A stretch of 64,000 nucleotides of DNA, taken from NCBI GenBank assembly GCA_964035015.1, contig OZ035997.1, positions 17,130,923 through 17,194,922 on the forward strand, read 5' to 3'. Below are positions 1 to 64,000 of the stretch, piece by piece. Both the position numbers and the translations under genes were made by a program. The DNA comes from Corallium rubrum. Its lineage: Eukaryota > Cnidaria > Anthozoa > Scleralcyonacea > Coralliidae. The notes beneath the pieces are model-generated. The model was not told the DNA's origin, did no database searches, and was given only the letters and a program-made list of their open reading frames with translations. Each line of letters begins with the position of its first letter. Within the stretch, counting starts at the first letter, position 1.

Positions 1-389
1 TACATTCCATGAATTTTAATTAAATCCACTTGTCATGTATATCCCTCACTCTTGATATGTCGTGTGCCGCGTGTCGTATCCAAAAACGGGGAAGTTAACC
101 TTTTGGAAAGATACGGGCGGAGTGTAATGACTATAAATAACTTATATGTTAATCTTTCTATTTTCCCCCCGTTTTCTAAAATCTAGGAAATTTTTAATTT
201 AGAAATTAAATTAATTTCTACATCATAAAATACTATGTATATAATGCGTGTCTGCAAAAGGTAAATTAAATAACAAATAATAAATTCGGATAAATTGTGT
301 TTTACTCTTAATTGGTTACCCACGAGTGGGTGGGTCTAATTTGAATTTTAAAATTTTAATTAACGGCACTGGAGCTGAAAGCTTACGGC

Positions 390-414
390 GGAGAGCTGTT
401 ATTTGCAGCTCTCC
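390..414. repeat. 9-bp hairpin
   Basis: GGAGAGCTG (390-398) pairs perfectly with CAGCTCTCC (406-414) across a 7-nt loop. Function unknown. Confidence 0.5.
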
Positions 415-601
415 TGGATTTTGCCGTTTGCTGTTGTTATAAGACTTAAACTTACCAGTTGGGTGAAGGCTTCATTAAGCCTAGTGATCCCGATCCTCTT
501 CACACGAAGAATTGTGTGGATAGAAGTACTCTGCGATGTGTTACATTGTTGTATTATTTATCGATTCATGTCGCTCAGTATGGGAGGCTGGTTTTAAGTC
601 T

Positions 602-720
602 GTCTCGTAGCAAGGTGAAAAATTTTTAAAAATTTTTTTTTACTTCAGATATGTGATATACATACAATGAAGTATTGCTCCAGTGTTTTAGATTATTTGA
701 ATTCGTACTTGCTACGAGAC
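602..720. repeat. 119-bp segment with 13-bp terminal inverted repeats
   Basis: GTCTCGTAGCAAG at 602-614 is repeated in inverse at 708-720, enclosing AT-rich DNA. It could be a short MITE-like element. No target-site duplication is evident. Confidence 0.35.
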
Positions 721-911
721 TTATATAAATTTTCTTTAATCAGGGGGGCGTCCGTGGGTGCTCAGCAGTATTCCAAATGTATCCCATAATACATTTCGGT
801 CGGAGATTATGTTCTGATGCGACGTGGTGTGTACTTCGTGTAATAAGTTATCTATGTTTTACTACCACTCAAACAAAACAACGTTTATTTTCTTTTTCGT
901 TTCTCCGCCCA

Positions 912-1067
912 GTAGTATCTGTTCTTATCAGCTTAATATCTGATATGCCAGGCAACGCCTGGCTCATATATTAAACTGATTTTTGGGCTTCGGCCATGGG
1001 ATTGAAGCTTGCTTCGCCCTGGCCACGGGTTGTCTCGGTATCGCACTACCTCCGAGTACGGCCCTCT
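912..1067 (+). pseudogene. U2 snRNA copy 1, 5'-truncated
   Basis: The copy lacks nucleotides 1-32 and begins exactly at the branch-site recognition element GTAGTA, fused to non-array DNA. It has neither its own 5' end nor the upstream promoter motif, so it is probably inactive. Confidence 0.9.
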
Positions 1068-1387
1068 TCCCTTCGGGGAAGAACATCACTATCGAAAATA
1101 AAGTAAAAACTCATCAACAACACAACTACATACACGGCTCCCTTCCACTAATTTCGCACATCAATTCTTTATATTTTACAGATATCAACAGAACCCATCG
1201 AGTTCGACGCCGCAAGACAACACCGTCGCTAAAGACACCGAGAGGGTAGAGCAAGCACGTTTCTTTCCTCATTTTTGTTTAATCGGCATGCTGGCTATCG
1301 GAATTCAGTTGGCGACAAATTACCCTATTAACCACATGCCGCTGACTCGTAGTACCCGGTCATAGGCTTTCTGCGACAAACACATGC

Positions 1388-1476
1388 ATACTTACCTGAC
1401 GCGAGAGGTACTTTGATCAACAAGGAAGTCCTCTCAGGATGAGGCCCTCTCATTGCACTTCGACTGGGTTGACTCC

Positions 1477-1508
<32 letters not shown>

Positions 1509-1551
1509 TATAATTTCTGGTAGTGGGGACCTGCGTTCGCGCTCGTCCCCT
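1388..1551 (+). ncRNA. U1 snRNA copy 1
   Basis: Full-length copy with the 5' ATACTTACCTG; criteria are given at copy 2. Confidence 0.95.
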
Positions 1552-1673
1552 TACAACAAACCAATCAAAAGCAAACTCATCCAACGCGCGAGCACACGGG
1601 CTTCGTGGAACATTCGATTTCACCGTTCTTATGTTCCTCGTCGACCTCTCGTGCCACAACGCCGAACGAGCGC

Positions 1674-1680
1674 TATAAAA
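1674..1680 (+). promoter_or_regulatory. TATA-like element of 5S copy 1
   Basis: TATAAAA lies 30 nt before the 5S start and recurs at that distance in every unit examined. Confidence 0.7.
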
Positions 1681-1703
1681 GCGATATTTTCACCTCCTCC
1701 AAT

Positions 1704-1764
1704 GTCTACGACCATACCACCGGGAAAGCACCGGTTCTCGTCTGATCACCGAAGTTAAGCCCGG

Positions 1765-1799
<35 letters not shown>

Positions 1800-1823
1800 G
1801 GGAATACCCCGTGTCGTAGACAC
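1704..1823 (+). rRNA. 5S rRNA copy 1 (U62 type)
   Basis: A roughly 120-nt gene transcribed by RNA polymerase III; its product joins the large ribosomal subunit. The ends GTCTACGAC and GTCGTAGAC pair as helix I. The internal control region is visible as GAAGTTAAGC (A-box region) and CTTGGATGGGTGACCGCCTG (C box). A TATAAAA lies at -30, and the gene is followed by TTTTTC. Nucleotide 62 is T, as in the widely conserved GTCGGGC segment of animal 5S; 24 later copies carry G there. The exact 3' end is uncertain by 1-3 nt. Confidence 0.97.
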
Positions 1824-1884
1824 CTTTTTCTTTTCTTTTCTTTCTTCTTTCAGACGCTTCGAGCGCGTGGGCTGACCTGGGCCG

Positions 1885-1905
1885 AACCACATCGTTGCTC
1901 CAGCT
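1885..1905 (+). promoter_or_regulatory. PSE-like element of U2 (unit 2)
   Basis: AACCACAT begins at -58 relative to U2 and is followed by a GCT a few bases on. The same octamer begins at -58 of U1, which identifies it as the likely snRNA proximal sequence element bound by SNAPc. It recurs in front of the other U2 copies. Confidence 0.7.
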
Positions 1906-1942
1906 TCTTCCCGGGCAAAACATAACTTTTTTAGGGGTCGTT

Positions 1943-2130
1943 ATCGCTTCTCGGCCTATTGGCTAAGATCAAGTGTAGTATCTGTTCTTATCAGCTTAAT
2001 ATCTGATATGCCAGGCAACGCCTGGCTCATATATTAAACTGATTTTTGGGCTTCGGCCATGGGATTGAAGCTTGCTTCGCCCTGGCCACGGGTTGTCTCG
2101 GTATCGCACTACCTCCGAGTACGGCCCTCT
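1943..2130 (+). ncRNA. U2 snRNA copy 2 (reference copy)
   Basis: A roughly 188-nt spliceosomal RNA that pairs with the intron branch site. The 5' ATCGCTTCTCGG matches animal U2, as do GTAGTA at nt 33-38 (branch-site pairing), stem IIa, a perfect stem IIb (GCCAGG/CCTGGC), the Sm site ATTTTTGG at about nt 100-107, and stems III and IV. Start taken at the conserved AUCGC; the 3' end is estimated by comparison with animal U2 and may be off by a few nt. A PSE-like motif lies at -58. A UUCG-capped hairpin and a 3'-box-like motif follow. This is the first uninterrupted U2 in the array. Confidence 0.97.
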
Positions 2131-2145
2131 TCCCTTCGGGGAAGA
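2128..2145 (+). other. UUCG-capped hairpin at the U2 3' end
   Basis: TCTTCCC pairs with GGGAAGA across a TTCG loop: seven perfect pairs overlapping or abutting the mature U2 3' end. It is kept in other units, except unit 10, which lost 2 nt of the 5' arm. It could be part of a longer U2 or a precursor structure. Confidence 0.6.
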
Positions 2146-2162
2146 ACATCACTATCGAAAAT

Positions 2163-2178
2163 AAAGCAAAAACTCATC
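2163..2178 (+). promoter_or_regulatory. 3'-box-like motif after U2 (unit 2)
   Basis: AAAGCAAAAACTCATC resembles the motif downstream of U1 (AAAGCAAACTCATC). In metazoans, Integrator-dependent snRNA 3' ends require a 3' box 9-19 nt downstream. Here it is 17 nt past the UUCG hairpin. Type B units have T for C at position 5. Confidence 0.55.
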
Positions 2179-2392
2179 AACAACACAACTACATACACGG
2201 CTCCCTTCCACTAATTTCGCACATCAATTCTTTATATTTTACAGATATCAACAGAACCCATCGAGTTCGACGCCGCAAGACAACACCGTCGCTAAAGACA
2301 CCGAGAGGGTAGAGCAAGCACGTTTCTTTCCTCATTTTTGTTTAATCGGCATGCTGGCTATCGGAATTCAGTTGGCGACAAATTACCCTATT

Positions 2393-2413
2393 AACCACAT
2401 GCCGCTGACTCGT
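2393..2413 (+). promoter_or_regulatory. PSE-like element of U1 (unit 2)
   Basis: AACCACAT begins at -58 relative to U1, the same position as the octamer before U2. The flanks differ, so this is not just duplicated spacer. Confidence 0.7.
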
Positions 2414-2450
2414 AGTACCCGGTCATAGGCTTTCTGCGACAAACACATGC

Positions 2451-2539
2451 ATACTTACCTGACGCGAGAGGTACTTTGATCAACAAGGAAGTCCTCTCAG
2501 GATGAGGCCCTCTCATTGCACTTCGACTGGGTTGACTCC

Positions 2540-2571
<32 letters not shown>

Positions 2572-2614
2572 TATAATTTCTGGTAGTGGGGACCTGCGTT
2601 CGCGCTCGTCCCCT
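2451..2614 (+). ncRNA. U1 snRNA copy 2 (reference copy)
   Basis: A roughly 164-nt spliceosomal RNA that pairs with 5' splice sites. The 5' ATACTTACCTG is exact. Loop I (GATCAACAAGGAAG) corresponds to the U1-70K site. ATTGCACTTC in stem-loop II corresponds to the U1A/SNF site. The Sm site is AATTTCTGG, and terminal stem-loop IV (GGGGAC...GTCCCC with CGTTCGCG) closes the RNA. A PSE-like motif lies at -58, and a 3'-box-like motif starts about 17 nt downstream. Confidence 0.97.
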
Positions 2615-2630
2615 TACAACAAACCAATCA

Positions 2631-2644
2631 AAAGCAAACTCATC
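2631..2644 (+). promoter_or_regulatory. 3'-box-like motif after U1 (unit 2)
   Basis: AAAGCAAACTCATC begins about 17 nt after the U1 end. It shares sequence and spacing with the motif after the U2 hairpin. Confidence 0.55.
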
Positions 2645-2736
2645 CAACGCGCGAGCACACGGGCTTCGTGGAACATTCGATTTCACCGTTCTTATGTTCC
2701 TCGTCGACCTCTCGTGCCACAACGCCGAACGAGCGC

Positions 2737-2743
2737 TATAAAA
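2737..2743 (+). promoter_or_regulatory. TATA-like element of 5S (unit 2)
   Basis: TATAAAA at -30. Upstream TATA-like boxes are known for 5S genes of several invertebrates and fungi. The flank is GAGCGC in type A units and GACCGC in type B units. Confidence 0.7.
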
Positions 2744-2766
2744 GCGATATTTTCACCTCCTCCAAT

Positions 2767-2827
2767 GTCTACGACCATACCACCGGGAAAGCACCGGTTC
2801 TCGTCTGATCACCGAAGTTAAGCCCGG

Positions 2828-2862
<35 letters not shown>

Positions 2863-2886
2863 GGGAATACCCCGTGTCGTAGACAC
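2767..2886 (+). rRNA. 5S rRNA copy 2 (U62 type)
   Basis: Same features as copy 1; no difference seen by eye. Confidence 0.96.
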
Positions 2887-2887
2887 C

Positions 2888-2910
2888 TTTTTCTTTTCTT
2901 TTCTTTCTTC
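2888..2910 (+). terminator. Pol III T-run terminator and pyrimidine tract (unit 2)
   Basis: Five T residues (2888-2892) start one nt after the 5S gene, followed by CTTTTCTTTTC-type repeats. T runs of four or more terminate RNA polymerase III. The length of the following tract explains much of the unit-length variation. Confidence 0.8.
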
Positions 2911-3005
2911 TTTCAGACGCTTCGAGCGCGTGGGCTGACCTGGGCCGAACCACATCGTTGCTCCAGCTTCTTCCCGGGCAAAACATAACTTTTTTAGGGG
3001 TCGTT

Positions 3006-3193
3006 ATCGCTTCTCGGCCTATTGGCTAAGATCAAGTGTAGTATCTGTTCTTATCAGCTTAATATCTGATATGCCAGGCAACGCCTGGCTCATATATTAA
3101 ACTGATTTTTGGGCTTCGGCCATGGGATTGAAGCTTGCTTCGCCCTGGCCACGGGTTGTCTCGGTATCGCACTACCTCCGAGTACGGCCCTCT
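3006..3193 (+). ncRNA. U2 snRNA copy 3
   Basis: Full length; as copy 2. Confidence 0.95.
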
Positions 3194-3513
3194 TCCCTTC
3201 GGGGAAGAACATCACTATCGAAAATAAAGCAAAAACTCATCAACAACACAACTACATACACGGCTCCCTTCCACTAATTTCGCACATCAATTCTTTATAT
3301 TTTACAGATATCAACAGAACCCATCGAGTTCGACGCCGCAAGACAACACCGTCGCTAAAGACACCGAGAGGGTAGAGCAAGCACGTTTCTTTCCTCATTT
3401 TTGTTTAATCGGCATGCTGGCTATCGGAATTCAGTTGGCGACAAATTACCCTATTAACCACATGCCGCTGACTCGTAGTACCCGGTCATAGGCTTTCTGC
3501 GACAAACACATGC

Positions 3514-3602
3514 ATACTTACCTGACGCGAGAGGTACTTTGATCAACAAGGAAGTCCTCTCAGGATGAGGCCCTCTCATTGCACTTCGACTGGGTTGACT
3601 CC

Positions 3603-3634
<32 letters not shown>

Positions 3635-3677
3635 TATAATTTCTGGTAGTGGGGACCTGCGTTCGCGCTCGTCCCCT
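3514..3677 (+). ncRNA. U1 snRNA copy 3
   Basis: Full length; as copy 2. Confidence 0.95.
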
Positions 3678-3829
3678 TACAACAAACCAATCAAAAGCAA
3701 ACTCATCCAACGCGCGAGCACACGGGCTTCGTGGAACATTCGATTTCACCGTTCTTATGTTCCTCGTCGACCTCTCGTGCCACAACGCCGAACGAGCGCT
3801 ATAAAAGCGATATTTTCACCTCCTCCAAT

Positions 3830-3890
3830 GTCTACGACCATACCACCGGGAAAGCACCGGTTCTCGTCTGATCACCGAAGTTAAGCCCGG

Positions 3891-3925
<35 letters not shown>

Positions 3926-3949
3926 GGGAATACCCCGTGTCGTAGACAC
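3830..3949 (+). rRNA. 5S rRNA copy 3 (U62 type)
   Basis: Full length; as copy 1. Confidence 0.95.
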
Positions 3950-4068
3950 CTTTTTCTTTTCTTTTCTTTCTTCTTTCAGACGCTTCGAGCGCGTGGGCTG
4001 ACCTGGGCCGAACCACATCGTTGCTCCAGCTTCTTCCCGGGCAAAACATAACTTTTTTAGGGGTCGTT

Positions 4069-4256
4069 ATCGCTTCTCGGCCTATTGGCTAAGATCAAGT
4101 GTAGTATCTGTTCTTATCAGCTTAATATCTGATATGCCAGGCAACGCCTGGCTCATATATTAAACTGATTTTTGGGCTTCGGCCATGGGATTGAAGCTTG
4201 CTTCGCCCTGGCCACGGGTTGTCTCGGTATCGCACTACCTCCGAGTACGGCCCTCT
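4069..4256 (+). ncRNA. U2 snRNA copy 4
   Basis: Full length; as copy 2. Confidence 0.95.
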
Positions 4257-4576
4257 TCCCTTCGGGGAAGAACATCACTATCGAAAATAAAGCAAAAACT
4301 CATCAACAACACAACTACATACACGGCTCCCTTCCACTAATTTCGCACATCAATTCTTTATATTTTACAGATATCAACAGAACCCATCGAGTTCGACGCC
4401 GCAAGACAACACCGTCGCTAAAGACACCGAGAGGGTAGAGCAAGCACGTTTCTTTCCTCATTTTTGTTTAATCGGCATGCTGGCTATCGGAATTCAGTTG
4501 GCGACAAATTACCCTATTAACCACATGCCGCTGACTCGTAGTACCCGGTCATAGGCTTTCTGCGACAAACACATGC

Positions 4577-4665
4577 ATACTTACCTGACGCGAGAGGTAC
4601 TTTGATCAACAAGGAAGTCCTCTCAGGATGAGGCCCTCTCATTGCACTTCGACTGGGTTGACTCC

Positions 4666-4697
<32 letters not shown>

Positions 4698-4740
4698 TAT
4701 AATTTCTGGTAGTGGGGACCTGCGTTCGCGCTCGTCCCCT
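4577..4740 (+). ncRNA. U1 snRNA copy 4
   Basis: Full length; as copy 2. Confidence 0.95.
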
Positions 4741-4892
4741 TACAACAAACCAATCAAAAGCAAACTCATCCAACGCGCGAGCACACGGGCTTCGTGGAAC
4801 ATTCGATTTCACCGTTCTTATGTTCCTCGTCGACCTCTCGTGCCACAACGCCGAACGAGCGCTATAAAAGCGATATTTTCACCTCCTCCAAT

Positions 4893-4953
4893 GTCTACGA
4901 CCATACCACCGGGAAAGCACCGGTTCTCGTCTGATCACCGAAGTTAAGCCCGG

Positions 4954-4988
<35 letters not shown>

Positions 4989-5012
4989 GGGAATACCCCG
5001 TGTCGTAGACAC
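4893..5012 (+). rRNA. 5S rRNA copy 4 (U62 type)
   Basis: Full length; as copy 1. Confidence 0.95.
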
Positions 5013-5131
5013 CTTTTTCTTTTCTTTTCTTTCTTCTTTCAGACGCTTCGAGCGCGTGGGCTGACCTGGGCCGAACCACATCGTTGCTCCAGCTTCTTCC
5101 CGGGCAAAACATAACTTTTTTAGGGGTCGTT

Positions 5132-5319
5132 ATCGCTTCTCGGCCTATTGGCTAAGATCAAGTGTAGTATCTGTTCTTATCAGCTTAATATCTGATATGC
5201 CAGGCAACGCCTGGCTCATATATTAAACTGATTTTTGGGCTTCGGCCATGGGATTGAAGCTTGCTTCGCCCTGGCCACGGGTTGTCTCGGTATCGCACTA
5301 CCTCCGAGTACGGCCCTCT
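5132..5319 (+). ncRNA. U2 snRNA copy 5
   Basis: Full length; as copy 2. Confidence 0.95.
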
Positions 5320-5639
5320 TCCCTTCGGGGAAGAACATCACTATCGAAAATAAAGCAAAAACTCATCAACAACACAACTACATACACGGCTCCCTTCCAC
5401 TAATTTCGCACATCAATTCTTTATATTTTACAGATATCAACAGAACCCATCGAGTTCGACGCCGCAAGACAACACCGTCGCTAAAGACACCGAGAGGGTA
5501 GAGCAAGCACGTTTCTTTCCTCATTTTTGTTTAATCGGCATGCTGGCTATCGGAATTCAGTTGGCGACAAATTACCCTATTAACCACATGCCGCTGACTC
5601 GTAGTACCCGGTCATAGGCTTTCTGCGACAAACACATGC

Positions 5640-5728
5640 ATACTTACCTGACGCGAGAGGTACTTTGATCAACAAGGAAGTCCTCTCAGGATGAGGCCCT
5701 CTCATTGCACTTCGACTGGGTTGACTCC

Positions 5729-5760
<32 letters not shown>

Positions 5761-5803
5761 TATAATTTCTGGTAGTGGGGACCTGCGTTCGCGCTCGTCC
5801 CCT
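5640..5803 (+). ncRNA. U1 snRNA copy 5
   Basis: Full length; as copy 2. Confidence 0.95.
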
Positions 5804-5955
5804 TACAACAAACCAATCAAAAGCAAACTCATCCAACGCGCGAGCACACGGGCTTCGTGGAACATTCGATTTCACCGTTCTTATGTTCCTCGTCGACCTC
5901 TCGTGCCACAACGCCGAACGAGCGCTATAAAAGCGATATTTTCACCTCCTCCAAT

Positions 5956-6016
5956 GTCTACGACCATACCACCGGGAAAGCACCGGTTCTCGTCTGATCA
6001 CCGAAGTTAAGCCCGG

Positions 6017-6051
<35 letters not shown>

Positions 6052-6075
6052 GGGAATACCCCGTGTCGTAGACAC
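5956..6075 (+). rRNA. 5S rRNA copy 5 (U62 type)
   Basis: Full length; as copy 1. Confidence 0.95.
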
Positions 6076-6194
6076 CTTTTTCTTTTCTTTTCTTTCTTCT
6101 TTCAGACGCTTCGAGCGCGTGGGCTGACCTGGGCCGAACCACATCGTTGCTCCAGCTTCTTCCCGGGCAAAACATAACTTTTTTAGGGGTCGTT

Positions 6195-6382
6195 ATCGCT
6201 TCTCGGCCTATTGGCTAAGATCAAGTGTAGTATCTGTTCTTATCAGCTTAATATCTGATATGCCAGGCAACGCCTGGCTCATATATTAAACTGATTTTTG
6301 GGCTTCGGCCATGGGATTGAAGCTTGCTTCGCCCTGGCCACGGGTTGTCTCGGTATCGCACTACCTCCGAGTACGGCCCTCT
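6195..6382 (+). ncRNA. U2 snRNA copy 6
   Basis: Full length; as copy 2. Confidence 0.95.
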
Positions 6383-6702
6383 TCCCTTCGGGGAAGAACA
6401 TCACTATCGAAAATAAAGCAAAAACTCATCAACAACACAACTACATACACGGCTCCCTTCCACTAATTTCGCACATCAATTCTTTATATTTTACAGATAT
6501 CAACAGAACCCATCGAGTTCGACGCCGCAAGACAACACCGTCGCTAAAGACACCGAGAGGGTAGAGCAAGCACGTTTCTTTCCTCATTTTTGTTTAATCG
6601 GCATGCTGGCTATCGGAATTCAGTTGGCGACAAATTACCCTATTAACCACATGCCGCTGACTCGTAGTACCCGGTCATAGGCTTTCTGCGACAAACACAT
6701 GC

Positions 6703-6791
6703 ATACTTACCTGACGCGAGAGGTACTTTGATCAACAAGGAAGTCCTCTCAGGATGAGGCCCTCTCATTGCACTTCGACTGGGTTGACTCC

Positions 6792-6823
<32 letters not shown>

Positions 6824-6866
6824 TATAATTTCTGGTAGTGGGGACCTGCGTTCGCGCTCGTCCCCT
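6703..6866 (+). ncRNA. U1 snRNA copy 6
   Basis: Full length; as copy 2. Confidence 0.95.
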
Positions 6867-7018
6867 TACAACAAACCAATCAAAAGCAAACTCATCCAAC
6901 GCGCGAGCACACGGGCTTCGTGGAACATTCGATTTCACCGTTCTTATGTTCCTCGTCGACCTCTCGTGCCACAACGCCGAACGAGCGCTATAAAAGCGAT
7001 ATTTTCACCTCCTCCAAT

Positions 7019-7079
7019 GTCTACGACCATACCACCGGGAAAGCACCGGTTCTCGTCTGATCACCGAAGTTAAGCCCGG

Positions 7080-7114
<35 letters not shown>

Positions 7115-7138
7115 GGGAATACCCCGTGTCGTAGACAC
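7019..7138 (+). rRNA. 5S rRNA copy 6 (U62 type)
   Basis: Full length; as copy 1. Confidence 0.95.
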
Positions 7139-7257
7139 CTTTTTCTTTTCTTTTCTTTCTTCTTTCAGACGCTTCGAGCGCGTGGGCTGACCTGGGCCGA
7201 ACCACATCGTTGCTCCAGCTTCTTCCCGGGCAAAACATAACTTTTTTAGGGGTCGTT

Positions 7258-7445
7258 ATCGCTTCTCGGCCTATTGGCTAAGATCAAGTGTAGTATCTGT
7301 TCTTATCAGCTTAATATCTGATATGCCAGGCAACGCCTGGCTCATATATTAAACTGATTTTTGGGCTTCGGCCATGGGATTGAAGCTTGCTTCGCCCTGG
7401 CCACGGGTTGTCTCGGTATCGCACTACCTCCGAGTACGGCCCTCT
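7258..7445 (+). ncRNA. U2 snRNA copy 7
   Basis: Full length; as copy 2. Confidence 0.95.
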
Positions 7446-7765
7446 TCCCTTCGGGGAAGAACATCACTATCGAAAATAAAGCAAAAACTCATCAACAACA
7501 CAACTACATACACGGCTCCCTTCCACTAATTTCGCACATCAATTCTTTATATTTTACAGATATCAACAGAACCCATCGAGTTCGACGCCGCAAGACAACA
7601 CCGTCGCTAAAGACACCGAGAGGGTAGAGCAAGCACGTTTCTTTCCTCATTTTTGTTTAATCGGCATGCTGGCTATCGGAATTCAGTTGGCGACAAATTA
7701 CCCTATTAACCACATGCCGCTGACTCGTAGTACCCGGTCATAGGCTTTCTGCGACAAACACATGC

Positions 7766-7854
7766 ATACTTACCTGACGCGAGAGGTACTTTGATCAACA
7801 AGGAAGTCCTCTCAGGATGAGGCCCTCTCATTGCACTTCGACTGGGTTGACTCC

Positions 7855-7886
<32 letters not shown>

Positions 7887-7929
7887 TATAATTTCTGGTA
7901 GTGGGGACCTGCGTTCGCGCTCGTCCCCT
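7766..7929 (+). ncRNA. U1 snRNA copy 7
   Basis: Full length; as copy 2. Confidence 0.95.
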
Positions 7930-8081
7930 TACAACAAACCAATCAAAAGCAAACTCATCCAACGCGCGAGCACACGGGCTTCGTGGAACATTCGATTTCA
8001 CCGTTCTTATGTTCCTCGTCGACCTCTCGTGCCACAACGCCGAACGAGCGCTATAAAAGCGATATTTTCACCTCCTCCAAT

Positions 8082-8142
8082 GTCTACGACCATACCACCG
8101 GGAAAGCACCGGTTCTCGTCTGATCACCGAAGTTAAGCCCGG

Positions 8143-8177
<35 letters not shown>

Positions 8178-8201
8178 GGGAATACCCCGTGTCGTAGACA
8201 C
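8082..8201 (+). rRNA. 5S rRNA copy 7 (U62 type)
   Basis: Full length; as copy 1. Confidence 0.95.
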
Positions 8202-8320
8202 CTTTTTCTTTTCTTTTCTTTCTTCTTTCAGACGCTTCGAGCGCGTGGGCTGACCTGGGCCGAACCACATCGTTGCTCCAGCTTCTTCCCGGGCAAAACA
8301 TAACTTTTTTAGGGGTCGTT

Positions 8321-8508
8321 ATCGCTTCTCGGCCTATTGGCTAAGATCAAGTGTAGTATCTGTTCTTATCAGCTTAATATCTGATATGCCAGGCAACGCC
8401 TGGCTCATATATTAAACTGATTTTTGGGCTTCGGCCATGGGATTGAAGCTTGCTTCGCCCTGGCCACGGGTTGTCTCGGTATCGCACTACCTCCGAGTAC
8501 GGCCCTCT
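8321..8508 (+). ncRNA. U2 snRNA copy 8
   Basis: Full length; as copy 2. Confidence 0.95.
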
Positions 8509-8828
8509 TCCCTTCGGGGAAGAACATCACTATCGAAAATAAAGCAAAAACTCATCAACAACACAACTACATACACGGCTCCCTTCCACTAATTTCGCAC
8601 ATCAATTCTTTATATTTTACAGATATCAACAGAACCCATCGAGTTCGACGCCGCAAGACAACACCGTCGCTAAAGACACCGAGAGGGTAGAGCAAGCACG
8701 TTTCTTTCCTCATTTTTGTTTAATCGGCATGCTGGCTATCGGAATTCAGTTGGCGACAAATTACCCTATTAACCACATGCCGCTGACTCGTAGTACCCGG
8801 TCATAGGCTTTCTGCGACAAACACATGC

Positions 8829-8917
8829 ATACTTACCTGACGCGAGAGGTACTTTGATCAACAAGGAAGTCCTCTCAGGATGAGGCCCTCTCATTGCACT
8901 TCGACTGGGTTGACTCC

Positions 8918-8949
<32 letters not shown>

Positions 8950-8992
8950 TATAATTTCTGGTAGTGGGGACCTGCGTTCGCGCTCGTCCCCT
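8829..8992 (+). ncRNA. U1 snRNA copy 8
   Basis: Full length; as copy 2. Confidence 0.95.
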
Positions 8993-9144
8993 TACAACAA
9001 ACCAATCAAAAGCAAACTCATCCAACGCGCGAGCACACGGGCTTCGTGGAACATTCGATTTCACCGTTCTTATGTTCCTCGTCGACCTCTCGTGCCACAA
9101 CGCCGAACGAGCGCTATAAAAGCGATATTTTCACCTCCTCCAAT

Positions 9145-9205
9145 GTCTACGACCATACCACCGGGAAAGCACCGGTTCTCGTCTGATCACCGAAGTTAAG
9201 CCCGG

Positions 9206-9240
<35 letters not shown>

Positions 9241-9264
9241 GGGAATACCCCGTGTCGTAGACAC
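9145..9264 (+). rRNA. 5S rRNA copy 8 (U62 type)
   Basis: Full length; as copy 1. Confidence 0.95.
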
Positions 9265-9383
9265 CTTTTTCTTTTCTTTTCTTTCTTCTTTCAGACGCTT
9301 CGAGCGCGTGGGCTGACCTGGGCCGAACCACATCGTTGCTCCAGCTTCTTCCCGGGCAAAACATAACTTTTTTAGGGGTCGTT

Positions 9384-9571
9384 ATCGCTTCTCGGCCTAT
9401 TGGCTAAGATCAAGTGTAGTATCTGTTCTTATCAGCTTAATATCTGATATGCCAGGCAACGCCTGGCTCATATATTAAACTGATTTTTGGGCTTCGGCCA
9501 TGGGATTGAAGCTTGCTTCGCCCTGGCCACGGGTTGTCTCGGTATCGCACTACCTCCGAGTACGGCCCTCT
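9384..9571 (+). ncRNA. U2 snRNA copy 9
   Basis: Full length; as copy 2. Confidence 0.95.
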
Positions 9572-9891
9572 TCCCTTCGGGGAAGAACATCACTATCGAA
9601 AATAAAGCAAAAACTCATCAACAACACAACTACATACACGGCTCCCTTCCACTAATTTCGCACATCAATTCTTTATATTTTACAGATATCAACAGAACCC
9701 ATCGAGTTCGACGCCGCAAGACAACACCGTCGCTAAAGACACCGAGAGGGTAGAGCAAGCACGTTTCTTTCCTCATTTTTGTTTAATCGGCATGCTGGCT
9801 ATCGGAATTCAGTTGGCGACAAATTACCCTATTAACCACATGCCGCTGACTCGTAGTACCCGGTCATAGGCTTTCTGCGACAAACACATGC

Positions 9892-9980
9892 ATACTTACC
9901 TGACGCGAGAGGTACTTTGATCAACAAGGAAGTCCTCTCAGGATGAGGCCCTCTCATTGCACTTCGACTGGGTTGACTCC

Positions 9981-10012
<32 letters not shown>

Positions 10013-10055
10013 TATAATTTCTGGTAGTGGGGACCTGCGTTCGCGCTCGTCCCCT
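9892..10055 (+). ncRNA. U1 snRNA copy 9
   Basis: Full length; as copy 2. Confidence 0.95.
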
Positions 10056-10207
10056 TACAACAAACCAATCAAAAGCAAACTCATCCAACGCGCGAGCACA
10101 CGGGCTTCGTGGAACATTCGATTTCACCGTTCTTATGTTCCTCGTCGACCTCTCGTGCCACAACGCCGAACGAGCGCTATAAAAGCGATATTTTCACCTC
10201 CTCCAAT

Positions 10208-10268
10208 GTCTACGACCATACCACCGGGAAAGCACCGGTTCTCGTCTGATCACCGAAGTTAAGCCCGG

Positions 10269-10303
<35 letters not shown>

Positions 10304-10327
10304 GGGAATACCCCGTGTCGTAGACAC
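10208..10327 (+). rRNA. 5S rRNA copy 9 (U62 type)
   Basis: Full length; as copy 1. Confidence 0.95.
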
Positions 10328-10446
10328 CTTTTTCTTTTCTTTTCTTTCTTCTTTCAGACGCTTCGAGCGCGTGGGCTGACCTGGGCCGAACCACATCGTT
10401 GCTCCAGCTTCTTCCCGGGCAAAACATAACTTTTTTAGGGGTCGTT

Positions 10447-10634
10447 ATCGCTTCTCGGCCTATTGGCTAAGATCAAGTGTAGTATCTGTTCTTATCAGCT
10501 TAATATCTGATATGCCAGGCAACGCCTGGCTCATATATTAAACTGATTTTTGGGCTTCGGCCATGGGATTGAAGCTTGCTTCGCCCTGGCCACGGGTTGT
10601 CTCGGTATCGCACTACCTCCGAGTACGGCCCTCC
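10447..10634 (+). ncRNA. U2 snRNA copy 10 (3' hairpin variant)
   Basis: The RNA body matches copy 2, but two nt are missing where the 3' hairpin begins (CCTCCCCTTCGGGG), shortening the stem. If that hairpin matters for 3'-end formation, this copy may be impaired. Confidence 0.93.
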
Positions 10635-10952
10635 CCTTCGGGGAAGAACATCACTATCGAAAATAAAGCAAAAACTCATCAACAACACAACTACATACAC
10701 GGCTCCCTTCCACTAATTTCGCACATCAATTCTTTATATTTTACAGATATCAACAGAACCCATCGAGTTCGACGCCGCAAGACAACACCGTCGCTAAAGA
10801 CACCGAGAGGGTAGAGCAAGCACGTTTCTTTCCTCATTTTTGTTTAATCGGCATGCTGGCTATCGGAATTCAGTTGGCGACAAATTACCCTATTAACCAC
10901 ATGCCGCTGACTCGTAGTACCCGGTCATAGGCTTTCTGCGACAAACACATGC

Positions 10953-11041
10953 ATACTTACCTGACGCGAGAGGTACTTTGATCAACAAGGAAGTCCTCTC
11001 AGGATGAGGCCCTCTCATTGCACTTCGACTGGGTTGACTCC

Positions 11042-11073
<32 letters not shown>

Positions 11074-11116
11074 TATAATTTCTGGTAGTGGGGACCTGCG
11101 TTCGCGCTCGTCCCCT
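10953..11116 (+). ncRNA. U1 snRNA copy 10
   Basis: Full length; as copy 2. Confidence 0.95.
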
Positions 11117-11268
11117 TACAACAAACCAATCAAAAGCAAACTCATCCAACGCGCGAGCACACGGGCTTCGTGGAACATTCGATTTCACCGTTCTTATGTT
11201 CCTCGTCGACCTCTCGTGCCACAACGCCGAACGAGCGCTATAAAAGCGATATTTTCACCTCCTCCAAT

Positions 11269-11329
11269 GTCTACGACCATACCACCGGGAAAGCACCGGT
11301 TCTCGTCTGATCACCGAAGTTAAGCCCGG

Positions 11330-11364
<35 letters not shown>

Positions 11365-11388
11365 GGGAATACCCCGTGTCGTAGACAC
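11269..11388 (+). rRNA. 5S rRNA copy 10 (U62 type)
   Basis: Full length; as copy 1. Confidence 0.95.
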
Positions 11389-11507
11389 CTTTTTCTTTTC
11401 TTTTCTTTCTTCTTTCAGACGCTTCGAGCGCGTGGGCTGACCTGGGCCGAACCACATCGTTGCTCCAGCTTCTTCCCGGGCAAAACATAACTTTTTTAGG
11501 GGTCGTT

Positions 11508-11695
11508 ATCGCTTCTCGGCCTATTGGCTAAGATCAAGTGTAGTATCTGTTCTTATCAGCTTAATATCTGATATGCCAGGCAACGCCTGGCTCATATATT
11601 AAACTGATTTTTGGGCTTCGGCCATGGGATTGAAGCTTGCTTCGCCCTGGCCACGGGTTGTCTCGGTATCGCACTACCTCCGAGTACGGCCCTCT
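11508..11695 (+). ncRNA. U2 snRNA copy 11
   Basis: Full length; as copy 2. Confidence 0.95.
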
Positions 11696-12015
11696 TCCCT
11701 TCGGGGAAGAACATCACTATCGAAAATAAAGCAAAAACTCATCAACAACACAACTACATACACGGCTCCCTTCCACTAATTTCGCACATCAATTCTTTAT
11801 ATTTTACAGATATCAACAGAACCCATCGAGTTCGACGCCGCAAGACAACACCGTCGCTAAAGACACCGAGAGGGTAGAGCAAGCACGTTTCTTTCCTCAT
11901 TTTTGTTTAATCGGCATGCTGGCTATCGGAATTCAGTTGGCGACAAATTACCCTATTAACCACATGCCGCTGACTCGTAGTACCCGGTCATAGGCTTTCT
12001 GCGACAAACACATGC

Positions 12016-12104
12016 ATACTTACCTGACGCGAGAGGTACTTTGATCAACAAGGAAGTCCTCTCAGGATGAGGCCCTCTCATTGCACTTCGACTGGGTTGA
12101 CTCC

Positions 12105-12136
<32 letters not shown>

Positions 12137-12179
12137 TATAATTTCTGGTAGTGGGGACCTGCGTTCGCGCTCGTCCCCT
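12016..12179 (+). ncRNA. U1 snRNA copy 11
   Basis: Full length; as copy 2. Confidence 0.95.
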
Positions 12180-12331
12180 TACAACAAACCAATCAAAAGC
12201 AAACTCATCCAACGCGCGAGCACACGGGCTTCGTGGAACATTCGATTTCACCGTTCTTATGTTCCTCGTCGACCTCTCGTGCCACAACGCCGAACGAGCG
12301 CTATAAAAGCGATATTTTCACCTCCTCCAAT

Positions 12332-12392
12332 GTCTACGACCATACCACCGGGAAAGCACCGGTTCTCGTCTGATCACCGAAGTTAAGCCCGG

Positions 12393-12427
<35 letters not shown>

Positions 12428-12451
12428 GGGAATACCCCGTGTCGTAGACAC
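12332..12451 (+). rRNA. 5S rRNA copy 11 (U62 type)
   Basis: Full length. The downstream pyrimidine tract is 3 nt shorter than in units 1-10: the start of the A-to-B transition. Confidence 0.95.
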
Positions 12452-12567
12452 CTTTTTCTTTTTTTTTTCTTCTTTCAGACGCTTCGAGCGCGTGGGCTGA
12501 CCTGGGCCGAACCACATCGTTGCTCCAGCTTCTTCCCGGGCAAAACATAACTTTTTTATGGGTCGTT

Positions 12568-12755
12568 ATCGCTTCTCGGCCTATTGGCTAAGATCAAGTG
12601 TAGTATCTGTTCTTATCAGCTTAATATCTGATATGCCAGGCAACGCCTGGCTCATATATTAAACTGATTTTTGGGCTTCGGCCATGGGATTGAAGCTTGC
12701 TTCGCCCTGGCCACGGGTTGTCTCGGTATCGCACTACCTCCGAGTACGGCCCTCT
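12568..12755 (+). ncRNA. U2 snRNA copy 12
   Basis: Full length. First copy preceded by the type B TATGGGTCG instead of TAGGGGTCG. Confidence 0.95.
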
Positions 12756-13075
12756 TCCCTTCGGGGAAGAACATCACTATCGAAAATAAAGTAAAAACTC
12801 ATCAACAACACAACTACATACACGGCTCCCTTCCACTAATTTCGCACATCAATTCTTTATATTTTACAGATATCAACAGAACCCATCGAGTTCGACGCCG
12901 CAAGACAACACCGTCGCTAAAGACACCGAGAGGGTAGAGCAAGCACGTTTCTTTCCTCATTTTTGTTTAATCGGCATGCTGGCTATCGGAATTCAGTTGG
13001 CGACAAATTACCCTATTAACCACATGCCGCTGACTCGTAGTACCCGGTCATAGGCTTTCTGCGACAAACACATGC

Positions 13076-13164
13076 ATACTTACCTGACGCGAGAGGTACT
13101 TTGATCAACAAGGAAGTCCTCTCAGGATGAGGCCCTCTCATTGCACTTCGACTGGGTTGACTCC

Positions 13165-13196
<32 letters not shown>

Positions 13197-13239
13197 TATA
13201 ATTTCTGGTAGTGGGGACCTGCGTTCGCGCTCGTCCCCT
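13076..13239 (+). ncRNA. U1 snRNA copy 12
   Basis: Full length; as copy 2. Confidence 0.95.
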
Positions 13240-13391
13240 TACAACAAACCAATCAAAAGCAAACTCATCCAACGCGCGAGCACACGGGCTTCGTGGAACA
13301 TTCGATTTCACCGTTCTTATGTTCCTCGTCGACCTCTCGTGCCACAACGCCGAACGACCGCTATAAAAGCGATATTTTCACCTCCTCCAAT

Positions 13392-13453
13392 GTCTACGAC
13401 CATACCACCGGGAAAGCACCGGTTCTCGTCTGATCACCGAAGTTAAGCCCGGG

Positions 13454-13487
<34 letters not shown>

Positions 13488-13511
13488 GGGAATACCCCGT
13501 GTCGTAGACAC
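13392..13511 (+). rRNA. 5S rRNA copy 12 (G62 type)
   Basis: First copy with T62 replaced by G (GCCCGGGCGGGC). Otherwise as copy 1. Confidence 0.95.
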
Positions 13512-13626
13512 CTTTTTCTTTTTTCTTTCTTTTTCAGACGCTTCGAGCGCGTGGGCTGACCTGGGCCGAACCACATCGTTGCTCCAGCTTCTTCCCGGGC
13601 AAAACATAACTTTTTTATGGGTCGTT

Positions 13627-13814
13627 ATCGCTTCTCGGCCTATTGGCTAAGATCAAGTGTAGTATCTGTTCTTATCAGCTTAATATCTGATATGCCAGGC
13701 AACGCCTGGCTCATATATTAAACTGATTTTTGGGCTTCGGCCATGGGATTGAAGCTTGCTTCGCCCTGGCCACGGGTTGTCTCGGTATCGCACTACCTCC
13801 GAGTACGGCCCTCT
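13627..13814 (+). ncRNA. U2 snRNA copy 13
   Basis: Full length; as copy 2. Confidence 0.95.
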
Positions 13815-14134
13815 TCCCTTCGGGGAAGAACATCACTATCGAAAATAAAGTAAAAACTCATCAACAACACAACTACATACACGGCTCCCTTCCACTAATT
13901 TCGCACATCAATTCTTTATATTTTACAGATATCAACAGAACCCATCGAGTTCGACGCCGCAAGACAACACCGTCGCTAAAGACACCGAGAGGGTAGAGCA
14001 AGCACGTTTCTTTCCTCATTTTTGTTTAATCGGCATGCTGGCTATCGGAATTCAGTTGGCGACAAATTACCCTATTAACCACATGCCGCTGACTCGTAGT
14101 ACCCGGTCATAGGCTTTCTGCGACAAACACATGC

Positions 14135-14223
14135 ATACTTACCTGACGCGAGAGGTACTTTGATCAACAAGGAAGTCCTCTCAGGATGAGGCCCTCTCAT
14201 TGCACTTCGACTGGGTTGACTCC

Positions 14224-14255
<32 letters not shown>

Positions 14256-14298
14256 TATAATTTCTGGTAGTGGGGACCTGCGTTCGCGCTCGTCCCCT
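14135..14298 (+). ncRNA. U1 snRNA copy 13
   Basis: Full length; as copy 2. Confidence 0.95.
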
Positions 14299-14450
14299 TA
14301 CAACAAACCAATCAAAAGCAAACTCATCCAACGCGCGAGCACACGGGCTTCGTGGAACATTCGATTTCACCGTTCTTATGTTCCTCGTCGACCTCTCGTG
14401 CCACAACGCCGAACGACCGCTATAAAAGCGATATTTTCACCTCCTCCAAT

Positions 14451-14512
14451 GTCTACGACCATACCACCGGGAAAGCACCGGTTCTCGTCTGATCACCGAA
14501 GTTAAGCCCGGG

Positions 14513-14546
<34 letters not shown>

Positions 14547-14570
14547 GGGAATACCCCGTGTCGTAGACAC
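14451..14570 (+). rRNA. 5S rRNA copy 13 (G62 type)
   Basis: Full length; as copy 12. Confidence 0.95.
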
Positions 14571-14685
14571 CTTTTTCTTTTTTTCTTTCTTTTCAGACGC
14601 TTCGAGCGCGTGGGCTGACCTGGGCCGAACCACATCGTTGCTCCAGCTTCTTCCCGGGCAAAACATAACTTTTTTATGGGTCGTT

Positions 14686-14873
14686 ATCGCTTCTCGGCCT
14701 ATTGGCTAAGATCAAGTGTAGTATCTGTTCTTATCAGCTTAATATCTGATATGCCAGGCAACGCCTGGCTCATATATTAAACTGATTTTTGGGCTTCGGC
14801 CATGGGATTGAAGCTTGCTTCGCCCTGGCCACGGGTTGTCTCGGTATCGCACTACCTCCGAGTACGGCCCTCT
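14686..14873 (+). ncRNA. U2 snRNA copy 14
   Basis: Full length; as copy 2. Confidence 0.95.
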
Positions 14874-15193
14874 TCCCTTCGGGGAAGAACATCACTATCG
14901 AAAATAAAGTAAAAACTCATCAACAACACAACTACATACACGGCTCCCTTCCACTAATTTCGCACATCAATTCTTTATATTTTACAGATATCAACAGAAC
15001 CCATCGAGTTCGACGCCGCAAGACAACACCGTCGCTAAAGACACCGAGAGGGTAGAGCAAGCACGTTTCTTTCCTCATTTTTGTTTAATCGGCATGCTGG
15101 CTATCGGAATTCAGTTGGCGACAAATTACCCTATTAACCACATGCCGCTGACTCGTAGTACCCGGTCATAGGCTTTCTGCGACAAACACATGC

Positions 15194-15282
15194 ATACTTA
15201 CCTGACGCGAGAGGTACTTTGATCAACAAGGAAGTCCTCTCAGGATGAGGCCCTCTCATTGCACTTCGACTGGGTTGACTCC

Positions 15283-15314
<32 letters not shown>

Positions 15315-15357
15315 TATAATTTCTGGTAGTGGGGACCTGCGTTCGCGCTCGTCCCCT
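15194..15357 (+). ncRNA. U1 snRNA copy 14
   Basis: Full length; as copy 2. Confidence 0.95.
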
Positions 15358-15509
15358 TACAACAAACCAATCAAAAGCAAACTCATCCAACGCGCGAGCA
15401 CACGGGCTTCGTGGAACATTCGATTTCACCGTTCTTATGTTCCTCGTCGACCTCTCGTGCCACAACGCCGAACGACCGCTATAAAAGCGATATTTTCACC
15501 TCCTCCAAT

Positions 15510-15571
15510 GTCTACGACCATACCACCGGGAAAGCACCGGTTCTCGTCTGATCACCGAAGTTAAGCCCGGG

Positions 15572-15605
<34 letters not shown>

Positions 15606-15629
15606 GGGAATACCCCGTGTCGTAGACAC
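15510..15629 (+). rRNA. 5S rRNA copy 14 (G62 type)
   Basis: Full length; as copy 12. Confidence 0.95.
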
Positions 15630-15743
15630 CTTTTTCTTTTTTTCTTTCTTTCAGACGCTTCGAGCGCGTGGGCTGACCTGGGCCGAACCACATCGTTGCT
15701 CCAGCTTCTTCCCGGGCAAAACATAACTTTTTTATGGGTCGTT

Positions 15744-15931
15744 ATCGCTTCTCGGCCTATTGGCTAAGATCAAGTGTAGTATCTGTTCTTATCAGCTTAA
15801 TATCTGATATGCCAGGCAACGCCTGGCTCATATATTAAACTGATTTTTGGGCTTCGGCCATGGGATTGAAGCTTGCTTCGCCCTGGCCACGGGTTGTCTC
15901 GGTATCGCACTACCTCCGAGTACGGCCCTCT
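15744..15931 (+). ncRNA. U2 snRNA copy 15
   Basis: Full length; as copy 2. Confidence 0.95.
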
Positions 15932-16251
15932 TCCCTTCGGGGAAGAACATCACTATCGAAAATAAAGTAAAAACTCATCAACAACACAACTACATACACG
16001 GCTCCCTTCCACTAATTTCGCACATCAATTCTTTATATTTTACAGATATCAACAGAACCCATCGAGTTCGACGCCGCAAGACAACACCGTCGCTAAAGAC
16101 ACCGAGAGGGTAGAGCAAGCACGTTTCTTTCCTCATTTTTGTTTAATCGGCATGCTGGCTATCGGAATTCAGTTGGCGACAAATTACCCTATTAACCACA
16201 TGCCGCTGACTCGTAGTACCCGGTCATAGGCTTTCTGCGACAAACACATGC

Positions 16252-16340
16252 ATACTTACCTGACGCGAGAGGTACTTTGATCAACAAGGAAGTCCTCTCA
16301 GGATGAGGCCCTCTCATTGCACTTCGACTGGGTTGACTCC

Positions 16341-16372
<32 letters not shown>

Positions 16373-16415
16373 TATAATTTCTGGTAGTGGGGACCTGCGT
16401 TCGCGCTCGTCCCCT
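16252..16415 (+). ncRNA. U1 snRNA copy 15
   Basis: Full length; as copy 2. Confidence 0.95.
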
Positions 16416-16567
16416 TACAACAAACCAATCAAAAGCAAACTCATCCAACGCGCGAGCACACGGGCTTCGTGGAACATTCGATTTCACCGTTCTTATGTTC
16501 CTCGTCGACCTCTCGTGCCACAACGCCGAACGACCGCTATAAAAGCGATATTTTCACCTCCTCCAAT

Positions 16568-16629
16568 GTCTACGACCATACCACCGGGAAAGCACCGGTT
16601 CTCGTCTGATCACCGAAGTTAAGCCCGGG

Positions 16630-16663
<34 letters not shown>

Positions 16664-16687
16664 GGGAATACCCCGTGTCGTAGACAC
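16568..16687 (+). rRNA. 5S rRNA copy 15 (G62 type)
   Basis: Full length; as copy 12. Confidence 0.95.
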
Positions 16688-16800
16688 CTTTTTCTTTTTT
16701 CTTTCTTTCAGACGCTTCGAGCGCGTGGGCTGACCTGGGCCGAACCACATCGTTGCTCCAGCTTCTTCCCGGGCAAAACATAACTTTTTTATGGGTCGTT

Positions 16801-16988
16801 ATCGCTTCTCGGCCTATTGGCTAAGATCAAGTGTAGTATCTGTTCTTATCAGCTTAATATCTGATATGCCAGGCAACGCCTGGCTCATATATTAAACTGA
16901 TTTTTGGGCTTCGGCCATGGGATTGAAGCTTGCTTCGCCCTGGCCACGGGTTGTCTCGGTATCGCACTACCTCCGAGTACGGCCCTCT
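16801..16988 (+). ncRNA. U2 snRNA copy 16
   Basis: Full length; as copy 2. Confidence 0.95.
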
Positions 16989-17308
16989 TCCCTTCGGGGA
17001 AGAACATCACTATCGAAAATAAAGTAAAAACTCATCAACAACACAACTACATACACGGCTCCCTTCCACTAATTTCGCACATCAATTCTTTATATTTTAC
17101 AGATATCAACAGAACCCATCGAGTTCGACGCCGCAAGACAACACCGTCGCTAAAGACACCGAGAGGGTAGAGCAAGCACGTTTCTTTCCTCATTTTTGTT
17201 TAATCGGCATGCTGGCTATCGGAATTCAGTTGGCGACAAATTACCCTATTAACCACATGCCGCTGACTCGTAGTACCCGGTCATAGGCTTTCTGCGACAA
17301 ACACATGC

Positions 17309-17397
17309 ATACTTACCTGACGCGAGAGGTACTTTGATCAACAAGGAAGTCCTCTCAGGATGAGGCCCTCTCATTGCACTTCGACTGGGTTGACTCC

Positions 17398-17429
<32 letters not shown>

Positions 17430-17472
17430 TATAATTTCTGGTAGTGGGGACCTGCGTTCGCGCTCGTCCCCT
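17309..17472 (+). ncRNA. U1 snRNA copy 16
   Basis: Full length; as copy 2. Confidence 0.95.
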
Positions 17473-17624
17473 TACAACAAACCAATCAAAAGCAAACTCA
17501 TCCAACGCGCGAGCACACGGGCTTCGTGGAACATTCGATTTCACCGTTCTTATGTTCCTCGTCGACCTCTCGTGCCACAACGCCGAACGACCGCTATAAA
17601 AGCGATATTTTCACCTCCTCCAAT

Positions 17625-17686
17625 GTCTACGACCATACCACCGGGAAAGCACCGGTTCTCGTCTGATCACCGAAGTTAAGCCCGGG

Positions 17687-17720
<34 letters not shown>

Positions 17721-17744
17721 GGGAATACCCCGTGTCGTAGACAC
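17625..17744 (+). rRNA. 5S rRNA copy 16 (G62 type)
   Basis: Full length; as copy 12. Confidence 0.95.
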
Positions 17745-17857
17745 CTTTTTCTTTTTTCTTTCTTTCAGACGCTTCGAGCGCGTGGGCTGACCTGGGCCGA
17801 ACCACATCGTTGCTCCAGCTTCTTCCCGGGCAAAACATAACTTTTTTATGGGTCGTT

Positions 17858-18045
17858 ATCGCTTCTCGGCCTATTGGCTAAGATCAAGTGTAGTATCTGT
17901 TCTTATCAGCTTAATATCTGATATGCCAGGCAACGCCTGGCTCATATATTAAACTGATTTTTGGGCTTCGGCCATGGGATTGAAGCTTGCTTCGCCCTGG
18001 CCACGGGTTGTCTCGGTATCGCACTACCTCCGAGTACGGCCCTCT
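17858..18045 (+). ncRNA. U2 snRNA copy 17
   Basis: Full length; as copy 2. Confidence 0.95.
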
Positions 18046-18365
18046 TCCCTTCGGGGAAGAACATCACTATCGAAAATAAAGTAAAAACTCATCAACAACA
18101 CAACTACATACACGGCTCCCTTCCACTAATTTCGCACATCAATTCTTTATATTTTACAGATATCAACAGAACCCATCGAGTTCGACGCCGCAAGACAACA
18201 CCGTCGCTAAAGACACCGAGAGGGTAGAGCAAGCACGTTTCTTTCCTCATTTTTGTTTAATCGGCATGCTGGCTATCGGAATTCAGTTGGCGACAAATTA
18301 CCCTATTAACCACATGCCGCTGACTCGTAGTACCCGGTCATAGGCTTTCTGCGACAAACACATGC

Positions 18366-18454
18366 ATACTTACCTGACGCGAGAGGTACTTTGATCAACA
18401 AGGAAGTCCTCTCAGGATGAGGCCCTCTCATTGCACTTCGACTGGGTTGACTCC

Positions 18455-18486
<32 letters not shown>

Positions 18487-18529
18487 TATAATTTCTGGTA
18501 GTGGGGACCTGCGTTCGCGCTCGTCCCCT
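18366..18529 (+). ncRNA. U1 snRNA copy 17
   Basis: Full length; as copy 2. Confidence 0.95.
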
Positions 18530-18681
18530 TACAACAAACCAATCAAAAGCAAACTCATCCAACGCGCGAGCACACGGGCTTCGTGGAACATTCGATTTCA
18601 CCGTTCTTATGTTCCTCGTCGACCTCTCGTGCCACAACGCCGAACGACCGCTATAAAAGCGATATTTTCACCTCCTCCAAT

Positions 18682-18743
18682 GTCTACGACCATACCACCG
18701 GGAAAGCACCGGTTCTCGTCTGATCACCGAAGTTAAGCCCGGG

Positions 18744-18777
<34 letters not shown>

Positions 18778-18801
18778 GGGAATACCCCGTGTCGTAGACA
18801 C
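18682..18801 (+). rRNA. 5S rRNA copy 17 (G62 type)
   Basis: Full length; as copy 12. Confidence 0.95.
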
Positions 18802-18914
18802 CTTTTTCTTTTTTCTTTCTTTCAGACGCTTCGAGCGCGTGGGCTGACCTGGGCCGAACCACATCGTTGCTCCAGCTTCTTCCCGGGCAAAACATAACTT
18901 TTTTATGGGTCGTT

Positions 18915-19102
18915 ATCGCTTCTCGGCCTATTGGCTAAGATCAAGTGTAGTATCTGTTCTTATCAGCTTAATATCTGATATGCCAGGCAACGCCTGGCTC
19001 ATATATTAAACTGATTTTTGGGCTTCGGCCATGGGATTGAAGCTTGCTTCGCCCTGGCCACGGGTTGTCTCGGTATCGCACTACCTCCGAGTACGGCCCT
19101 CT
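18915..19102 (+). ncRNA. U2 snRNA copy 18
   Basis: Full length; as copy 2. Confidence 0.95.
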
Positions 19103-19422
19103 TCCCTTCGGGGAAGAACATCACTATCGAAAATAAAGTAAAAACTCATCAACAACACAACTACATACACGGCTCCCTTCCACTAATTTCGCACATCAAT
19201 TCTTTATATTTTACAGATATCAACAGAACCCATCGAGTTCGACGCCGCAAGACAACACCGTCGCTAAAGACACCGAGAGGGTAGAGCAAGCACGTTTCTT
19301 TCCTCATTTTTGTTTAATCGGCATGCTGGCTATCGGAATTCAGTTGGCGACAAATTACCCTATTAACCACATGCCGCTGACTCGTAGTACCCGGTCATAG
19401 GCTTTCTGCGACAAACACATGC

Positions 19423-19511
19423 ATACTTACCTGACGCGAGAGGTACTTTGATCAACAAGGAAGTCCTCTCAGGATGAGGCCCTCTCATTGCACTTCGACT
19501 GGGTTGACTCC

Positions 19512-19543
<32 letters not shown>

Positions 19544-19586
19544 TATAATTTCTGGTAGTGGGGACCTGCGTTCGCGCTCGTCCCCT
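19423..19586 (+). ncRNA. U1 snRNA copy 18
   Basis: Full length; as copy 2. Confidence 0.95.
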
Positions 19587-19738
19587 TACAACAAACCAAT
19601 CAAAAGCAAACTCATCCAACGCGCGAGCACACGGGCTTCGTGGAACATTCGATTTCACCGTTCTTATGTTCCTCGTCGACCTCTCGTGCCACAACGCCGA
19701 ACGACCGCTATAAAAGCGATATTTTCACCTCCTCCAAT

Positions 19739-19800
19739 GTCTACGACCATACCACCGGGAAAGCACCGGTTCTCGTCTGATCACCGAAGTTAAGCCCGGG

Positions 19801-19834
<34 letters not shown>

Positions 19835-19858
19835 GGGAATACCCCGTGTCGTAGACAC
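19739..19858 (+). rRNA. 5S rRNA copy 18 (G62 type)
   Basis: Full length; as copy 12. Confidence 0.95.
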
Positions 19859-19971
19859 CTTTTTCTTTTTTCTTTCTTTCAGACGCTTCGAGCGCGTGGG
19901 CTGACCTGGGCCGAACCACATCGTTGCTCCAGCTTCTTCCCGGGCAAAACATAACTTTTTTATGGGTCGTT

Positions 19972-20159
19972 ATCGCTTCTCGGCCTATTGGCTAAGATCA
20001 AGTGTAGTATCTGTTCTTATCAGCTTAATATCTGATATGCCAGGCAACGCCTGGCTCATATATTAAACTGATTTTTGGGCTTCGGCCATGGGATTGAAGC
20101 TTGCTTCGCCCTGGCCACGGGTTGTCTCGGTATCGCACTACCTCCGAGTACGGCCCTCT
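19972..20159 (+). ncRNA. U2 snRNA copy 19
   Basis: Full length. The U1 and 5S genes of this unit are diverged, but the U2 looks normal. Confidence 0.95.
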
Positions 20160-20479
20160 TCCCTTCGGGGAAGAACATCACTATCGAAAATAAAGTAAAA
20201 ACTCATCAACAACACAACTACATACACGGCTCCCTTCCACTAATTTCGCACATCAATTCTTTATATTTTACAGATATCAACAGAACCCATCGAGTTCGAC
20301 GCCGCAAGACAACACCGTCGCTAAAGACACCGAGAGGGTAGAGCAAGCACGTTTCTTTCCTCATTTTTGTTTAATCGGCATGCTGGCTATCGGAATTCAG
20401 TTGGCGACAAATTACCCTATTAACCACATGCCGCTGACTCGTAGTACCCGGTCATAGGCTTTCTGCGACAAACACATGC

Positions 20480-20643
20480 ACACTTTCCTGATGCGAGAGG
20501 TACTTTGATCAACAAGGAAGTCCTCTCAGGATGAGGCCCTCTCATTGCACTTCGACTGGGTTGACTCCTGCGATTACCCCAAATGTGGGTAACTTGAGCG
20601 TATAATTTCTGGTAGTGGGGACCTGCGTTCGCGCTCGTCCCCT
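20480..20643 (+). pseudogene. U1 snRNA copy 19, altered 5' end
   Basis: The 5' end reads ACACTTTCCTG instead of ATACTTACCTG, with changes at nt 2 and 7. Nucleotide 7 pairs with the +2 U of the intron GU, so A-to-T there should break normal 5' splice-site recognition. Further changes are C-to-T at nt 13 (20492) and nt 116 (20595). Most likely a decaying copy; a variant U1 of altered specificity is the alternative. Confidence 0.8.
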
Positions 20644-20795
20644 TACAACAAACCAATCAAAAGCAAACTCATCCAACGCGCGAGCACACGGGCTTCGTGG
20701 AACATTCGATTTCACCGTTCTTATGTTCCTCGTCGACCTCTCGTGCCACAACGCCGAACGACCGCTATAAAAGCGATATTTTCACCTCCTCCAAT

Positions 20796-20914
20796 GTCTA
20801 CGACCATACCACCGGGAAAGCACCGGTTCTCGTCTGATCACCGAAGTTAAGCCCGGGCGGGCGGGTTAGTACTTGGATGGGTGACGGCCTGGGAATACCC
20901 CGTCTCGTAGACAC
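20796..20914 (+). pseudogene. 5S rRNA copy 19, diverged
   Basis: G62 type with a one-G deletion (GCGGGTTAG), GTGACGGCC instead of GTGACCGCC in the C box, and CCGTCTCGTAG instead of CCGTGTCGTAG. Changes in the internal promoter and the stem suggest an inactive copy. The following spacer is also shorter and altered. Confidence 0.75.
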
Positions 20915-21022
20915 CTTTTTCTTTTTCTTTCAGACGCTTCGACCACGTGGGCTGACCTGGGCCGAACCACATCGTTGCTCCAGCTTCTTCCCGGGCAAAA
21001 CATAACTTTTTTATGGGTCGTT

Positions 21023-21210
21023 ATCGCTTCTCGGCCTATTGGCTAAGATCAAGTGTAGTATCTGTTCTTATCAGCTTAATATCTGATATGCCAGGCAACG
21101 CCTGGCTCATATATTAAACTGATTTTTGGGCTTCGGCCATGGGATTGAAGCTTGCTTCGCCCTGGCCACGGGTTGTCTCGGTATCGCACTACCTCCGAGT
21201 ACGGCCCTCT
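21023..21210 (+). ncRNA. U2 snRNA copy 20
   Basis: Full length; as copy 2. Confidence 0.95.
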
Positions 21211-21530
21211 TCCCTTCGGGGAAGAACATCACTATCGAAAATAAAGTAAAAACTCATCAACAACACAACTACATACACGGCTCCCTTCCACTAATTTCGC
21301 ACATCAATTCTTTATATTTTACAGATATCAACAGAACCCATCGAGTTCGACGCCGCAAGACAACACCGTCGCTAAAGACACCGAGAGGGTAGAGCAAGCA
21401 CGTTTCTTTCCTCATTTTTGTTTAATCGGCATGCTGGCTATCGGAATTCAGTTGGCGACAAATTACCCTATTAACCACATGCCGCTGACTCGTAGTACCC
21501 GGTCATAGGCTTTCTGCGACAAACACATGC

Positions 21531-21619
21531 ATACTTACCTGACGCGAGAGGTACTTTGATCAACAAGGAAGTCCTCTCAGGATGAGGCCCTCTCATTGCA
21601 CTTCGACTGGGTTGACTCC

Positions 21620-21651
<32 letters not shown>

Positions 21652-21694
21652 TATAATTTCTGGTAGTGGGGACCTGCGTTCGCGCTCGTCCCCT
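21531..21694 (+). ncRNA. U1 snRNA copy 20
   Basis: Full length with the normal 5' end, unlike its left neighbour. Confidence 0.95.
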
Positions 21695-21846
21695 TACAAC
21701 AAACCAATCAAAAGCAAACTCATCCAACGCGCGAGCACACGGGCTTCGTGGAACATTCGATTTCACCGTTCTTATGTTCCTCGTCGACCTCTCGTGCCAC
21801 AACGCCGAACGACCGCTATAAAAGCGATATTTTCACCTCCTCCAAT

Positions 21847-21908
21847 GTCTACGACCATACCACCGGGAAAGCACCGGTTCTCGTCTGATCACCGAAGTTA
21901 AGCCCGGG

Positions 21909-21942
<34 letters not shown>

Positions 21943-21966
21943 GGGAATACCCCGTGTCGTAGACAC
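21847..21966 (+). rRNA. 5S rRNA copy 20 (G62 type)
   Basis: Full length; as copy 12. Confidence 0.95.
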
Positions 21967-22079
21967 CTTTTTCTTTTTTCTTTCTTTCAGACGCTTCGAG
22001 CGCGTGGGCTGACCTGGGCCGAACCACATCGTTGCTCCAGCTTCTTCCCGGGCAAAACATAACTTTTTTATGGGTCGTT

Positions 22080-22267
22080 ATCGCTTCTCGGCCTATTGGC
22101 TAAGATCAAGTGTAGTATCTGTTCTTATCAGCTTAATATCTGATATGCCAGGCAACGCCTGGCTCATATATTAAACTGATTTTTGGGCTTCGGCCATGGG
22201 ATTGAAGCTTGCTTCGCCCTGGCCACGGGTTGTCTCGGTATCGCACTACCTCCGAGTACGGCCCTCT
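22080..22267 (+). ncRNA. U2 snRNA copy 21
   Basis: Full length; as copy 2. Confidence 0.95.
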
Positions 22268-22587
22268 TCCCTTCGGGGAAGAACATCACTATCGAAAATA
22301 AAGTAAAAACTCATCAACAACACAACTACATACACGGCTCCCTTCCACTAATTTCGCACATCAATTCTTTATATTTTACAGATATCAACAGAACCCATCG
22401 AGTTCGACGCCGCAAGACAACACCGTCGCTAAAGACACCGAGAGGGTAGAGCAAGCACGTTTCTTTCCTCATTTTTGTTTAATCGGCATGCTGGCTATCG
22501 GAATTCAGTTGGCGACAAATTACCCTATTAACCACATGCCGCTGACTCGTAGTACCCGGTCATAGGCTTTCTGCGACAAACACATGC

Positions 22588-22676
22588 ATACTTACCTGAC
22601 GCGAGAGGTACTTTGATCAACAAGGAAGTCCTCTCAGGATGAGGCCCTCTCATTGCACTTCGACTGGGTTGACTCC

Positions 22677-22708
<32 letters not shown>

Positions 22709-22751
22709 TATAATTTCTGGTAGTGGGGACCTGCGTTCGCGCTCGTCCCCT
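22588..22751 (+). ncRNA. U1 snRNA copy 21
   Basis: Full length; as copy 2. Confidence 0.95.
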
Positions 22752-22903
22752 TACAACAAACCAATCAAAAGCAAACTCATCCAACGCGCGAGCACACGGG
22801 CTTCGTGGAACATTCGATTTCACCGTTCTTATGTTCCTCGTCGACCTCTCGTGCCACAACGCCGAACGACCGCTATAAAAGCGATATTTTCACCTCCTCC
22901 AAT

Positions 22904-22965
22904 GTCTACGACCATACCACCGGGAAAGCACCGGTTCTCGTCTGATCACCGAAGTTAAGCCCGGG

Positions 22966-22999
<34 letters not shown>

Positions 23000-23023
23000 G
23001 GGAATACCCCGTGTCGTAGACAC
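22904..23023 (+). rRNA. 5S rRNA copy 21 (G62 type)
   Basis: Full length; as copy 12. Confidence 0.95.
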
Positions 23024-23136
23024 CTTTTTCTTTTTTCTTTCTTTCAGACGCTTCGAGCGCGTGGGCTGACCTGGGCCGAACCACATCGTTGCTCCAGCTT
23101 CTTCCCGGGCAAAACATAACTTTTTTATGGGTCGTT

Positions 23137-23324
23137 ATCGCTTCTCGGCCTATTGGCTAAGATCAAGTGTAGTATCTGTTCTTATCAGCTTAATATCTGA
23201 TATGCCAGGCAACGCCTGGCTCATATATTAAACTGATTTTTGGGCTTCGGCCATGGGATTGAAGCTTGCTTCGCCCTGGCCACGGGTTGTCTCGGTATCG
23301 CACTACCTCCGAGTACGGCCCTCT
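23137..23324 (+). ncRNA. U2 snRNA copy 22
   Basis: Full length; as copy 2. Confidence 0.95.
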
Positions 23325-23644
23325 TCCCTTCGGGGAAGAACATCACTATCGAAAATAAAGTAAAAACTCATCAACAACACAACTACATACACGGCTCCCT
23401 TCCACTAATTTCGCACATCAATTCTTTATATTTTACAGATATCAACAGAACCCATCGAGTTCGACGCCGCAAGACAACACCGTCGCTAAAGACACCGAGA
23501 GGGTAGAGCAAGCACGTTTCTTTCCTCATTTTTGTTTAATCGGCATGCTGGCTATCGGAATTCAGTTGGCGACAAATTACCCTATTAACCACATGCCGCT
23601 GACTCGTAGTACCCGGTCATAGGCTTTCTGCGACAAACACATGC

Positions 23645-23733
23645 ATACTTACCTGACGCGAGAGGTACTTTGATCAACAAGGAAGTCCTCTCAGGATGAG
23701 GCCCTCTCATTGCACTTCGACTGGGTTGACTCC

Positions 23734-23765
<32 letters not shown>

Positions 23766-23808
23766 TATAATTTCTGGTAGTGGGGACCTGCGTTCGCGCT
23801 CGTCCCCT
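23645..23808 (+). ncRNA. U1 snRNA copy 22
   Basis: Full length; as copy 2. Confidence 0.95.
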
Positions 23809-23960
23809 TACAACAAACCAATCAAAAGCAAACTCATCCAACGCGCGAGCACACGGGCTTCGTGGAACATTCGATTTCACCGTTCTTATGTTCCTCGTCG
23901 ACCTCTCGTGCCACAACGCCGAACGACCGCTATAAAAGCGATATTTTCACCTCCTCCAAT

Positions 23961-24022
23961 GTCTACGACCATACCACCGGGAAAGCACCGGTTCTCGTCT
24001 GATCACCGAAGTTAAGCCCGGG

Positions 24023-24056
<34 letters not shown>

Positions 24057-24080
24057 GGGAATACCCCGTGTCGTAGACAC
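23961..24080 (+). rRNA. 5S rRNA copy 22 (G62 type)
   Basis: Full length; as copy 12. Confidence 0.95.
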
Positions 24081-24193
24081 CTTTTTCTTTTTTCTTTCTT
24101 TCAGACGCTTCGAGCGCGTGGGCTGACCTGGGCCGAACCACATCGTTGCTCCAGCTTCTTCCCGGGCAAAACATAACTTTTTTATTGGTCGTT

Positions 24194-24381
24194 ATCGCTT
24201 CTCGGCCTATTGGCTAAGATCAAGTGTAGTATCTGTTCTTATCAGCTTAATATCTGATATGCCAGGCAACGCCTGGCTCATATATTAAACTGATTTTTGG
24301 GCTTCGGCCATGGGATTGAAGCTTGCTTCGCCCTGGCCACGGGTTGTCTCGGTATCGCACTACCTCCGAGTACGGCCCTCT
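24194..24381 (+). ncRNA. U2 snRNA copy 23
   Basis: Full length. The upstream flank reads TATTGGTCG, a private variant shared with the U2 before the insertion at 43413. Confidence 0.95.
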
Positions 24382-24701
24382 TCCCTTCGGGGAAGAACAT
24401 CACTATCGAAAATAAAGTAAAAACTCATCAACAACACAACTACATACACGGCTCCCTTCCACTAATTTCGCACATCAATTCTTTATATTTTACAGATATC
24501 AACAGAACCCATCGAGTTCGACGCCGCAAGACAACACCGTCGCTAAAGACACCGAGAGGGTAGAGCAAGCACGTTTCTTTCCTCATTTTTGTTTAATCGG
24601 CATGCTGGCTATCGGAATTCAGTTGGCGACAAATTACCCTATTAACCACATGCCGCTGACTCGTAGTACCCGGTCATAGGCTTTCTGCGACAAACACATG
24701 C

Positions 24702-24790
24702 ATACTTACCTGACGCGAGAGGTACTTTGATCAACAAGGAAGTCCTCTCAGGATGAGGCCCTCTCATTGCACTTCGACTGGGTTGACTCC

Positions 24791-24822
<32 letters not shown>

Positions 24823-24865
24823 TATAATTTCTGGTAGTGGGGACCTGCGTTCGCGCTCGTCCCCT
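24702..24865 (+). ncRNA. U1 snRNA copy 23
   Basis: Full length; as copy 2. Confidence 0.95.
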
Positions 24866-25017
24866 TACAACAAACCAATCAAAAGCAAACTCATCCAACG
24901 CGCGAGCACACGGGCTTCGTGGAACATTCGATTTCACCGTTCTTATGTTCCTCGTCGACCTCTCGTGCCACAACGCCGAACGACCGCTATAAAAGCGATA
25001 TTTTCACCTCCTCCAAT

Positions 25018-25079
25018 GTCTACGACCATACCACCGGGAAAGCACCGGTTCTCGTCTGATCACCGAAGTTAAGCCCGGG

Positions 25080-25113
<34 letters not shown>

Positions 25114-25137
25114 GGGAATACCCCGTGTCGTAGACAC
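25018..25137 (+). rRNA. 5S rRNA copy 23 (G62 type)
   Basis: Full length; as copy 12. Confidence 0.95.
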
Positions 25138-25250
25138 CTTTTTCTTTTTTCTTTCTTTCAGACGCTTCGAGCGCGTGGGCTGACCTGGGCCGAACCACAT
25201 CGTTGCTCCAGCTTCTTCCCGGGCAAAACATAACTTTTTTATGGGTCGTT

Positions 25251-25438
25251 ATCGCTTCTCGGCCTATTGGCTAAGATCAAGTGTAGTATCTGTTCTTATC
25301 AGCTTAATATCTGATATGCCAGGCAACGCCTGGCTCATATATTAAACTGATTTTTGGGCTTCGGCCATGGGATTGAAGCTTGCTTCGCCCTGGCCACGGG
25401 TTGTCTCGGTATCGCACTACCTCCGAGTACGGCCCTCT
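25251..25438 (+). ncRNA. U2 snRNA copy 24
   Basis: Full length; as copy 2. Confidence 0.95.
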
Positions 25439-25758
25439 TCCCTTCGGGGAAGAACATCACTATCGAAAATAAAGTAAAAACTCATCAACAACACAACTAC
25501 ATACACGGCTCCCTTCCACTAATTTCGCACATCAATTCTTTATATTTTACAGATATCAACAGAACCCATCGAGTTCGACGCCGCAAGACAACACCGTCGC
25601 TAAAGACACCGAGAGGGTAGAGCAAGCACGTTTCTTTCCTCATTTTTGTTTAATCGGCATGCTGGCTATCGGAATTCAGTTGGCGACAAATTACCCTATT
25701 AACCACATGCCGCTGACTCGTAGTACCCGGTCATAGGCTTTCTGCGACAAACACATGC

Positions 25759-25847
25759 ATACTTACCTGACGCGAGAGGTACTTTGATCAACAAGGAAGT
25801 CCTCTCAGGATGAGGCCCTCTCATTGCACTTCGACTGGGTTGACTCC

Positions 25848-25879
<32 letters not shown>

Positions 25880-25922
25880 TATAATTTCTGGTAGTGGGGA
25901 CCTGCGTTCGCGCTCGTCCCCT
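25759..25922 (+). ncRNA. U1 snRNA copy 24
   Basis: Full length; as copy 2. Confidence 0.95.
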
Positions 25923-26074
25923 TACAACAAACCAATCAAAAGCAAACTCATCCAACGCGCGAGCACACGGGCTTCGTGGAACATTCGATTTCACCGTTCT
26001 TATGTTCCTCGTCGACCTCTCGTGCCACAACGCCGAACGACCGCTATAAAAGCGATATTTTCACCTCCTCCAAT

Positions 26075-26136
26075 GTCTACGACCATACCACCGGGAAAGC
26101 ACCGGTTCTCGTCTGATCACCGAAGTTAAGCCCGGG

Positions 26137-26170
<34 letters not shown>

Positions 26171-26194
26171 GGGAATACCCCGTGTCGTAGACAC
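26075..26194 (+). rRNA. 5S rRNA copy 24 (G62 type)
   Basis: Full length; as copy 12. Confidence 0.95.
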
Positions 26195-26307
26195 CTTTTT
26201 CTTTTTTCTTTCTTTCAGACGCTTCGAGCGCGTGGGCTGACCTGGGCCGAACCACATCGTTGCTCCAGCTTCTTCCCGGGCAAAACATAACTTTTTTATG
26301 GGTCGTT

Positions 26308-26495
26308 ATCGCTTCTCGGCCTATTGGCTAAGATCAAGTGTAGTATCTGTTCTTATCAGCTTAATATCTGATATGCCAGGCAACGCCTGGCTCATATATT
26401 AAACTGATTTTTGGGCTTCGGCCATGGGATTGAAGCTTGCTTCGCCCTGGCCACGGGTTGTCTCGGTATCGCACTACCTCCGAGTACGGCCCTCT
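26308..26495 (+). ncRNA. U2 snRNA copy 25
   Basis: Full length; as copy 2. Confidence 0.95.
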
Positions 26496-26815
26496 TCCCT
26501 TCGGGGAAGAACATCACTATCGAAAATAAAGTAAAAACTCATCAACAACACAACTACATACACGGCTCCCTTCCACTAATTTCGCACATCAATTCTTTAT
26601 ATTTTACAGATATCAACAGAACCCATCGAGTTCGACGCCGCAAGACAACACCGTCGCTAAAGACACCGAGAGGGTAGAGCAAGCACGTTTCTTTCCTCAT
26701 TTTTGTTTAATCGGCATGCTGGCTATCGGAATTCAGTTGGCGACAAATTACCCTATTAACCACATGCCGCTGACTCGTAGTACCCGGTCATAGGCTTTCT
26801 GCGACAAACACATGC

Positions 26816-26904
26816 ATACTTACCTGACGCGAGAGGTACTTTGATCAACAAGGAAGTCCTCTCAGGATGAGGCCCTCTCATTGCACTTCGACTGGGTTGA
26901 CTCC

Positions 26905-26936
<32 letters not shown>

Positions 26937-26979
26937 TATAATTTCTGGTAGTGGGGACCTGCGTTCGCGCTCGTCCCCT
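26816..26979 (+). ncRNA. U1 snRNA copy 25
   Basis: Full length; as copy 2. Confidence 0.95.
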
Positions 26980-27131
26980 TACAACAAACCAATCAAAAGC
27001 AAACTCATCCAACGCGCGAGCACACGGGCTTCGTGGAACATTCGATTTCACCGTTCTTATGTTCCTCGTCGACCTCTCGTGCCACAACGCCGAACGACCG
27101 CTATAAAAGCGATATTTTCACCTCCTCCAAT

Positions 27132-27193
27132 GTCTACGACCATACCACCGGGAAAGCACCGGTTCTCGTCTGATCACCGAAGTTAAGCCCGGG

Positions 27194-27227
<34 letters not shown>

Positions 27228-27251
27228 GGGAATACCCCGTGTCGTAGACAC
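27132..27251 (+). rRNA. 5S rRNA copy 25 (G62 type)
   Basis: Full length; as copy 12. Confidence 0.95.
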
Positions 27252-27364
27252 CTTTTTCTTTTTTCTTTCTTTCAGACGCTTCGAGCGCGTGGGCTGACCT
27301 GGGCCGAACCACATCGTTGCTCCAGCTTCTTCCCGGGCAAAACATAACTTTTTTATGGGTCGTT

Positions 27365-27386
27365 ATCGCTTCTCGGCCTATTGGCT
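27365..27386 (+). pseudogene. U2 5' fragment (nt 1-22) of copy 26
   Basis: ATCGCTTCTCGG through TTGGCT, then retrotransposon. The U2 promoter upstream is intact, so transcription could start here and run into the element. Confidence 0.92.
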
Positions 27387-27546
27387 TTTTGTCATTAGGT
27401 TCGTGATATTACGAGTTTCAGTTGGTTCTGTTCTCGTTGTCAGTTGATCACCTGTTGGTAGAGGACGCTTTGCACCCCCAACAGGCCGGCTGACTAAACA
27501 GTTCTTATGGCCTCTACGAGTTCTCGAGTGCTGTTAGGGCGCAGGT

Positions 27547-27584
27547 GGTGGATCCATGCTCCAGCTTACAGGCTGGTAACACTG
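27547..27584 (+). other. Conserved 5' RNA hairpin 1 (NA-1)
   Basis: GGTGGATCCATGCTCCAG, then a stem CCAGCT/GGCTGG closed by TACA, then GTAACACTG. The same module occurs in the autonomous element (stem CCAGA/TCTGG, 31393-31406) and the third family (CCAGAG/CTCTGG, 58120-58135). The stem is kept while its bases change. Confidence 0.6.
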
Positions 27585-27647
27585 CCTCGCCCTCTTCGAG
27601 AGTTACAACGCCGGTGCGGACTATGGCCGATGTGGTTGGTGACCGTG

Positions 27648-27686
27648 CTACTGGGAGTACTCCCAGTAGTGGTCCTTCTAAGGACC
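27648..27686 (+). other. Perfect 22-bp palindrome and hairpin 2 (NA-1)
   Basis: A 22-bp perfect palindrome (27648-27669, centre AGTACT) is followed directly by GGTCCT-TCTA-AGGACC (27671-27686). The second hairpin corresponds to GGTTCT-CTTC-AGAACC in the other two families. Both lie within ORF1 coding sequence here. Confidence 0.55.
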
Positions 27687-29181
27687 TTCCAGCCCCGTCG
27701 CTCGTAGTTCCGTACCCAGAACGCTGCGCCGTGGTCACCGTTCCTTCGTTGGCCCTGGCGGGGAAACCGAAGCTGTCGCCGGGGGAAGTCTGGGACGCTT
27801 TAGAGAAGGAATTCTCTCCTGCGGCCCAGTACTTCGCCCAGATCCAGTCCCTGCGCACTGACCGCTTCCGTCTCTGGTGCACGTCGCCGGAGGTTTTGGA
27901 AAACGTCATCGCGGCTGGTATCTCCATTCGTGGTTTCCCGTGTAAGATCCAGCCCTATTCCTACAAGAAGAAGAGCTGGGTCACCGTGACACACTTGCCC
28001 TATGGCTTGCCGGAGGAGGAATTGAAAGTATTCTTCGGCCGCTATGGGGTGGTGTGTAAGCTGGTCTACGTGCTGTTCCGGAACGTGAGGACTGGGACAG
28101 TAAAGCTTCTTATGGAGCTACGAGAGGCCATCCCGACGCGTGTTCGCATCTGCGGTCATGCTGGGCTGGTCTATCACCAGGGGCAGGTTCGTACCTGTTT
28201 TCATTGTGGCACGGTTGGACATGAGTCCCGCCGCTTGCCCAGAAGAAGCAGGTCACTGCCACGAAGACGACGGCGAATCCTTCTTCGGGTGCCGGCGCGG
28301 ACGCGGCGACCCTCGGGGCCTAAGCGTAAGCGCAAGCGTAACCGTCGGAGGAAGTCGAAGAGGGCCGTGGCCCCTTCGGACGCCCCTTCTTCGTCCCAGC
28401 CAGGGGCCCCAGTCGAGGTGATGGAGGATTCGTCGAGTGGCTCTGAGCCACTTGCGAAGAAACCCGCCTTGGAAGTTGACCCTGCGACGGGTGGCTCTTC
28501 GGATCCACCTCTGGACTCGGCACCGGTTGTCGGGGACATGGAGACTGATGTGGGTTCTCACATTGTCGGCGTGCCCTCCGATGATCCGGTTGTACAGTTC
28601 CTTCACGAGCTCCATGTGGCATCTCGTGCGGCTCTGGACCGCGATTACCCACGCAGTGAGGACAATTCGGATTACCGTCTCGTCCACGGTTCCTATGTTT
28701 TTGTGGAGGAGGGTGAGGTTTTTGGCGACGATGTCGATCCTTCGGATCCCATGCCGCCTGGCTGGCGGCTTCACATGCAGCATAGGGGCGATGAGATCCG
28801 CGCGTTTTTGGGTTCGGGTGTGGTCTTCGACTATGACTTGCTTTCGGACAAGGCTATCCTCTTCACGGAGGACGGGTCGGAGATCCGGCGGTGTACCTTG
28901 CGGTATACCGCGAGTGGAGTTTGAGGAGGATTAGGTGTGGGTCCATTTCATGTGCATTCCTAAATCCATCCATTCCCGACTCCCTCGGCTGGTCTGCTTT
29001 AGCTGATCGGTCCTGGGTGACCATTTTTGTCGTTTCTGGCGCAACGGAGAGAGGGTCGCATCCTCTTTTGGTCTGAGTGGCAAGCGTAAGCCACCTCCGC
29101 GGAATAGTTCCTTGCACTTAGGGATTCACGATGTCATTTGCACCGGGCATCTTATATCCTGAAGGGGCTTAACTTCAAAAC

Positions 29182-29347
29182 AAGATCAAGTGTAGTATCT
29201 GTTCTTATCAGCTTAATATCTGATATGCCAGGCAACGCCTGGCTCATATATTAAACTGATTTTTGGGCTTCGGCCATGGGATTGAAGCTTGCTTCGCCCT
29301 GGCCACGGGTTGTCTCGGTATCGCACTACCTCCGAGTACGGCCCTCT
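29182..29347 (+). pseudogene. U2 3' fragment (nt 23 to end) of copy 26
   Basis: The remainder of the split U2 gene, including branch-recognition, Sm and 3' hairpin sequences. It has no promoter of its own. Confidence 0.92.
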
Positions 29348-29667
29348 TCCCTTCGGGGAAGAACATCACTATCGAAAATAAAGTAAAAACTCATCAACAA
29401 CACAACTACATACACGGCTCCCTTCCACTAATTTCGCACATCAATTCTTTATATTTTACAGATATCAACAGAACCCATCGAGTTCGACGCCGCAAGACAA
29501 CACCGTCGCTAAAGACACCGAGAGGGTAGAGCAAGCACGTTTCTTTCCTCATTTTTGTTTAATCGGCATGCTGGCTATCGGAATTCAGTTGGCGACAAAT
29601 TACCCTATTAACCACATGCCGCTGACTCGTAGTACCCGGTCATAGGCTTTCTGCGACAAACACATGC

Positions 29668-29756
29668 ATACTTACCTGACGCGAGAGGTACTTTGATCAA
29701 CAAGGAAGTCCTCTCAGGATGAGGCCCTCTCATTGCACTTCGACTGGGTTGACTCC

Positions 29757-29788
<32 letters not shown>

Positions 29789-29831
29789 TATAATTTCTGG
29801 TAGTGGGGACCTGCGTTCGCGCTCGTCCCCT
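29668..29831 (+). ncRNA. U1 snRNA copy 26
   Basis: Full length; as copy 2. The promoter motif at -58 is intact downstream of the split U2. Confidence 0.95.
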
Positions 29832-29983
29832 TACAACAAACCAATCAAAAGCAAACTCATCCAACGCGCGAGCACACGGGCTTCGTGGAACATTCGATTT
29901 CACCGTTCTTATGTTCCTCGTCGACCTCTCGTGCCACAACGCCGAACGACCGCTATAAAAGCGATATTTTCACCTCCTCCAAT

Positions 29984-30045
29984 GTCTACGACCATACCAC
30001 CGGGAAAGCACCGGTTCTCGTCTGATCACCGAAGTTAAGCCCGGG

Positions 30046-30079
<34 letters not shown>

Positions 30080-30103
30080 GGGAATACCCCGTGTCGTAGA
30101 CAC
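29984..30103 (+). rRNA. 5S rRNA copy 26 (G62 type)
   Basis: Full length; as copy 12. Confidence 0.95.
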
Positions 30104-30216
30104 CTTTTTCTTTTTTCTTTCTTTCAGACGCTTCGAGCGCGTGGGCTGACCTGGGCCGAACCACATCGTTGCTCCAGCTTCTTCCCGGGCAAAACATAAC
30201 TTTTTTATGGGTCGTT

Positions 30217-30404
30217 ATCGCTTCTCGGCCTATTGGCTAAGATCAAGTGTAGTATCTGTTCTTATCAGCTTAATATCTGATATGCCAGGCAACGCCTGGC
30301 TCATATATTAAACTGATTTTTGGGCTTCGGCCATGGGATTGAAGCTTGCTTCGCCCTGGCCACGGGTTGTCTCGGTATCGCACTACCTCCGAGTACGGCC
30401 CTCT
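30217..30404 (+). ncRNA. U2 snRNA copy 27
   Basis: Full length; as copy 2. Confidence 0.95.
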
Positions 30405-30724
30405 TCCCTTCGGGGAAGAACATCACTATCGAAAATAAAGTAAAAACTCATCAACAACACAACTACATACACGGCTCCCTTCCACTAATTTCGCACATCA
30501 ATTCTTTATATTTTACAGATATCAACAGAACCCATCGAGTTCGACGCCGCAAGACAACACCGTCGCTAAAGACACCGAGAGGGTAGAGCAAGCACGTTTC
30601 TTTCCTCATTTTTGTTTAATCGGCATGCTGGCTATCGGAATTCAGTTGGCGACAAATTACCCTATTAACCACATGCCGCTGACTCGTAGTACCCGGTCAT
30701 AGGCTTTCTGCGACAAACACATGC

Positions 30725-30813
30725 ATACTTACCTGACGCGAGAGGTACTTTGATCAACAAGGAAGTCCTCTCAGGATGAGGCCCTCTCATTGCACTTCGA
30801 CTGGGTTGACTCC

Positions 30814-30845
<32 letters not shown>

Positions 30846-30888
30846 TATAATTTCTGGTAGTGGGGACCTGCGTTCGCGCTCGTCCCCT
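30725..30888 (+). ncRNA. U1 snRNA copy 27
   Basis: Full length; as copy 2. Confidence 0.95.
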
Positions 30889-31040
30889 TACAACAAACCA
30901 ATCAAAAGCAAACTCATCCAACGCGCGAGCACACGGGCTTCGTGGAACATTCGATTTCACCGTTCTTATGTTCCTCGTCGACCTCTCGTGCCACAACGCC
31001 GAACGACCGCTATAAAAGCGATATTTTCACCTCCTCCAAT

Positions 31041-31102
31041 GTCTACGACCATACCACCGGGAAAGCACCGGTTCTCGTCTGATCACCGAAGTTAAGCCCG
31101 GG

Positions 31103-31136
<34 letters not shown>

Positions 31137-31160
31137 GGGAATACCCCGTGTCGTAGACAC
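31041..31160 (+). rRNA. 5S rRNA copy 27 (G62 type)
   Basis: Full length; as copy 12. Confidence 0.95.
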
Positions 31161-31273
31161 CTTTTTCTTTTTTCTTTCTTTCAGACGCTTCGAGCGCGTG
31201 GGCTGACCTGGGCCGAACCACATCGTTGCTCCAGCTTCTTCCCGGGCAAAACATAACTTTTTTATGGGTCGTT

Positions 31274-31295
31274 ATCGCTTCTCGGCCTATTGGCT
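31274..31295 (+). pseudogene. U2 5' fragment (nt 1-22) of copy 28
   Basis: Interrupted after TTGGCT by the autonomous element. Confidence 0.92.
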
Positions 31296-31387
31296 ATCGA
31301 GTTTTAGCGATCGAAACGTTCCTGCTCTACGAGTTCTTCGAGTTCTTTGAGTTGTCTTCGAGCTACAAAAGTGACTGAGGTGGATCC

Positions 31388-31765
31388 ATGCTCCAGACTT
31401 GTCTGGTAACACTTCTACACTTCTTCGAGTTTGTCAACGCTTGTTGGTGGTACTGGTCCGCGCCTGCTTGGTGGTTCTCTTCAGAACCTTGGTACCTCCT
31501 TCCAGCGGTGGTCTTCTCGTGTCTGGTTTGGCCGTGGTTTCGTTCGGCGCCTTGGTGGCCTTGGCTTCCGTGGTGCTTTGCCTGGCGGTCTAGCTCTACT
31601 GGGTTCCTGAGTTGTCTTGGTGACCCTTGGCTTACTGAGCCTTCAGTCCCAGCGCCCACGTCCTTTGGGCGCTCACGTGAGTTTTGTGTGTGTTGTATCT
31701 TTGCTTCCTTTGCAAGGTATACTGCGTGTAGGGTATTCTTTCTTTCTCACCCTTTTTACTGCGCG
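31388..31765 (+). other. Hairpin-rich 5' leader with in-frame Trp-rich extension
   Basis: It holds hairpin 1 (31393-31406), hairpin 2 (31473-31488) and a 7-bp stem AGCGCCC/GGGCGCT near 31650. The frame is open from an ATG at 31388 into ORF1, which would add 126 residues rich in Trp, Phe and Leu. The third family has a similar open extension. Conserved stems favour a structured RNA; a translated extension is less likely but possible. Confidence 0.5.
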
Positions 31766-33166
31766 ATGGCGATTCCTTATTCTAATCGCACCGCTACTAT
31801 TACCTTGTCTGATCTTGCGCTCGCATCGGGCCCCCGTGTGCGACCCCAAGAAATTTTGGATGAATTTTTCGTCCAGTTTGATCAGGTTCCCCAGGTAGTC
31901 CTGGGTATCCAGATGACCGGCCTTAATACTGCCCGTGCCACCTTTGCTTCTGCTGAAGTAATGGAGGAATTAATTAATTTGGGTTTGTCCTTTCGTGGCC
32001 AGCCGGTTGTCATTGCGCCTTTTTCATCTAAGAAATGGGTTACGCTCACTCGCCTCCCCTATGGCATCCCTATGGAGGAGGCCAAACGCATTCTTTCTGC
32101 GTATGGTGTGGTTTACAATTGTAAACATGAATTGTACCGCGGCATTCAAATTGGCACGCGATCCTTTTTAATGGACGTTAAGCGCCCGATCCCATCGATG
32201 ATTTACATCAAGGGTCATCGGTGCCTTATTTTTTATCGGGGACAGCCCCGTACGTGTTTCCGTTGCCGGCAACCAGGTCACGAAAGTTCTACCTGTCCTG
32301 GGCGCCCCCAACAGTTGGGCAATGGTCCTCCTGCGCAGCACCAGGACACTGCTCCCTCTACTGAGCAAATATCTGCCCAGTCTGATGTTCCGGACGCGCC
32401 CTCTACGACAATAGGGGGTCCTACACCGCGTCCTGCCCTTGTGACGTCCGAACCTGCCACTTATGCCTCTGTTTTATCCGGGGCGCGAACAGCGGTTACT
32501 AGTGCGCTGGCCCCAATTAACGAAGGCGCTTCCACGTCCTTTGCTTCGGCGGAGCTGGGAGCGCAGCCGACCCTGACCGCCTCGCCACTGGCTGGTAGTA
32601 GCGTTATGTCCGCTTCGGTCGCCGTTGACGGCCGTTCCATCCCAACTACTCCTCCTCGGAAGAAGGGGAGAATGGAAGTCCAACAGCCAGTTGGAGTATC
32701 TGAGGGTGAATTTAGCATTCTTCCGCCAGCGCCACCCGTAACTGACGAACCCGGTTTGGATGAAGAATCGGGTCCCGTCTCAGAAAGTGAAGACGATGAC
32801 AATGCCTTTGAGTCATCTGACGATATGGCTGGGGTCGACGATCCACCGGCCTCCACCGCTGCTGTGGGTTCCTCCTCCCCACTTACGCAATACACTCCGA
32901 ACCTCCCGGTTTCGGAGAAGGCAAAGTATGGTGTTCTGTCAAAGTTAGCTTCTAAGCGGAACCCAAAAGGTAAATCTGGCAGAGGGAAAACTCTAGCCTA
33001 CAAAAGTACGATGCTTTCATGCATCCGCAAGCGTACATCTCCAACATTGTATGCTGGCTCTAAGCACCAATTGAGTACTCTAGCAAAGATGCTTCCGAAA
33101 CCCGACAAAAAGGGGCGTCTCCCTCGTAGGGGTGGCCCCCCATTGTCCCCATCTTTAGATGTTTAG
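31766..33166 (+). CDS. ORF1 nucleic-acid-binding protein of the autonomous element
   Basis: 466 residues from ATG 31766, chosen because homology with the other ORF1 proteins begins at its PYSNR segment and the upstream region is dominated by hairpins. ORF1 proteins of this superclade coat element RNA in the RNP. An RRM-like segment around residues 85-160 contains KKWVTLTRLPYG, then SAYGVV. A zinc knuckle C164-X2-C167-X4-H172-X4-C177 follows. The C-terminal half is Ser/Pro/Thr- and Asp/Glu-rich and ends in a Lys/Arg-rich tail. It differs there from the 1.8-kb elements, which have another C-terminal domain. The stop codon directly abuts the ORF2 start (TAGATG), suggesting termination-reinitiation for ORF2. 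Confidence 0.85.
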   Translation: MAIPYSNRTATITLSDLALASGPRVRPQEILDEFFVQFDQVPQVVLGIQMTGLNTARATFASAEVMEELINLGLSFRGQPVVIAPFSSKKWVTLTRLPYGIPMEEAKRILSAYGVVYNCKHELYRGIQIGTRSFLMDVKRPIPSMIYIKGHRCLIFYRGQPRTCFRCRQPGHESSTCPGRPQQLGNGPPAQHQDTAPSTEQISAQSDVPDAPSTTIGGPTPRPALVTSEPATYASVLSGARTAVTSALAPINEGASTSFASAELGAQPTLTASPLAGSSVMSASVAVDGRSIPTTPPRKKGRMEVQQPVGVSEGEFSILPPAPPVTDEPGLDEESGPVSESEDDDNAFESSDDMAGVDDPPASTAAVGSSSPLTQYTPNLPVSEKAKYGVLSKLASKRNPKGKSGRGKTLAYKSTMLSCIRKRTSPTLYAGSKHQLSTLAKMLPKPDKKGRLPRRGGPPLSPSLDV

Positions 33167-36100
33167 ATGGCGGGCATCCGCATTATTACACTAAATGTCG
33201 AAGGGCTCAGGTCCCTCCAGAATCGCCAGACGCTCATGAGCTGGCTCAATTGTTTTTTACCTGAAATTGTGTGTTTGCAGGAAACCCATTCAACCTCAGA
33301 GGCCGAGTTCGACGGCTGGTTTTCTAGCAATAACTTGTCTATTAATAATTCAAACCGGTACAAGTACGTTTCCTCGCCAGGCTCCGACAGGAGTTGTGGC
33401 GTGGCCATTCTCTACCGTCCAAGTTTGGAGGTAGTGCGGAGTTGGAAAGACGATTCGGGCAGACTCGTCACCGTAGAATTCCGTCGTGCCAATTTTAATT
33501 TCCAGGTTGCATGTATATATGGCCCCAACACCAAGCGGGCCGGCACCTCCTTTTTCGAATCCATGTATCAGGCACTTGATCCGGATGTCCCAGCGCTCTT
33601 GTGCGGCGACTTTAATACCGTGGTGGACCCATATGTCGATCGGTTTGGGTGTAACCCAACTTCCGCTTGGGCCTATAATTGGTCTTCCACTCTCCGTGAT
33701 CTAATGGAAACTTGCGATCTCTGCGATGCTTGGCGGGCCAAGCATGCGGGTGTTGCGGATTTTACATGGAGAAGGCCCAATGGGTCCCAGGGTTCTCGGA
33801 TCGACATGATCTGGATCCCGCAGAGGTATCTCAGCCTTGTCACGTCGGTAGACATCTTCCCTTTTTTTCGTTCCGACCATTCATGCGTGTTCTTGGACAT
33901 CAACCTGCCTTCGGTGGTTGAGCGAGGCAGGGGGTTGTGGAAGTTTAATACATCCCACCTACGTGACGCGGCCTTTTGTCGTAAGGTTAATGAGTTTTGG
34001 ACTGCCTGGCGCCTAGAACGGGCGCGGTTCCACTTCCTTTCGGCCTGGTGGGACGCAGGTAAAGTTCGCCTCAAGCGCCTGATTCGCGAGTATTCTCGTG
34101 AAAAATCGACAAACCATAAGCTTACAGTTAAATCGTTAACCCAAACCCTCTACCACCTGCAGCGAAGAATTAATAATGGCGAACAGCTCCATGGTCTGTT
34201 GGCAGATGTTAAGGCGGAGTTGGCTTCGGAACTCCTTATGGAAGCAGAAGGTGCCAAGCTGAGAGCCCAGATTCGTTGGGCAGAGGAAGGGGAATCGTCC
34301 ACGGCGTACTTCCTGCGGCAAGAGAAAGCCCGGGGACAGCAGCGCCTTATTAGCGGTGTAAACCGCCCTGATGGCTCTCTGGCCTCATCGACCCAAGCGA
34401 TGTTAGATGTTTGGCGCGACTATTATTCCGGCTTGTTCACCTCGCAACATCTCGAGGAGGAGAGTCAAGCAACCTTCCTGGATAGTCTTGAGCGTACTTT
34501 GTCCCCCACCAACATCGAGTCGTGTGAGGGTGATCTCACGGAAGACGAATGCAAAAACGCATTAAAGCAAATGTCGTCCAAGAAGTCTCCAGGGGTAGAT
34601 GGGCTCCCAGCCGAGTTTTTTCTCCGGTTTTGGGGACTGTTAGGCCCTGACCTGGTCGCTGTTCTAAATTCCTGCTACCATTGTGGAAGACTTTCTAAGT
34701 CCCAGCGTTCGGGGGCAATTACCCTCCTGTTTAAAAAGGGCGATCCCCTTGATACGGCGAACTGGCGTCCTATCACCCTCCTGTGCGTGGACTACAAAAT
34801 CGCAGCTAAGGCGTTAGCTAACCGCCTTCTTAGAGTCATCGCATCCGTTGTGTCTCCCGATCAGGTTTGCGGTATTCCGGGGAGATTCATGGGGGAAAAT
34901 GTGCGCTTACTCCACGATGTTGTTGCTTACGCTAACTCCGAAGCGTTACCGGCAGCCATTCTGTCATTAGACCAGGAAAAGGCTTTCGACCGGGTCGAAT
35001 GGTCTTACATGAATAAGGTTCTAGTCAGGATGGGCTTTGGCCCCTCTTTCCTGAAGTGGGTGAATTTGCTGTATACAGGTGTATCCTCAGCAGTGATGGT
35101 GAACGGCTTCATTTCAATGCCATTTTCGGTTTCCAGGGGGGTGCGTCAGGGTTGTCCCCTCTCGCCATTGTTGTACGTTCTGGTGGCGGAATCTTTGGCT
35201 TGCGCAATTCGCGCGGACTCGTCCATTGATGGTTTTCCCCTCCCTGGAGGGTGTAAACGAGTCAAGCTGTCTCAATACGCTGACGATACGACTACCCTTG
35301 TTGCCTCGGACGAGTCAATGGTTAACTTGTTCAGCCTCTTTGGGCGGTATGAGCAAGCCTCGGGTGCAAAGTTGAACCAACGTAAGTGCCACGGGCTCCT
35401 TCTCGGCCCATGGCGTTCTCGCACGTCCCTTCCGGTTCAGCTCCAGTGGTCCTCCACTTGCATTGTTGCCCTCGGAAGTCGCGTCGCCAATGATGGTGCA
35501 GAGGACTGGGGTCCTCTCGTGGGGCAACTCGAGCTCCTTTTGTCCTCTTGGTCTCGTCGCTCCTTGTCATTCCGCGGACGGGCCCTCATCGCCAACATTT
35601 TGGGACTAAGTATCTTTTGGTACTTGGCTTCGGTCAGCACAATGCCACCTGATGTCACCCAGCGGATCAACGCTCTCGTATTCCCCTTTGTTTGGGGCAA
35701 AAAGCGGGAGTGGCTTCGTCGTGAGTCTGTCACCCAGCCCCCTGATTGTGGTGGGCTCGGTGTTGTGGACGTATCTCGTAAGGTCCTTTCCTTGCAGGTA
35801 CTGTGGGTCAAACGTTTCCTCCTTGGCGAGGATCGCGGTTGGCAGAGCTTTTTCGCCCATTATCTCCGTCGCGCCTTTTTGGCGGAACCCGTAAGTCGGG
35901 TCTTTGAATTAACGTCTGCGTCTCCCGCGACCTTGCGCCGTTTGCCTCCGTTTTACCGGTCCGTCCTCGAAGCATGGTTTGCTGTTGGGGGGTGCCGTGC
36001 GTTCGGTGCCTGGTTGGTTCCTCGTGGCAACGCTGCACCAATTCCCCTTGCCGAATTGTCGGCCAGTGCAGCTTACCGGTCATTGGCAGTTCACCAGCCA

Positions 36101-36700
36101 CACCGCTGTGTAGCCAAGTTTGAGTTTCTGGGTCCCATCCGTTGGAAATACATGTGGGCGTGCATGGGTCTCTGGCGCTTCCTCCGCCCAGTTCAAGACA
36201 CCTCGTGGCTGATTGCTCATGGCATTCTCCCCACCGCTGACCGCCTCATCCGGTTTGGCATGTCCAATGTTGTTCCTCTATGTCACTGTGGTGCAGTAGA
36301 GGACTTGGTCCATCTCTTTACCGAGTGTTCCTTTACGAACCCGCTTTTTGGCTGGTTTTCTTCCCTGCTGGGACAGGCTCGCCCTCGCTCCCCATGGCCT
36401 TCTCGGAAGGAAATCCTACTCGGTTTTGACCGTCCTTCTGGAGTTCCTTTAGGCTTTGCAGCACTGATGGGCATTCTCCGTCATGGTATCTGGCTTGCCC
36501 GGAATGCGCACCGCTTTGATGGCGTTCAACCGGATCATCGTCTTGTTTTAAGGCGTTGTCGATCATCGTTTCGGTTTCTTCTCCGAATTCAGCGTCGCCA
36601 CTGCAGCTATTCGGTCTTTCATGACGTCTGGCTGGCTGGGGGCATTTTTGGTTCGATCACTCCGGAAGGGGGCGTTGTTTTTACTCCAACGCTCTGCTGA
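33167..36700 (+). CDS. ORF2 endonuclease-reverse transcriptase
   Basis: 1177 residues. The protein nicks the U2 target and primes reverse transcription there. N-terminal APE-like endonuclease (about 1-240): LNVEGL with N10, CLQETH with E39, ACIYGPN, LCGDFNT, RIDMIWIP and SDHS, i.e. the set of catalytic and binding motifs. Reverse transcriptase (about 515-780): NWRPITLL, D602 in LSLDQEKAFDRVEW, GVRQGCPLSP, and the catalytic Y704-A-D-D. A C-terminal zinc motif C1039-X-C1041-X7-H1049-X4-C1054 matches the Cys motif of L1/Tx1 ORF2. No interruption is seen. No restriction-like endonuclease or RNase H domain was noticed. Sequence specificity for U2 is inferred from the insertion site. Confidence 0.93.
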   Translation: MAGIRIITLNVEGLRSLQNRQTLMSWLNCFLPEIVCLQETHSTSEAEFDGWFSSNNLSINNSNRYKYVSSPGSDRSCGVAILYRPSLEVVRSWKDDSGRLVTVEFRRANFNFQVACIYGPNTKRAGTSFFESMYQALDPDVPALLCGDFNTVVDPYVDRFGCNPTSAWAYNWSSTLRDLMETCDLCDAWRAKHAGVADFTWRRPNGSQGSRIDMIWIPQRYLSLVTSVDIFPFFRSDHSCVFLDINLPSVVERGRGLWKFNTSHLRDAAFCRKVNEFWTAWRLERARFHFLSAWWDAGKVRLKRLIREYSREKSTNHKLTVKSLTQTLYHLQRRINNGEQLHGLLADVKAELASELLMEAEGAKLRAQIRWAEEGESSTAYFLRQEKARGQQRLISGVNRPDGSLASSTQAMLDVWRDYYSGLFTSQHLEEESQATFLDSLERTLSPTNIESCEGDLTEDECKNALKQMSSKKSPGVDGLPAEFFLRFWGLLGPDLVAVLNSCYHCGRLSKSQRSGAITLLFKKGDPLDTANWRPITLLCVDYKIAAKALANRLLRVIASVVSPDQVCGIPGRFMGENVRLLHDVVAYANSEALPAAILSLDQEKAFDRVEWSYMNKVLVRMGFGPSFLKWVNLLYTGVSSAVMVNGFISMPFSVSRGVRQGCPLSPLLYVLVAESLACAIRADSSIDGFPLPGGCKRVKLSQYADDTTTLVASDESMVNLFSLFGRYEQASGAKLNQRKCHGLLLGPWRSRTSLPVQLQWSSTCIVALGSRVANDGAEDWGPLVGQLELLLSSWSRRSLSFRGRALIANILGLSIFWYLASVSTMPPDVTQRINALVFPFVWGKKREWLRRESVTQPPDCGGLGVVDVSRKVLSLQVLWVKRFLLGEDRGWQSFFAHYLRRAFLAEPVSRVFELTSASPATLRRLPPFYRSVLEAWFAVGGCRAFGAWLVPRGNAAPIPLAELSASAAYRSLAVHQPHRCVAKFEFLGPIRWKYMWACMGLWRFLRPVQDTSWLIAHGILPTADRLIRFGMSNVVPLCHCGAVEDLVHLFTECSFTNPLFGWFSSLLGQARPRSPWPSRKEILLGFDRPSGVPLGFAALMGILRHGIWLARNAHRFDGVQPDHRLVLRRCRSSFRFLLRIQRRHCSYSVFHDVWLAGGIFGSITPEGGVVFTPTLC

Positions 36701-37380
36701 CATTCCAGAAGCAAATTGCGTTCCCGCTCAGTCCAGAGCGCTCGTTTTACTATGGCCATTCGGGCCTCTTTTATCGTTTTTAACGCGTCTCCCATTCCTT
36801 ATTTTCTTGTAGACACTCTCTCCAGGAAAGACCGACTTTTTAGGCGTCTTCTGATACTGCTCGGTGTCAGTTAAGGCGAGACAGTGTCATGGCCCATACT
36901 CCGGTTTGGGTCCCCCTTAGGCCATTTTTTTAATTAGATGTGTGTAACCGTGTGTGGAGATAGCGCCGGCGGAACCTGCTTGCAGGGGGCCGCATGGGGA
37001 TCTCTAATTTTTAATTAAAATCGTCTGGTCTCTTGACTAGGCGTCGTCTTCTCGGATAAGGACGTTAAACCGGAGGTCCACCTCCGATTTGGGCAAACAC
37101 CCGGTGAGGTTCTTTTAGTTGTGAGTCTTCTCACGGCCTGCGGGCTCGTCACATCTCAACGTTACCATCGTTCTTTCATCAATTTTGTCTCATAAGGTCA
37201 CCTAGTGAACCCTTTGCACACTCATATATGTCTTATCAGGCGTGGAGGAAGGTTCATTACCTTCATGAGACATCGATGTGGCTCGTAGCCACCTCCGCAG
37301 GAAAACTCTCATTCACACGATTTCAGGGCTCATTTGCACCGTCGAGTCTGTTAGTTAATCGTGAGAGTTTAACCCAAAAC
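36701..37380 (+). other. 3' UTR of the autonomous element
   Basis: Contains hairpins CGGAGGT/ACCTCCG (37071-37086), GTGAG-TCTT-CTCAC near 37121 and GTGGCT-CGT-AGCCAC (37278-37292). The last is followed by CTCCGC, and CATTTGCACCG and TTTAAC...AAAAC come later, all echoed in order at the 3' end of the 1.8-kb elements. Likely the template region recognised by ORF2. Confidence 0.6.
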
Positions 37381-37546
37381 AAGATCAAGTGTAGTATCTG
37401 TTCTTATCAGCTTAATATCTGATATGCCAGGCAACGCCTGGCTCATATATTAAACTGATTTTTGGGCTTCGGCCATGGGATTGAAGCTTGCTTCGCCCTG
37501 GCCACGGGTTGTCTCGGTATCGCACTACCTCCGAGTACGGCCCTCT
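37381..37546 (+). pseudogene. U2 3' fragment of copy 28
   Basis: nt 23 onward, directly after the element's CCCAAAAC. Confidence 0.92.
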
Positions 37547-37866
37547 TCCCTTCGGGGAAGAACATCACTATCGAAAATAAAGTAAAAACTCATCAACAAC
37601 ACAACTACATACACGGCTCCCTTCCACTAATTTCGCACATCAATTCTTTATATTTTACAGATATCAACAGAACCCATCGAGTTCGACGCCGCAAGACAAC
37701 ACCGTCGCTAAAGACACCGAGAGGGTAGAGCAAGCACGTTTCTTTCCTCATTTTTGTTTAATCGGCATGCTGGCTATCGGAATTCAGTTGGCGACAAATT
37801 ACCCTATTAACCACATGCCGCTGACTCGTAGTACCCGGTCATAGGCTTTCTGCGACAAACACATGC

Positions 37867-37955
37867 ATACTTACCTGACGCGAGAGGTACTTTGATCAAC
37901 AAGGAAGTCCTCTCAGGATGAGGCCCTCTCATTGCACTTCGACTGGGTTGACTCC

Positions 37956-37987
<32 letters not shown>

Positions 37988-38030
37988 TATAATTTCTGGT
38001 AGTGGGGACCTGCGTTCGCGCTCGTCCCCT
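37867..38030 (+). ncRNA. U1 snRNA copy 28
   Basis: Full length; as copy 2. Confidence 0.95.
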
Positions 38031-38182
38031 TACAACAAACCAATCAAAAGCAAACTCATCCAACGCGCGAGCACACGGGCTTCGTGGAACATTCGATTTC
38101 ACCGTTCTTATGTTCCTCGTCGACCTCTCGTGCCACAACGCCGAACGACCGCTATAAAAGCGATATTTTCACCTCCTCCAAT

Positions 38183-38244
38183 GTCTACGACCATACCACC
38201 GGGAAAGCACCGGTTCTCGTCTGATCACCGAAGTTAAGCCCGGG

Positions 38245-38278
<34 letters not shown>

Positions 38279-38302
38279 GGGAATACCCCGTGTCGTAGAC
38301 AC
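38183..38302 (+). rRNA. 5S rRNA copy 28 (G62 type)
   Basis: Full length; as copy 12. Confidence 0.95.
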
Positions 38303-38415
38303 CTTTTTCTTTTTTCTTTCTTTCAGACGCTTCGAGCGCGTGGGCTGACCTGGGCCGAACCACATCGTTGCTCCAGCTTCTTCCCGGGCAAAACATAACT
38401 TTTTTATGGGTCGTT

Positions 38416-38603
38416 ATCGCTTCTCGGCCTATTGGCTAAGATCAAGTGTAGTATCTGTTCTTATCAGCTTAATATCTGATATGCCAGGCAACGCCTGGCT
38501 CATATATTAAACTGATTTTTGGGCTTCGGCCATGGGATTGAAGCTTGCTTCGCCCTGGCCACGGGTTGTCTCGGTATCGCACTACCTCCGAGTACGGCCC
38601 TCT
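38416..38603 (+). ncRNA. U2 snRNA copy 29
   Basis: Full length; as copy 2. Confidence 0.95.
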
Positions 38604-38923
38604 TCCCTTCGGGGAAGAACATCACTATCGAAAATAAAGTAAAAACTCATCAACAACACAACTACATACACGGCTCCCTTCCACTAATTTCGCACATCAA
38701 TTCTTTATATTTTACAGATATCAACAGAACCCATCGAGTTCGACGCCGCAAGACAACACCGTCGCTAAAGACACCGAGAGGGTAGAGCAAGCACGTTTCT
38801 TTCCTCATTTTTGTTTAATCGGCATGCTGGCTATCGGAATTCAGTTGGCGACAAATTACCCTATTAACCACATGCCGCTGACTCGTAGTACCCGGTCATA
38901 GGCTTTCTGCGACAAACACATGC

Positions 38924-39012
38924 ATACTTACCTGACGCGAGAGGTACTTTGATCAACAAGGAAGTCCTCTCAGGATGAGGCCCTCTCATTGCACTTCGAC
39001 TGGGTTGACTCC

Positions 39013-39044
<32 letters not shown>

Positions 39045-39087
39045 TATAATTTCTGGTAGTGGGGACCTGCGTTCGCGCTCGTCCCCT
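38924..39087 (+). ncRNA. U1 snRNA copy 29
   Basis: Full length; as copy 2. Confidence 0.95.
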
Positions 39088-39239
39088 TACAACAAACCAA
39101 TCAAAAGCAAACTCATCCAACGCGCGAGCACACGGGCTTCGTGGAACATTCGATTTCACCGTTCTTATGTTCCTCGTCGACCTCTCGTGCCACAACGCCG
39201 AACGACCGCTATAAAAGCGATATTTTCACCTCCTCCAAT

Positions 39240-39301
39240 GTCTACGACCATACCACCGGGAAAGCACCGGTTCTCGTCTGATCACCGAAGTTAAGCCCGG
39301 G

Positions 39302-39335
<34 letters not shown>

Positions 39336-39359
39336 GGGAATACCCCGTGTCGTAGACAC
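39240..39359 (+). rRNA. 5S rRNA copy 29 (G62 type)
   Basis: Full length; as copy 12. Confidence 0.95.
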
Positions 39360-39472
39360 CTTTTTCTTTTTTCTTTCTTTCAGACGCTTCGAGCGCGTGG
39401 GCTGACCTGGGCCGAACCACATCGTTGCTCCAGCTTCTTCCCGGGCAAAACATAACTTTTTTATGGGTCGTT

Positions 39473-39660
39473 ATCGCTTCTCGGCCTATTGGCTAAGATC
39501 AAGTGTAGTATCTGTTCTTATCAGCTTAATATCTGATATGCCAGGCAACGCCTGGCTCATATATTAAACTGATTTTTGGGCTTCGGCCATGGGATTGAAG
39601 CTTGCTTCGCCCTGGCCACGGGTTGTCTCGGTATCGCACTACCTCCGAGTACGGCCCTCT
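39473..39660 (+). ncRNA. U2 snRNA copy 30
   Basis: Full length; followed by the type A spacer variant AAAGC inside an otherwise type B region. Confidence 0.95.
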
Positions 39661-39980
39661 TCCCTTCGGGGAAGAACATCACTATCGAAAATAAAGCAAA
39701 AACTCATCAACAACACAACTACATACACGGCTCCCTTCCACTAATTTCGCACATCAATTCTTTATATTTTACAGATATCAACAGAACCCATCGAGTTCGA
39801 CGCCGCAAGACAACACCGTCGCTAAAGACACCGAGAGGGTAGAGCAAGCACGTTTCTTTCCTCATTTTTGTTTAATCGGCATGCTGGCTATCGGAATTCA
39901 GTTGGCGACAAATTACCCTATTAACCACATGCCGCTGACTCGTAGTACCCGGTCATAGGCTTTCTGCGACAAACACATGC

Positions 39981-40069
39981 ATACTTACCTGACGCGAGAG
40001 GTACTTTGATCAACAAGGAAGTCCTCTCAGGATGAGGCCCTCTCATTGCACTTCGACTGGGTTGACTCC

Positions 40070-40101
<32 letters not shown>

Positions 40102-40144
40102 TATAATTTCTGGTAGTGGGGACCTGCGTTCGCGCTCGTCCCCT
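39981..40144 (+). ncRNA. U1 snRNA copy 30
   Basis: Full length; as copy 2. Confidence 0.95.
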
Positions 40145-40296
40145 TACAACAAACCAATCAAAAGCAAACTCATCCAACGCGCGAGCACACGGGCTTCGTG
40201 GAACATTCGATTTCACCGTTCTTATGTTCCTCGTCGACCTCTCGTGCCACAACGCCGAACGACCGCTATAAAAGCGATATTTTCACCTCCTCCAAT

Positions 40297-40357
40297 GTCT
40301 ACGACCATACCACCGGGAAAGCACCGGTTCTCGTCTGATCACCGAAGTTAAGCCCGG

Positions 40358-40392
<35 letters not shown>

Positions 40393-40416
40393 GGGAATAC
40401 CCCGTGTCGTAGACAC
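40297..40416 (+). rRNA. 5S rRNA copy 30 (U62 type)
   Basis: T at nt 62 although the TATA flank is type B (GACCGC): a mosaic unit. Confidence 0.95.
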
Positions 40417-40529
40417 CTTTTTCTTTTTTCTTTCTTTCAGACGCTTCGAGCGCGTGGGCTGACCTGGGCCGAACCACATCGTTGCTCCAGCTTCTTCCCG
40501 GGCAAAACATAACTTTTTTATGGGTCGTT

Positions 40530-40551
40530 ATCGCTTCTCGGCCTATTGGCT
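40530..40551 (+). pseudogene. U2 5' fragment (nt 1-22) of copy 31
   Basis: Interrupted after TTGGCT by NA-2. Confidence 0.92.
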
Positions 40552-42357
40552 TTTTGTCATTAGGTTCGTGATATTACGAGTTTCAGTTGGTTCTGTTCTC
40601 GTTGTCAGTTGATCACCTGTTGGTAGAGGACGCTTTGCACCCCCAACAGGCCGGCTGGCTAAACAGTTCTCATGGCCTCAACGAGTTCTTCGAGTTCGAG
40701 TGCTGTTAGGGCGCAGGTGGTGGATCCATGCTCCAGCTTACAGGCTGGTAACACTGCCTCGCCCTCGTCGAGTTTGACAACGCCGGTGCGGACTATGGCC
40801 GATGTGGTTGGTGACCGTGCTACTGGGAGTACTCCCAGTAGTGGTCCTTCTAAGGACCTTCCAGCCCCGTCGCTCGTAGTTCCGTACCCAGAACGCTGCG
40901 CCGTGGTCACCGTTCCTTCGTTGGCCCTGGCGGGGAAACCGAAGCTGTCGCCGGGGGAAGTCTGGGACGCTTTAGAGAAGGAATTCTCTCCTGCGGCCCA
41001 ATACTTCGCCCAGATCCAGTCCCTGCGCACTGACCGCTTCCGTCTCTGGTGCACGTCGCCGGAGGTTTTGGAAAACGTTATCGCGGCTGGTATCTCCATT
41101 CGTGGTTTCCCGTGTAAGATCCAGCCCTATTCCTACAAGAAGAAGAGCTGGGTCACCGTGACACACTTGCCCTATGGCTTGCCGGAGGAGGAATTGAAAG
41201 TATTCTTCGGCCGCTATGGGGTGGTGTGTAAGTTGGTCTACGTGCTGTTCCGGAACGTGAGAACTGGGACAGTGAAGCTTCTTATGGAGCTACGAGAGGC
41301 CATCCCGACGCGTGTTCGCATCTGCGGTCATGCTGGGCTGGTCTATCACCAGGGGCAGGTTCGTACCTGCTTCAATTGTGGAGCGGTCGGACATGAGTCC
41401 CGCCGCTGCCCTAAGAAGCAGGTCCCTGTCACGAAGACGAAGGCAAATCCTCCTTCGGGTGCCGGCGCGGACGATGTGGCCCCTCTGGGGCCTCAGCGTA
41501 AGCGCAAGCGTAACCGTCGGAGGAAGTCGAAGAGGGCCGTGGCCCCTTCGGACGCCCCTTCTTCGTCCCAGCCAGGGGCCCCAGTCGAGGCGATGGAGGA
41601 TTCGTCGAGTGGCTCTGAGCCACTTGCGAAGAGACCCGCCTTGGACGTCGTCCCTGCGACGGGTGGCTCTTCGGATCCACCTCTGGACTCGGAGCCTGTG
41701 GTCGAGGTCATGGAGACGGCCGTTGTTGATGACGGTCCCTTCGTGGGTTTCGCATCACGGGCTGTGAAAGAACTTCGCGAGCTCCATGTGGAATCTCGTG
41801 AAGCTTTGGACCGAGATTACCCTCGTGATGTGGGCAACTCCGACTATCGTTGGATTGGTGGATCCCACATCTACGTTGAGGACGGAGAAATTTGGGGCGA
41901 TGATGTGGACCCTGCGGTTCCTATGTCGCCTGCCTCGCGGCTCCACCTCCGGAAACGGGGAAATGAGATCCGCGCGTTTTTGGGATCGGTAGATAACTCC
42001 GAGTATGGGATTGTTTCCAATTCGGTTGTCCTCTATCGAGGGGACGGCTCGGAGGTGGCTCGATGTACTCTGCGGCATGGCCGGGAGTACTCGTTTGTGG
42101 AGGATTAGGATCGCCATTTCATGTGCATTCTATAATACCATCCATTCCCGACTCCCTCGGCTGGTCTGCTTTTAGCTGATCGGTCCTGGGTGACCATTTT
42201 TGTCGTTTCTGGCGCAACGGAGAGAGGGTCGCATCCTCTTTTGGTCTGAGTGGCAAGCGTAAGTCACCTCCGCGGAATAGTCCCGTGCACTCAGGGACCC
42301 ACGAAGCCATTGCACCGACGAGCATCTTTATGTCCTGAGGGGGCTTAACTTCAAAAC
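40552..42357 (+). mobile_element. U2-specific 1.8-kb retrotransposon, copy NA-2
   Basis: 1806 bp, same site, orientation and architecture as NA-1. Its ORF1-like gene is intact and carries C-terminal domain variant II. Confidence 0.9.
40672..42108 (+). CDS. ORF1-like protein with acidic C-terminal domain (NA-2, variant II)
   Basis: 478 residues. Order of parts: Ser/Thr-rich N terminus; a segment homologous to the autonomous ORF1 starting at VPYPERC; an RRM-like stretch with SWVTVTHLPYGLPEEEL and FFGRYGVV; a zinc knuckle CFNCGAVGHESRRC; a strongly basic likely nuclear localisation stretch KRKRNRRRKSKR; then about 140 residues of acidic C-terminal domain (LHVESREALDRDYP, GNSDYRW, YVEDGEIWGDDVDP, RGNEIRAFLG, DGSEVARCTL) not found in the autonomous ORF1. 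Probably an RNA-binding RNP protein. The role of the C-terminal domain is unknown, and I recognise no family for it. Confidence 0.8.
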   Translation: MASTSSSSSSAVRAQVVDPCSSLQAGNTASPSSSLTTPVRTMADVVGDRATGSTPSSGPSKDLPAPSLVVPYPERCAVVTVPSLALAGKPKLSPGEVWDALEKEFSPAAQYFAQIQSLRTDRFRLWCTSPEVLENVIAAGISIRGFPCKIQPYSYKKKSWVTVTHLPYGLPEEELKVFFGRYGVVCKLVYVLFRNVRTGTVKLLMELREAIPTRVRICGHAGLVYHQGQVRTCFNCGAVGHESRRCPKKQVPVTKTKANPPSGAGADDVAPLGPQRKRKRNRRRKSKRAVAPSDAPSSSQPGAPVEAMEDSSSGSEPLAKRPALDVVPATGGSSDPPLDSEPVVEVMETAVVDDGPFVGFASRAVKELRELHVESREALDRDYPRDVGNSDYRWIGGSHIYVEDGEIWGDDVDPAVPMSPASRLHLRKRGNEIRAFLGSVDNSEYGIVSNSVVLYRGDGSEVARCTLRHGREYSFVED

Positions 42358-42523
42358 AAGATCAAGTGTAGTATCTGTTCTTATCAGCTTAATATCTGAT
42401 ATGCCAGGCAACGCCTGGCTCATATATTAAACTGATTTTTGGGCTTCGGCCATGGGATTGAAGCTTGCTTCGCCCTGGCCACGGGTTGTCTCGGTATCGC
42501 ACTACCTCCGAGTACGGCCCTCT
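42358..42523 (+). pseudogene. U2 3' fragment of copy 31
   Basis: nt 23 onward, after NA-2. Confidence 0.92.
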
Positions 42524-42843
42524 TCCCTTCGGGGAAGAACATCACTATCGAAAATAAAGCAAAAACTCATCAACAACACAACTACATACACGGCTCCCTT
42601 CCACTAATTTCGCACATCAATTCTTTATATTTTACAGATATCAACAGAACCCATCGAGTTCGACGCCGCAAGACAACACCGTCGCTAAAGACACCGAGAG
42701 GGTAGAGCAAGCACGTTTCTTTCCTCATTTTTGTTTAATCGGCATGCTGGCTATCGGAATTCAGTTGGCGACAAATTACCCTATTAACCACATGCCGCTG
42801 ACTCGTAGTACCCGGTCATAGGCTTTCTGCGACAAACACATGC

Positions 42844-42932
42844 ATACTTACCTGACGCGAGAGGTACTTTGATCAACAAGGAAGTCCTCTCAGGATGAGG
42901 CCCTCTCATTGCACTTCGACTGGGTTGACTCC

Positions 42933-42964
<32 letters not shown>

Positions 42965-43007
42965 TATAATTTCTGGTAGTGGGGACCTGCGTTCGCGCTC
43001 GTCCCCT
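42844..43007 (+). ncRNA. U1 snRNA copy 31
   Basis: Full length. A one-base deletion (GGGCTTCTGGAAC) lies only in the spacer downstream. Confidence 0.95.
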
Positions 43008-43158
43008 TACAACAAACCAATCAAAAGCAAACTCATCCAACGCGCGAGCACACGGGCTTCTGGAACATTCGATTTCACCGTTCTTATGTTCCTCGTCGAC
43101 CTCTCGTGCCACAACGCCGAACGACCGCTATAAAAGCGATATTTTCACCTCCTCCAAT

Positions 43159-43219
43159 GTCTACGACCATACCACCGGGAAAGCACCGGTTCTCGTCTGA
43201 TCACCGAAGTTAAGCCCGG

Positions 43220-43254
<35 letters not shown>

Positions 43255-43278
43255 GGGAATACCCCGTGTCGTAGACAC
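43159..43278 (+). rRNA. 5S rRNA copy 31 (U62 type)
   Basis: Full length; T62 with a short, unusual T-rich tract after it. Confidence 0.95.
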
Positions 43279-43390
43279 CTTTTTCTTTTTTTTTCTTTCA
43301 GACGCTTCGAGCGCGTGGGCTGACCTGGGCCGAACCACATCGTTGCTCCAGCTTCTTCCCGGGCAAAACATAACTTTTTTATTGGTCGTT

Positions 43391-43412
43391 ATCGCTTCTC
43401 GGCCTATTGGCT
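43391..43412 (+). pseudogene. U2 5' fragment (nt 1-22) of copy 32
   Basis: Interrupted after TTGGCT by NA-3. Confidence 0.92.
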
Positions 43413-45211
43413 TTTTGTCGGTAGGTTCGTGATGTTACGAGATTCAGTTGGTTCTGTTCTCGTTGTCAGTTGATCACCTGTTGGTAGAGGACGCTTTGCA
43501 CCCCCAACAGGCCGGCTGACTAAACAGTTCTTATGGCCTCTACGAGTTCGAGTGCTGTTAGGGCGCAGGTGGTGGATCCATGCTCCAGCTTACAGGCTGG
43601 TAACACTGTCTCGCCCTCTTCGAGAGTGACAACGCCGGTGCGGACTATGGCCGATGTGGTTGGTGACCGTGCTACTGGGAGTACTCCCAGTAGTGGTCCT
43701 TCTAAGGACCTTCCAGCCCCGTCGCTCGTAGTTCCGTATCCAGAACGCTGCGCCGTGGTCACCGTTCCTTCGTTGGCCCTGGCGGGGAAACCGAAGCTGT
43801 CGCCGGGGGAAGTCTGGGACGCTTTAGAGAAGGAATTCTCTCCTGCGGCCCAATACTTCGCCCAGATCCAGTCCCTGCGCACTGATCGCTTCCGTCTCTG
43901 GTGCCAGTCACCGGAGGTTTTGGAGGAGGTCATCGCGGCTGGTATCACTATCCGTGGTTTCCCGTGCAAGATCCAGCCCTATTCCTACAAGAAGAAGAGC
44001 TGGGTCACCGTGACACACTTGCCCTATGGCTTACCGGAGGAGGAATTAAAAGTATTCTTCGGTCGCTATGGGGTGGTGTGCAAGTTGGTCTACGTGCTGT
44101 TCCGGAACGTGAGAACTGGGACAGTCAAGATACTGATGGAGCTGCGAGAGGCCATCCCGACGCGTGTTCGCATCTGCGGTCATGCTGGGCTGGTCTATCA
44201 CCAGGGGCAGGTTCGCACCTGTTTTCATTGTGGCACGGTTGGACATGAGTCCCGCCGTTGCCCGAAGAAGCAGGTCACTGTCACGAAGACGACGGCGAAT
44301 CCTTCTTCGGGTGCCGGCGCGGACGCTGCGGCCCCTCCGGGGCCTCTCGTAAGCGCAAGCGTAACCGTAGGAGGAAGTCGAAGAAGGCCGTGGCCCCTTC
44401 GGACGCCCCTTCTTCGTCCCAGCCAGGGGCCCCAGTCGAGGCGATGGAGGATTCGTCGAGTGGCTCTGAGCCACTGGCGAAGAAACCCGCCTTGGAGTCG
44501 ACCCTGCGACGGGTGGTTCTTCGGATCCACCTCTGGACTCGGCCCCGGTAGGTGGAGGTCATGGAGGAGCCTGTTGGAATTGACAGGTCTGCGTGGCTTG
44601 CCTCGGAGGCTGTGAAGCACTTCACGAGCTCCATGTGGAATCTCGTGAGGCGCTTTGACCGGGATTTCCCTCGTGACTGGGAAACTCGGACTATCGTTTG
44701 GTCGCTGGCTCCTACATCTACGTAGAGGACAACGAAGTTTATGGTGATGAGCTGGACCCTGCGGTTCCTCGTATCGCCTGCCTGCGGATCCACCTCCGGA
44801 AGCGGGGGATGAGATCCGCTCGTTTTGGGAAGGTTGCGGCACGGTCGTACTCTACGTTATGGGATTGTCTTCCAACATGTTATCCTCTATCGAGAGGATG
44901 GCGTGGAGTCGCAGTTGGGTAGTACACGGCGGAGATCGTGTTTGCCATGTGGATTAGGTGGGGTGGTCATTTCATGGTCATTCCCTAATTTTCATCCATT
45001 CCCGACTCCCTCGGCCGGTCCGCTTTAAGTGGATCGGTCCTGGGTGACCATTTTTGTCGTTTCTGGCGCAACGGAGAGAGGGTCGCATCCTCTTTTGGTC
45101 TGAGTGGCAAGCGTAAGCCACCTCCGCGGAATAGTCCCATGCACTCAGGGACCCACGATGCCATTGCACCGACGAGCATCTTTATGTCCTGAGGGGGCTT
45201 AACTTCAAAAC
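43413..45211 (+). mobile_element. U2-specific 1.8-kb retrotransposon, copy NA-3
   Basis: 1799 bp; closest by eye to NA-4, including domain variant III, but its gene is broken. Confidence 0.9.
43533..44957 (+). pseudogene. ORF1-like gene of NA-3, frameshifted
   Basis: Reads intact from ATG 43533 through the RRM-like part and the zinc knuckle CFHCGTVGHESRRC. Several single-base indels then break it, starting near 44343 before the basic stretch and continuing through the C-terminal domain; the longest open frame stops at 44615. The remnants match NA-4 variant III up to the original stop at 44955-44957. Confidence 0.85.
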
Positions 45212-45377
45212 AAGATCAAGTGTAGTATCTGTTCTTATCAGCTTAATATCTGATATGCCAGGCAACGCCTGGCTCATATATTAAACTGATTTTTGGGCTT
45301 CGGCCATGGGATTGAAGCTTGCTTCGCCCTGGCCACGGGTTGTCTCGGTATCGCACTACCTCCGAGTACGGCCCTCT
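45212..45377 (+). pseudogene. U2 3' fragment of copy 32
   Basis: nt 23 onward, after NA-3. Confidence 0.92.
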
Positions 45378-45697
45378 TCCCTTCGGGGAAGAACATCACT
45401 ATCGAAAATAAAGCAAAAACTCATCAACAACACAACTACATACACGGCTCCCTTCCACTAATTTCGCACATCAATTCTTTATATTTTACAGATATCAACA
45501 GAACCCATCGAGTTCGACGCCGCAAGACAACACCGTCGCTAAAGACACCGAGAGGGTAGAGCAAGCACGTTTCTTTCCTCATTTTTGTTTAATCGGCATG
45601 CTGGCTATCGGAATTCAGTTGGCGACAAATTACCCTATTAACCACATGCCGCTGACTCGTAGTACCCGGTCATAGGCTTTCTGCGACAAACACATGC

Positions 45698-45786
45698 ATA
45701 CTTACCTGACGCGAGAGGTACTTTGATCAACAAGGAAGTCCTCTCAGGATGAGGCCCTCTCATTGCACTTCGACTGGGTTGACTCC

Positions 45787-45818
<32 letters not shown>

Positions 45819-45861
45819 TATAATTTCTGGTAGTGGGGACCTGCGTTCGCGCTCGTCCCCT
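45698..45861 (+). ncRNA. U1 snRNA copy 32
   Basis: Full length; as copy 2. Confidence 0.95.
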
Positions 45862-46013
45862 TACAACAAACCAATCAAAAGCAAACTCATCCAACGCGCG
45901 AGCACACGGGCTTCGTGGAACATTCGATTTCACCGTTCTTATGTTCCTCGTCGACCTCTCGTGCCACAACGCCGAACGACCGCTATAAAAGCGATATTTT
46001 CACCTCCTCCAAT

Positions 46014-46075
46014 GTCTACGACCATACCACCGGGAAAGCACCGGTTCTCGTCTGATCACCGAAGTTAAGCCCGGG

Positions 46076-46109
<34 letters not shown>

Positions 46110-46133
46110 GGGAATACCCCGTGTCGTAGACAC
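46014..46133 (+). rRNA. 5S rRNA copy 32 (G62 type)
   Basis: Full length; as copy 12. The unit spacer is AAAGC, so the unit is mosaic. Confidence 0.95.
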
Positions 46134-46246
46134 CTTTTTCTTTTTTCTTTCTTTCAGACGCTTCGAGCGCGTGGGCTGACCTGGGCCGAACCACATCGTT
46201 GCTCCAGCTTCTTCCCGGGCAAAACATAACTTTTTTATGGGTCGTT

Positions 46247-46268
46247 ATCGCTTCTCGGCCTATTGGCT
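46247..46268 (+). pseudogene. U2 5' fragment (nt 1-22) of copy 33
   Basis: Interrupted after TTGGCT by NA-4. Confidence 0.92.
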
Positions 46269-48089
46269 TTTTGTCATTAGGTTCTTGATGTTACGAGATT
46301 CAGTTGGTTCTGTTCTCGTTGTCAGTTGATCACCTGTTGGTAGAGGACGCTTTGCACCCCCAACAGGCCGGCTGACTAAACAGTTCTTATGGCCTCTACG
46401 AGTTCGAGTGCTGTTAGGGCGCAGATGGTGGATCCATGCTCCAGCTTACAGGCTGGTAACACTGTCTCGCCCTCTTCGAGAGTTACAACGCCGGTACGGA
46501 CTATGGCCGATGTGGTTGGTGACCGTGCTACTGGGAGTACTCCCAGTAGTGGTCCTTCTAAGGACCTTCCAGCCCCGTCGCTCGTAGTTCCGTACCCAGA
46601 ACGCTGCGCCGTGGTCACCGTTCCTTCGTTGGCCCTGGCGGGGAAACCGAAGCTGTCGCCGGGGGAAGTCTGGGACGCTTTAGAGAAGGAATTCTCTCCT
46701 GCGGCCCAATACTTCGCCCAGATCCAGTCCCTGCGCACTGATCGCTTCCGTCTCTGGTGCCAGTCACCGGAGGTTTTGGAGGAGGTCATCGCGGCTGGTA
46801 TCACTATCCGTGGTTTCCCGTGCAAGATCCAGCCCTATTCATACAAGAAGAAGAGCTGGGTCACCGTGACACACTTGCCCTATGGCTTGCCGGAGGAGGA
46901 ATTAAAAGTATTCTTCGGCCGCTATGGGGTGGTGTGCAAGTTGGTCTACGTGCTGTTCCGGAACGTGAGAACTGGGACAGTCAAGATACTGATGGAGCTG
47001 CGAGAGGCCATCCCGACGCGTGTTCGCATTTGCGGTCATGCTGGGCTGGTCTATCACCAGGGGCAGGTTCGCACCTGTTTTCATTGTGGCACGGTTGGAC
47101 ACGAGTCCCGCCGTTGTCCGAAGAAGCAGGTCACTGTCACGAAGACGACGGCGAATCCTCCTTCGGGTGCCGGCGCGGACGATGTGGCCCCTCCGGGGCC
47201 TCCTCGTAAGCGCAAGCGTAACCGTAGGAGGAAGTCGAAGAAGGCCGTGGCCCCTTCGGACGCCCCTTCTTCGTCCCAGCCAGGGGCCCCAGCCGAGGCG
47301 ATGGAGGATTCGTCAAGTGGCTCTGAGCCACTGGCGAAGAAACCCGCCTTGGAAGTCGACCCTGCGACGGGTGGTTCTTCGGATCCACCTCTGGACTCGG
47401 CCCCGGTAGTGGAGGTCATGGAGGAGCCTGTTGGAATTGACAGGGTCTGCGTGGCTTGCCCTCCGGAGGCTGTGCAAGCACTTCACGAGCTCCATGTGGA
47501 ATCTCGTGAGGCGTTCGACCGGGATTTCCCTCGTGACATCGGAAACTCGGACTATCGTTTGGTCGCTGGCTCCTACATCTACGTAGAGGACAACGAAGTT
47601 TATGGTGATGAGCTGGACCCTGCGGTTCCTCTGTACTCACCTGCCCAGCGGATCCACCTCCGGAAGCGGGGTGATGAGATCCGCTCGATTTTGGGAAAGG
47701 TTGCGCGCACCGGTCGTACTCTACGTTATGACTTGTCTTCCAACAATGTTATCCTCTACCGAGAGGATGGCGTGGAGTTACGCCAGTGTGGGGTAGTTCA
47801 CGGGCGGCAGATCGTGTTTGCCCATGTGGATTAGGTGGGGCTGGTCATTTCATGGTCATTCCCTAATTTTCATCCATTCCCGACTCCCTCGGCCGGTCCG
47901 CTTTAAGTGGATCGGTCCTGGGTGACCATTTTTGTCGTTTCTGGCGCAACGGAGAGAGGGTCGCATCCTCTTTTGGTCTGAGTGGCAAGCGTAAGCCACC
48001 TCCGCGGAATAGTCCCATGCACTCAGGGACCCACGATGCCATTGCACCGACGAGCATCTTTATGTCCTGAGGGGGCTTAACTTCAAAAC
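46269..48089 (+). mobile_element. U2-specific 1.8-kb retrotransposon, copy NA-4
   Basis: 1821 bp with an intact ORF1-like gene. NA-3 plus its unit and NA-4 plus its unit form two consecutive blocks of about 2.86-2.88 kb. Confidence 0.9.
46389..47834 (+). CDS. ORF1-like protein with acidic C-terminal domain (NA-4, variant III)
   Basis: 481 residues from the conserved ATGGCCTCTACGAG start. The N-terminal half is nearly the same as in NA-2 and NA-6: RRM-like stretch, zinc knuckle CFHCGTVGHESRRC and basic stretch KRKRNRRRKSKK. The C-terminal domain is a third variant: HVESREAFDRDFPRDIGNSD, YVEDNEVYGDELDP, RGDEIRSILG, and an ending in FAHVD rather than EIEED. The domain is recognisably homologous to variants I and II but far more diverged than the rest. 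No endonuclease or RT lies downstream; the 3' UTR follows. Confidence 0.8.
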   Translation: MASTSSSAVRAQMVDPCSSLQAGNTVSPSSRVTTPVRTMADVVGDRATGSTPSSGPSKDLPAPSLVVPYPERCAVVTVPSLALAGKPKLSPGEVWDALEKEFSPAAQYFAQIQSLRTDRFRLWCQSPEVLEEVIAAGITIRGFPCKIQPYSYKKKSWVTVTHLPYGLPEEELKVFFGRYGVVCKLVYVLFRNVRTGTVKILMELREAIPTRVRICGHAGLVYHQGQVRTCFHCGTVGHESRRCPKKQVTVTKTTANPPSGAGADDVAPPGPPRKRKRNRRRKSKKAVAPSDAPSSSQPGAPAEAMEDSSSGSEPLAKKPALEVDPATGGSSDPPLDSAPVVEVMEEPVGIDRVCVACPPEAVQALHELHVESREAFDRDFPRDIGNSDYRLVAGSYIYVEDNEVYGDELDPAVPLYSPAQRIHLRKRGDEIRSILGKVARTGRTLRYDLSSNNVILYREDGVELRQCGVVHGRQIVFAHVD

Positions 48090-48255
48090 AAGATCAAGTG
48101 TAGTATCTGTTCTTATCAGCTTAATATCTGATATGCCAGGCAACGCCTGGCTCATATATTAAACTGATTTTTGGGCTTCGGCCATGGGATTGAAGCTTGC
48201 TTCGCCCTGGCCACGGGTTGTCTCGGTATCGCACTACCTCCGAGTACGGCCCTCT
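48090..48255 (+). pseudogene. U2 3' fragment of copy 33
   Basis: nt 23 onward, after NA-4. Confidence 0.92.
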
Positions 48256-48575
48256 TCCCTTCGGGGAAGAACATCACTATCGAAAATAAAGTAAAAACTC
48301 ATCAACAACACAACTACATACACGGCTCCCTTCCACTAATTTCGCACATCAATTCTTTATATTTTACAGATATCAACAGAACCCATCGAGTTCGACGCCG
48401 CAAGACAACACCGTCGCTAAAGACACCGAGAGGGTAGAGCAAGCACGTTTCTTTCCTCATTTTTGTTTAATCGGCATGCTGGCTATCGGAATTCAGTTGG
48501 CGACAAATTACCCTATTAACCACATGCCGCTGACTCGTAGTACCCGGTCATAGGCTTTCTGCGACAAACACATGC

Positions 48576-48664
48576 ATACTTACCTGACGCGAGAGGTACT
48601 TTGATCAACAAGGAAGTCCTCTCAGGATGAGGCCCTTTCATTGCACTTCGACTGGGTTGACTCC

Positions 48665-48696
<32 letters not shown>

Positions 48697-48739
48697 TATA
48701 ATTTCTGGTAGTGGGGACCTGCGTTCGCGCTCGTCCCCT
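48576..48739 (+). ncRNA. U1 snRNA copy 33 (C62T)
   Basis: Full length with a normal 5' end; one C-to-T change at 48637 (GGCCCTTTC) near the base of stem-loop II. Probably still functional. Confidence 0.93.
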
Positions 48740-48891
48740 TACAACAAACCAATCAAAAGCAAACTCATCCAACGCGCGAGCACACGGGCTTCGTGGAACA
48801 TTCGATTTCACCGTTCTTATGTTCCTCGTCGACCTCTCGTGCCACAACGCCGAACGACCGCTATAAAAGCGATATTTTCACCTCCTCCAAT

Positions 48892-48953
48892 GTCTACGAC
48901 CATACCACCGGGAAAGCACCGGTTCTCGTCTGATCACCGAAGTTAAGCCCGGG

Positions 48954-48987
<34 letters not shown>

Positions 48988-49011
48988 GGGAATACCCCGT
49001 GTCGTAGACAC
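48892..49011 (+). rRNA. 5S rRNA copy 33 (G62 type)
   Basis: Full length; as copy 12. Confidence 0.95.
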
Positions 49012-49124
49012 CTTTTTCTTTTTTCTTTCTTTCAGACGCTTCGAGCGCGTGGGCTGACCTGGGCCGAACCACATCGTTGCTCCAGCTTCTTCCCGGGCAA
49101 AACATAACTTTTTTATGGGTCGTT

Positions 49125-49146
49125 ATCGCTTCTCGGCCTATTGGCT
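49125..49146 (+). pseudogene. U2 5' fragment (nt 1-22) of copy 34
   Basis: Interrupted after TTGGCT by NA-5. Confidence 0.92.
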
Positions 49147-50938
49147 TTTTGTCATTAGGTTCGTGATATTACGAGTTCAGTTGGTTCTGTTCTCGTTGTC
49201 AGTTGATCACCTGTTGGTAGAGGACGCTTTGCACCCCCAACAGGCCGGCTGCTAAACAGTTCTGGGCCTCAACGAGTTCTACGAGTGCTGTTAGGGCGCA
49301 GGTGGTGGATCCATGCTCCAGCTTACAGGCTGGTAACACTGCCTCGCCCTCTTCGAGATTGACAACGCCGGTGCGGACTATGGCCGATGTGGTTGGTGAC
49401 CGTGCTACTGGGAGTACTCCCAGTAGTGGTCCTTCTAAGGACCTTCCAGCCCCGTCGCTCGTAGTTCCGTACCCAGAACGCTGCGCCGTGGTCACCGTTC
49501 CTTCGTTGGCCTTGGCGGGGAAACGAAGCTGTCGCCGGGGGAAGTCTGGGACGCTTTAGAGAAGGAATTCTCTCCTGCGGCCAGTACTTCGCCCAGATCC
49601 AGTCTTGCGCTCTGATCGCTTCCGTCTCTGGTGCCAGTCACCGGAGGTTTTGGAAAACGTCATCGCGGCTGGTATCTACCATTCGTGGTTTCCCCGTGTG
49701 ATCCGGCCCTATTCCTACAAGAAGAAGAGTTGGGTCACCGTGACGCACCTGCCCTATGGCATACCGGAGGAGGAATTGAAAGTATTCTTCGGTCGCTATG
49801 GGGTGGTGTGCAAGCTGTCTACGTGCTGTTCCGGAACGTGAGGACTGGGACAGTAAAGATTTTGATGGAGCTACGAGAGGCCATCCCGACGCGTGTTCGC
49901 ATCTGCGGTCATGCTGGGCTGGTCTATCACCAGGGGCAGGTTCGTACCTGTTTCAATTGTGGAGCGGTTGGACATGAGTCCCGCCGCTGCCCAAAGAAGC
50001 AGGTCCCTGCCACGAAGTCGACGGCGAATCCTTCTTCGGGTGCCGGCGCGGACGCCCGCCCTTCGGGGCCTAAGCGTAAGCGCAAGCGTAACCGTCGGAG
50101 GAAGTCGAAGAAGGCCGTGGCCCCTTCGGACGCCCCTTCTTCGTCCCAGCCAGGGGCCCCAGTCGAGGTGATGGAGGATTCGTCGAGTGGCTCTGAGCCA
50201 CTCGCGAAGAGACCCGCCTTGGTCGTCGACCCTGCGACGGGTGGCTCTTCGGATCCACCTCTGGACTCGGCACCGGTTGTGAGGTCATGGAGACTGCTGT
50301 GGGTTCTCACATTGTCGGCGTGCCCTCCGATGATCCGGTTGTACAGTTCCTTCACGAGCTCCATGTGGCATCTCGTGCGGCTCTGGACCGCGATTACCCA
50401 CGCAGTGAGGACAATTCGGATTACCGTCTCGTCCACGGTTCCTATGTTTTTGTGGAGGAGGGTGAGGTTTTTGGCGACGATGTCGATCCTTCGGATCCCA
50501 TGCCGCCTGGCTGGCGGCTTCACATGCAGCATAGGGGCGATGAGATCCGCGCGTTTTTGGGTTCGGGTGTGGTCTTCGACTATGACTTGCTTTCGGACAA
50601 GGCTATCCTCTTCACGGAGGACGGGTCGGAGATCCGGCGGTGTACCTTGCGGTATACCCGCCCGGTGGAGATTGAGGAGGATTAGGTGTGGGTTGCCATT
50701 TTCATGTGCATTCCATAAATCCATCCATTCCCGACTCCCTCGGCCGGTCTGCTTTAGCTGGATCGGTCCTGGGTGACCATTTTTGTCGTTTCTGGCGCAA
50801 CGGAGAGAGGGTCGCATCCTCTTTTGGTCTGAGTGGCAAGCGTAAGCCACCTCCGCGGAATAGTTCCTGCACTTAGGGATTCACGATGTCATTTGCACCG
50901 CGGCATCTTTATATCCTGAAGGGGCTTAACTTCAAAAC
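49147..50938 (+). mobile_element. U2-specific 1.8-kb retrotransposon, copy NA-5
   Basis: 1792 bp; the most degraded of the six copies but still full length at both ends. Confidence 0.9.
49265..50685 (+). pseudogene. ORF1-like gene of NA-5, multiply frameshifted
   Basis: The start codon is lost (TTCTGGGCCTC where others have TTCTTATGGCCTC). Small deletions break the frame near 49527, 49585, 49600 and 49818, and again before the C-terminal domain near 50280. Zinc knuckle CFNCGAVGHESRRC and the basic stretch remain readable. The C-terminal domain is variant I, in frame from 50287 to the stop at 50685. Confidence 0.85.
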
Positions 50939-51104
50939 AAGATCAAGTGTAGTATCTGTTCTTATCAGCTTAATATCTGATATGCCAGGCAACGCCTGGC
51001 TCATATATTAAACTGATTTTTGGGCTTCGGCCATGGGATTGAAGCTTGCTTCGCCCTGGCCACGGGTTGTCTCGGTATCGCACTACCTCCGAGTACGGCC
51101 CTCT
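50939..51104 (+). pseudogene. U2 3' fragment of copy 34
   Basis: nt 23 onward, after NA-5. Confidence 0.92.
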
Positions 51105-51424
51105 TCCCTTCGGGGAAGAACATCACTATCGAAAATAAAGCAAAAACTCATCAACAACACAACTACATACACGGCTCCCTTCCACTAATTTCGCACATCA
51201 ATTCTTTATATTTTACAGATATCAACAGAACCCATCGAGTTCGACGCCGCAAGACAACACCGTCGCTAAAGACACCGAGAGGGTAGAGCAAGCACGTTTC
51301 TTTCCTCATTTTTGTTTAATCGGCATGCTGGCTATCGGAATTCAGTTGGCGACAAATTACCCTATTAACCACATGCCGCTGACTCGTAGTACCCGGTCAT
51401 AGGCTTTCTGCGACAAACACATGC

Positions 51425-51513
51425 ATACTTACCTGACGCGAGAGGTACTTTGATCAACAAGGAAGTCCTCTCAGGATGAGGCCCTCTCATTGCACTTCGA
51501 CTGGGTTGACTCC

Positions 51514-51545
<32 letters not shown>

Positions 51546-51588
51546 TATAATTTCTGGTAGTGGGGACCTGCGTTCGCGCTCGTCCCCT
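51425..51588 (+). ncRNA. U1 snRNA copy 34
   Basis: Full length; as copy 2. Confidence 0.95.
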
Positions 51589-51740
51589 TACAACAAACCA
51601 ATCAAAAGCAAACTCATCCAACGCGCGAGCACACGGGCTTCGTGGAACATTCGATTTCACCGTTCTTATGTTCCTCGTCGACCTCTCGTGCCACAACGCC
51701 GAACGACCGCTATAAAAGCGATATTTTCACCTCCTCCAAT

Positions 51741-51802
51741 GTCTACGACCATACCACCGGGAAAGCACCGGTTCTCGTCTGATCACCGAAGTTAAGCCCG
51801 GG

Positions 51803-51836
<34 letters not shown>

Positions 51837-51860
51837 GGGAATACCCCGTGTCGTAGACAC
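51741..51860 (+). rRNA. 5S rRNA copy 34 (G62 type)
   Basis: Full length; as copy 12. Confidence 0.95.
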
Positions 51861-51973
51861 CTTTTTCTTTTTTCTTTCTTTCAGACGCTTCGAGCGCGTG
51901 GGCTGACCTGGGCCGAACCACATCGTTGCTCCAGCTTCTTCCCGGGCAAAACATAACTTTTTTATGGGTCGTT

Positions 51974-52161
51974 ATCGCTTCTCGGCCTATTGGCTAAGAT
52001 CAAGTGTAGTATCTGTTCTTATCAGCTTAATATCTGATATGCCAGGCAACGCCTGGCTCATATATTAAACTGATTTTTGGGCTTCGGCCATGGGATTGAA
52101 GCTTGCTTCGCCCTGGCCACGGGTTGTCTCGGTATCGCACTACCTCCGAGTACGGCCCTCT
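51974..52161 (+). ncRNA. U2 snRNA copy 35
   Basis: Full length; as copy 2. Confidence 0.95.
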
Positions 52162-52481
52162 TCCCTTCGGGGAAGAACATCACTATCGAAAATAAAGTAA
52201 AAACTCATCAACAACACAACTACATACACGGCTCCCTTCCACTAATTTCGCACATCAATTCTTTATATTTTACAGATATCAACAGAACCCATCGAGTTCG
52301 ACGCCGCAAGACAACACCGTCGCTAAAGACACCGAGAGGGTAGAGCAAGCACGTTTCTTTCCTCATTTTTGTTTAATCGGCATGCTGGCTATCGGAATTC
52401 AGTTGGCGACAAATTACCCTATTAACCACATGCCGCTGACTCGTAGTACCCGGTCATAGGCTTTCTGCGACAAACACATGC

Positions 52482-52570
52482 ATACTTACCTGACGCGAGA
52501 GGTACTTTGATCAACAAGGAAGTCCTCTCAGGATGAGGCCCTCTCATTGCACTTCGACTGGGTTGACTCC

Positions 52571-52602
<32 letters not shown>

Positions 52603-52645
52603 TATAATTTCTGGTAGTGGGGACCTGCGTTCGCGCTCGTCCCCT
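52482..52645 (+). ncRNA. U1 snRNA copy 35
   Basis: Full length; as copy 2. Confidence 0.95.
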
Positions 52646-52797
52646 TACAACAAACCAATCAAAAGCAAACTCATCCAACGCGCGAGCACACGGGCTTCGT
52701 GGAACATTCGATTTCACCGTTCTTATGTTCCTCGTCGACCTCTCGTGCCACAACGCCGAACGACCGCTATAAAAGCGATATTTTCACCTCCTCCAAT

Positions 52798-52859
52798 GTC
52801 TACGACCATACCACCGGGAAAGCACCGGTTCTCGTCTGATCACCGAAGTTAAGCCCGGG

Positions 52860-52893
<34 letters not shown>

Positions 52894-52917
52894 GGGAATA
52901 CCCCGTGTCGTAGACAC
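52798..52917 (+). rRNA. 5S rRNA copy 35 (G62 type)
   Basis: Full length; as copy 12. Confidence 0.95.
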
Positions 52918-53030
52918 CTTTTTCTTTTTTCTTTCTTTCAGACGCTTCGAGCGCGTGGGCTGACCTGGGCCGAACCACATCGTTGCTCCAGCTTCTTCCC
53001 GGGCAAAACATAACTTTTTTATGGGTCGTT

Positions 53031-53218
53031 ATCGCTTCTCGGCCTATTGGCTAAGATCAAGTGTAGTATCTGTTCTTATCAGCTTAATATCTGATATGCC
53101 AGGCAACGCCTGGCTCATATATTAAACTGATTTTTGGGCTTCGGCCATGGGATTGAAGCTTGCTTCGCCCTGGCCACGGGTTGTCTCGGTATCGCACTAC
53201 CTCCGAGTACGGCCCTCT
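53031..53218 (+). ncRNA. U2 snRNA copy 36
   Basis: Full length; as copy 2. Confidence 0.95.
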
Positions 53219-53538
53219 TCCCTTCGGGGAAGAACATCACTATCGAAAATAAAGTAAAAACTCATCAACAACACAACTACATACACGGCTCCCTTCCACT
53301 AATTTCGCACATCAATTCTTTATATTTTACAGATATCAACAGAACCCATCGAGTTCGACGCCGCAAGACAACACCGTCGCTAAAGACACCGAGAGGGTAG
53401 AGCAAGCACGTTTCTTTCCTCATTTTTGTTTAATCGGCATGCTGGCTATCGGAATTCAGTTGGCGACAAATTACCCTATTAACCACATGCCGCTGACTCG
53501 TAGTACCCGGTCATAGGCTTTCTGCGACAAACACATGC

Positions 53539-53627
53539 ATACTTACCTGACGCGAGAGGTACTTTGATCAACAAGGAAGTCCTCTCAGGATGAGGCCCTC
53601 TCATTGCACTTCGACTGGGTTGACTCC

Positions 53628-53659
<32 letters not shown>

Positions 53660-53702
53660 TATAATTTCTGGTAGTGGGGACCTGCGTTCGCGCTCGTCCC
53701 CT
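53539..53702 (+). ncRNA. U1 snRNA copy 36
   Basis: Full length; as copy 2. Confidence 0.95.
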
Positions 53703-53854
53703 TACAACAAACCAATCAAAAGCAAACTCATCCAACGCGCGAGCACACGGGCTTCGTGGAACATTCGATTTCACCGTTCTTATGTTCCTCGTCGACCTCT
53801 CGTGCCACAACGCCGAACGACCGCTATAAAAGCGATATTTTCACCTCCTCCAAT

Positions 53855-53916
53855 GTCTACGACCATACCACCGGGAAAGCACCGGTTCTCGTCTGATCAC
53901 CGAAGTTAAGCCCGGG

Positions 53917-53950
<34 letters not shown>

Positions 53951-53974
53951 GGGAATACCCCGTGTCGTAGACAC
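53855..53974 (+). rRNA. 5S rRNA copy 36 (G62 type)
   Basis: Full length; as copy 12. Confidence 0.95.
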
Positions 53975-54087
53975 CTTTTTCTTTTTTCTTTCTTTCAGAC
54001 GCTTCGAGCGCGTGGGCTGACCTGGGCCGAACCACATCGTTGCTCCAGCTTCTTCCCGGGCAAAACATAACTTTTTTATGGGTCGTT

Positions 54088-54109
54088 ATCGCTTCTCGGC
54101 CTATTGGCT
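54088..54109 (+). pseudogene. U2 5' fragment (nt 1-22) of copy 37
   Basis: Interrupted after TTGGCT by NA-6. Confidence 0.92.
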
Positions 54110-55915
54110 TTTTGTCATTAGGTTCGTGATATTACGAGTTTCAGTTGGTTCTGTTCTCGTTGTCAGTTGATCACCTGTTGGTAGAGGACGCTTTGCACCC
54201 CCAACAGGCCGGCTGACTAAACAGTTCTTATGGCCTCTACGAGTTCGAGTGCTGTTAGGGCGCAGACGGTGGATCCATGCTCCAGCTTACAGGCTGGTAA
54301 CACTGTCTCGCCCTCTTCGAGAGTTACAACGCCGGTACGGACTATGGCCGATGTGGTTGGTGACCGTGCTACTGGGAGTACTCCCAGTAGTGGTCCTTCT
54401 AAGGACCTTCCAGCCCCGTCGCCCGTAGTTCCGTACCCAGAACGCTGCGCCGTGGTCACCGTTCCTTCGTTGGCCCTGGCGGGGAAATCGAAGCTGTCGC
54501 CGGGGGAAGTGTGGGACGCTTTAGAGAAGGAATTCTCTCCTGCGGCCCAGTACTTCGCCCAGATCCAGTCCCTGCGCACTGACCGCTTCCGTCTCTGGTG
54601 CACGTCGCCGGAGGTTTTGGAAAACGTCATCGCGGCTGGTATCTCCATTCGTGGTTTCCCGTGTAAGATCCAGCCCTATTCCTACAAGAAGAAGAGCTGG
54701 GTCACCGTCACGCACTTGCCCTATGGCTTGCCGGAGGAGGAATTGAAAGTATTCTTCGGCGGCTATGGGGTGGTGTGTAAGCTGGTCTACGTGCTGTTCC
54801 GGAACGTGAGGACTGGGACAGTAAAGCTTCTTATGGAGCTACGAGAGGCCATCCCGACGCGTGTTCGCATCTGCGGTCATGCTGGGCTGGTCTATCACCA
54901 GGGGCAGGTTCGTACCTGTTTTCATTGTGGCACGGTTGGACATGAGTCCCGCCGTTGCCCCAAGAAGAAGCAGGTCACTGCCACGCAGAAGACGGCGAAG
55001 CCTTCTTCGGGTGCCGACGCGGACGCGGCGACCCTTACGGGGTCTAAGCGTAAGCGTAAGCGCAACCGTAGGAGGAAGTCGAAGAGGGCCGTGGCCCCTT
55101 CGGACGCCCCTTCTTCGTCCCAGCCAGGGGCCCCAGTCGAGGTGATGGAGGATTCGTCGAGTGGCTCTGAGCCACTTGCGAAGAAACCCGCCTTGGAAGT
55201 TGACCCTGCGACGGGTGGCTCTTCGGATCCACCTCTGGACTCGGCACCGGTTGTCGGGGACATGGAGACTGATGTGGGTTCTCACATTGTCGGCGTGCCC
55301 TCCGATGATCCGGTTGTACAGTTCCTTCACGAGCTCCATGTGGCATCTCGTGCGGCTCTGGACCGCGATTACCCACGCAGTGAGGACAATTCGGATTACC
55401 GTCTCGTCCACGGTTCCTATGTTTTTGTGGAGGAGGGTGAGGTTTTTGGCGACGATGTCGATCCTTCGGATCCCATGCCGCCTGGCTGGCGGCTTCACAT
55501 GCAGCATAGGGGCGATGAGATCCGCGCGTTTTTGGGTTCGGGTGTGGTCTTCGACTATGACTTGCTTTCGGACAAGGCTATCCTCTTCACGGAGGACGGG
55601 TCGGAGATCCGGCGGTGTACCTTGCGGTATACCCGCCCGGTGGAGATTGAGGAGGATTAGGTGTGGGTTGCCATTTTCATGTGCATTCCATAAATCCATC
55701 CATTCCCGACTCCCTCGGCTGTTCTGCCTTTAGCTGATCGGCCCTGGGTGACCATTTTTGTCGTTTCTGGCGCAACGGAGAGAGGGTCGCATCCTCTTTT
55801 GGTCTGAGTGGCATGCGTAAGCCACCTCCGCGGAATAGTTCCTTGCACTTAGGGATTCACGATGTCATTTGCACCGCCGGCATCTCTATATCCTGAAGGG
55901 GCTTAACTTCAAAAC
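54110..55915 (+). mobile_element. U2-specific 1.8-kb retrotransposon, copy NA-6
   Basis: 1806 bp with an intact ORF1-like gene. Its C-terminal and 3' UTR sequence is close to NA-1 and NA-5. Confidence 0.9.
54230..55660 (+). CDS. ORF1-like protein with acidic C-terminal domain (NA-6, variant I)
   Basis: 476 residues. RRM-like stretch, zinc knuckle C230-X2-C233-X4-H238-X4-C243, and basic stretch about 273-286 (KRKRKRNRRRKSKR). Acidic domain about 345-476 contains HELHVASRAALDRDYPRSED, YRLVHGSYVFVEEGEVFGDD, RGDEIRAFLG and FTEDGSEIRRC, ending EIEED. This is the intact representative of variant I; NA-1 and NA-5 are broken versions. The start is the conserved ATG used in NA-4. Presumed to bind its own RNA in cis and depend on ORF2 from another element. 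Confidence 0.8.
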   Translation: MASTSSSAVRAQTVDPCSSLQAGNTVSPSSRVTTPVRTMADVVGDRATGSTPSSGPSKDLPAPSPVVPYPERCAVVTVPSLALAGKSKLSPGEVWDALEKEFSPAAQYFAQIQSLRTDRFRLWCTSPEVLENVIAAGISIRGFPCKIQPYSYKKKSWVTVTHLPYGLPEEELKVFFGGYGVVCKLVYVLFRNVRTGTVKLLMELREAIPTRVRICGHAGLVYHQGQVRTCFHCGTVGHESRRCPKKKQVTATQKTAKPSSGADADAATLTGSKRKRKRNRRRKSKRAVAPSDAPSSSQPGAPVEVMEDSSSGSEPLAKKPALEVDPATGGSSDPPLDSAPVVGDMETDVGSHIVGVPSDDPVVQFLHELHVASRAALDRDYPRSEDNSDYRLVHGSYVFVEEGEVFGDDVDPSDPMPPGWRLHMQHRGDEIRAFLGSGVVFDYDLLSDKAILFTEDGSEIRRCTLRYTRPVEIEED

Positions 55916-56081
55916 AAGATCAAGTGTAGTATCTGTTCTTATCAGCTTAATATCTGATATGCCAGGCAACGCCTGGCTCATATATTAAACTGATTTTTGG
56001 GCTTCGGCCATGGGATTGAAGCTTGCTTCGCCCTGGCCACGGGTTGTCTCGGTATCGCACTACCTCCGAGTACGGCCCTCT
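55916..56081 (+). pseudogene. U2 3' fragment of copy 37
   Basis: nt 23 onward, after NA-6. Confidence 0.92.
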
Positions 56082-56401
56082 TCCCTTCGGGGAAGAACAT
56101 CACTATCGAAAATAAAGTAAAAACTCATCAACAACACAACTACATACACGGCTCCCTTCCACTAATTTCGCACATCAATTCTTTATATTTTACAGATATC
56201 AACAGAACCCATCGAGTTCGACGCCGCAAGACAACACCGTCGCTAAAGACACCGAGAGGGTAGAGCAAGCACGTTTCTTTCCTCATTTTTGTTTAATCGG
56301 CATGCTGGCTATCGGAATTCAGTTGGCGACAAATTACCCTATTAACCACATGCCGCTGACTCGTAGTACCCGGTCATAGGCTTTCTGCGACAAACACATG
56401 C

Positions 56402-56490
56402 ATACTTACCTGACGCGAGAGGTACTTTGATCAACAAGGAAGTCCTCTCAGGATGAGGCCCTCTCATTGCACTTCGACTGGGTTGACTCC

Positions 56491-56522
<32 letters not shown>

Positions 56523-56565
56523 TATAATTTCTGGTAGTGGGGACCTGCGTTCGCGCTCGTCCCCT
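56402..56565 (+). ncRNA. U1 snRNA copy 37
   Basis: Full length; a 2-nt deletion and one substitution fall in the spacer after it. Confidence 0.95.
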
Positions 56566-56715
56566 TACAACAAACCAATCAAAAGCAAACTCATCCAACG
56601 CGAGCACACGGGCTTCGTGGAACATTCGATTTCACCGTTCTTGTGTTCCTCGTCGACCTCTCGTGCCACAACGCCGAACGACCGCTATAAAAGCGATATT
56701 TTCACCTCCTCCAAT

Positions 56716-56777
56716 GTCTACGACCATACCACCGGGAAAGCACCGGTTCTCGTCTGATCACCGAAGTTAAGCCCGGG

Positions 56778-56811
<34 letters not shown>

Positions 56812-56835
56812 GGGAATACCCCGTGTCGTAGACAC
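56716..56835 (+). rRNA. 5S rRNA copy 37 (G62 type)
   Basis: Full length; as copy 12. Confidence 0.95.
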
Positions 56836-56948
56836 CTTTTTCTTTTTTCTTTCTTTCAGACGCTTCGAGCGCGTGGGCTGACCTGGGCCGAACCACATCG
56901 TTGCTCCAGCTTCTTCCCGGGCAAAACATAACTTTTTTATGGGTCGTT

Positions 56949-57136
56949 ATCGCTTCTCGGCCTATTGGCTAAGATCAAGTGTAGTATCTGTTCTTATCAG
57001 CTTAATATCTGATATGCCAGGCAACGCCTGGCTCATATATTAAACTGATTTTTGGGCTTCGGCCATGGGATTGAAGCTTGCTTCGCCCTGGCCACGGGTT
57101 GTCTCGGTATCGCACTACCTCCGAGTACGGCCCTCT
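56949..57136 (+). ncRNA. U2 snRNA copy 38
   Basis: Full length; the last uninterrupted U2 in the window. Confidence 0.95.
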
Positions 57137-57456
57137 TCCCTTCGGGGAAGAACATCACTATCGAAAATAAAGTAAAAACTCATCAACAACACAACTACAT
57201 ACACGGCTCCCTTCCACTAATTTCGCACATCAATTCTTTATATTTTACAGATATCAACAGAACCCATCGAGTTCGACGCCGCAAGACAACACCGTCGCTA
57301 AAGACACCGAGAGGGTAGAGCAAGCACGTTTCTTTCCTCATTTTTGTTTAATCGGCATGCTGGCTATCGGAATTCAGTTGGCGACAAATTACCCTATTAA
57401 CCACATGCCGCTGACTCGTAGTACCCGGTCATAGGCTTTCTGCGACAAACACATGC

Positions 57457-57545
57457 ATACTTACCTGACGCGAGAGGTACTTTGATCAACAAGGAAGTCC
57501 TCTCAGGATGAGGCCCTCTCATTGCACTTCGACTGGGTTGACTCC

Positions 57546-57577
<32 letters not shown>

Positions 57578-57620
57578 TATAATTTCTGGTAGTGGGGACC
57601 TGCGTTCGCGCTCGTCCCCT
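57457..57620 (+). ncRNA. U1 snRNA copy 38
   Basis: Full length; as copy 2. Confidence 0.95.
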
Positions 57621-57772
57621 TACAACAAACCAATCAAAAGCAAACTCATCCAACGCGCGAGCACACGGGCTTCGTGGAACATTCGATTTCACCGTTCTTA
57701 TGTTCCTCGTCGACCTCTCGTGCCACAACGCCGAACGACCGCTATAAAAGCGATATTTTCACCTCCTCCAAT

Positions 57773-57833
57773 GTCTACGACCATACCACCGGGAAAGCAC
57801 CGGTTCTCGTCTGATCACCGAAGTTAAGCCCGG

Positions 57834-57868
<35 letters not shown>

Positions 57869-57892
57869 GGGAATACCCCGTGTCGTAGACAC
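57773..57892 (+). rRNA. 5S rRNA copy 38 (U62 type)
   Basis: T62 in an otherwise type B unit. Confidence 0.95.
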
Positions 57893-58005
57893 CTTTTTCT
57901 TTTTTCTTTCTTTCAGACGCTTCGAGCGCGTGGGCTGACCTGGGCCGAACCACATCGTTGCTCCAGCTTCTTCCCGGGCAAAACATAACTTTTTTATGGG
58001 TCGTT

Positions 58006-58027
58006 ATCGCTTCTCGGCCTATTGGCT
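58006..58027 (+). pseudogene. U2 5' fragment (nt 1-22), rightmost
   Basis: Interrupted after TTGGCT by the third element family. Its 3' partner is not in the window. Confidence 0.9.
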
Positions 58028-58253
58028 TTTGAAACGATCAAAGTTCGTGAGTTTTCTACGAGTTTTCCGTGGTTTACGAGTTCTTCGAGCTGTATAGGAG
58101 ACTGTGGTGGATCCATGCTCCAGAGTTTACTCTGGTAACACTGCTACTCCTCTTCGAGTTTATCAACGCCGTTTCCAGTTGGTGGCATTGGACCGTGCCT
58201 TTCTGGTGGTTCTCTTCAGAACCTTGGTGCTGCCATCTGGTTGTGGTTCTTCT

Positions 58254-58339
58254 GGTACCCTGTTTGGTACCTTTCGTGGACTGGTTGTCTCCGACTCCCT
58301 GTTTGGAGTCTTCGTCGCTCCGGCACCCTGTTCGGTGCC
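58254..58339 (+). other. Three successive hairpins with the same loop
   Basis: GGTACC/GGTACC (58254-58271), GACTCC/GGAGTC (58293-58310) and GGCACC/GGTGCC (58322-58339) each enclose CTGTTT or CTGTTC. The stems differ while the loop is constant, so the loop or the shape is probably what matters. Confidence 0.6.
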
Positions 58340-58512
58340 TTTGGTGTCTTGGAGCCCGTGTGTGTGGTCCAGTCCGTGGTCGTCTCGTCCCTCCCCCTGT
58401 GGGGAAGGGCTGGTCTTCGTCCTCTCTCTTTGAGGTCTGTGTGTTTTTTCTTGTTTGTGTGCTCCTGGTCCTTTTGTTTGGACCGTGTTTCAGTTCGGTT
58501 TTTTTGGGCACG

Positions 58513-58800
58513 ATGTCGTTCCCCTACTCAAACCGGGCTGTCCGTACCACCCTCCCGGACCTTGCTTTGCGTGGGCAGGCTAAGGCTACCGTTGAGGAGG
58601 TACAACGTAATTTACGCTCCGTGGTCGCCCCGCTTAAAGATTTTTTTGCATGCGTCCAACTTTTTTCTTCCACTGAGTTGAGGCTGGTCTTCACCAGTTC
58701 GGCTAAGATGGAAGACGCACTTAACCGAGGGTTGTCCTTTCGGACTCACCCTCTCGTATTCTCGAGCATGTCCCCTTACACTTGGGTGACGGTGTCTCGT
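58513..58800 (+). CDS. ORF1 of the third family, partial
   Basis: 96 residues are readable from ATG 58513. MSFPYSNRAV aligns with MAIPYSNRTA of the autonomous ORF1, and LNRGLSFRTHPLV with LINLGLSFRGQPVV, then YTWVTVSR with KKWVTLTR, where the gap begins. The zinc knuckle, if any, is missing from the assembly. The frame is open upstream for 148 more codons, hydrophobic and Trp-rich, as in the autonomous element. Confidence 0.75.
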
Positions 58801-59000
58801 NNNNNNNNNNNNNNNNNNNNNNNNNNNNNNNNNNNNNNNNNNNNNNNNNNNNNNNNNNNNNNNNNNNNNNNNNNNNNNNNNNNNNNNNNNNNNNNNNNNN
58901 NNNNNNNNNNNNNNNNNNNNNNNNNNNNNNNNNNNNNNNNNNNNNNNNNNNNNNNNNNNNNNNNNNNNNNNNNNNNNNNNNNNNNNNNNNNNNNNNNNNN
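58801..59000. other. Assembly gap (200 N)
   Basis: Exactly 200 N, probably a placeholder of unknown true size. Sequence on either side need not be adjacent; more array units may be missing. Confidence 0.99.
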
Positions 59001-60280
59001 ACCTGTAATGGGCTGAATGGCGCAGATTTTCATGTTGGAAAAGGAGTGGTTGCCACTGTTGAAGTGCCTGGCAACAGGTTTGTTTTGCACATTGTTTTTG
59101 ACATCACGAAGGTGTTCAACAAACCTGTCGCCTAAACGTCTTCCAGTTTCTCCGATGTAAAGCATGGGACATTTACTGCAAGAGATACAGTAAATGAGGT
59201 TGGAGGAAGTGCAAGTGAAACTATGGGTTATGTTGAACCTACATTTTGGAGCCGAAATTGAAATTGAGGAGTCTAAATATTTACAGGTGGTGCACCTACA
59301 ACGACAGCAAGAGCTGGTGCCAACATGTGATACCAAGGCTTGCTGCAGTGAGCTGTGAACAACGTTTTCCCGGATGTTTTTGCTATGCCGAAAAGATACT
59401 AGGGGTTTCTCAGAGAAAATGGAAGATGTTTCTGGGTCATTTTTAATGAGGTCGAAATTGCGGCTAATGATGCCCCTTACTTTGAAATTAAAGGGATGCA
59501 AAGTGAGAACTAGAGGTACTTTTTCATTAGAAATGGTAGCCAAAGGTTCGCTTAAGGTGTCAGAACGGGAAATGTTGGAGACCTTGTGTAAGGCAGTGTC
59601 TAAGAGGTGGGAAGGATACCCGCGATTAACAAAAAAGTTTCTCATTTCCAAACATTTGGCATTGAAATCGTCATCTTCACTGCAGAGGCGGCGAAGACGA
59701 AGAAATTGAGAGAAAGGAATGGAAGTTTTGGTGTGTTTAGGATGATGAGAGGAGAAGAGGAGGTAGCTATGAGAGTCAGTGGTCTTGTAAAAGACAGAAG
59801 TGCTCAGCTTATTACCATTAATGGAGACGAGAATATCTAAGAATGACACACTAGTCTCACTGATCTCCCATGTGAACTGGAGTGCTGGGTGGAAGTCATT
59901 AACATAGTTAATGAAGCAAACCAGGTCAGCGCGTGAACATGATGCAGTGCCTAAGCAATCATCAATGAACCGACCATAGTAGTCAGGTAGGAAACCAGTG
60001 TATTGTTCAAAGATTTGTTTTTCCATTTTGAAAAATTTTCTCATGTTTCTGAGGATGATTCTGTAATACCAACAAATAAGTTGGCATAGTTAGGGCCCAT
60101 TTTGGTACCCATGGCTACACCACTAACTTGTTGGTAATGCTCACCATCAAACGAAAAATTGTTGAGGGTGAGTACTAACTCGGCCAGGTGTAACAAAGTA
60201 GTGGTCGATGGCTCCCGAGTTGTGCGTTGATCAAAGAAATATTTAAGTGCTTGAAGACCATCGTGATGCGGGATGACAAT
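59001..60280 (-). pseudogene. Penelope-like element fragment, minus strand (RT plus GIY-YIG)
   Basis: Read on the minus strand, 60280 to about 60050 encodes the reverse-transcriptase segment with IPHHDGLQALKYFF and GVAMGTKMGPNYANLF. A frame break near 60045 follows. From 60044 the frame continues with YGRFIDDCLG (catalytic Asp pair), then a linker and a GIY-YIG endonuclease: LIYCISCSKCPMLYIGETGR, GDRFVEHL, and HFNSGNHSFSNMKI. The 3' end is lost in the N gap. Penelope-like elements pair these two domains. Frameshift and truncation make this copy inactive. Confidence 0.85.
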
Positions 60281-61029
60281 GTTTGGAAATGAGAAACTTT
60301 TTTGTTAATCGCGTGTATCCTTCCCGCCTCTTAGACACTGCCTTACACAAGGTCTCCAACATTTTCCGTTCAGACACCTTAAGCGAACCTTTGGCTACCA
60401 TTTCTAATGAAAAAGTACCTCTAGTTCTCACTTTTCATCCCTTTAATTTCAAAGTAAGGGACATCATTAGCCGCAATTTCGACCTCATTAAAAATGACCC
60501 AGAAACATCTTCCATTTTCTCTGAGAAACCCCTAGTATCTTTTCGGCATAGCAAAAACGTCCGGGAAAACGTTGTTCACAGCTCACTGCAGCAAGCCTTG
60601 GTATCACATGTTGGCACCAGCTCTTGCTGTCGTGGTAGGTGCAACACCTGTAAATATTTAGACTCCTCAATTTCAATTTCGGCTCCAAAATGTAGGTTCA
60701 ACATAACCCATAGTTTCACTTGCACTTCCTCCAACCTCATTTACTGTATTTCTTGCAGTAAATGTCCCATGCTTTACATCGGAGAAACCGGAAGACGTTT
60801 AGGTGACAGGTTTGCTGAACACCTTCGTGATGTCAAAAAGAATGTGCAAAACAAACCTGTTGCCAGGCACTTCAACAGTGCCAACCACTCCTTTTCCAAC
60901 ATGAAAATCTGCGCCATTCAGCCCAGTACAGGTTGTAACGATACTCGTCGTAAACAAGAAATGCGTCTCATTTACAAACTTGGTACCATTCACCCTCACG
61001 GCCTCAATGAGCGATTCTCTTTCATTTAG
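60277..61029 (+). pseudogene. Penelope-like element 3' fragment, plus strand (GIY-YIG part)
   Basis: An inverted second copy that starts mid-protein at the CLEMRNFFVNR segment and continues through the linker and GIY-YIG domain (LYIGETGRRLGDRFAEHLRD) to the stop at 61027-61029. It differs from the minus copy at a few residues. No RT domain is present, so it is 5'-truncated. Its junction with the minus copy shares AATGTTTGGAAATGAG, which also occurs within the minus copy at the matching point. Confidence 0.85.
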
Positions 61030-61420
61030 CTCACTCCACCACCATATTCCATACCTTTTCCTTAAGGTTACATTATATGATGAAACACTGATTTTCGTCA
61101 TTTTTACATTTTTATATATTTATATCGAGGGGCTGGAGTTCTTTCGATTGCCGCAAATTTTTTTCGAAAATATTAAAATGCGACCGAGATATAACTAAAA
61201 ATCTAACGACCACTATTTTTTTGCCGCGAAAGTTGTAATTGTAATTGACAGTGTGTGGATATAGGTGTGATAATCAATACCGGATAAGGTTTAGCGGCGT
61301 GTTTGTTTATTTAGAAAGATATCCTTTATCATACTTTGTATACTGTCCATACAACACAGCGAAATTTTCTTTTTCGAGCGGTAACAAGTGATTTTTCCCG
61401 ATCGTAAGTACGCGGGTTTC
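61030..61420. other. AT-rich stretch without recognised gene
   Basis: It follows the Penelope-like fragment; its first part may be 3' untranslated element sequence. Nothing else is recognised. Confidence 0.5.
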
Positions 61421-61795
61421 ATGTCTCCGAAATCAAAGGGACAGAGAAAGAATACAAGTCCATTTTGCTTTACACGGAGAAAGAAAAAAGCTGAGCGAAA
61501 GGAATTTATTGCGAACGAGAAACAAGCTCTGGCGAATAGTGACATGGGCTCATGGTTTTCTCAAGAAGAACAGTGGCCAGAACAATTCGACGATTCCAGA
61601 GCTTGTTCTTCAGCGGCAACTGAAGCAGCAACCGCGAGCGCGAGTAAGAGGAAGATAGAAGAAAGCATGAAAGCGTTTCTCTCTGAAGACACAGGTGGCC
61701 GCGTTACAGAATCAACTGATAGTTCTGATTTTGAATCATTATTTGATAGCAGCGAAGACGAAGAACGCCACGAGGAAGGTTCTGTCTTTTTGTAA
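61421..61795 (+). CDS. Hypothetical 124-residue protein
   Basis: ATG 61421 opens MSPKSKGQRKN, with a basic cluster RRKKKAERKEF, an Ala/Ser-rich middle and a very acidic Ser-rich tail (DSSDFESLFDSSEDEERHEE). No family is recognised. It might be a host gene, an exon, or part of a degraded transposon. Composition is protein-like and the frame is long for this AT-rich area, but there is no independent support. Confidence 0.3.
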   Translation: MSPKSKGQRKNTSPFCFTRRKKKAERKEFIANEKQALANSDMGSWFSQEEQWPEQFDDSRACSSAATEAATASASKRKIEESMKAFLSEDTGGRVTESTDSSDFESLFDSSEDEERHEEGSVFL

Positions 61796-62341
61796 TTATA
61801 TCTAATTATTTTGTAAAGTATAAATTATGAATGCACACAATTTTTAATTATTTATTGAAAATAATCCTAGTAATAACAAGTCCAGCTTCAAATGCTATAT
61901 CTTCAATGAACAGTTCTTTCAACATGACATTTGAAACTAGACCTTTAGTCTGAACTACACTGTAACATGTTATACACTTAGTCAGTGATTTGCTTGTCAG
62001 TTTTTTAATTCCCAGACAAACTCGCACTACTAGGCTGAACATTGTCATAGTCTACACGTAGCGCCCAGCAGAAACGCGCTTGATCTACGCGTGGCTAGGC
62101 TGAACTGGCAAATAAAAGCAATACTTATATAGGCATAACAGCAACATGCACAATTTGTCACGCTAAAACGGCATTAAATTATGCGTTCTTATAGGCCTAT
62201 TCTATTCGCTGAACTTTTCATGTGTAAAATCTACAGGATGACCTAAATTTACATTAGTCATGAAACCGGCCTTCCATTTACATTAGTTGGACACATGAAA
62301 AGTTTGACGCATAAAGCAGGCCATACTTTCGCCTTACTATA
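61796..62341. other. AT-rich stretch without recognised gene
   Basis: Only short chance frames; no RNA gene or repeat recognised before the palindromic element. Confidence 0.5.
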
Positions 62342-62468
62342 CAGGGTGTCTCAAAAAAAGACTACCTTTTCATATTCAAATTAGCGTGTTAATTCAAGCA
62401 ACCTATTGTAGTTCTTTGAAATACGCTAATTTGAATTTGAAAAGGTAGCCTTTTTTTGAGACACACCG
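62342..62468. mobile_element. 127-bp palindromic MITE with TA target duplication
   Basis: The left end CAGGGTGTCTCAAAAAAAG and the inverse of the right end CGGTGTGTCTCAAAAAAAG continue in near-perfect inverse match for about 45 bp each. TA flanks both sides (62340-62341, 62469-62470), as expected of Tc1/mariner-type insertion. No coding capacity. Confidence 0.75.
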
Positions 62469-62781
62469 TATAAATACTATTAGAAATAAAATACAATATC
62501 ATGGTGCAGTATGTGGTAAGTTCATCACTTCGCAGAAAACCTTCAGAGTAACAGTGAATGCGTCCTAAAATAAATCATAAAGCGACGTGAATAAGTGAAT
62601 TATTTTCAGTATAGGTATATATACTAGAGGAAATCGAACTCTAAATTATATGTCACGGACACGGTATAGGTACACGCATTTCAATCACGATTATATAGAC
62701 GTGGACGCTATCAAAATAAACAATGTTACAATAACTTGTATACAATAAATTATATATACACTTTAGTCTTTACTCTCGACT
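62469..62781. other. AT-rich stretch without recognised gene
   Basis: Could contain the 3' UTR of the possible gene on the minus strand; nothing definite. Confidence 0.4.
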
Positions 62782-63079
62782 TTACTGTACCTCTCTAATT
62801 TCACCTTTCACATCACCTGAAGCAATGTGTCTTATGAAGTTTAGAACTTGGCATGGAAAACCATAATCAGCGTCTTCTCCTCCAATATTCTTTCGCTGTT
62901 GAAAAGGTATAAAAATAATGTAACGTTTATAGAGTATTTTACAATAACTAAGTACCATATGGCATATATAATTTCATCTTGGTAGCATTCAAACTCACCA
63001 GCAAAACATGCGCCCATTGACAGTAATGGACATATCGTACTTTTCTCGGCGGCTTTCCTCTTTTCTGCCGATCAGCCAT
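62782..63079 (-). CDS. Possible two-exon small gene, minus strand
   Basis: Exon 1 (63079-62999) starts ATGGCTGATCGG and encodes MADRQKRGKPPRKVRY and 11 more residues. A GTGAGT donor follows. A 103-bp intron ends in CCTTTTCAACAG. Exon 2 (62895-62782) continues in phase 0 with RKNIGGEDADYGFPCQVLNF and on to a TAA, for 64 residues in all. The splice sites and continuous phase support the model. No family is recognised. The first exon start lies in a sequence repeated in inverse at about 63926-63950, so it could be repeat-derived. Confidence 0.3.
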
Positions 63080-63471
63080 AGTGGAAAGTAGGTCCCCTTG
63101 GCCGCAGGAGATCTACCGCATAGCCACACCCTAATTAGTTTCTCTGCCACAATTAGCGTTTCACCTGTTCGCCACAACTACGAGGAAATATGTATCATAA
63201 TCATATTATGTTGTCTTAAGAGCCGTTGAGCTCAGCTTAGTAGTTATTAGCTTTACCTAACGTGAGCGACGACTCCTCAACAGCAACGTGAACGTCCACG
63301 TCCGCATACATTTTGACTTTGGTACTCTCACTTTGCTGAATTGCTGCAGGTTTGATATCGGTTCCGCAATGAAGCAGTGTCCAAGTCAGCGTTCAGCGTT
63401 CTTTACAAATACCGGAGAAAAGACCAATGGGGAAAAAGCCGGCAAAACAAAGCGATCACCGACCGGAATTA
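63080..63471. other. Stretch without recognised gene
   Basis: Only short frames; possible upstream region of the minus-strand gene model. Confidence 0.4.
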
Positions 63472-63676
63472 GGGGGTGATTACATGGAGAAATTTCAGCC
63501 CGGGCTGAGATTTCAGCCCGGCTACTGAGGTATGGAAAGGAGGAGAATGATTTGAATAAGAACGCATGTTTGTGACAACTTAACGGATCTCCACACTTCG
63601 TGTTTCTTATTCAAATCACTCTCCTCTTTTCTATACCTCAGTAGCCGGGCTGAAATTTCTCCATGTAATCGGCCCC
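63472..63676. mobile_element. 205-bp palindromic MITE-like element
   Basis: GATTACATGGAGAAATTTCA near the left end is repeated in inverse near the right end, and arm pairing continues through CCGGCTACTGAGGTAT and on to TTGAATAAGAA. TA flanks both ends. The left arm has an internal duplication of ATTTCAGCCCGG that is absent from the right arm. No coding capacity. Confidence 0.7.
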
Positions 63677-64000
63677 TAAATATTGAAAATTTATGCTCGA
63701 GATATCAGTGTCACAGTTGTGAGTTGTCTAGATTTACATCGGCATCGCTAGCTTGCTAACGACTACCGCTAGCTTTCTCCCACAATGACGACATCCTGCC
63801 ACATTGCTCTTTCTACAGCGATATCCTGCCGCATTGCTGATTTTTCAAGCTGCCTACCGCACTATTCTACCGCATTGGAGCATTTTGCAAAGTAGCCTGC
63901 CGCAGGAGATCTTCCGCTAAAGTGGCCTACTTTCCACTATGGCCGATCAGCCACGCTTGCTTCAAGATTCTCTATGAAAATTGAGCCATCGAATCTGCAT
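63677..64000. other. Right end with short degenerate repeats
   Basis: CTGCCGCATTGCT-like motifs recur between about 63790 and 63910 (CTGCCACATTGCT, CTGCCGCATTGCT, CTACCGCATTGGA). No gene recognised. Confidence 0.4.

Follow-up and report, generated by a model that had tools for sequence, protein, structure and literature searches.

How can one short mobile element carry a protein whose first half barely varies from copy to copy while its last part comes in strongly diverged types? This question arises from the window, the whole 64-kb stretch of Corallium rubrum DNA that we analyzed, which is made up of a U2-U1-5S tandem array with a unit of 1057 bp. Six ORF1-only non-LTR elements (NA-1 to NA-6) lie in it, all at one U2 site, and we delimited them through exact U2 junctions. 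The 5' flank of NA-6 is U2 nt 1 to 22 (54088..54109, forward strand, like all features below), and the identical 22 nt stand upstream of the window's seven other elements too. The 3' flank is U2 from nt 23 on (55916..56085), with target-site duplication absent. U2 resumes at nt 23 after the elements, and the insertion lies between nt 22 and 23 of the U2 snRNA gene. The host units that hold variant copies show 0 to 5 differences from the commonest unit. Therefore, the variant copies probably did not diverge in place there.

The NA elements are 1792 to 1821 bp long, and ORF1 is their only coding content. Among the six window copies, ORF1 runs unshifted and uninterrupted through the C-terminal domain (CTD) to its stop only in NA-2 (40552..42357; ORF1 at 40672-42108, 478 aa), NA-4 (46269..48089; ORF1 at 46389-47834, 481 aa), and NA-6 (54110..55915; ORF1 at 54230-55660, 476 aa), all placed from the open reading frame list, the U2 junctions, and the alignment. 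Small frameshifts are present in NA-1 (27387..29181; U2 junctions, alignment, and open frames), where the shift lies near the zinc knuckle, and in NA-3 (43413..45211) and NA-5 (49147..50938), which were placed from U2 junctions and alignment. In the protein, an RRM-like part with a zinc knuckle comes first, and a basic linker connects it to an acidic CTD of about 140 residues. The RRM_1 score stays under the Pfam cut-off (E of 0.013 to 0.016), and the CCHC knuckle passes the Pfam cut-offs in NA-2 (zf-CCHC_6 and zf-CCHC) and falls short in NA-4 and NA-6. With the boundary taken from comparison of the copies, the CTD is of type II in NA-2 (41677..42108; net charge -12, pI 4.7), type III in NA-4 (47385..47834; net charge -9, pI 5.0), and type I in NA-6 (55229..55660; net charge -19, pI 4.4). 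NA-1 and NA-5 also carry type I, and NA-3 carries type III. This is the assignment that had been made from the sequence beforehand; it is correct, with the refinement that NA-3 is frameshifted and that its CTD resembles type II in two patches, columns 1478-1484 and 1543-1555.

The original prediction held that a nearly constant N-terminal half is joined to three diverged variants of the last 130 to 140 residues, and both parts of it agree with our alignments. Among the six window copies (DNA, gaps excluded), the N-terminal half is 94 to 98% identical, and the CTD is 62 to 74% identical between types versus 90 to 99% within them. Sliding identity along the aligned elements confirmed that divergence is not uniform. 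The 3' untranslated region (UTR) with its tail had been taken as common to all copies, and at 86 to 100% identity (DNA, gaps excluded) it is so overall, but its last 80 to 100 nt or so split type I from types II and III, with 73 to 78% identity across the split (columns 1741-1800). The tail of NA-6 (55836..55915) is representative of this stretch, which differs between types. The span first given for the pattern (41701..55660) leaves NA-1 outside.

Three CTD searches of the 474-Mb assembly agree on 26 places, 25 with an NA backbone and one in a chimera. None of the 26 is a CTD in an ordinary autonomous ORF1, so the claim that the autonomous ORF1 lacks this domain is borne out within reach of the searches; with the six copies masked, no CTD-like stretch was found elsewhere in the window. 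Further copies of each variant exist: type I in L014 and L023, type II in L009, and type III in six loci, and there are a type IV and a C15 type besides. L001 to L008 were dropped because they duplicate places in the window or in L009 to L014. Of the 28 fetched stretches, 17 joined the six window copies in an alignment of 23 rows; those not aligned were L016, L020, L022, L026, and L030 to L036 (the chimera and fragments). Trees, tail counts, and Mantel correlations use 20 rows (L010, L025, and L029 left out), and the comparison of pairs within and between types uses the 18 typed copies that remain without L011 and L024 (42 within and 111 between pairs). The identity and tree analyses take in dead copies. 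In the 18 copies, columns 1-546 do not predict CTD type (90.9% identity within versus 91.5% between types). The difference is 91.0% versus 88.1% in columns 547-1092, 85.9% versus 66.0% in the CTD, 93.9% versus 90.7% in columns 1639-1794, and 93.9% versus 83.1% in the tail. The 12 copies outside the window repeat the pattern.

Exchange between copies is visible in several ways. Over 467 columns, which take in nearly the whole CTD, NA-5 and NA-6 do not differ; elsewhere they have 88 differences, and none of 20,000 random placements of these gave an identical run of that length. Trees of the N-terminal half, the CTD, and the 3' UTR (20 copies) conflict in topology, each rejecting the other two (AU p ≤ 0.0018), and a PHI-like test gave a p of 0.0002, also with the CTD removed. 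NA-3 is mosaic, and NA-5 combines a mosaic backbone with a type I CTD and tail, although three of the four marker sites in its 3' UTR reflect a single indel that was scored as substitutions. In the chimera L037, the 5' part of an autonomous element is joined to an NA 3' half within one U2 site, and about 30 nt at the join are unmatched; it could have arisen by deletion or unequal exchange. The idea that L037 includes the end of ORF2 did not survive inspection of the DNA. L029/L039 was likewise rejected as a reciprocal chimera: an NA element is cut at about nt 1047 and followed by about 200 nt and then another U2 5' half, probably a deletion. Backbone and CTD are not independent (Mantel r of 0.30 to 0.34 in 20 copies, uncorrected for ancestry), and some same-type copies also group in the N-half tree (NA-3/NA-4/L018, L012/L015/L021, and L013/L019/L027).

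The two parts of ORF1 are also of unequal age. We compared codons in eight intact ORFs (28 pairs). The ratio of dS in the CTD to dS in the N-terminal half was 0.6, 1.1, and 1.0 in the within-type pairs of intact ORFs, just three, on which the dS argument rests. It was 1.0 and 1.2 for L011 against the two type I ORFs and 1.6 to 9.8 in the remaining 23 pairs. Omega was below 1 in all 28 pairs, with CTD values of 0.37 to 0.92. In models with kappa fixed at 1, omega was 0.53 to 0.56 for the CTD versus 0.29 for the N-terminal half; thus, the CTD is less constrained, and single CTD sites may be under selection. Together, the type-blind first 546 columns, the type-bound CTD, the dS contrast, and omega below 1 argue that the CTD types are domain families of old standing, carried by a backbone that recombines, without rapid diversification in place. 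The first proposal had been module exchange or diversifying selection. Exchange stands, on the topology tests, the PHI-like test, the dS contrast, the NA-5/NA-6 tract, and the chimera. Diversifying selection is not supported as the cause, since omega is below 1 throughout and synonymous divergence is raised too.

An autonomous element occupies the same U2 site (31296..37380). Its ORF1 (31388-33166 as listed, the start being uncertain) has no CTD, and its ORF2 (33167-36700) encodes an AP endonuclease and a reverse transcriptase (Pfam Exo_endo_phos, 9.5e-18; RVT_1, 2.1e-29), with human L1 ORF2p as the best PDB match (2.3e-79). Its last 100 nt resemble the NA tail to a degree that was not reached in any of 1000 shuffles that left the last 12 nt in place. 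In this assembly, once NA copies and their fragments are set aside, the N-terminal half has relatives with no more than 48% identity over short stretches and no more than 41% over its length; the best autonomous ORF1 is 41% identical over that half, which speaks against derivation of the NA ORF1 from its partner.

We consider it likely that old CTD families ride on the exchanged backbone of ORF1-only U2 elements. Mobility and protein functions are read here from sequence. As non-autonomous non-LTR retrotransposons with their target at the nt 22/23 junction of U2 genes, NA elements would probably be mobilized in trans by AP-endonuclease/reverse transcriptase elements, as the shared site and similar 3' end suggest. 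The CTD would comprise several old homologous families held by purifying selection, and the 5' UTR, the N-terminal half, and the middle of the 3' UTR would have been exchanged repeatedly, by gene conversion, crossing-over in the array, or template switching. Such repeated exchange of the remaining element would make the backbone younger than the CTD families carried on it.

Does selection keep the types apart? A neutral history is a serious contender, if not quite an even one. Isolated lineages would have diverged throughout, faster in the weakly constrained CTD, and after secondary contact recombination would have re-homogenized the backbone. The CTD sequences would have been too different for homologous recombination to act there, and the types would be relics without selection for diversity. 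This fits the identity across all aligned copies (81 to 98% in the N-terminal half versus 60 to 74% among CTDs of types I to IV), the higher omega of the CTD, and the fact that patches did exchange within the closer II/III pair, in NA-3. However, neutrality alone leaves unexplained the coexistence of at least four types in one genome and a CTD-tail correlation (r = 0.48) that spans a middle 3' UTR whose own correlation with the tail is weak (r = 0.13).

That correlation bears on partner recognition, which is possible but has a weaker claim than neutrality. Each CTD type would suit a particular partner, be it an ORF2p, a 3' tail, or, within the ribonucleoprotein (RNP), its own kind; a type-specific fit would let rare types gain and all persist under balancing selection. 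CTD clade matches tail type in 18 of 20 tailed copies, the exceptions being L023 and L024, and the CTD correlates more strongly with the tail than with any of the three other segments (0.30, 0.34, and 0.40), but the tail correlates with the backbone too (r = 0.41 and 0.32), and neither the counts nor the Mantel values are corrected for ancestry. Purifying selection within types and a divergence peak flanked by recombined sequence are also consistent with recognition. The function that we tentatively favor for the CTD is that of a putative recognition module of the ORF1 RNP, for itself, an ORF2p, or a matching 3' tail, through which alternative types would persist side by side. It is more doubtful still that the types are recognition alleles. 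In that reading, each type would match ORF1p to its own kind, tail, or helper, and frequency-dependent selection would maintain several types at a single U2 locus on a freely recombining backbone.

Diversifying selection acting on the CTD in place, for instance as a means of escaping a host factor, is improbable: the CTD does have the higher omega, and three pairs reach 0.83 to 0.92, but no pair exceeds 1 and synonymous divergence climbs in parallel. It is less probable again that the backbone seems young merely through RNA-level constraint on synonymous sites. Several N-half windows have a dS of zero, and a 5' block is shared in conserved form by other families, where it is untranslated or in another frame, but dS is about equal in both parts in the three within-type pairs and the zero-dS windows vary between other pairs. 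An assembly artefact of the tandem array is scarcely credible, for although repeats are hard to assemble and three copies are frameshifted, the same types recur in distant C1 clusters and the domain is also on C15.

The CTD had gone unrecognized when only the sequence was read, and our searches of Pfam, NCBIfam, PHROGs, and PDB likewise yielded no usable match. Eleven CTD members drew three Pfam families, one member each (best E, 0.039), the three window types had no match in NCBIfam or PHROGs, and PDB profile searches gave best E values of 0.72 and 1.4. None of the CTD pattern matches, 30 in viral contigs and 145 in prokaryote contigs, was confirmed; the eukaryotic search space was this assembly. 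A candidate internal repeat was discarded, its score being reached in 61, 794, and 528 of 1000 shuffles. The C-terminal domain of L1 ORF1p is dsRBD-like. A link of the NA CTD to it was considered; HMM searches of PDB and Pfam gave no match, and the models are too weak for comparison.

Elements that persist for long, encode only an ORF1 of a family of their own, and carry a separate, exchangeable domain would offer a natural setting in which to ask what ORF1p does and how non-autonomous elements compete for another element's reverse transcriptase. Recombining backbones with a typed domain would supply ready-made swaps with which cis-preference and helper specificity could be tested. No exchangeable CTD in ORF1-only U2 elements was found in the literature searched, mostly without full texts. 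The array resembles the 5S-U2-U1 tandem arrays of Acropora in gene order, with a probe of 1731 bp there (PMC8167085) against our 1057-bp unit. As in Keno and Utopia, insertion is in U2 snRNA genes, and an AP endonuclease is shared with Keno. U2 resumes at nt 39 after Utopia in Phytophthora, and the 3' flank of Keno is reported to be identical to that of Utopia (PMC4640811); here U2 resumes at nt 23 (the literature numbering is that of another species), and the endonuclease is of the AP type, not the restriction-like type of Utopia. HAL1 (half-L1) of mammals, described as non-autonomous non-LTR elements encoding ORF1 only (PMC5753468), resembles the NA elements in coding content. HAL1 is an L1 derivative, whereas for the NA elements we found no autonomous element with a close ORF1, and the NA elements add a C-terminal domain in several types. 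Jockey-superfamily LINEs have a modular ORF1 with domain shuffling, in which the PHD and esterase modules move between lineages (PMC4120745). In the NA elements, by contrast, homologous variants of one unrecognized domain are exchanged within one family and one genome.

Across the six non-autonomous, ORF1-only (NA) elements of the window, the RRM-like and zinc-knuckle part of ORF1 (the N-half) is 94-98% identical in all pairs. The C-terminal domain (CTD, the last ~140 residues) is 90-99% identical between copies of the same type versus 62-74% between copies of different types, and the 3' UTR and variable 3' end (the tail) are 86-100% identical. In 60-column windows, identity changes abruptly close to alignment columns 1141 and 1620, with a further step in the last 80-100 nt. 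The constant N-half joined to divergent CTD types of the original prediction is real, and it extends outside the window. A basic linker precedes the CTD, which is itself acidic, with a net charge between -9 and -19. Because invariant positions, including L-x-V-x-S-R, G-x-x-x-D-P and R-G-x-E-I-R, run through all types in 11/11 aligned CTDs, the types are likely, judging from these alignments, to be one fold with variable surfaces.

We searched the assembly (474 Mb, 312 contigs; the window is C1:17130923-17194922). With the three CTD types as queries there were 29, 29 and 30 matches, and all three led to the identical 26 places: the 6 window copies, 19 other NA loci and 1 chimera. A search with the backbone DNA, outside the CTD, gave 38 matches, the last few of which cover only a short block common to other families. 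The matches lie at C1 14.8, C1 17.16-17.77, C1 75.98-76.11 and, on another contig, C15 16.33-16.39 Mb, and the exact U2 half-site of insertion is present in 17 of the first 20 loci fetched. By CTD identity, type I comprises NA-1, NA-5, NA-6, L014 and L023; type II, NA-2 and L009; type III, NA-3, NA-4, L013, L017, L018, L019, L027 and L028; and type IV, L012, L015 and L021. The CTDs of L010 and L011 (C15) stand apart from the other types, and those of L024 and L025 are intermediate. A genome-wide census of variants had been proposed, and types I, II and III were all found again outside the window. Identity within and between types is about equal in columns 1-546 (90.9% versus 91.5%), 91.0% versus 88.1% in columns 547-1092, and 85.9% versus 66.0% in the CTD columns; this picture is unchanged in 12 copies from outside the window.

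Exchange between copies, one of the two causes suggested for the pattern, is well supported. Each of the 20-copy trees of N-half, CTD and 3' UTR rejects both others (AU p <= 0.0018), with some same-type groups coming back in the N-half tree, and incompatible sites are clustered along the element whether the CTD is included or excluded (PHI-like p 0.0002). NA-5 equals NA-6 over 467 identical columns, which take in nearly the whole CTD; upstream, some stretches of NA-5 resemble NA-3/4 and others NA-2. Four sites in the 3' UTR tie NA-5 to NA-3/4, a weak link because three of the four are a single indel read as substitutions. The CTD of NA-3 has patches resembling type II. The chimera, L037 (~1900-6452 of C1:17290500-17299000, reverse strand), joins an autonomous 5' part to an NA 3' half at a single U2 site. 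Its autonomous portion holds the 5' UTR, ORF1 and ORF2 with the endonuclease, as far as the edge of the RT domain; its NA portion holds the linker, CTD, 3' UTR and tail. The join is ~30 nt without a match, and both outer U2 junctions are kept, except that the U2 sequence flanking the 5' side carries a single substitution. Template switching in reverse transcription and array recombination both fit this origin.

CTD clades I/IV/C15 versus II/III carry different tails in 18/20 copies, the exceptions being L023 and L024. The distance correlation is 0.48 between CTD and tail and 0.13 between the mid 3' UTR, which lies between them, and the tail; the tail also correlates with two backbone segments (0.41 and 0.32). 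This association is the sole hint of functional pairing, and ancestry could yield the same association. That the CTD types persist as neutral relics is quite possible, if somewhat short of an even chance. As for the function of the CTD, we favour a putative recognition role in the ORF1 particle, though at odds somewhat lower still. Searches of Pfam, NCBIfam, PHROGs and PDB gave no usable CTD homologue by sequence, and structure prediction of the CTD gave no reliable model. We also considered whether the CTD was simply mutating faster in place; a dS excess would then be expected within types as well. Across the 28 pairs formed by eight uninterrupted ORFs of the assembly, dS in the CTD is 0.6-1.1 times that in the N-half when both ORFs are of one type (three pairs), 1.0-1.2 times when L011 is paired with type I, and 1.6-9.8 times in the remaining 23. 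Faster mutation was rejected on this test, which has few within-type pairs behind it. In NA-2, NA-4 and NA-6, dS is 0.50-1.06 in the CTD versus 0.11-0.18 in codons 84-341. Diversifying selection on the CTD, the other suggestion made for the pattern, is unsupported (CTD omega 0.37-0.64 in the same three copies; model omega 0.53-0.56 versus 0.29 for the N-half, kappa fixed at 1): the CTD is under weaker constraint, with no overall positive selection.

U2 nt 22 is the insertion point in the window for the six NA copies, for one autonomous element (31296-37380, forward strand) and for the start of a second autonomous-type element (58028-60044). In 7/7 elements with a visible 3' end, U2 continues from nt 23 without target duplication. 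The NA copies are 1792-1821 bp long (n=6), three have an intact ORF (a single one each, 476-481 aa), and four consecutive host units hold NA-2 to NA-5. Autonomous ORF1 has no match in Pfam, and its RRM-like and zinc-knuckle part is 36-45% identical to that of NA-2. ORF2 has AP endonuclease and RT domains (Pfam); its top PDB relative is human L1 ORF2p (E 2.3e-79). After the second element's start, within 58028-60044, lies an opposite-strand ORF that by its look we take to be GIY-YIG/Penelope-like; 58801-59000 is N. The NA copies share a ~66-nt block (54268-54334, 31379-31440 and 58106-58171), at 79-80% identity, with the autonomous element and with the third element. It is coding in NA copies and untranslated or in another frame in the other two, and may act as a promoter or as an RNA element in cis. 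C1 17.2-17.8, C1 76.0-76.1 and C15 16.3-16.5 Mb are crowded with dozens of further ORF1 matches, mostly 24-59% identical to NA or autonomous ORF1; several diverged families sit there side by side.

The host is a eukaryotic tandem array of U2, U1 and 5S genes (Rfam; unit ~1057 bp). Of the 46 assembly U2 genes that were scored, out of 22,294 candidates, 30 reach the full score, and all of these lie inside the window. One unit (19972-21022) has 14 differing positions and lower U1 and 5S scores, and its adjoining units match the commonest unit exactly. At the array's left end (1-920), U2 is joined at ~nt 33, unlike the site of the other insertions; this may be an element or the edge of the array. 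The gene order 5S-U2-U1, described for the coral Acropora in a passage of PMC8167085, is common to both arrays.

Autonomous and NA elements have like 3' termini: over the last 100 nt, with the last 12 nt fixed, they score 20-24 against each other versus shuffled means of -5 to -7 (0/1000 shuffles). From the common site, the common 3' end and the chimera, we infer that the NA elements are mobilized in trans. The best autonomous ORF1 among those found in the assembly is 41% identical to NA ORF1 over the N-half; unlike HAL1, NA ORF1 thus has no close autonomous ORF1 among those found. The U2 site of Utopia is given as nt 39 in a passage of PMC4640811, which extends it to Keno, versus nt 22/23 for the NA and autonomous elements. 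The NA copies form a family of ORF1-only LINEs whose U2 target lies 16 nt away from that reported there for Utopia and Keno.
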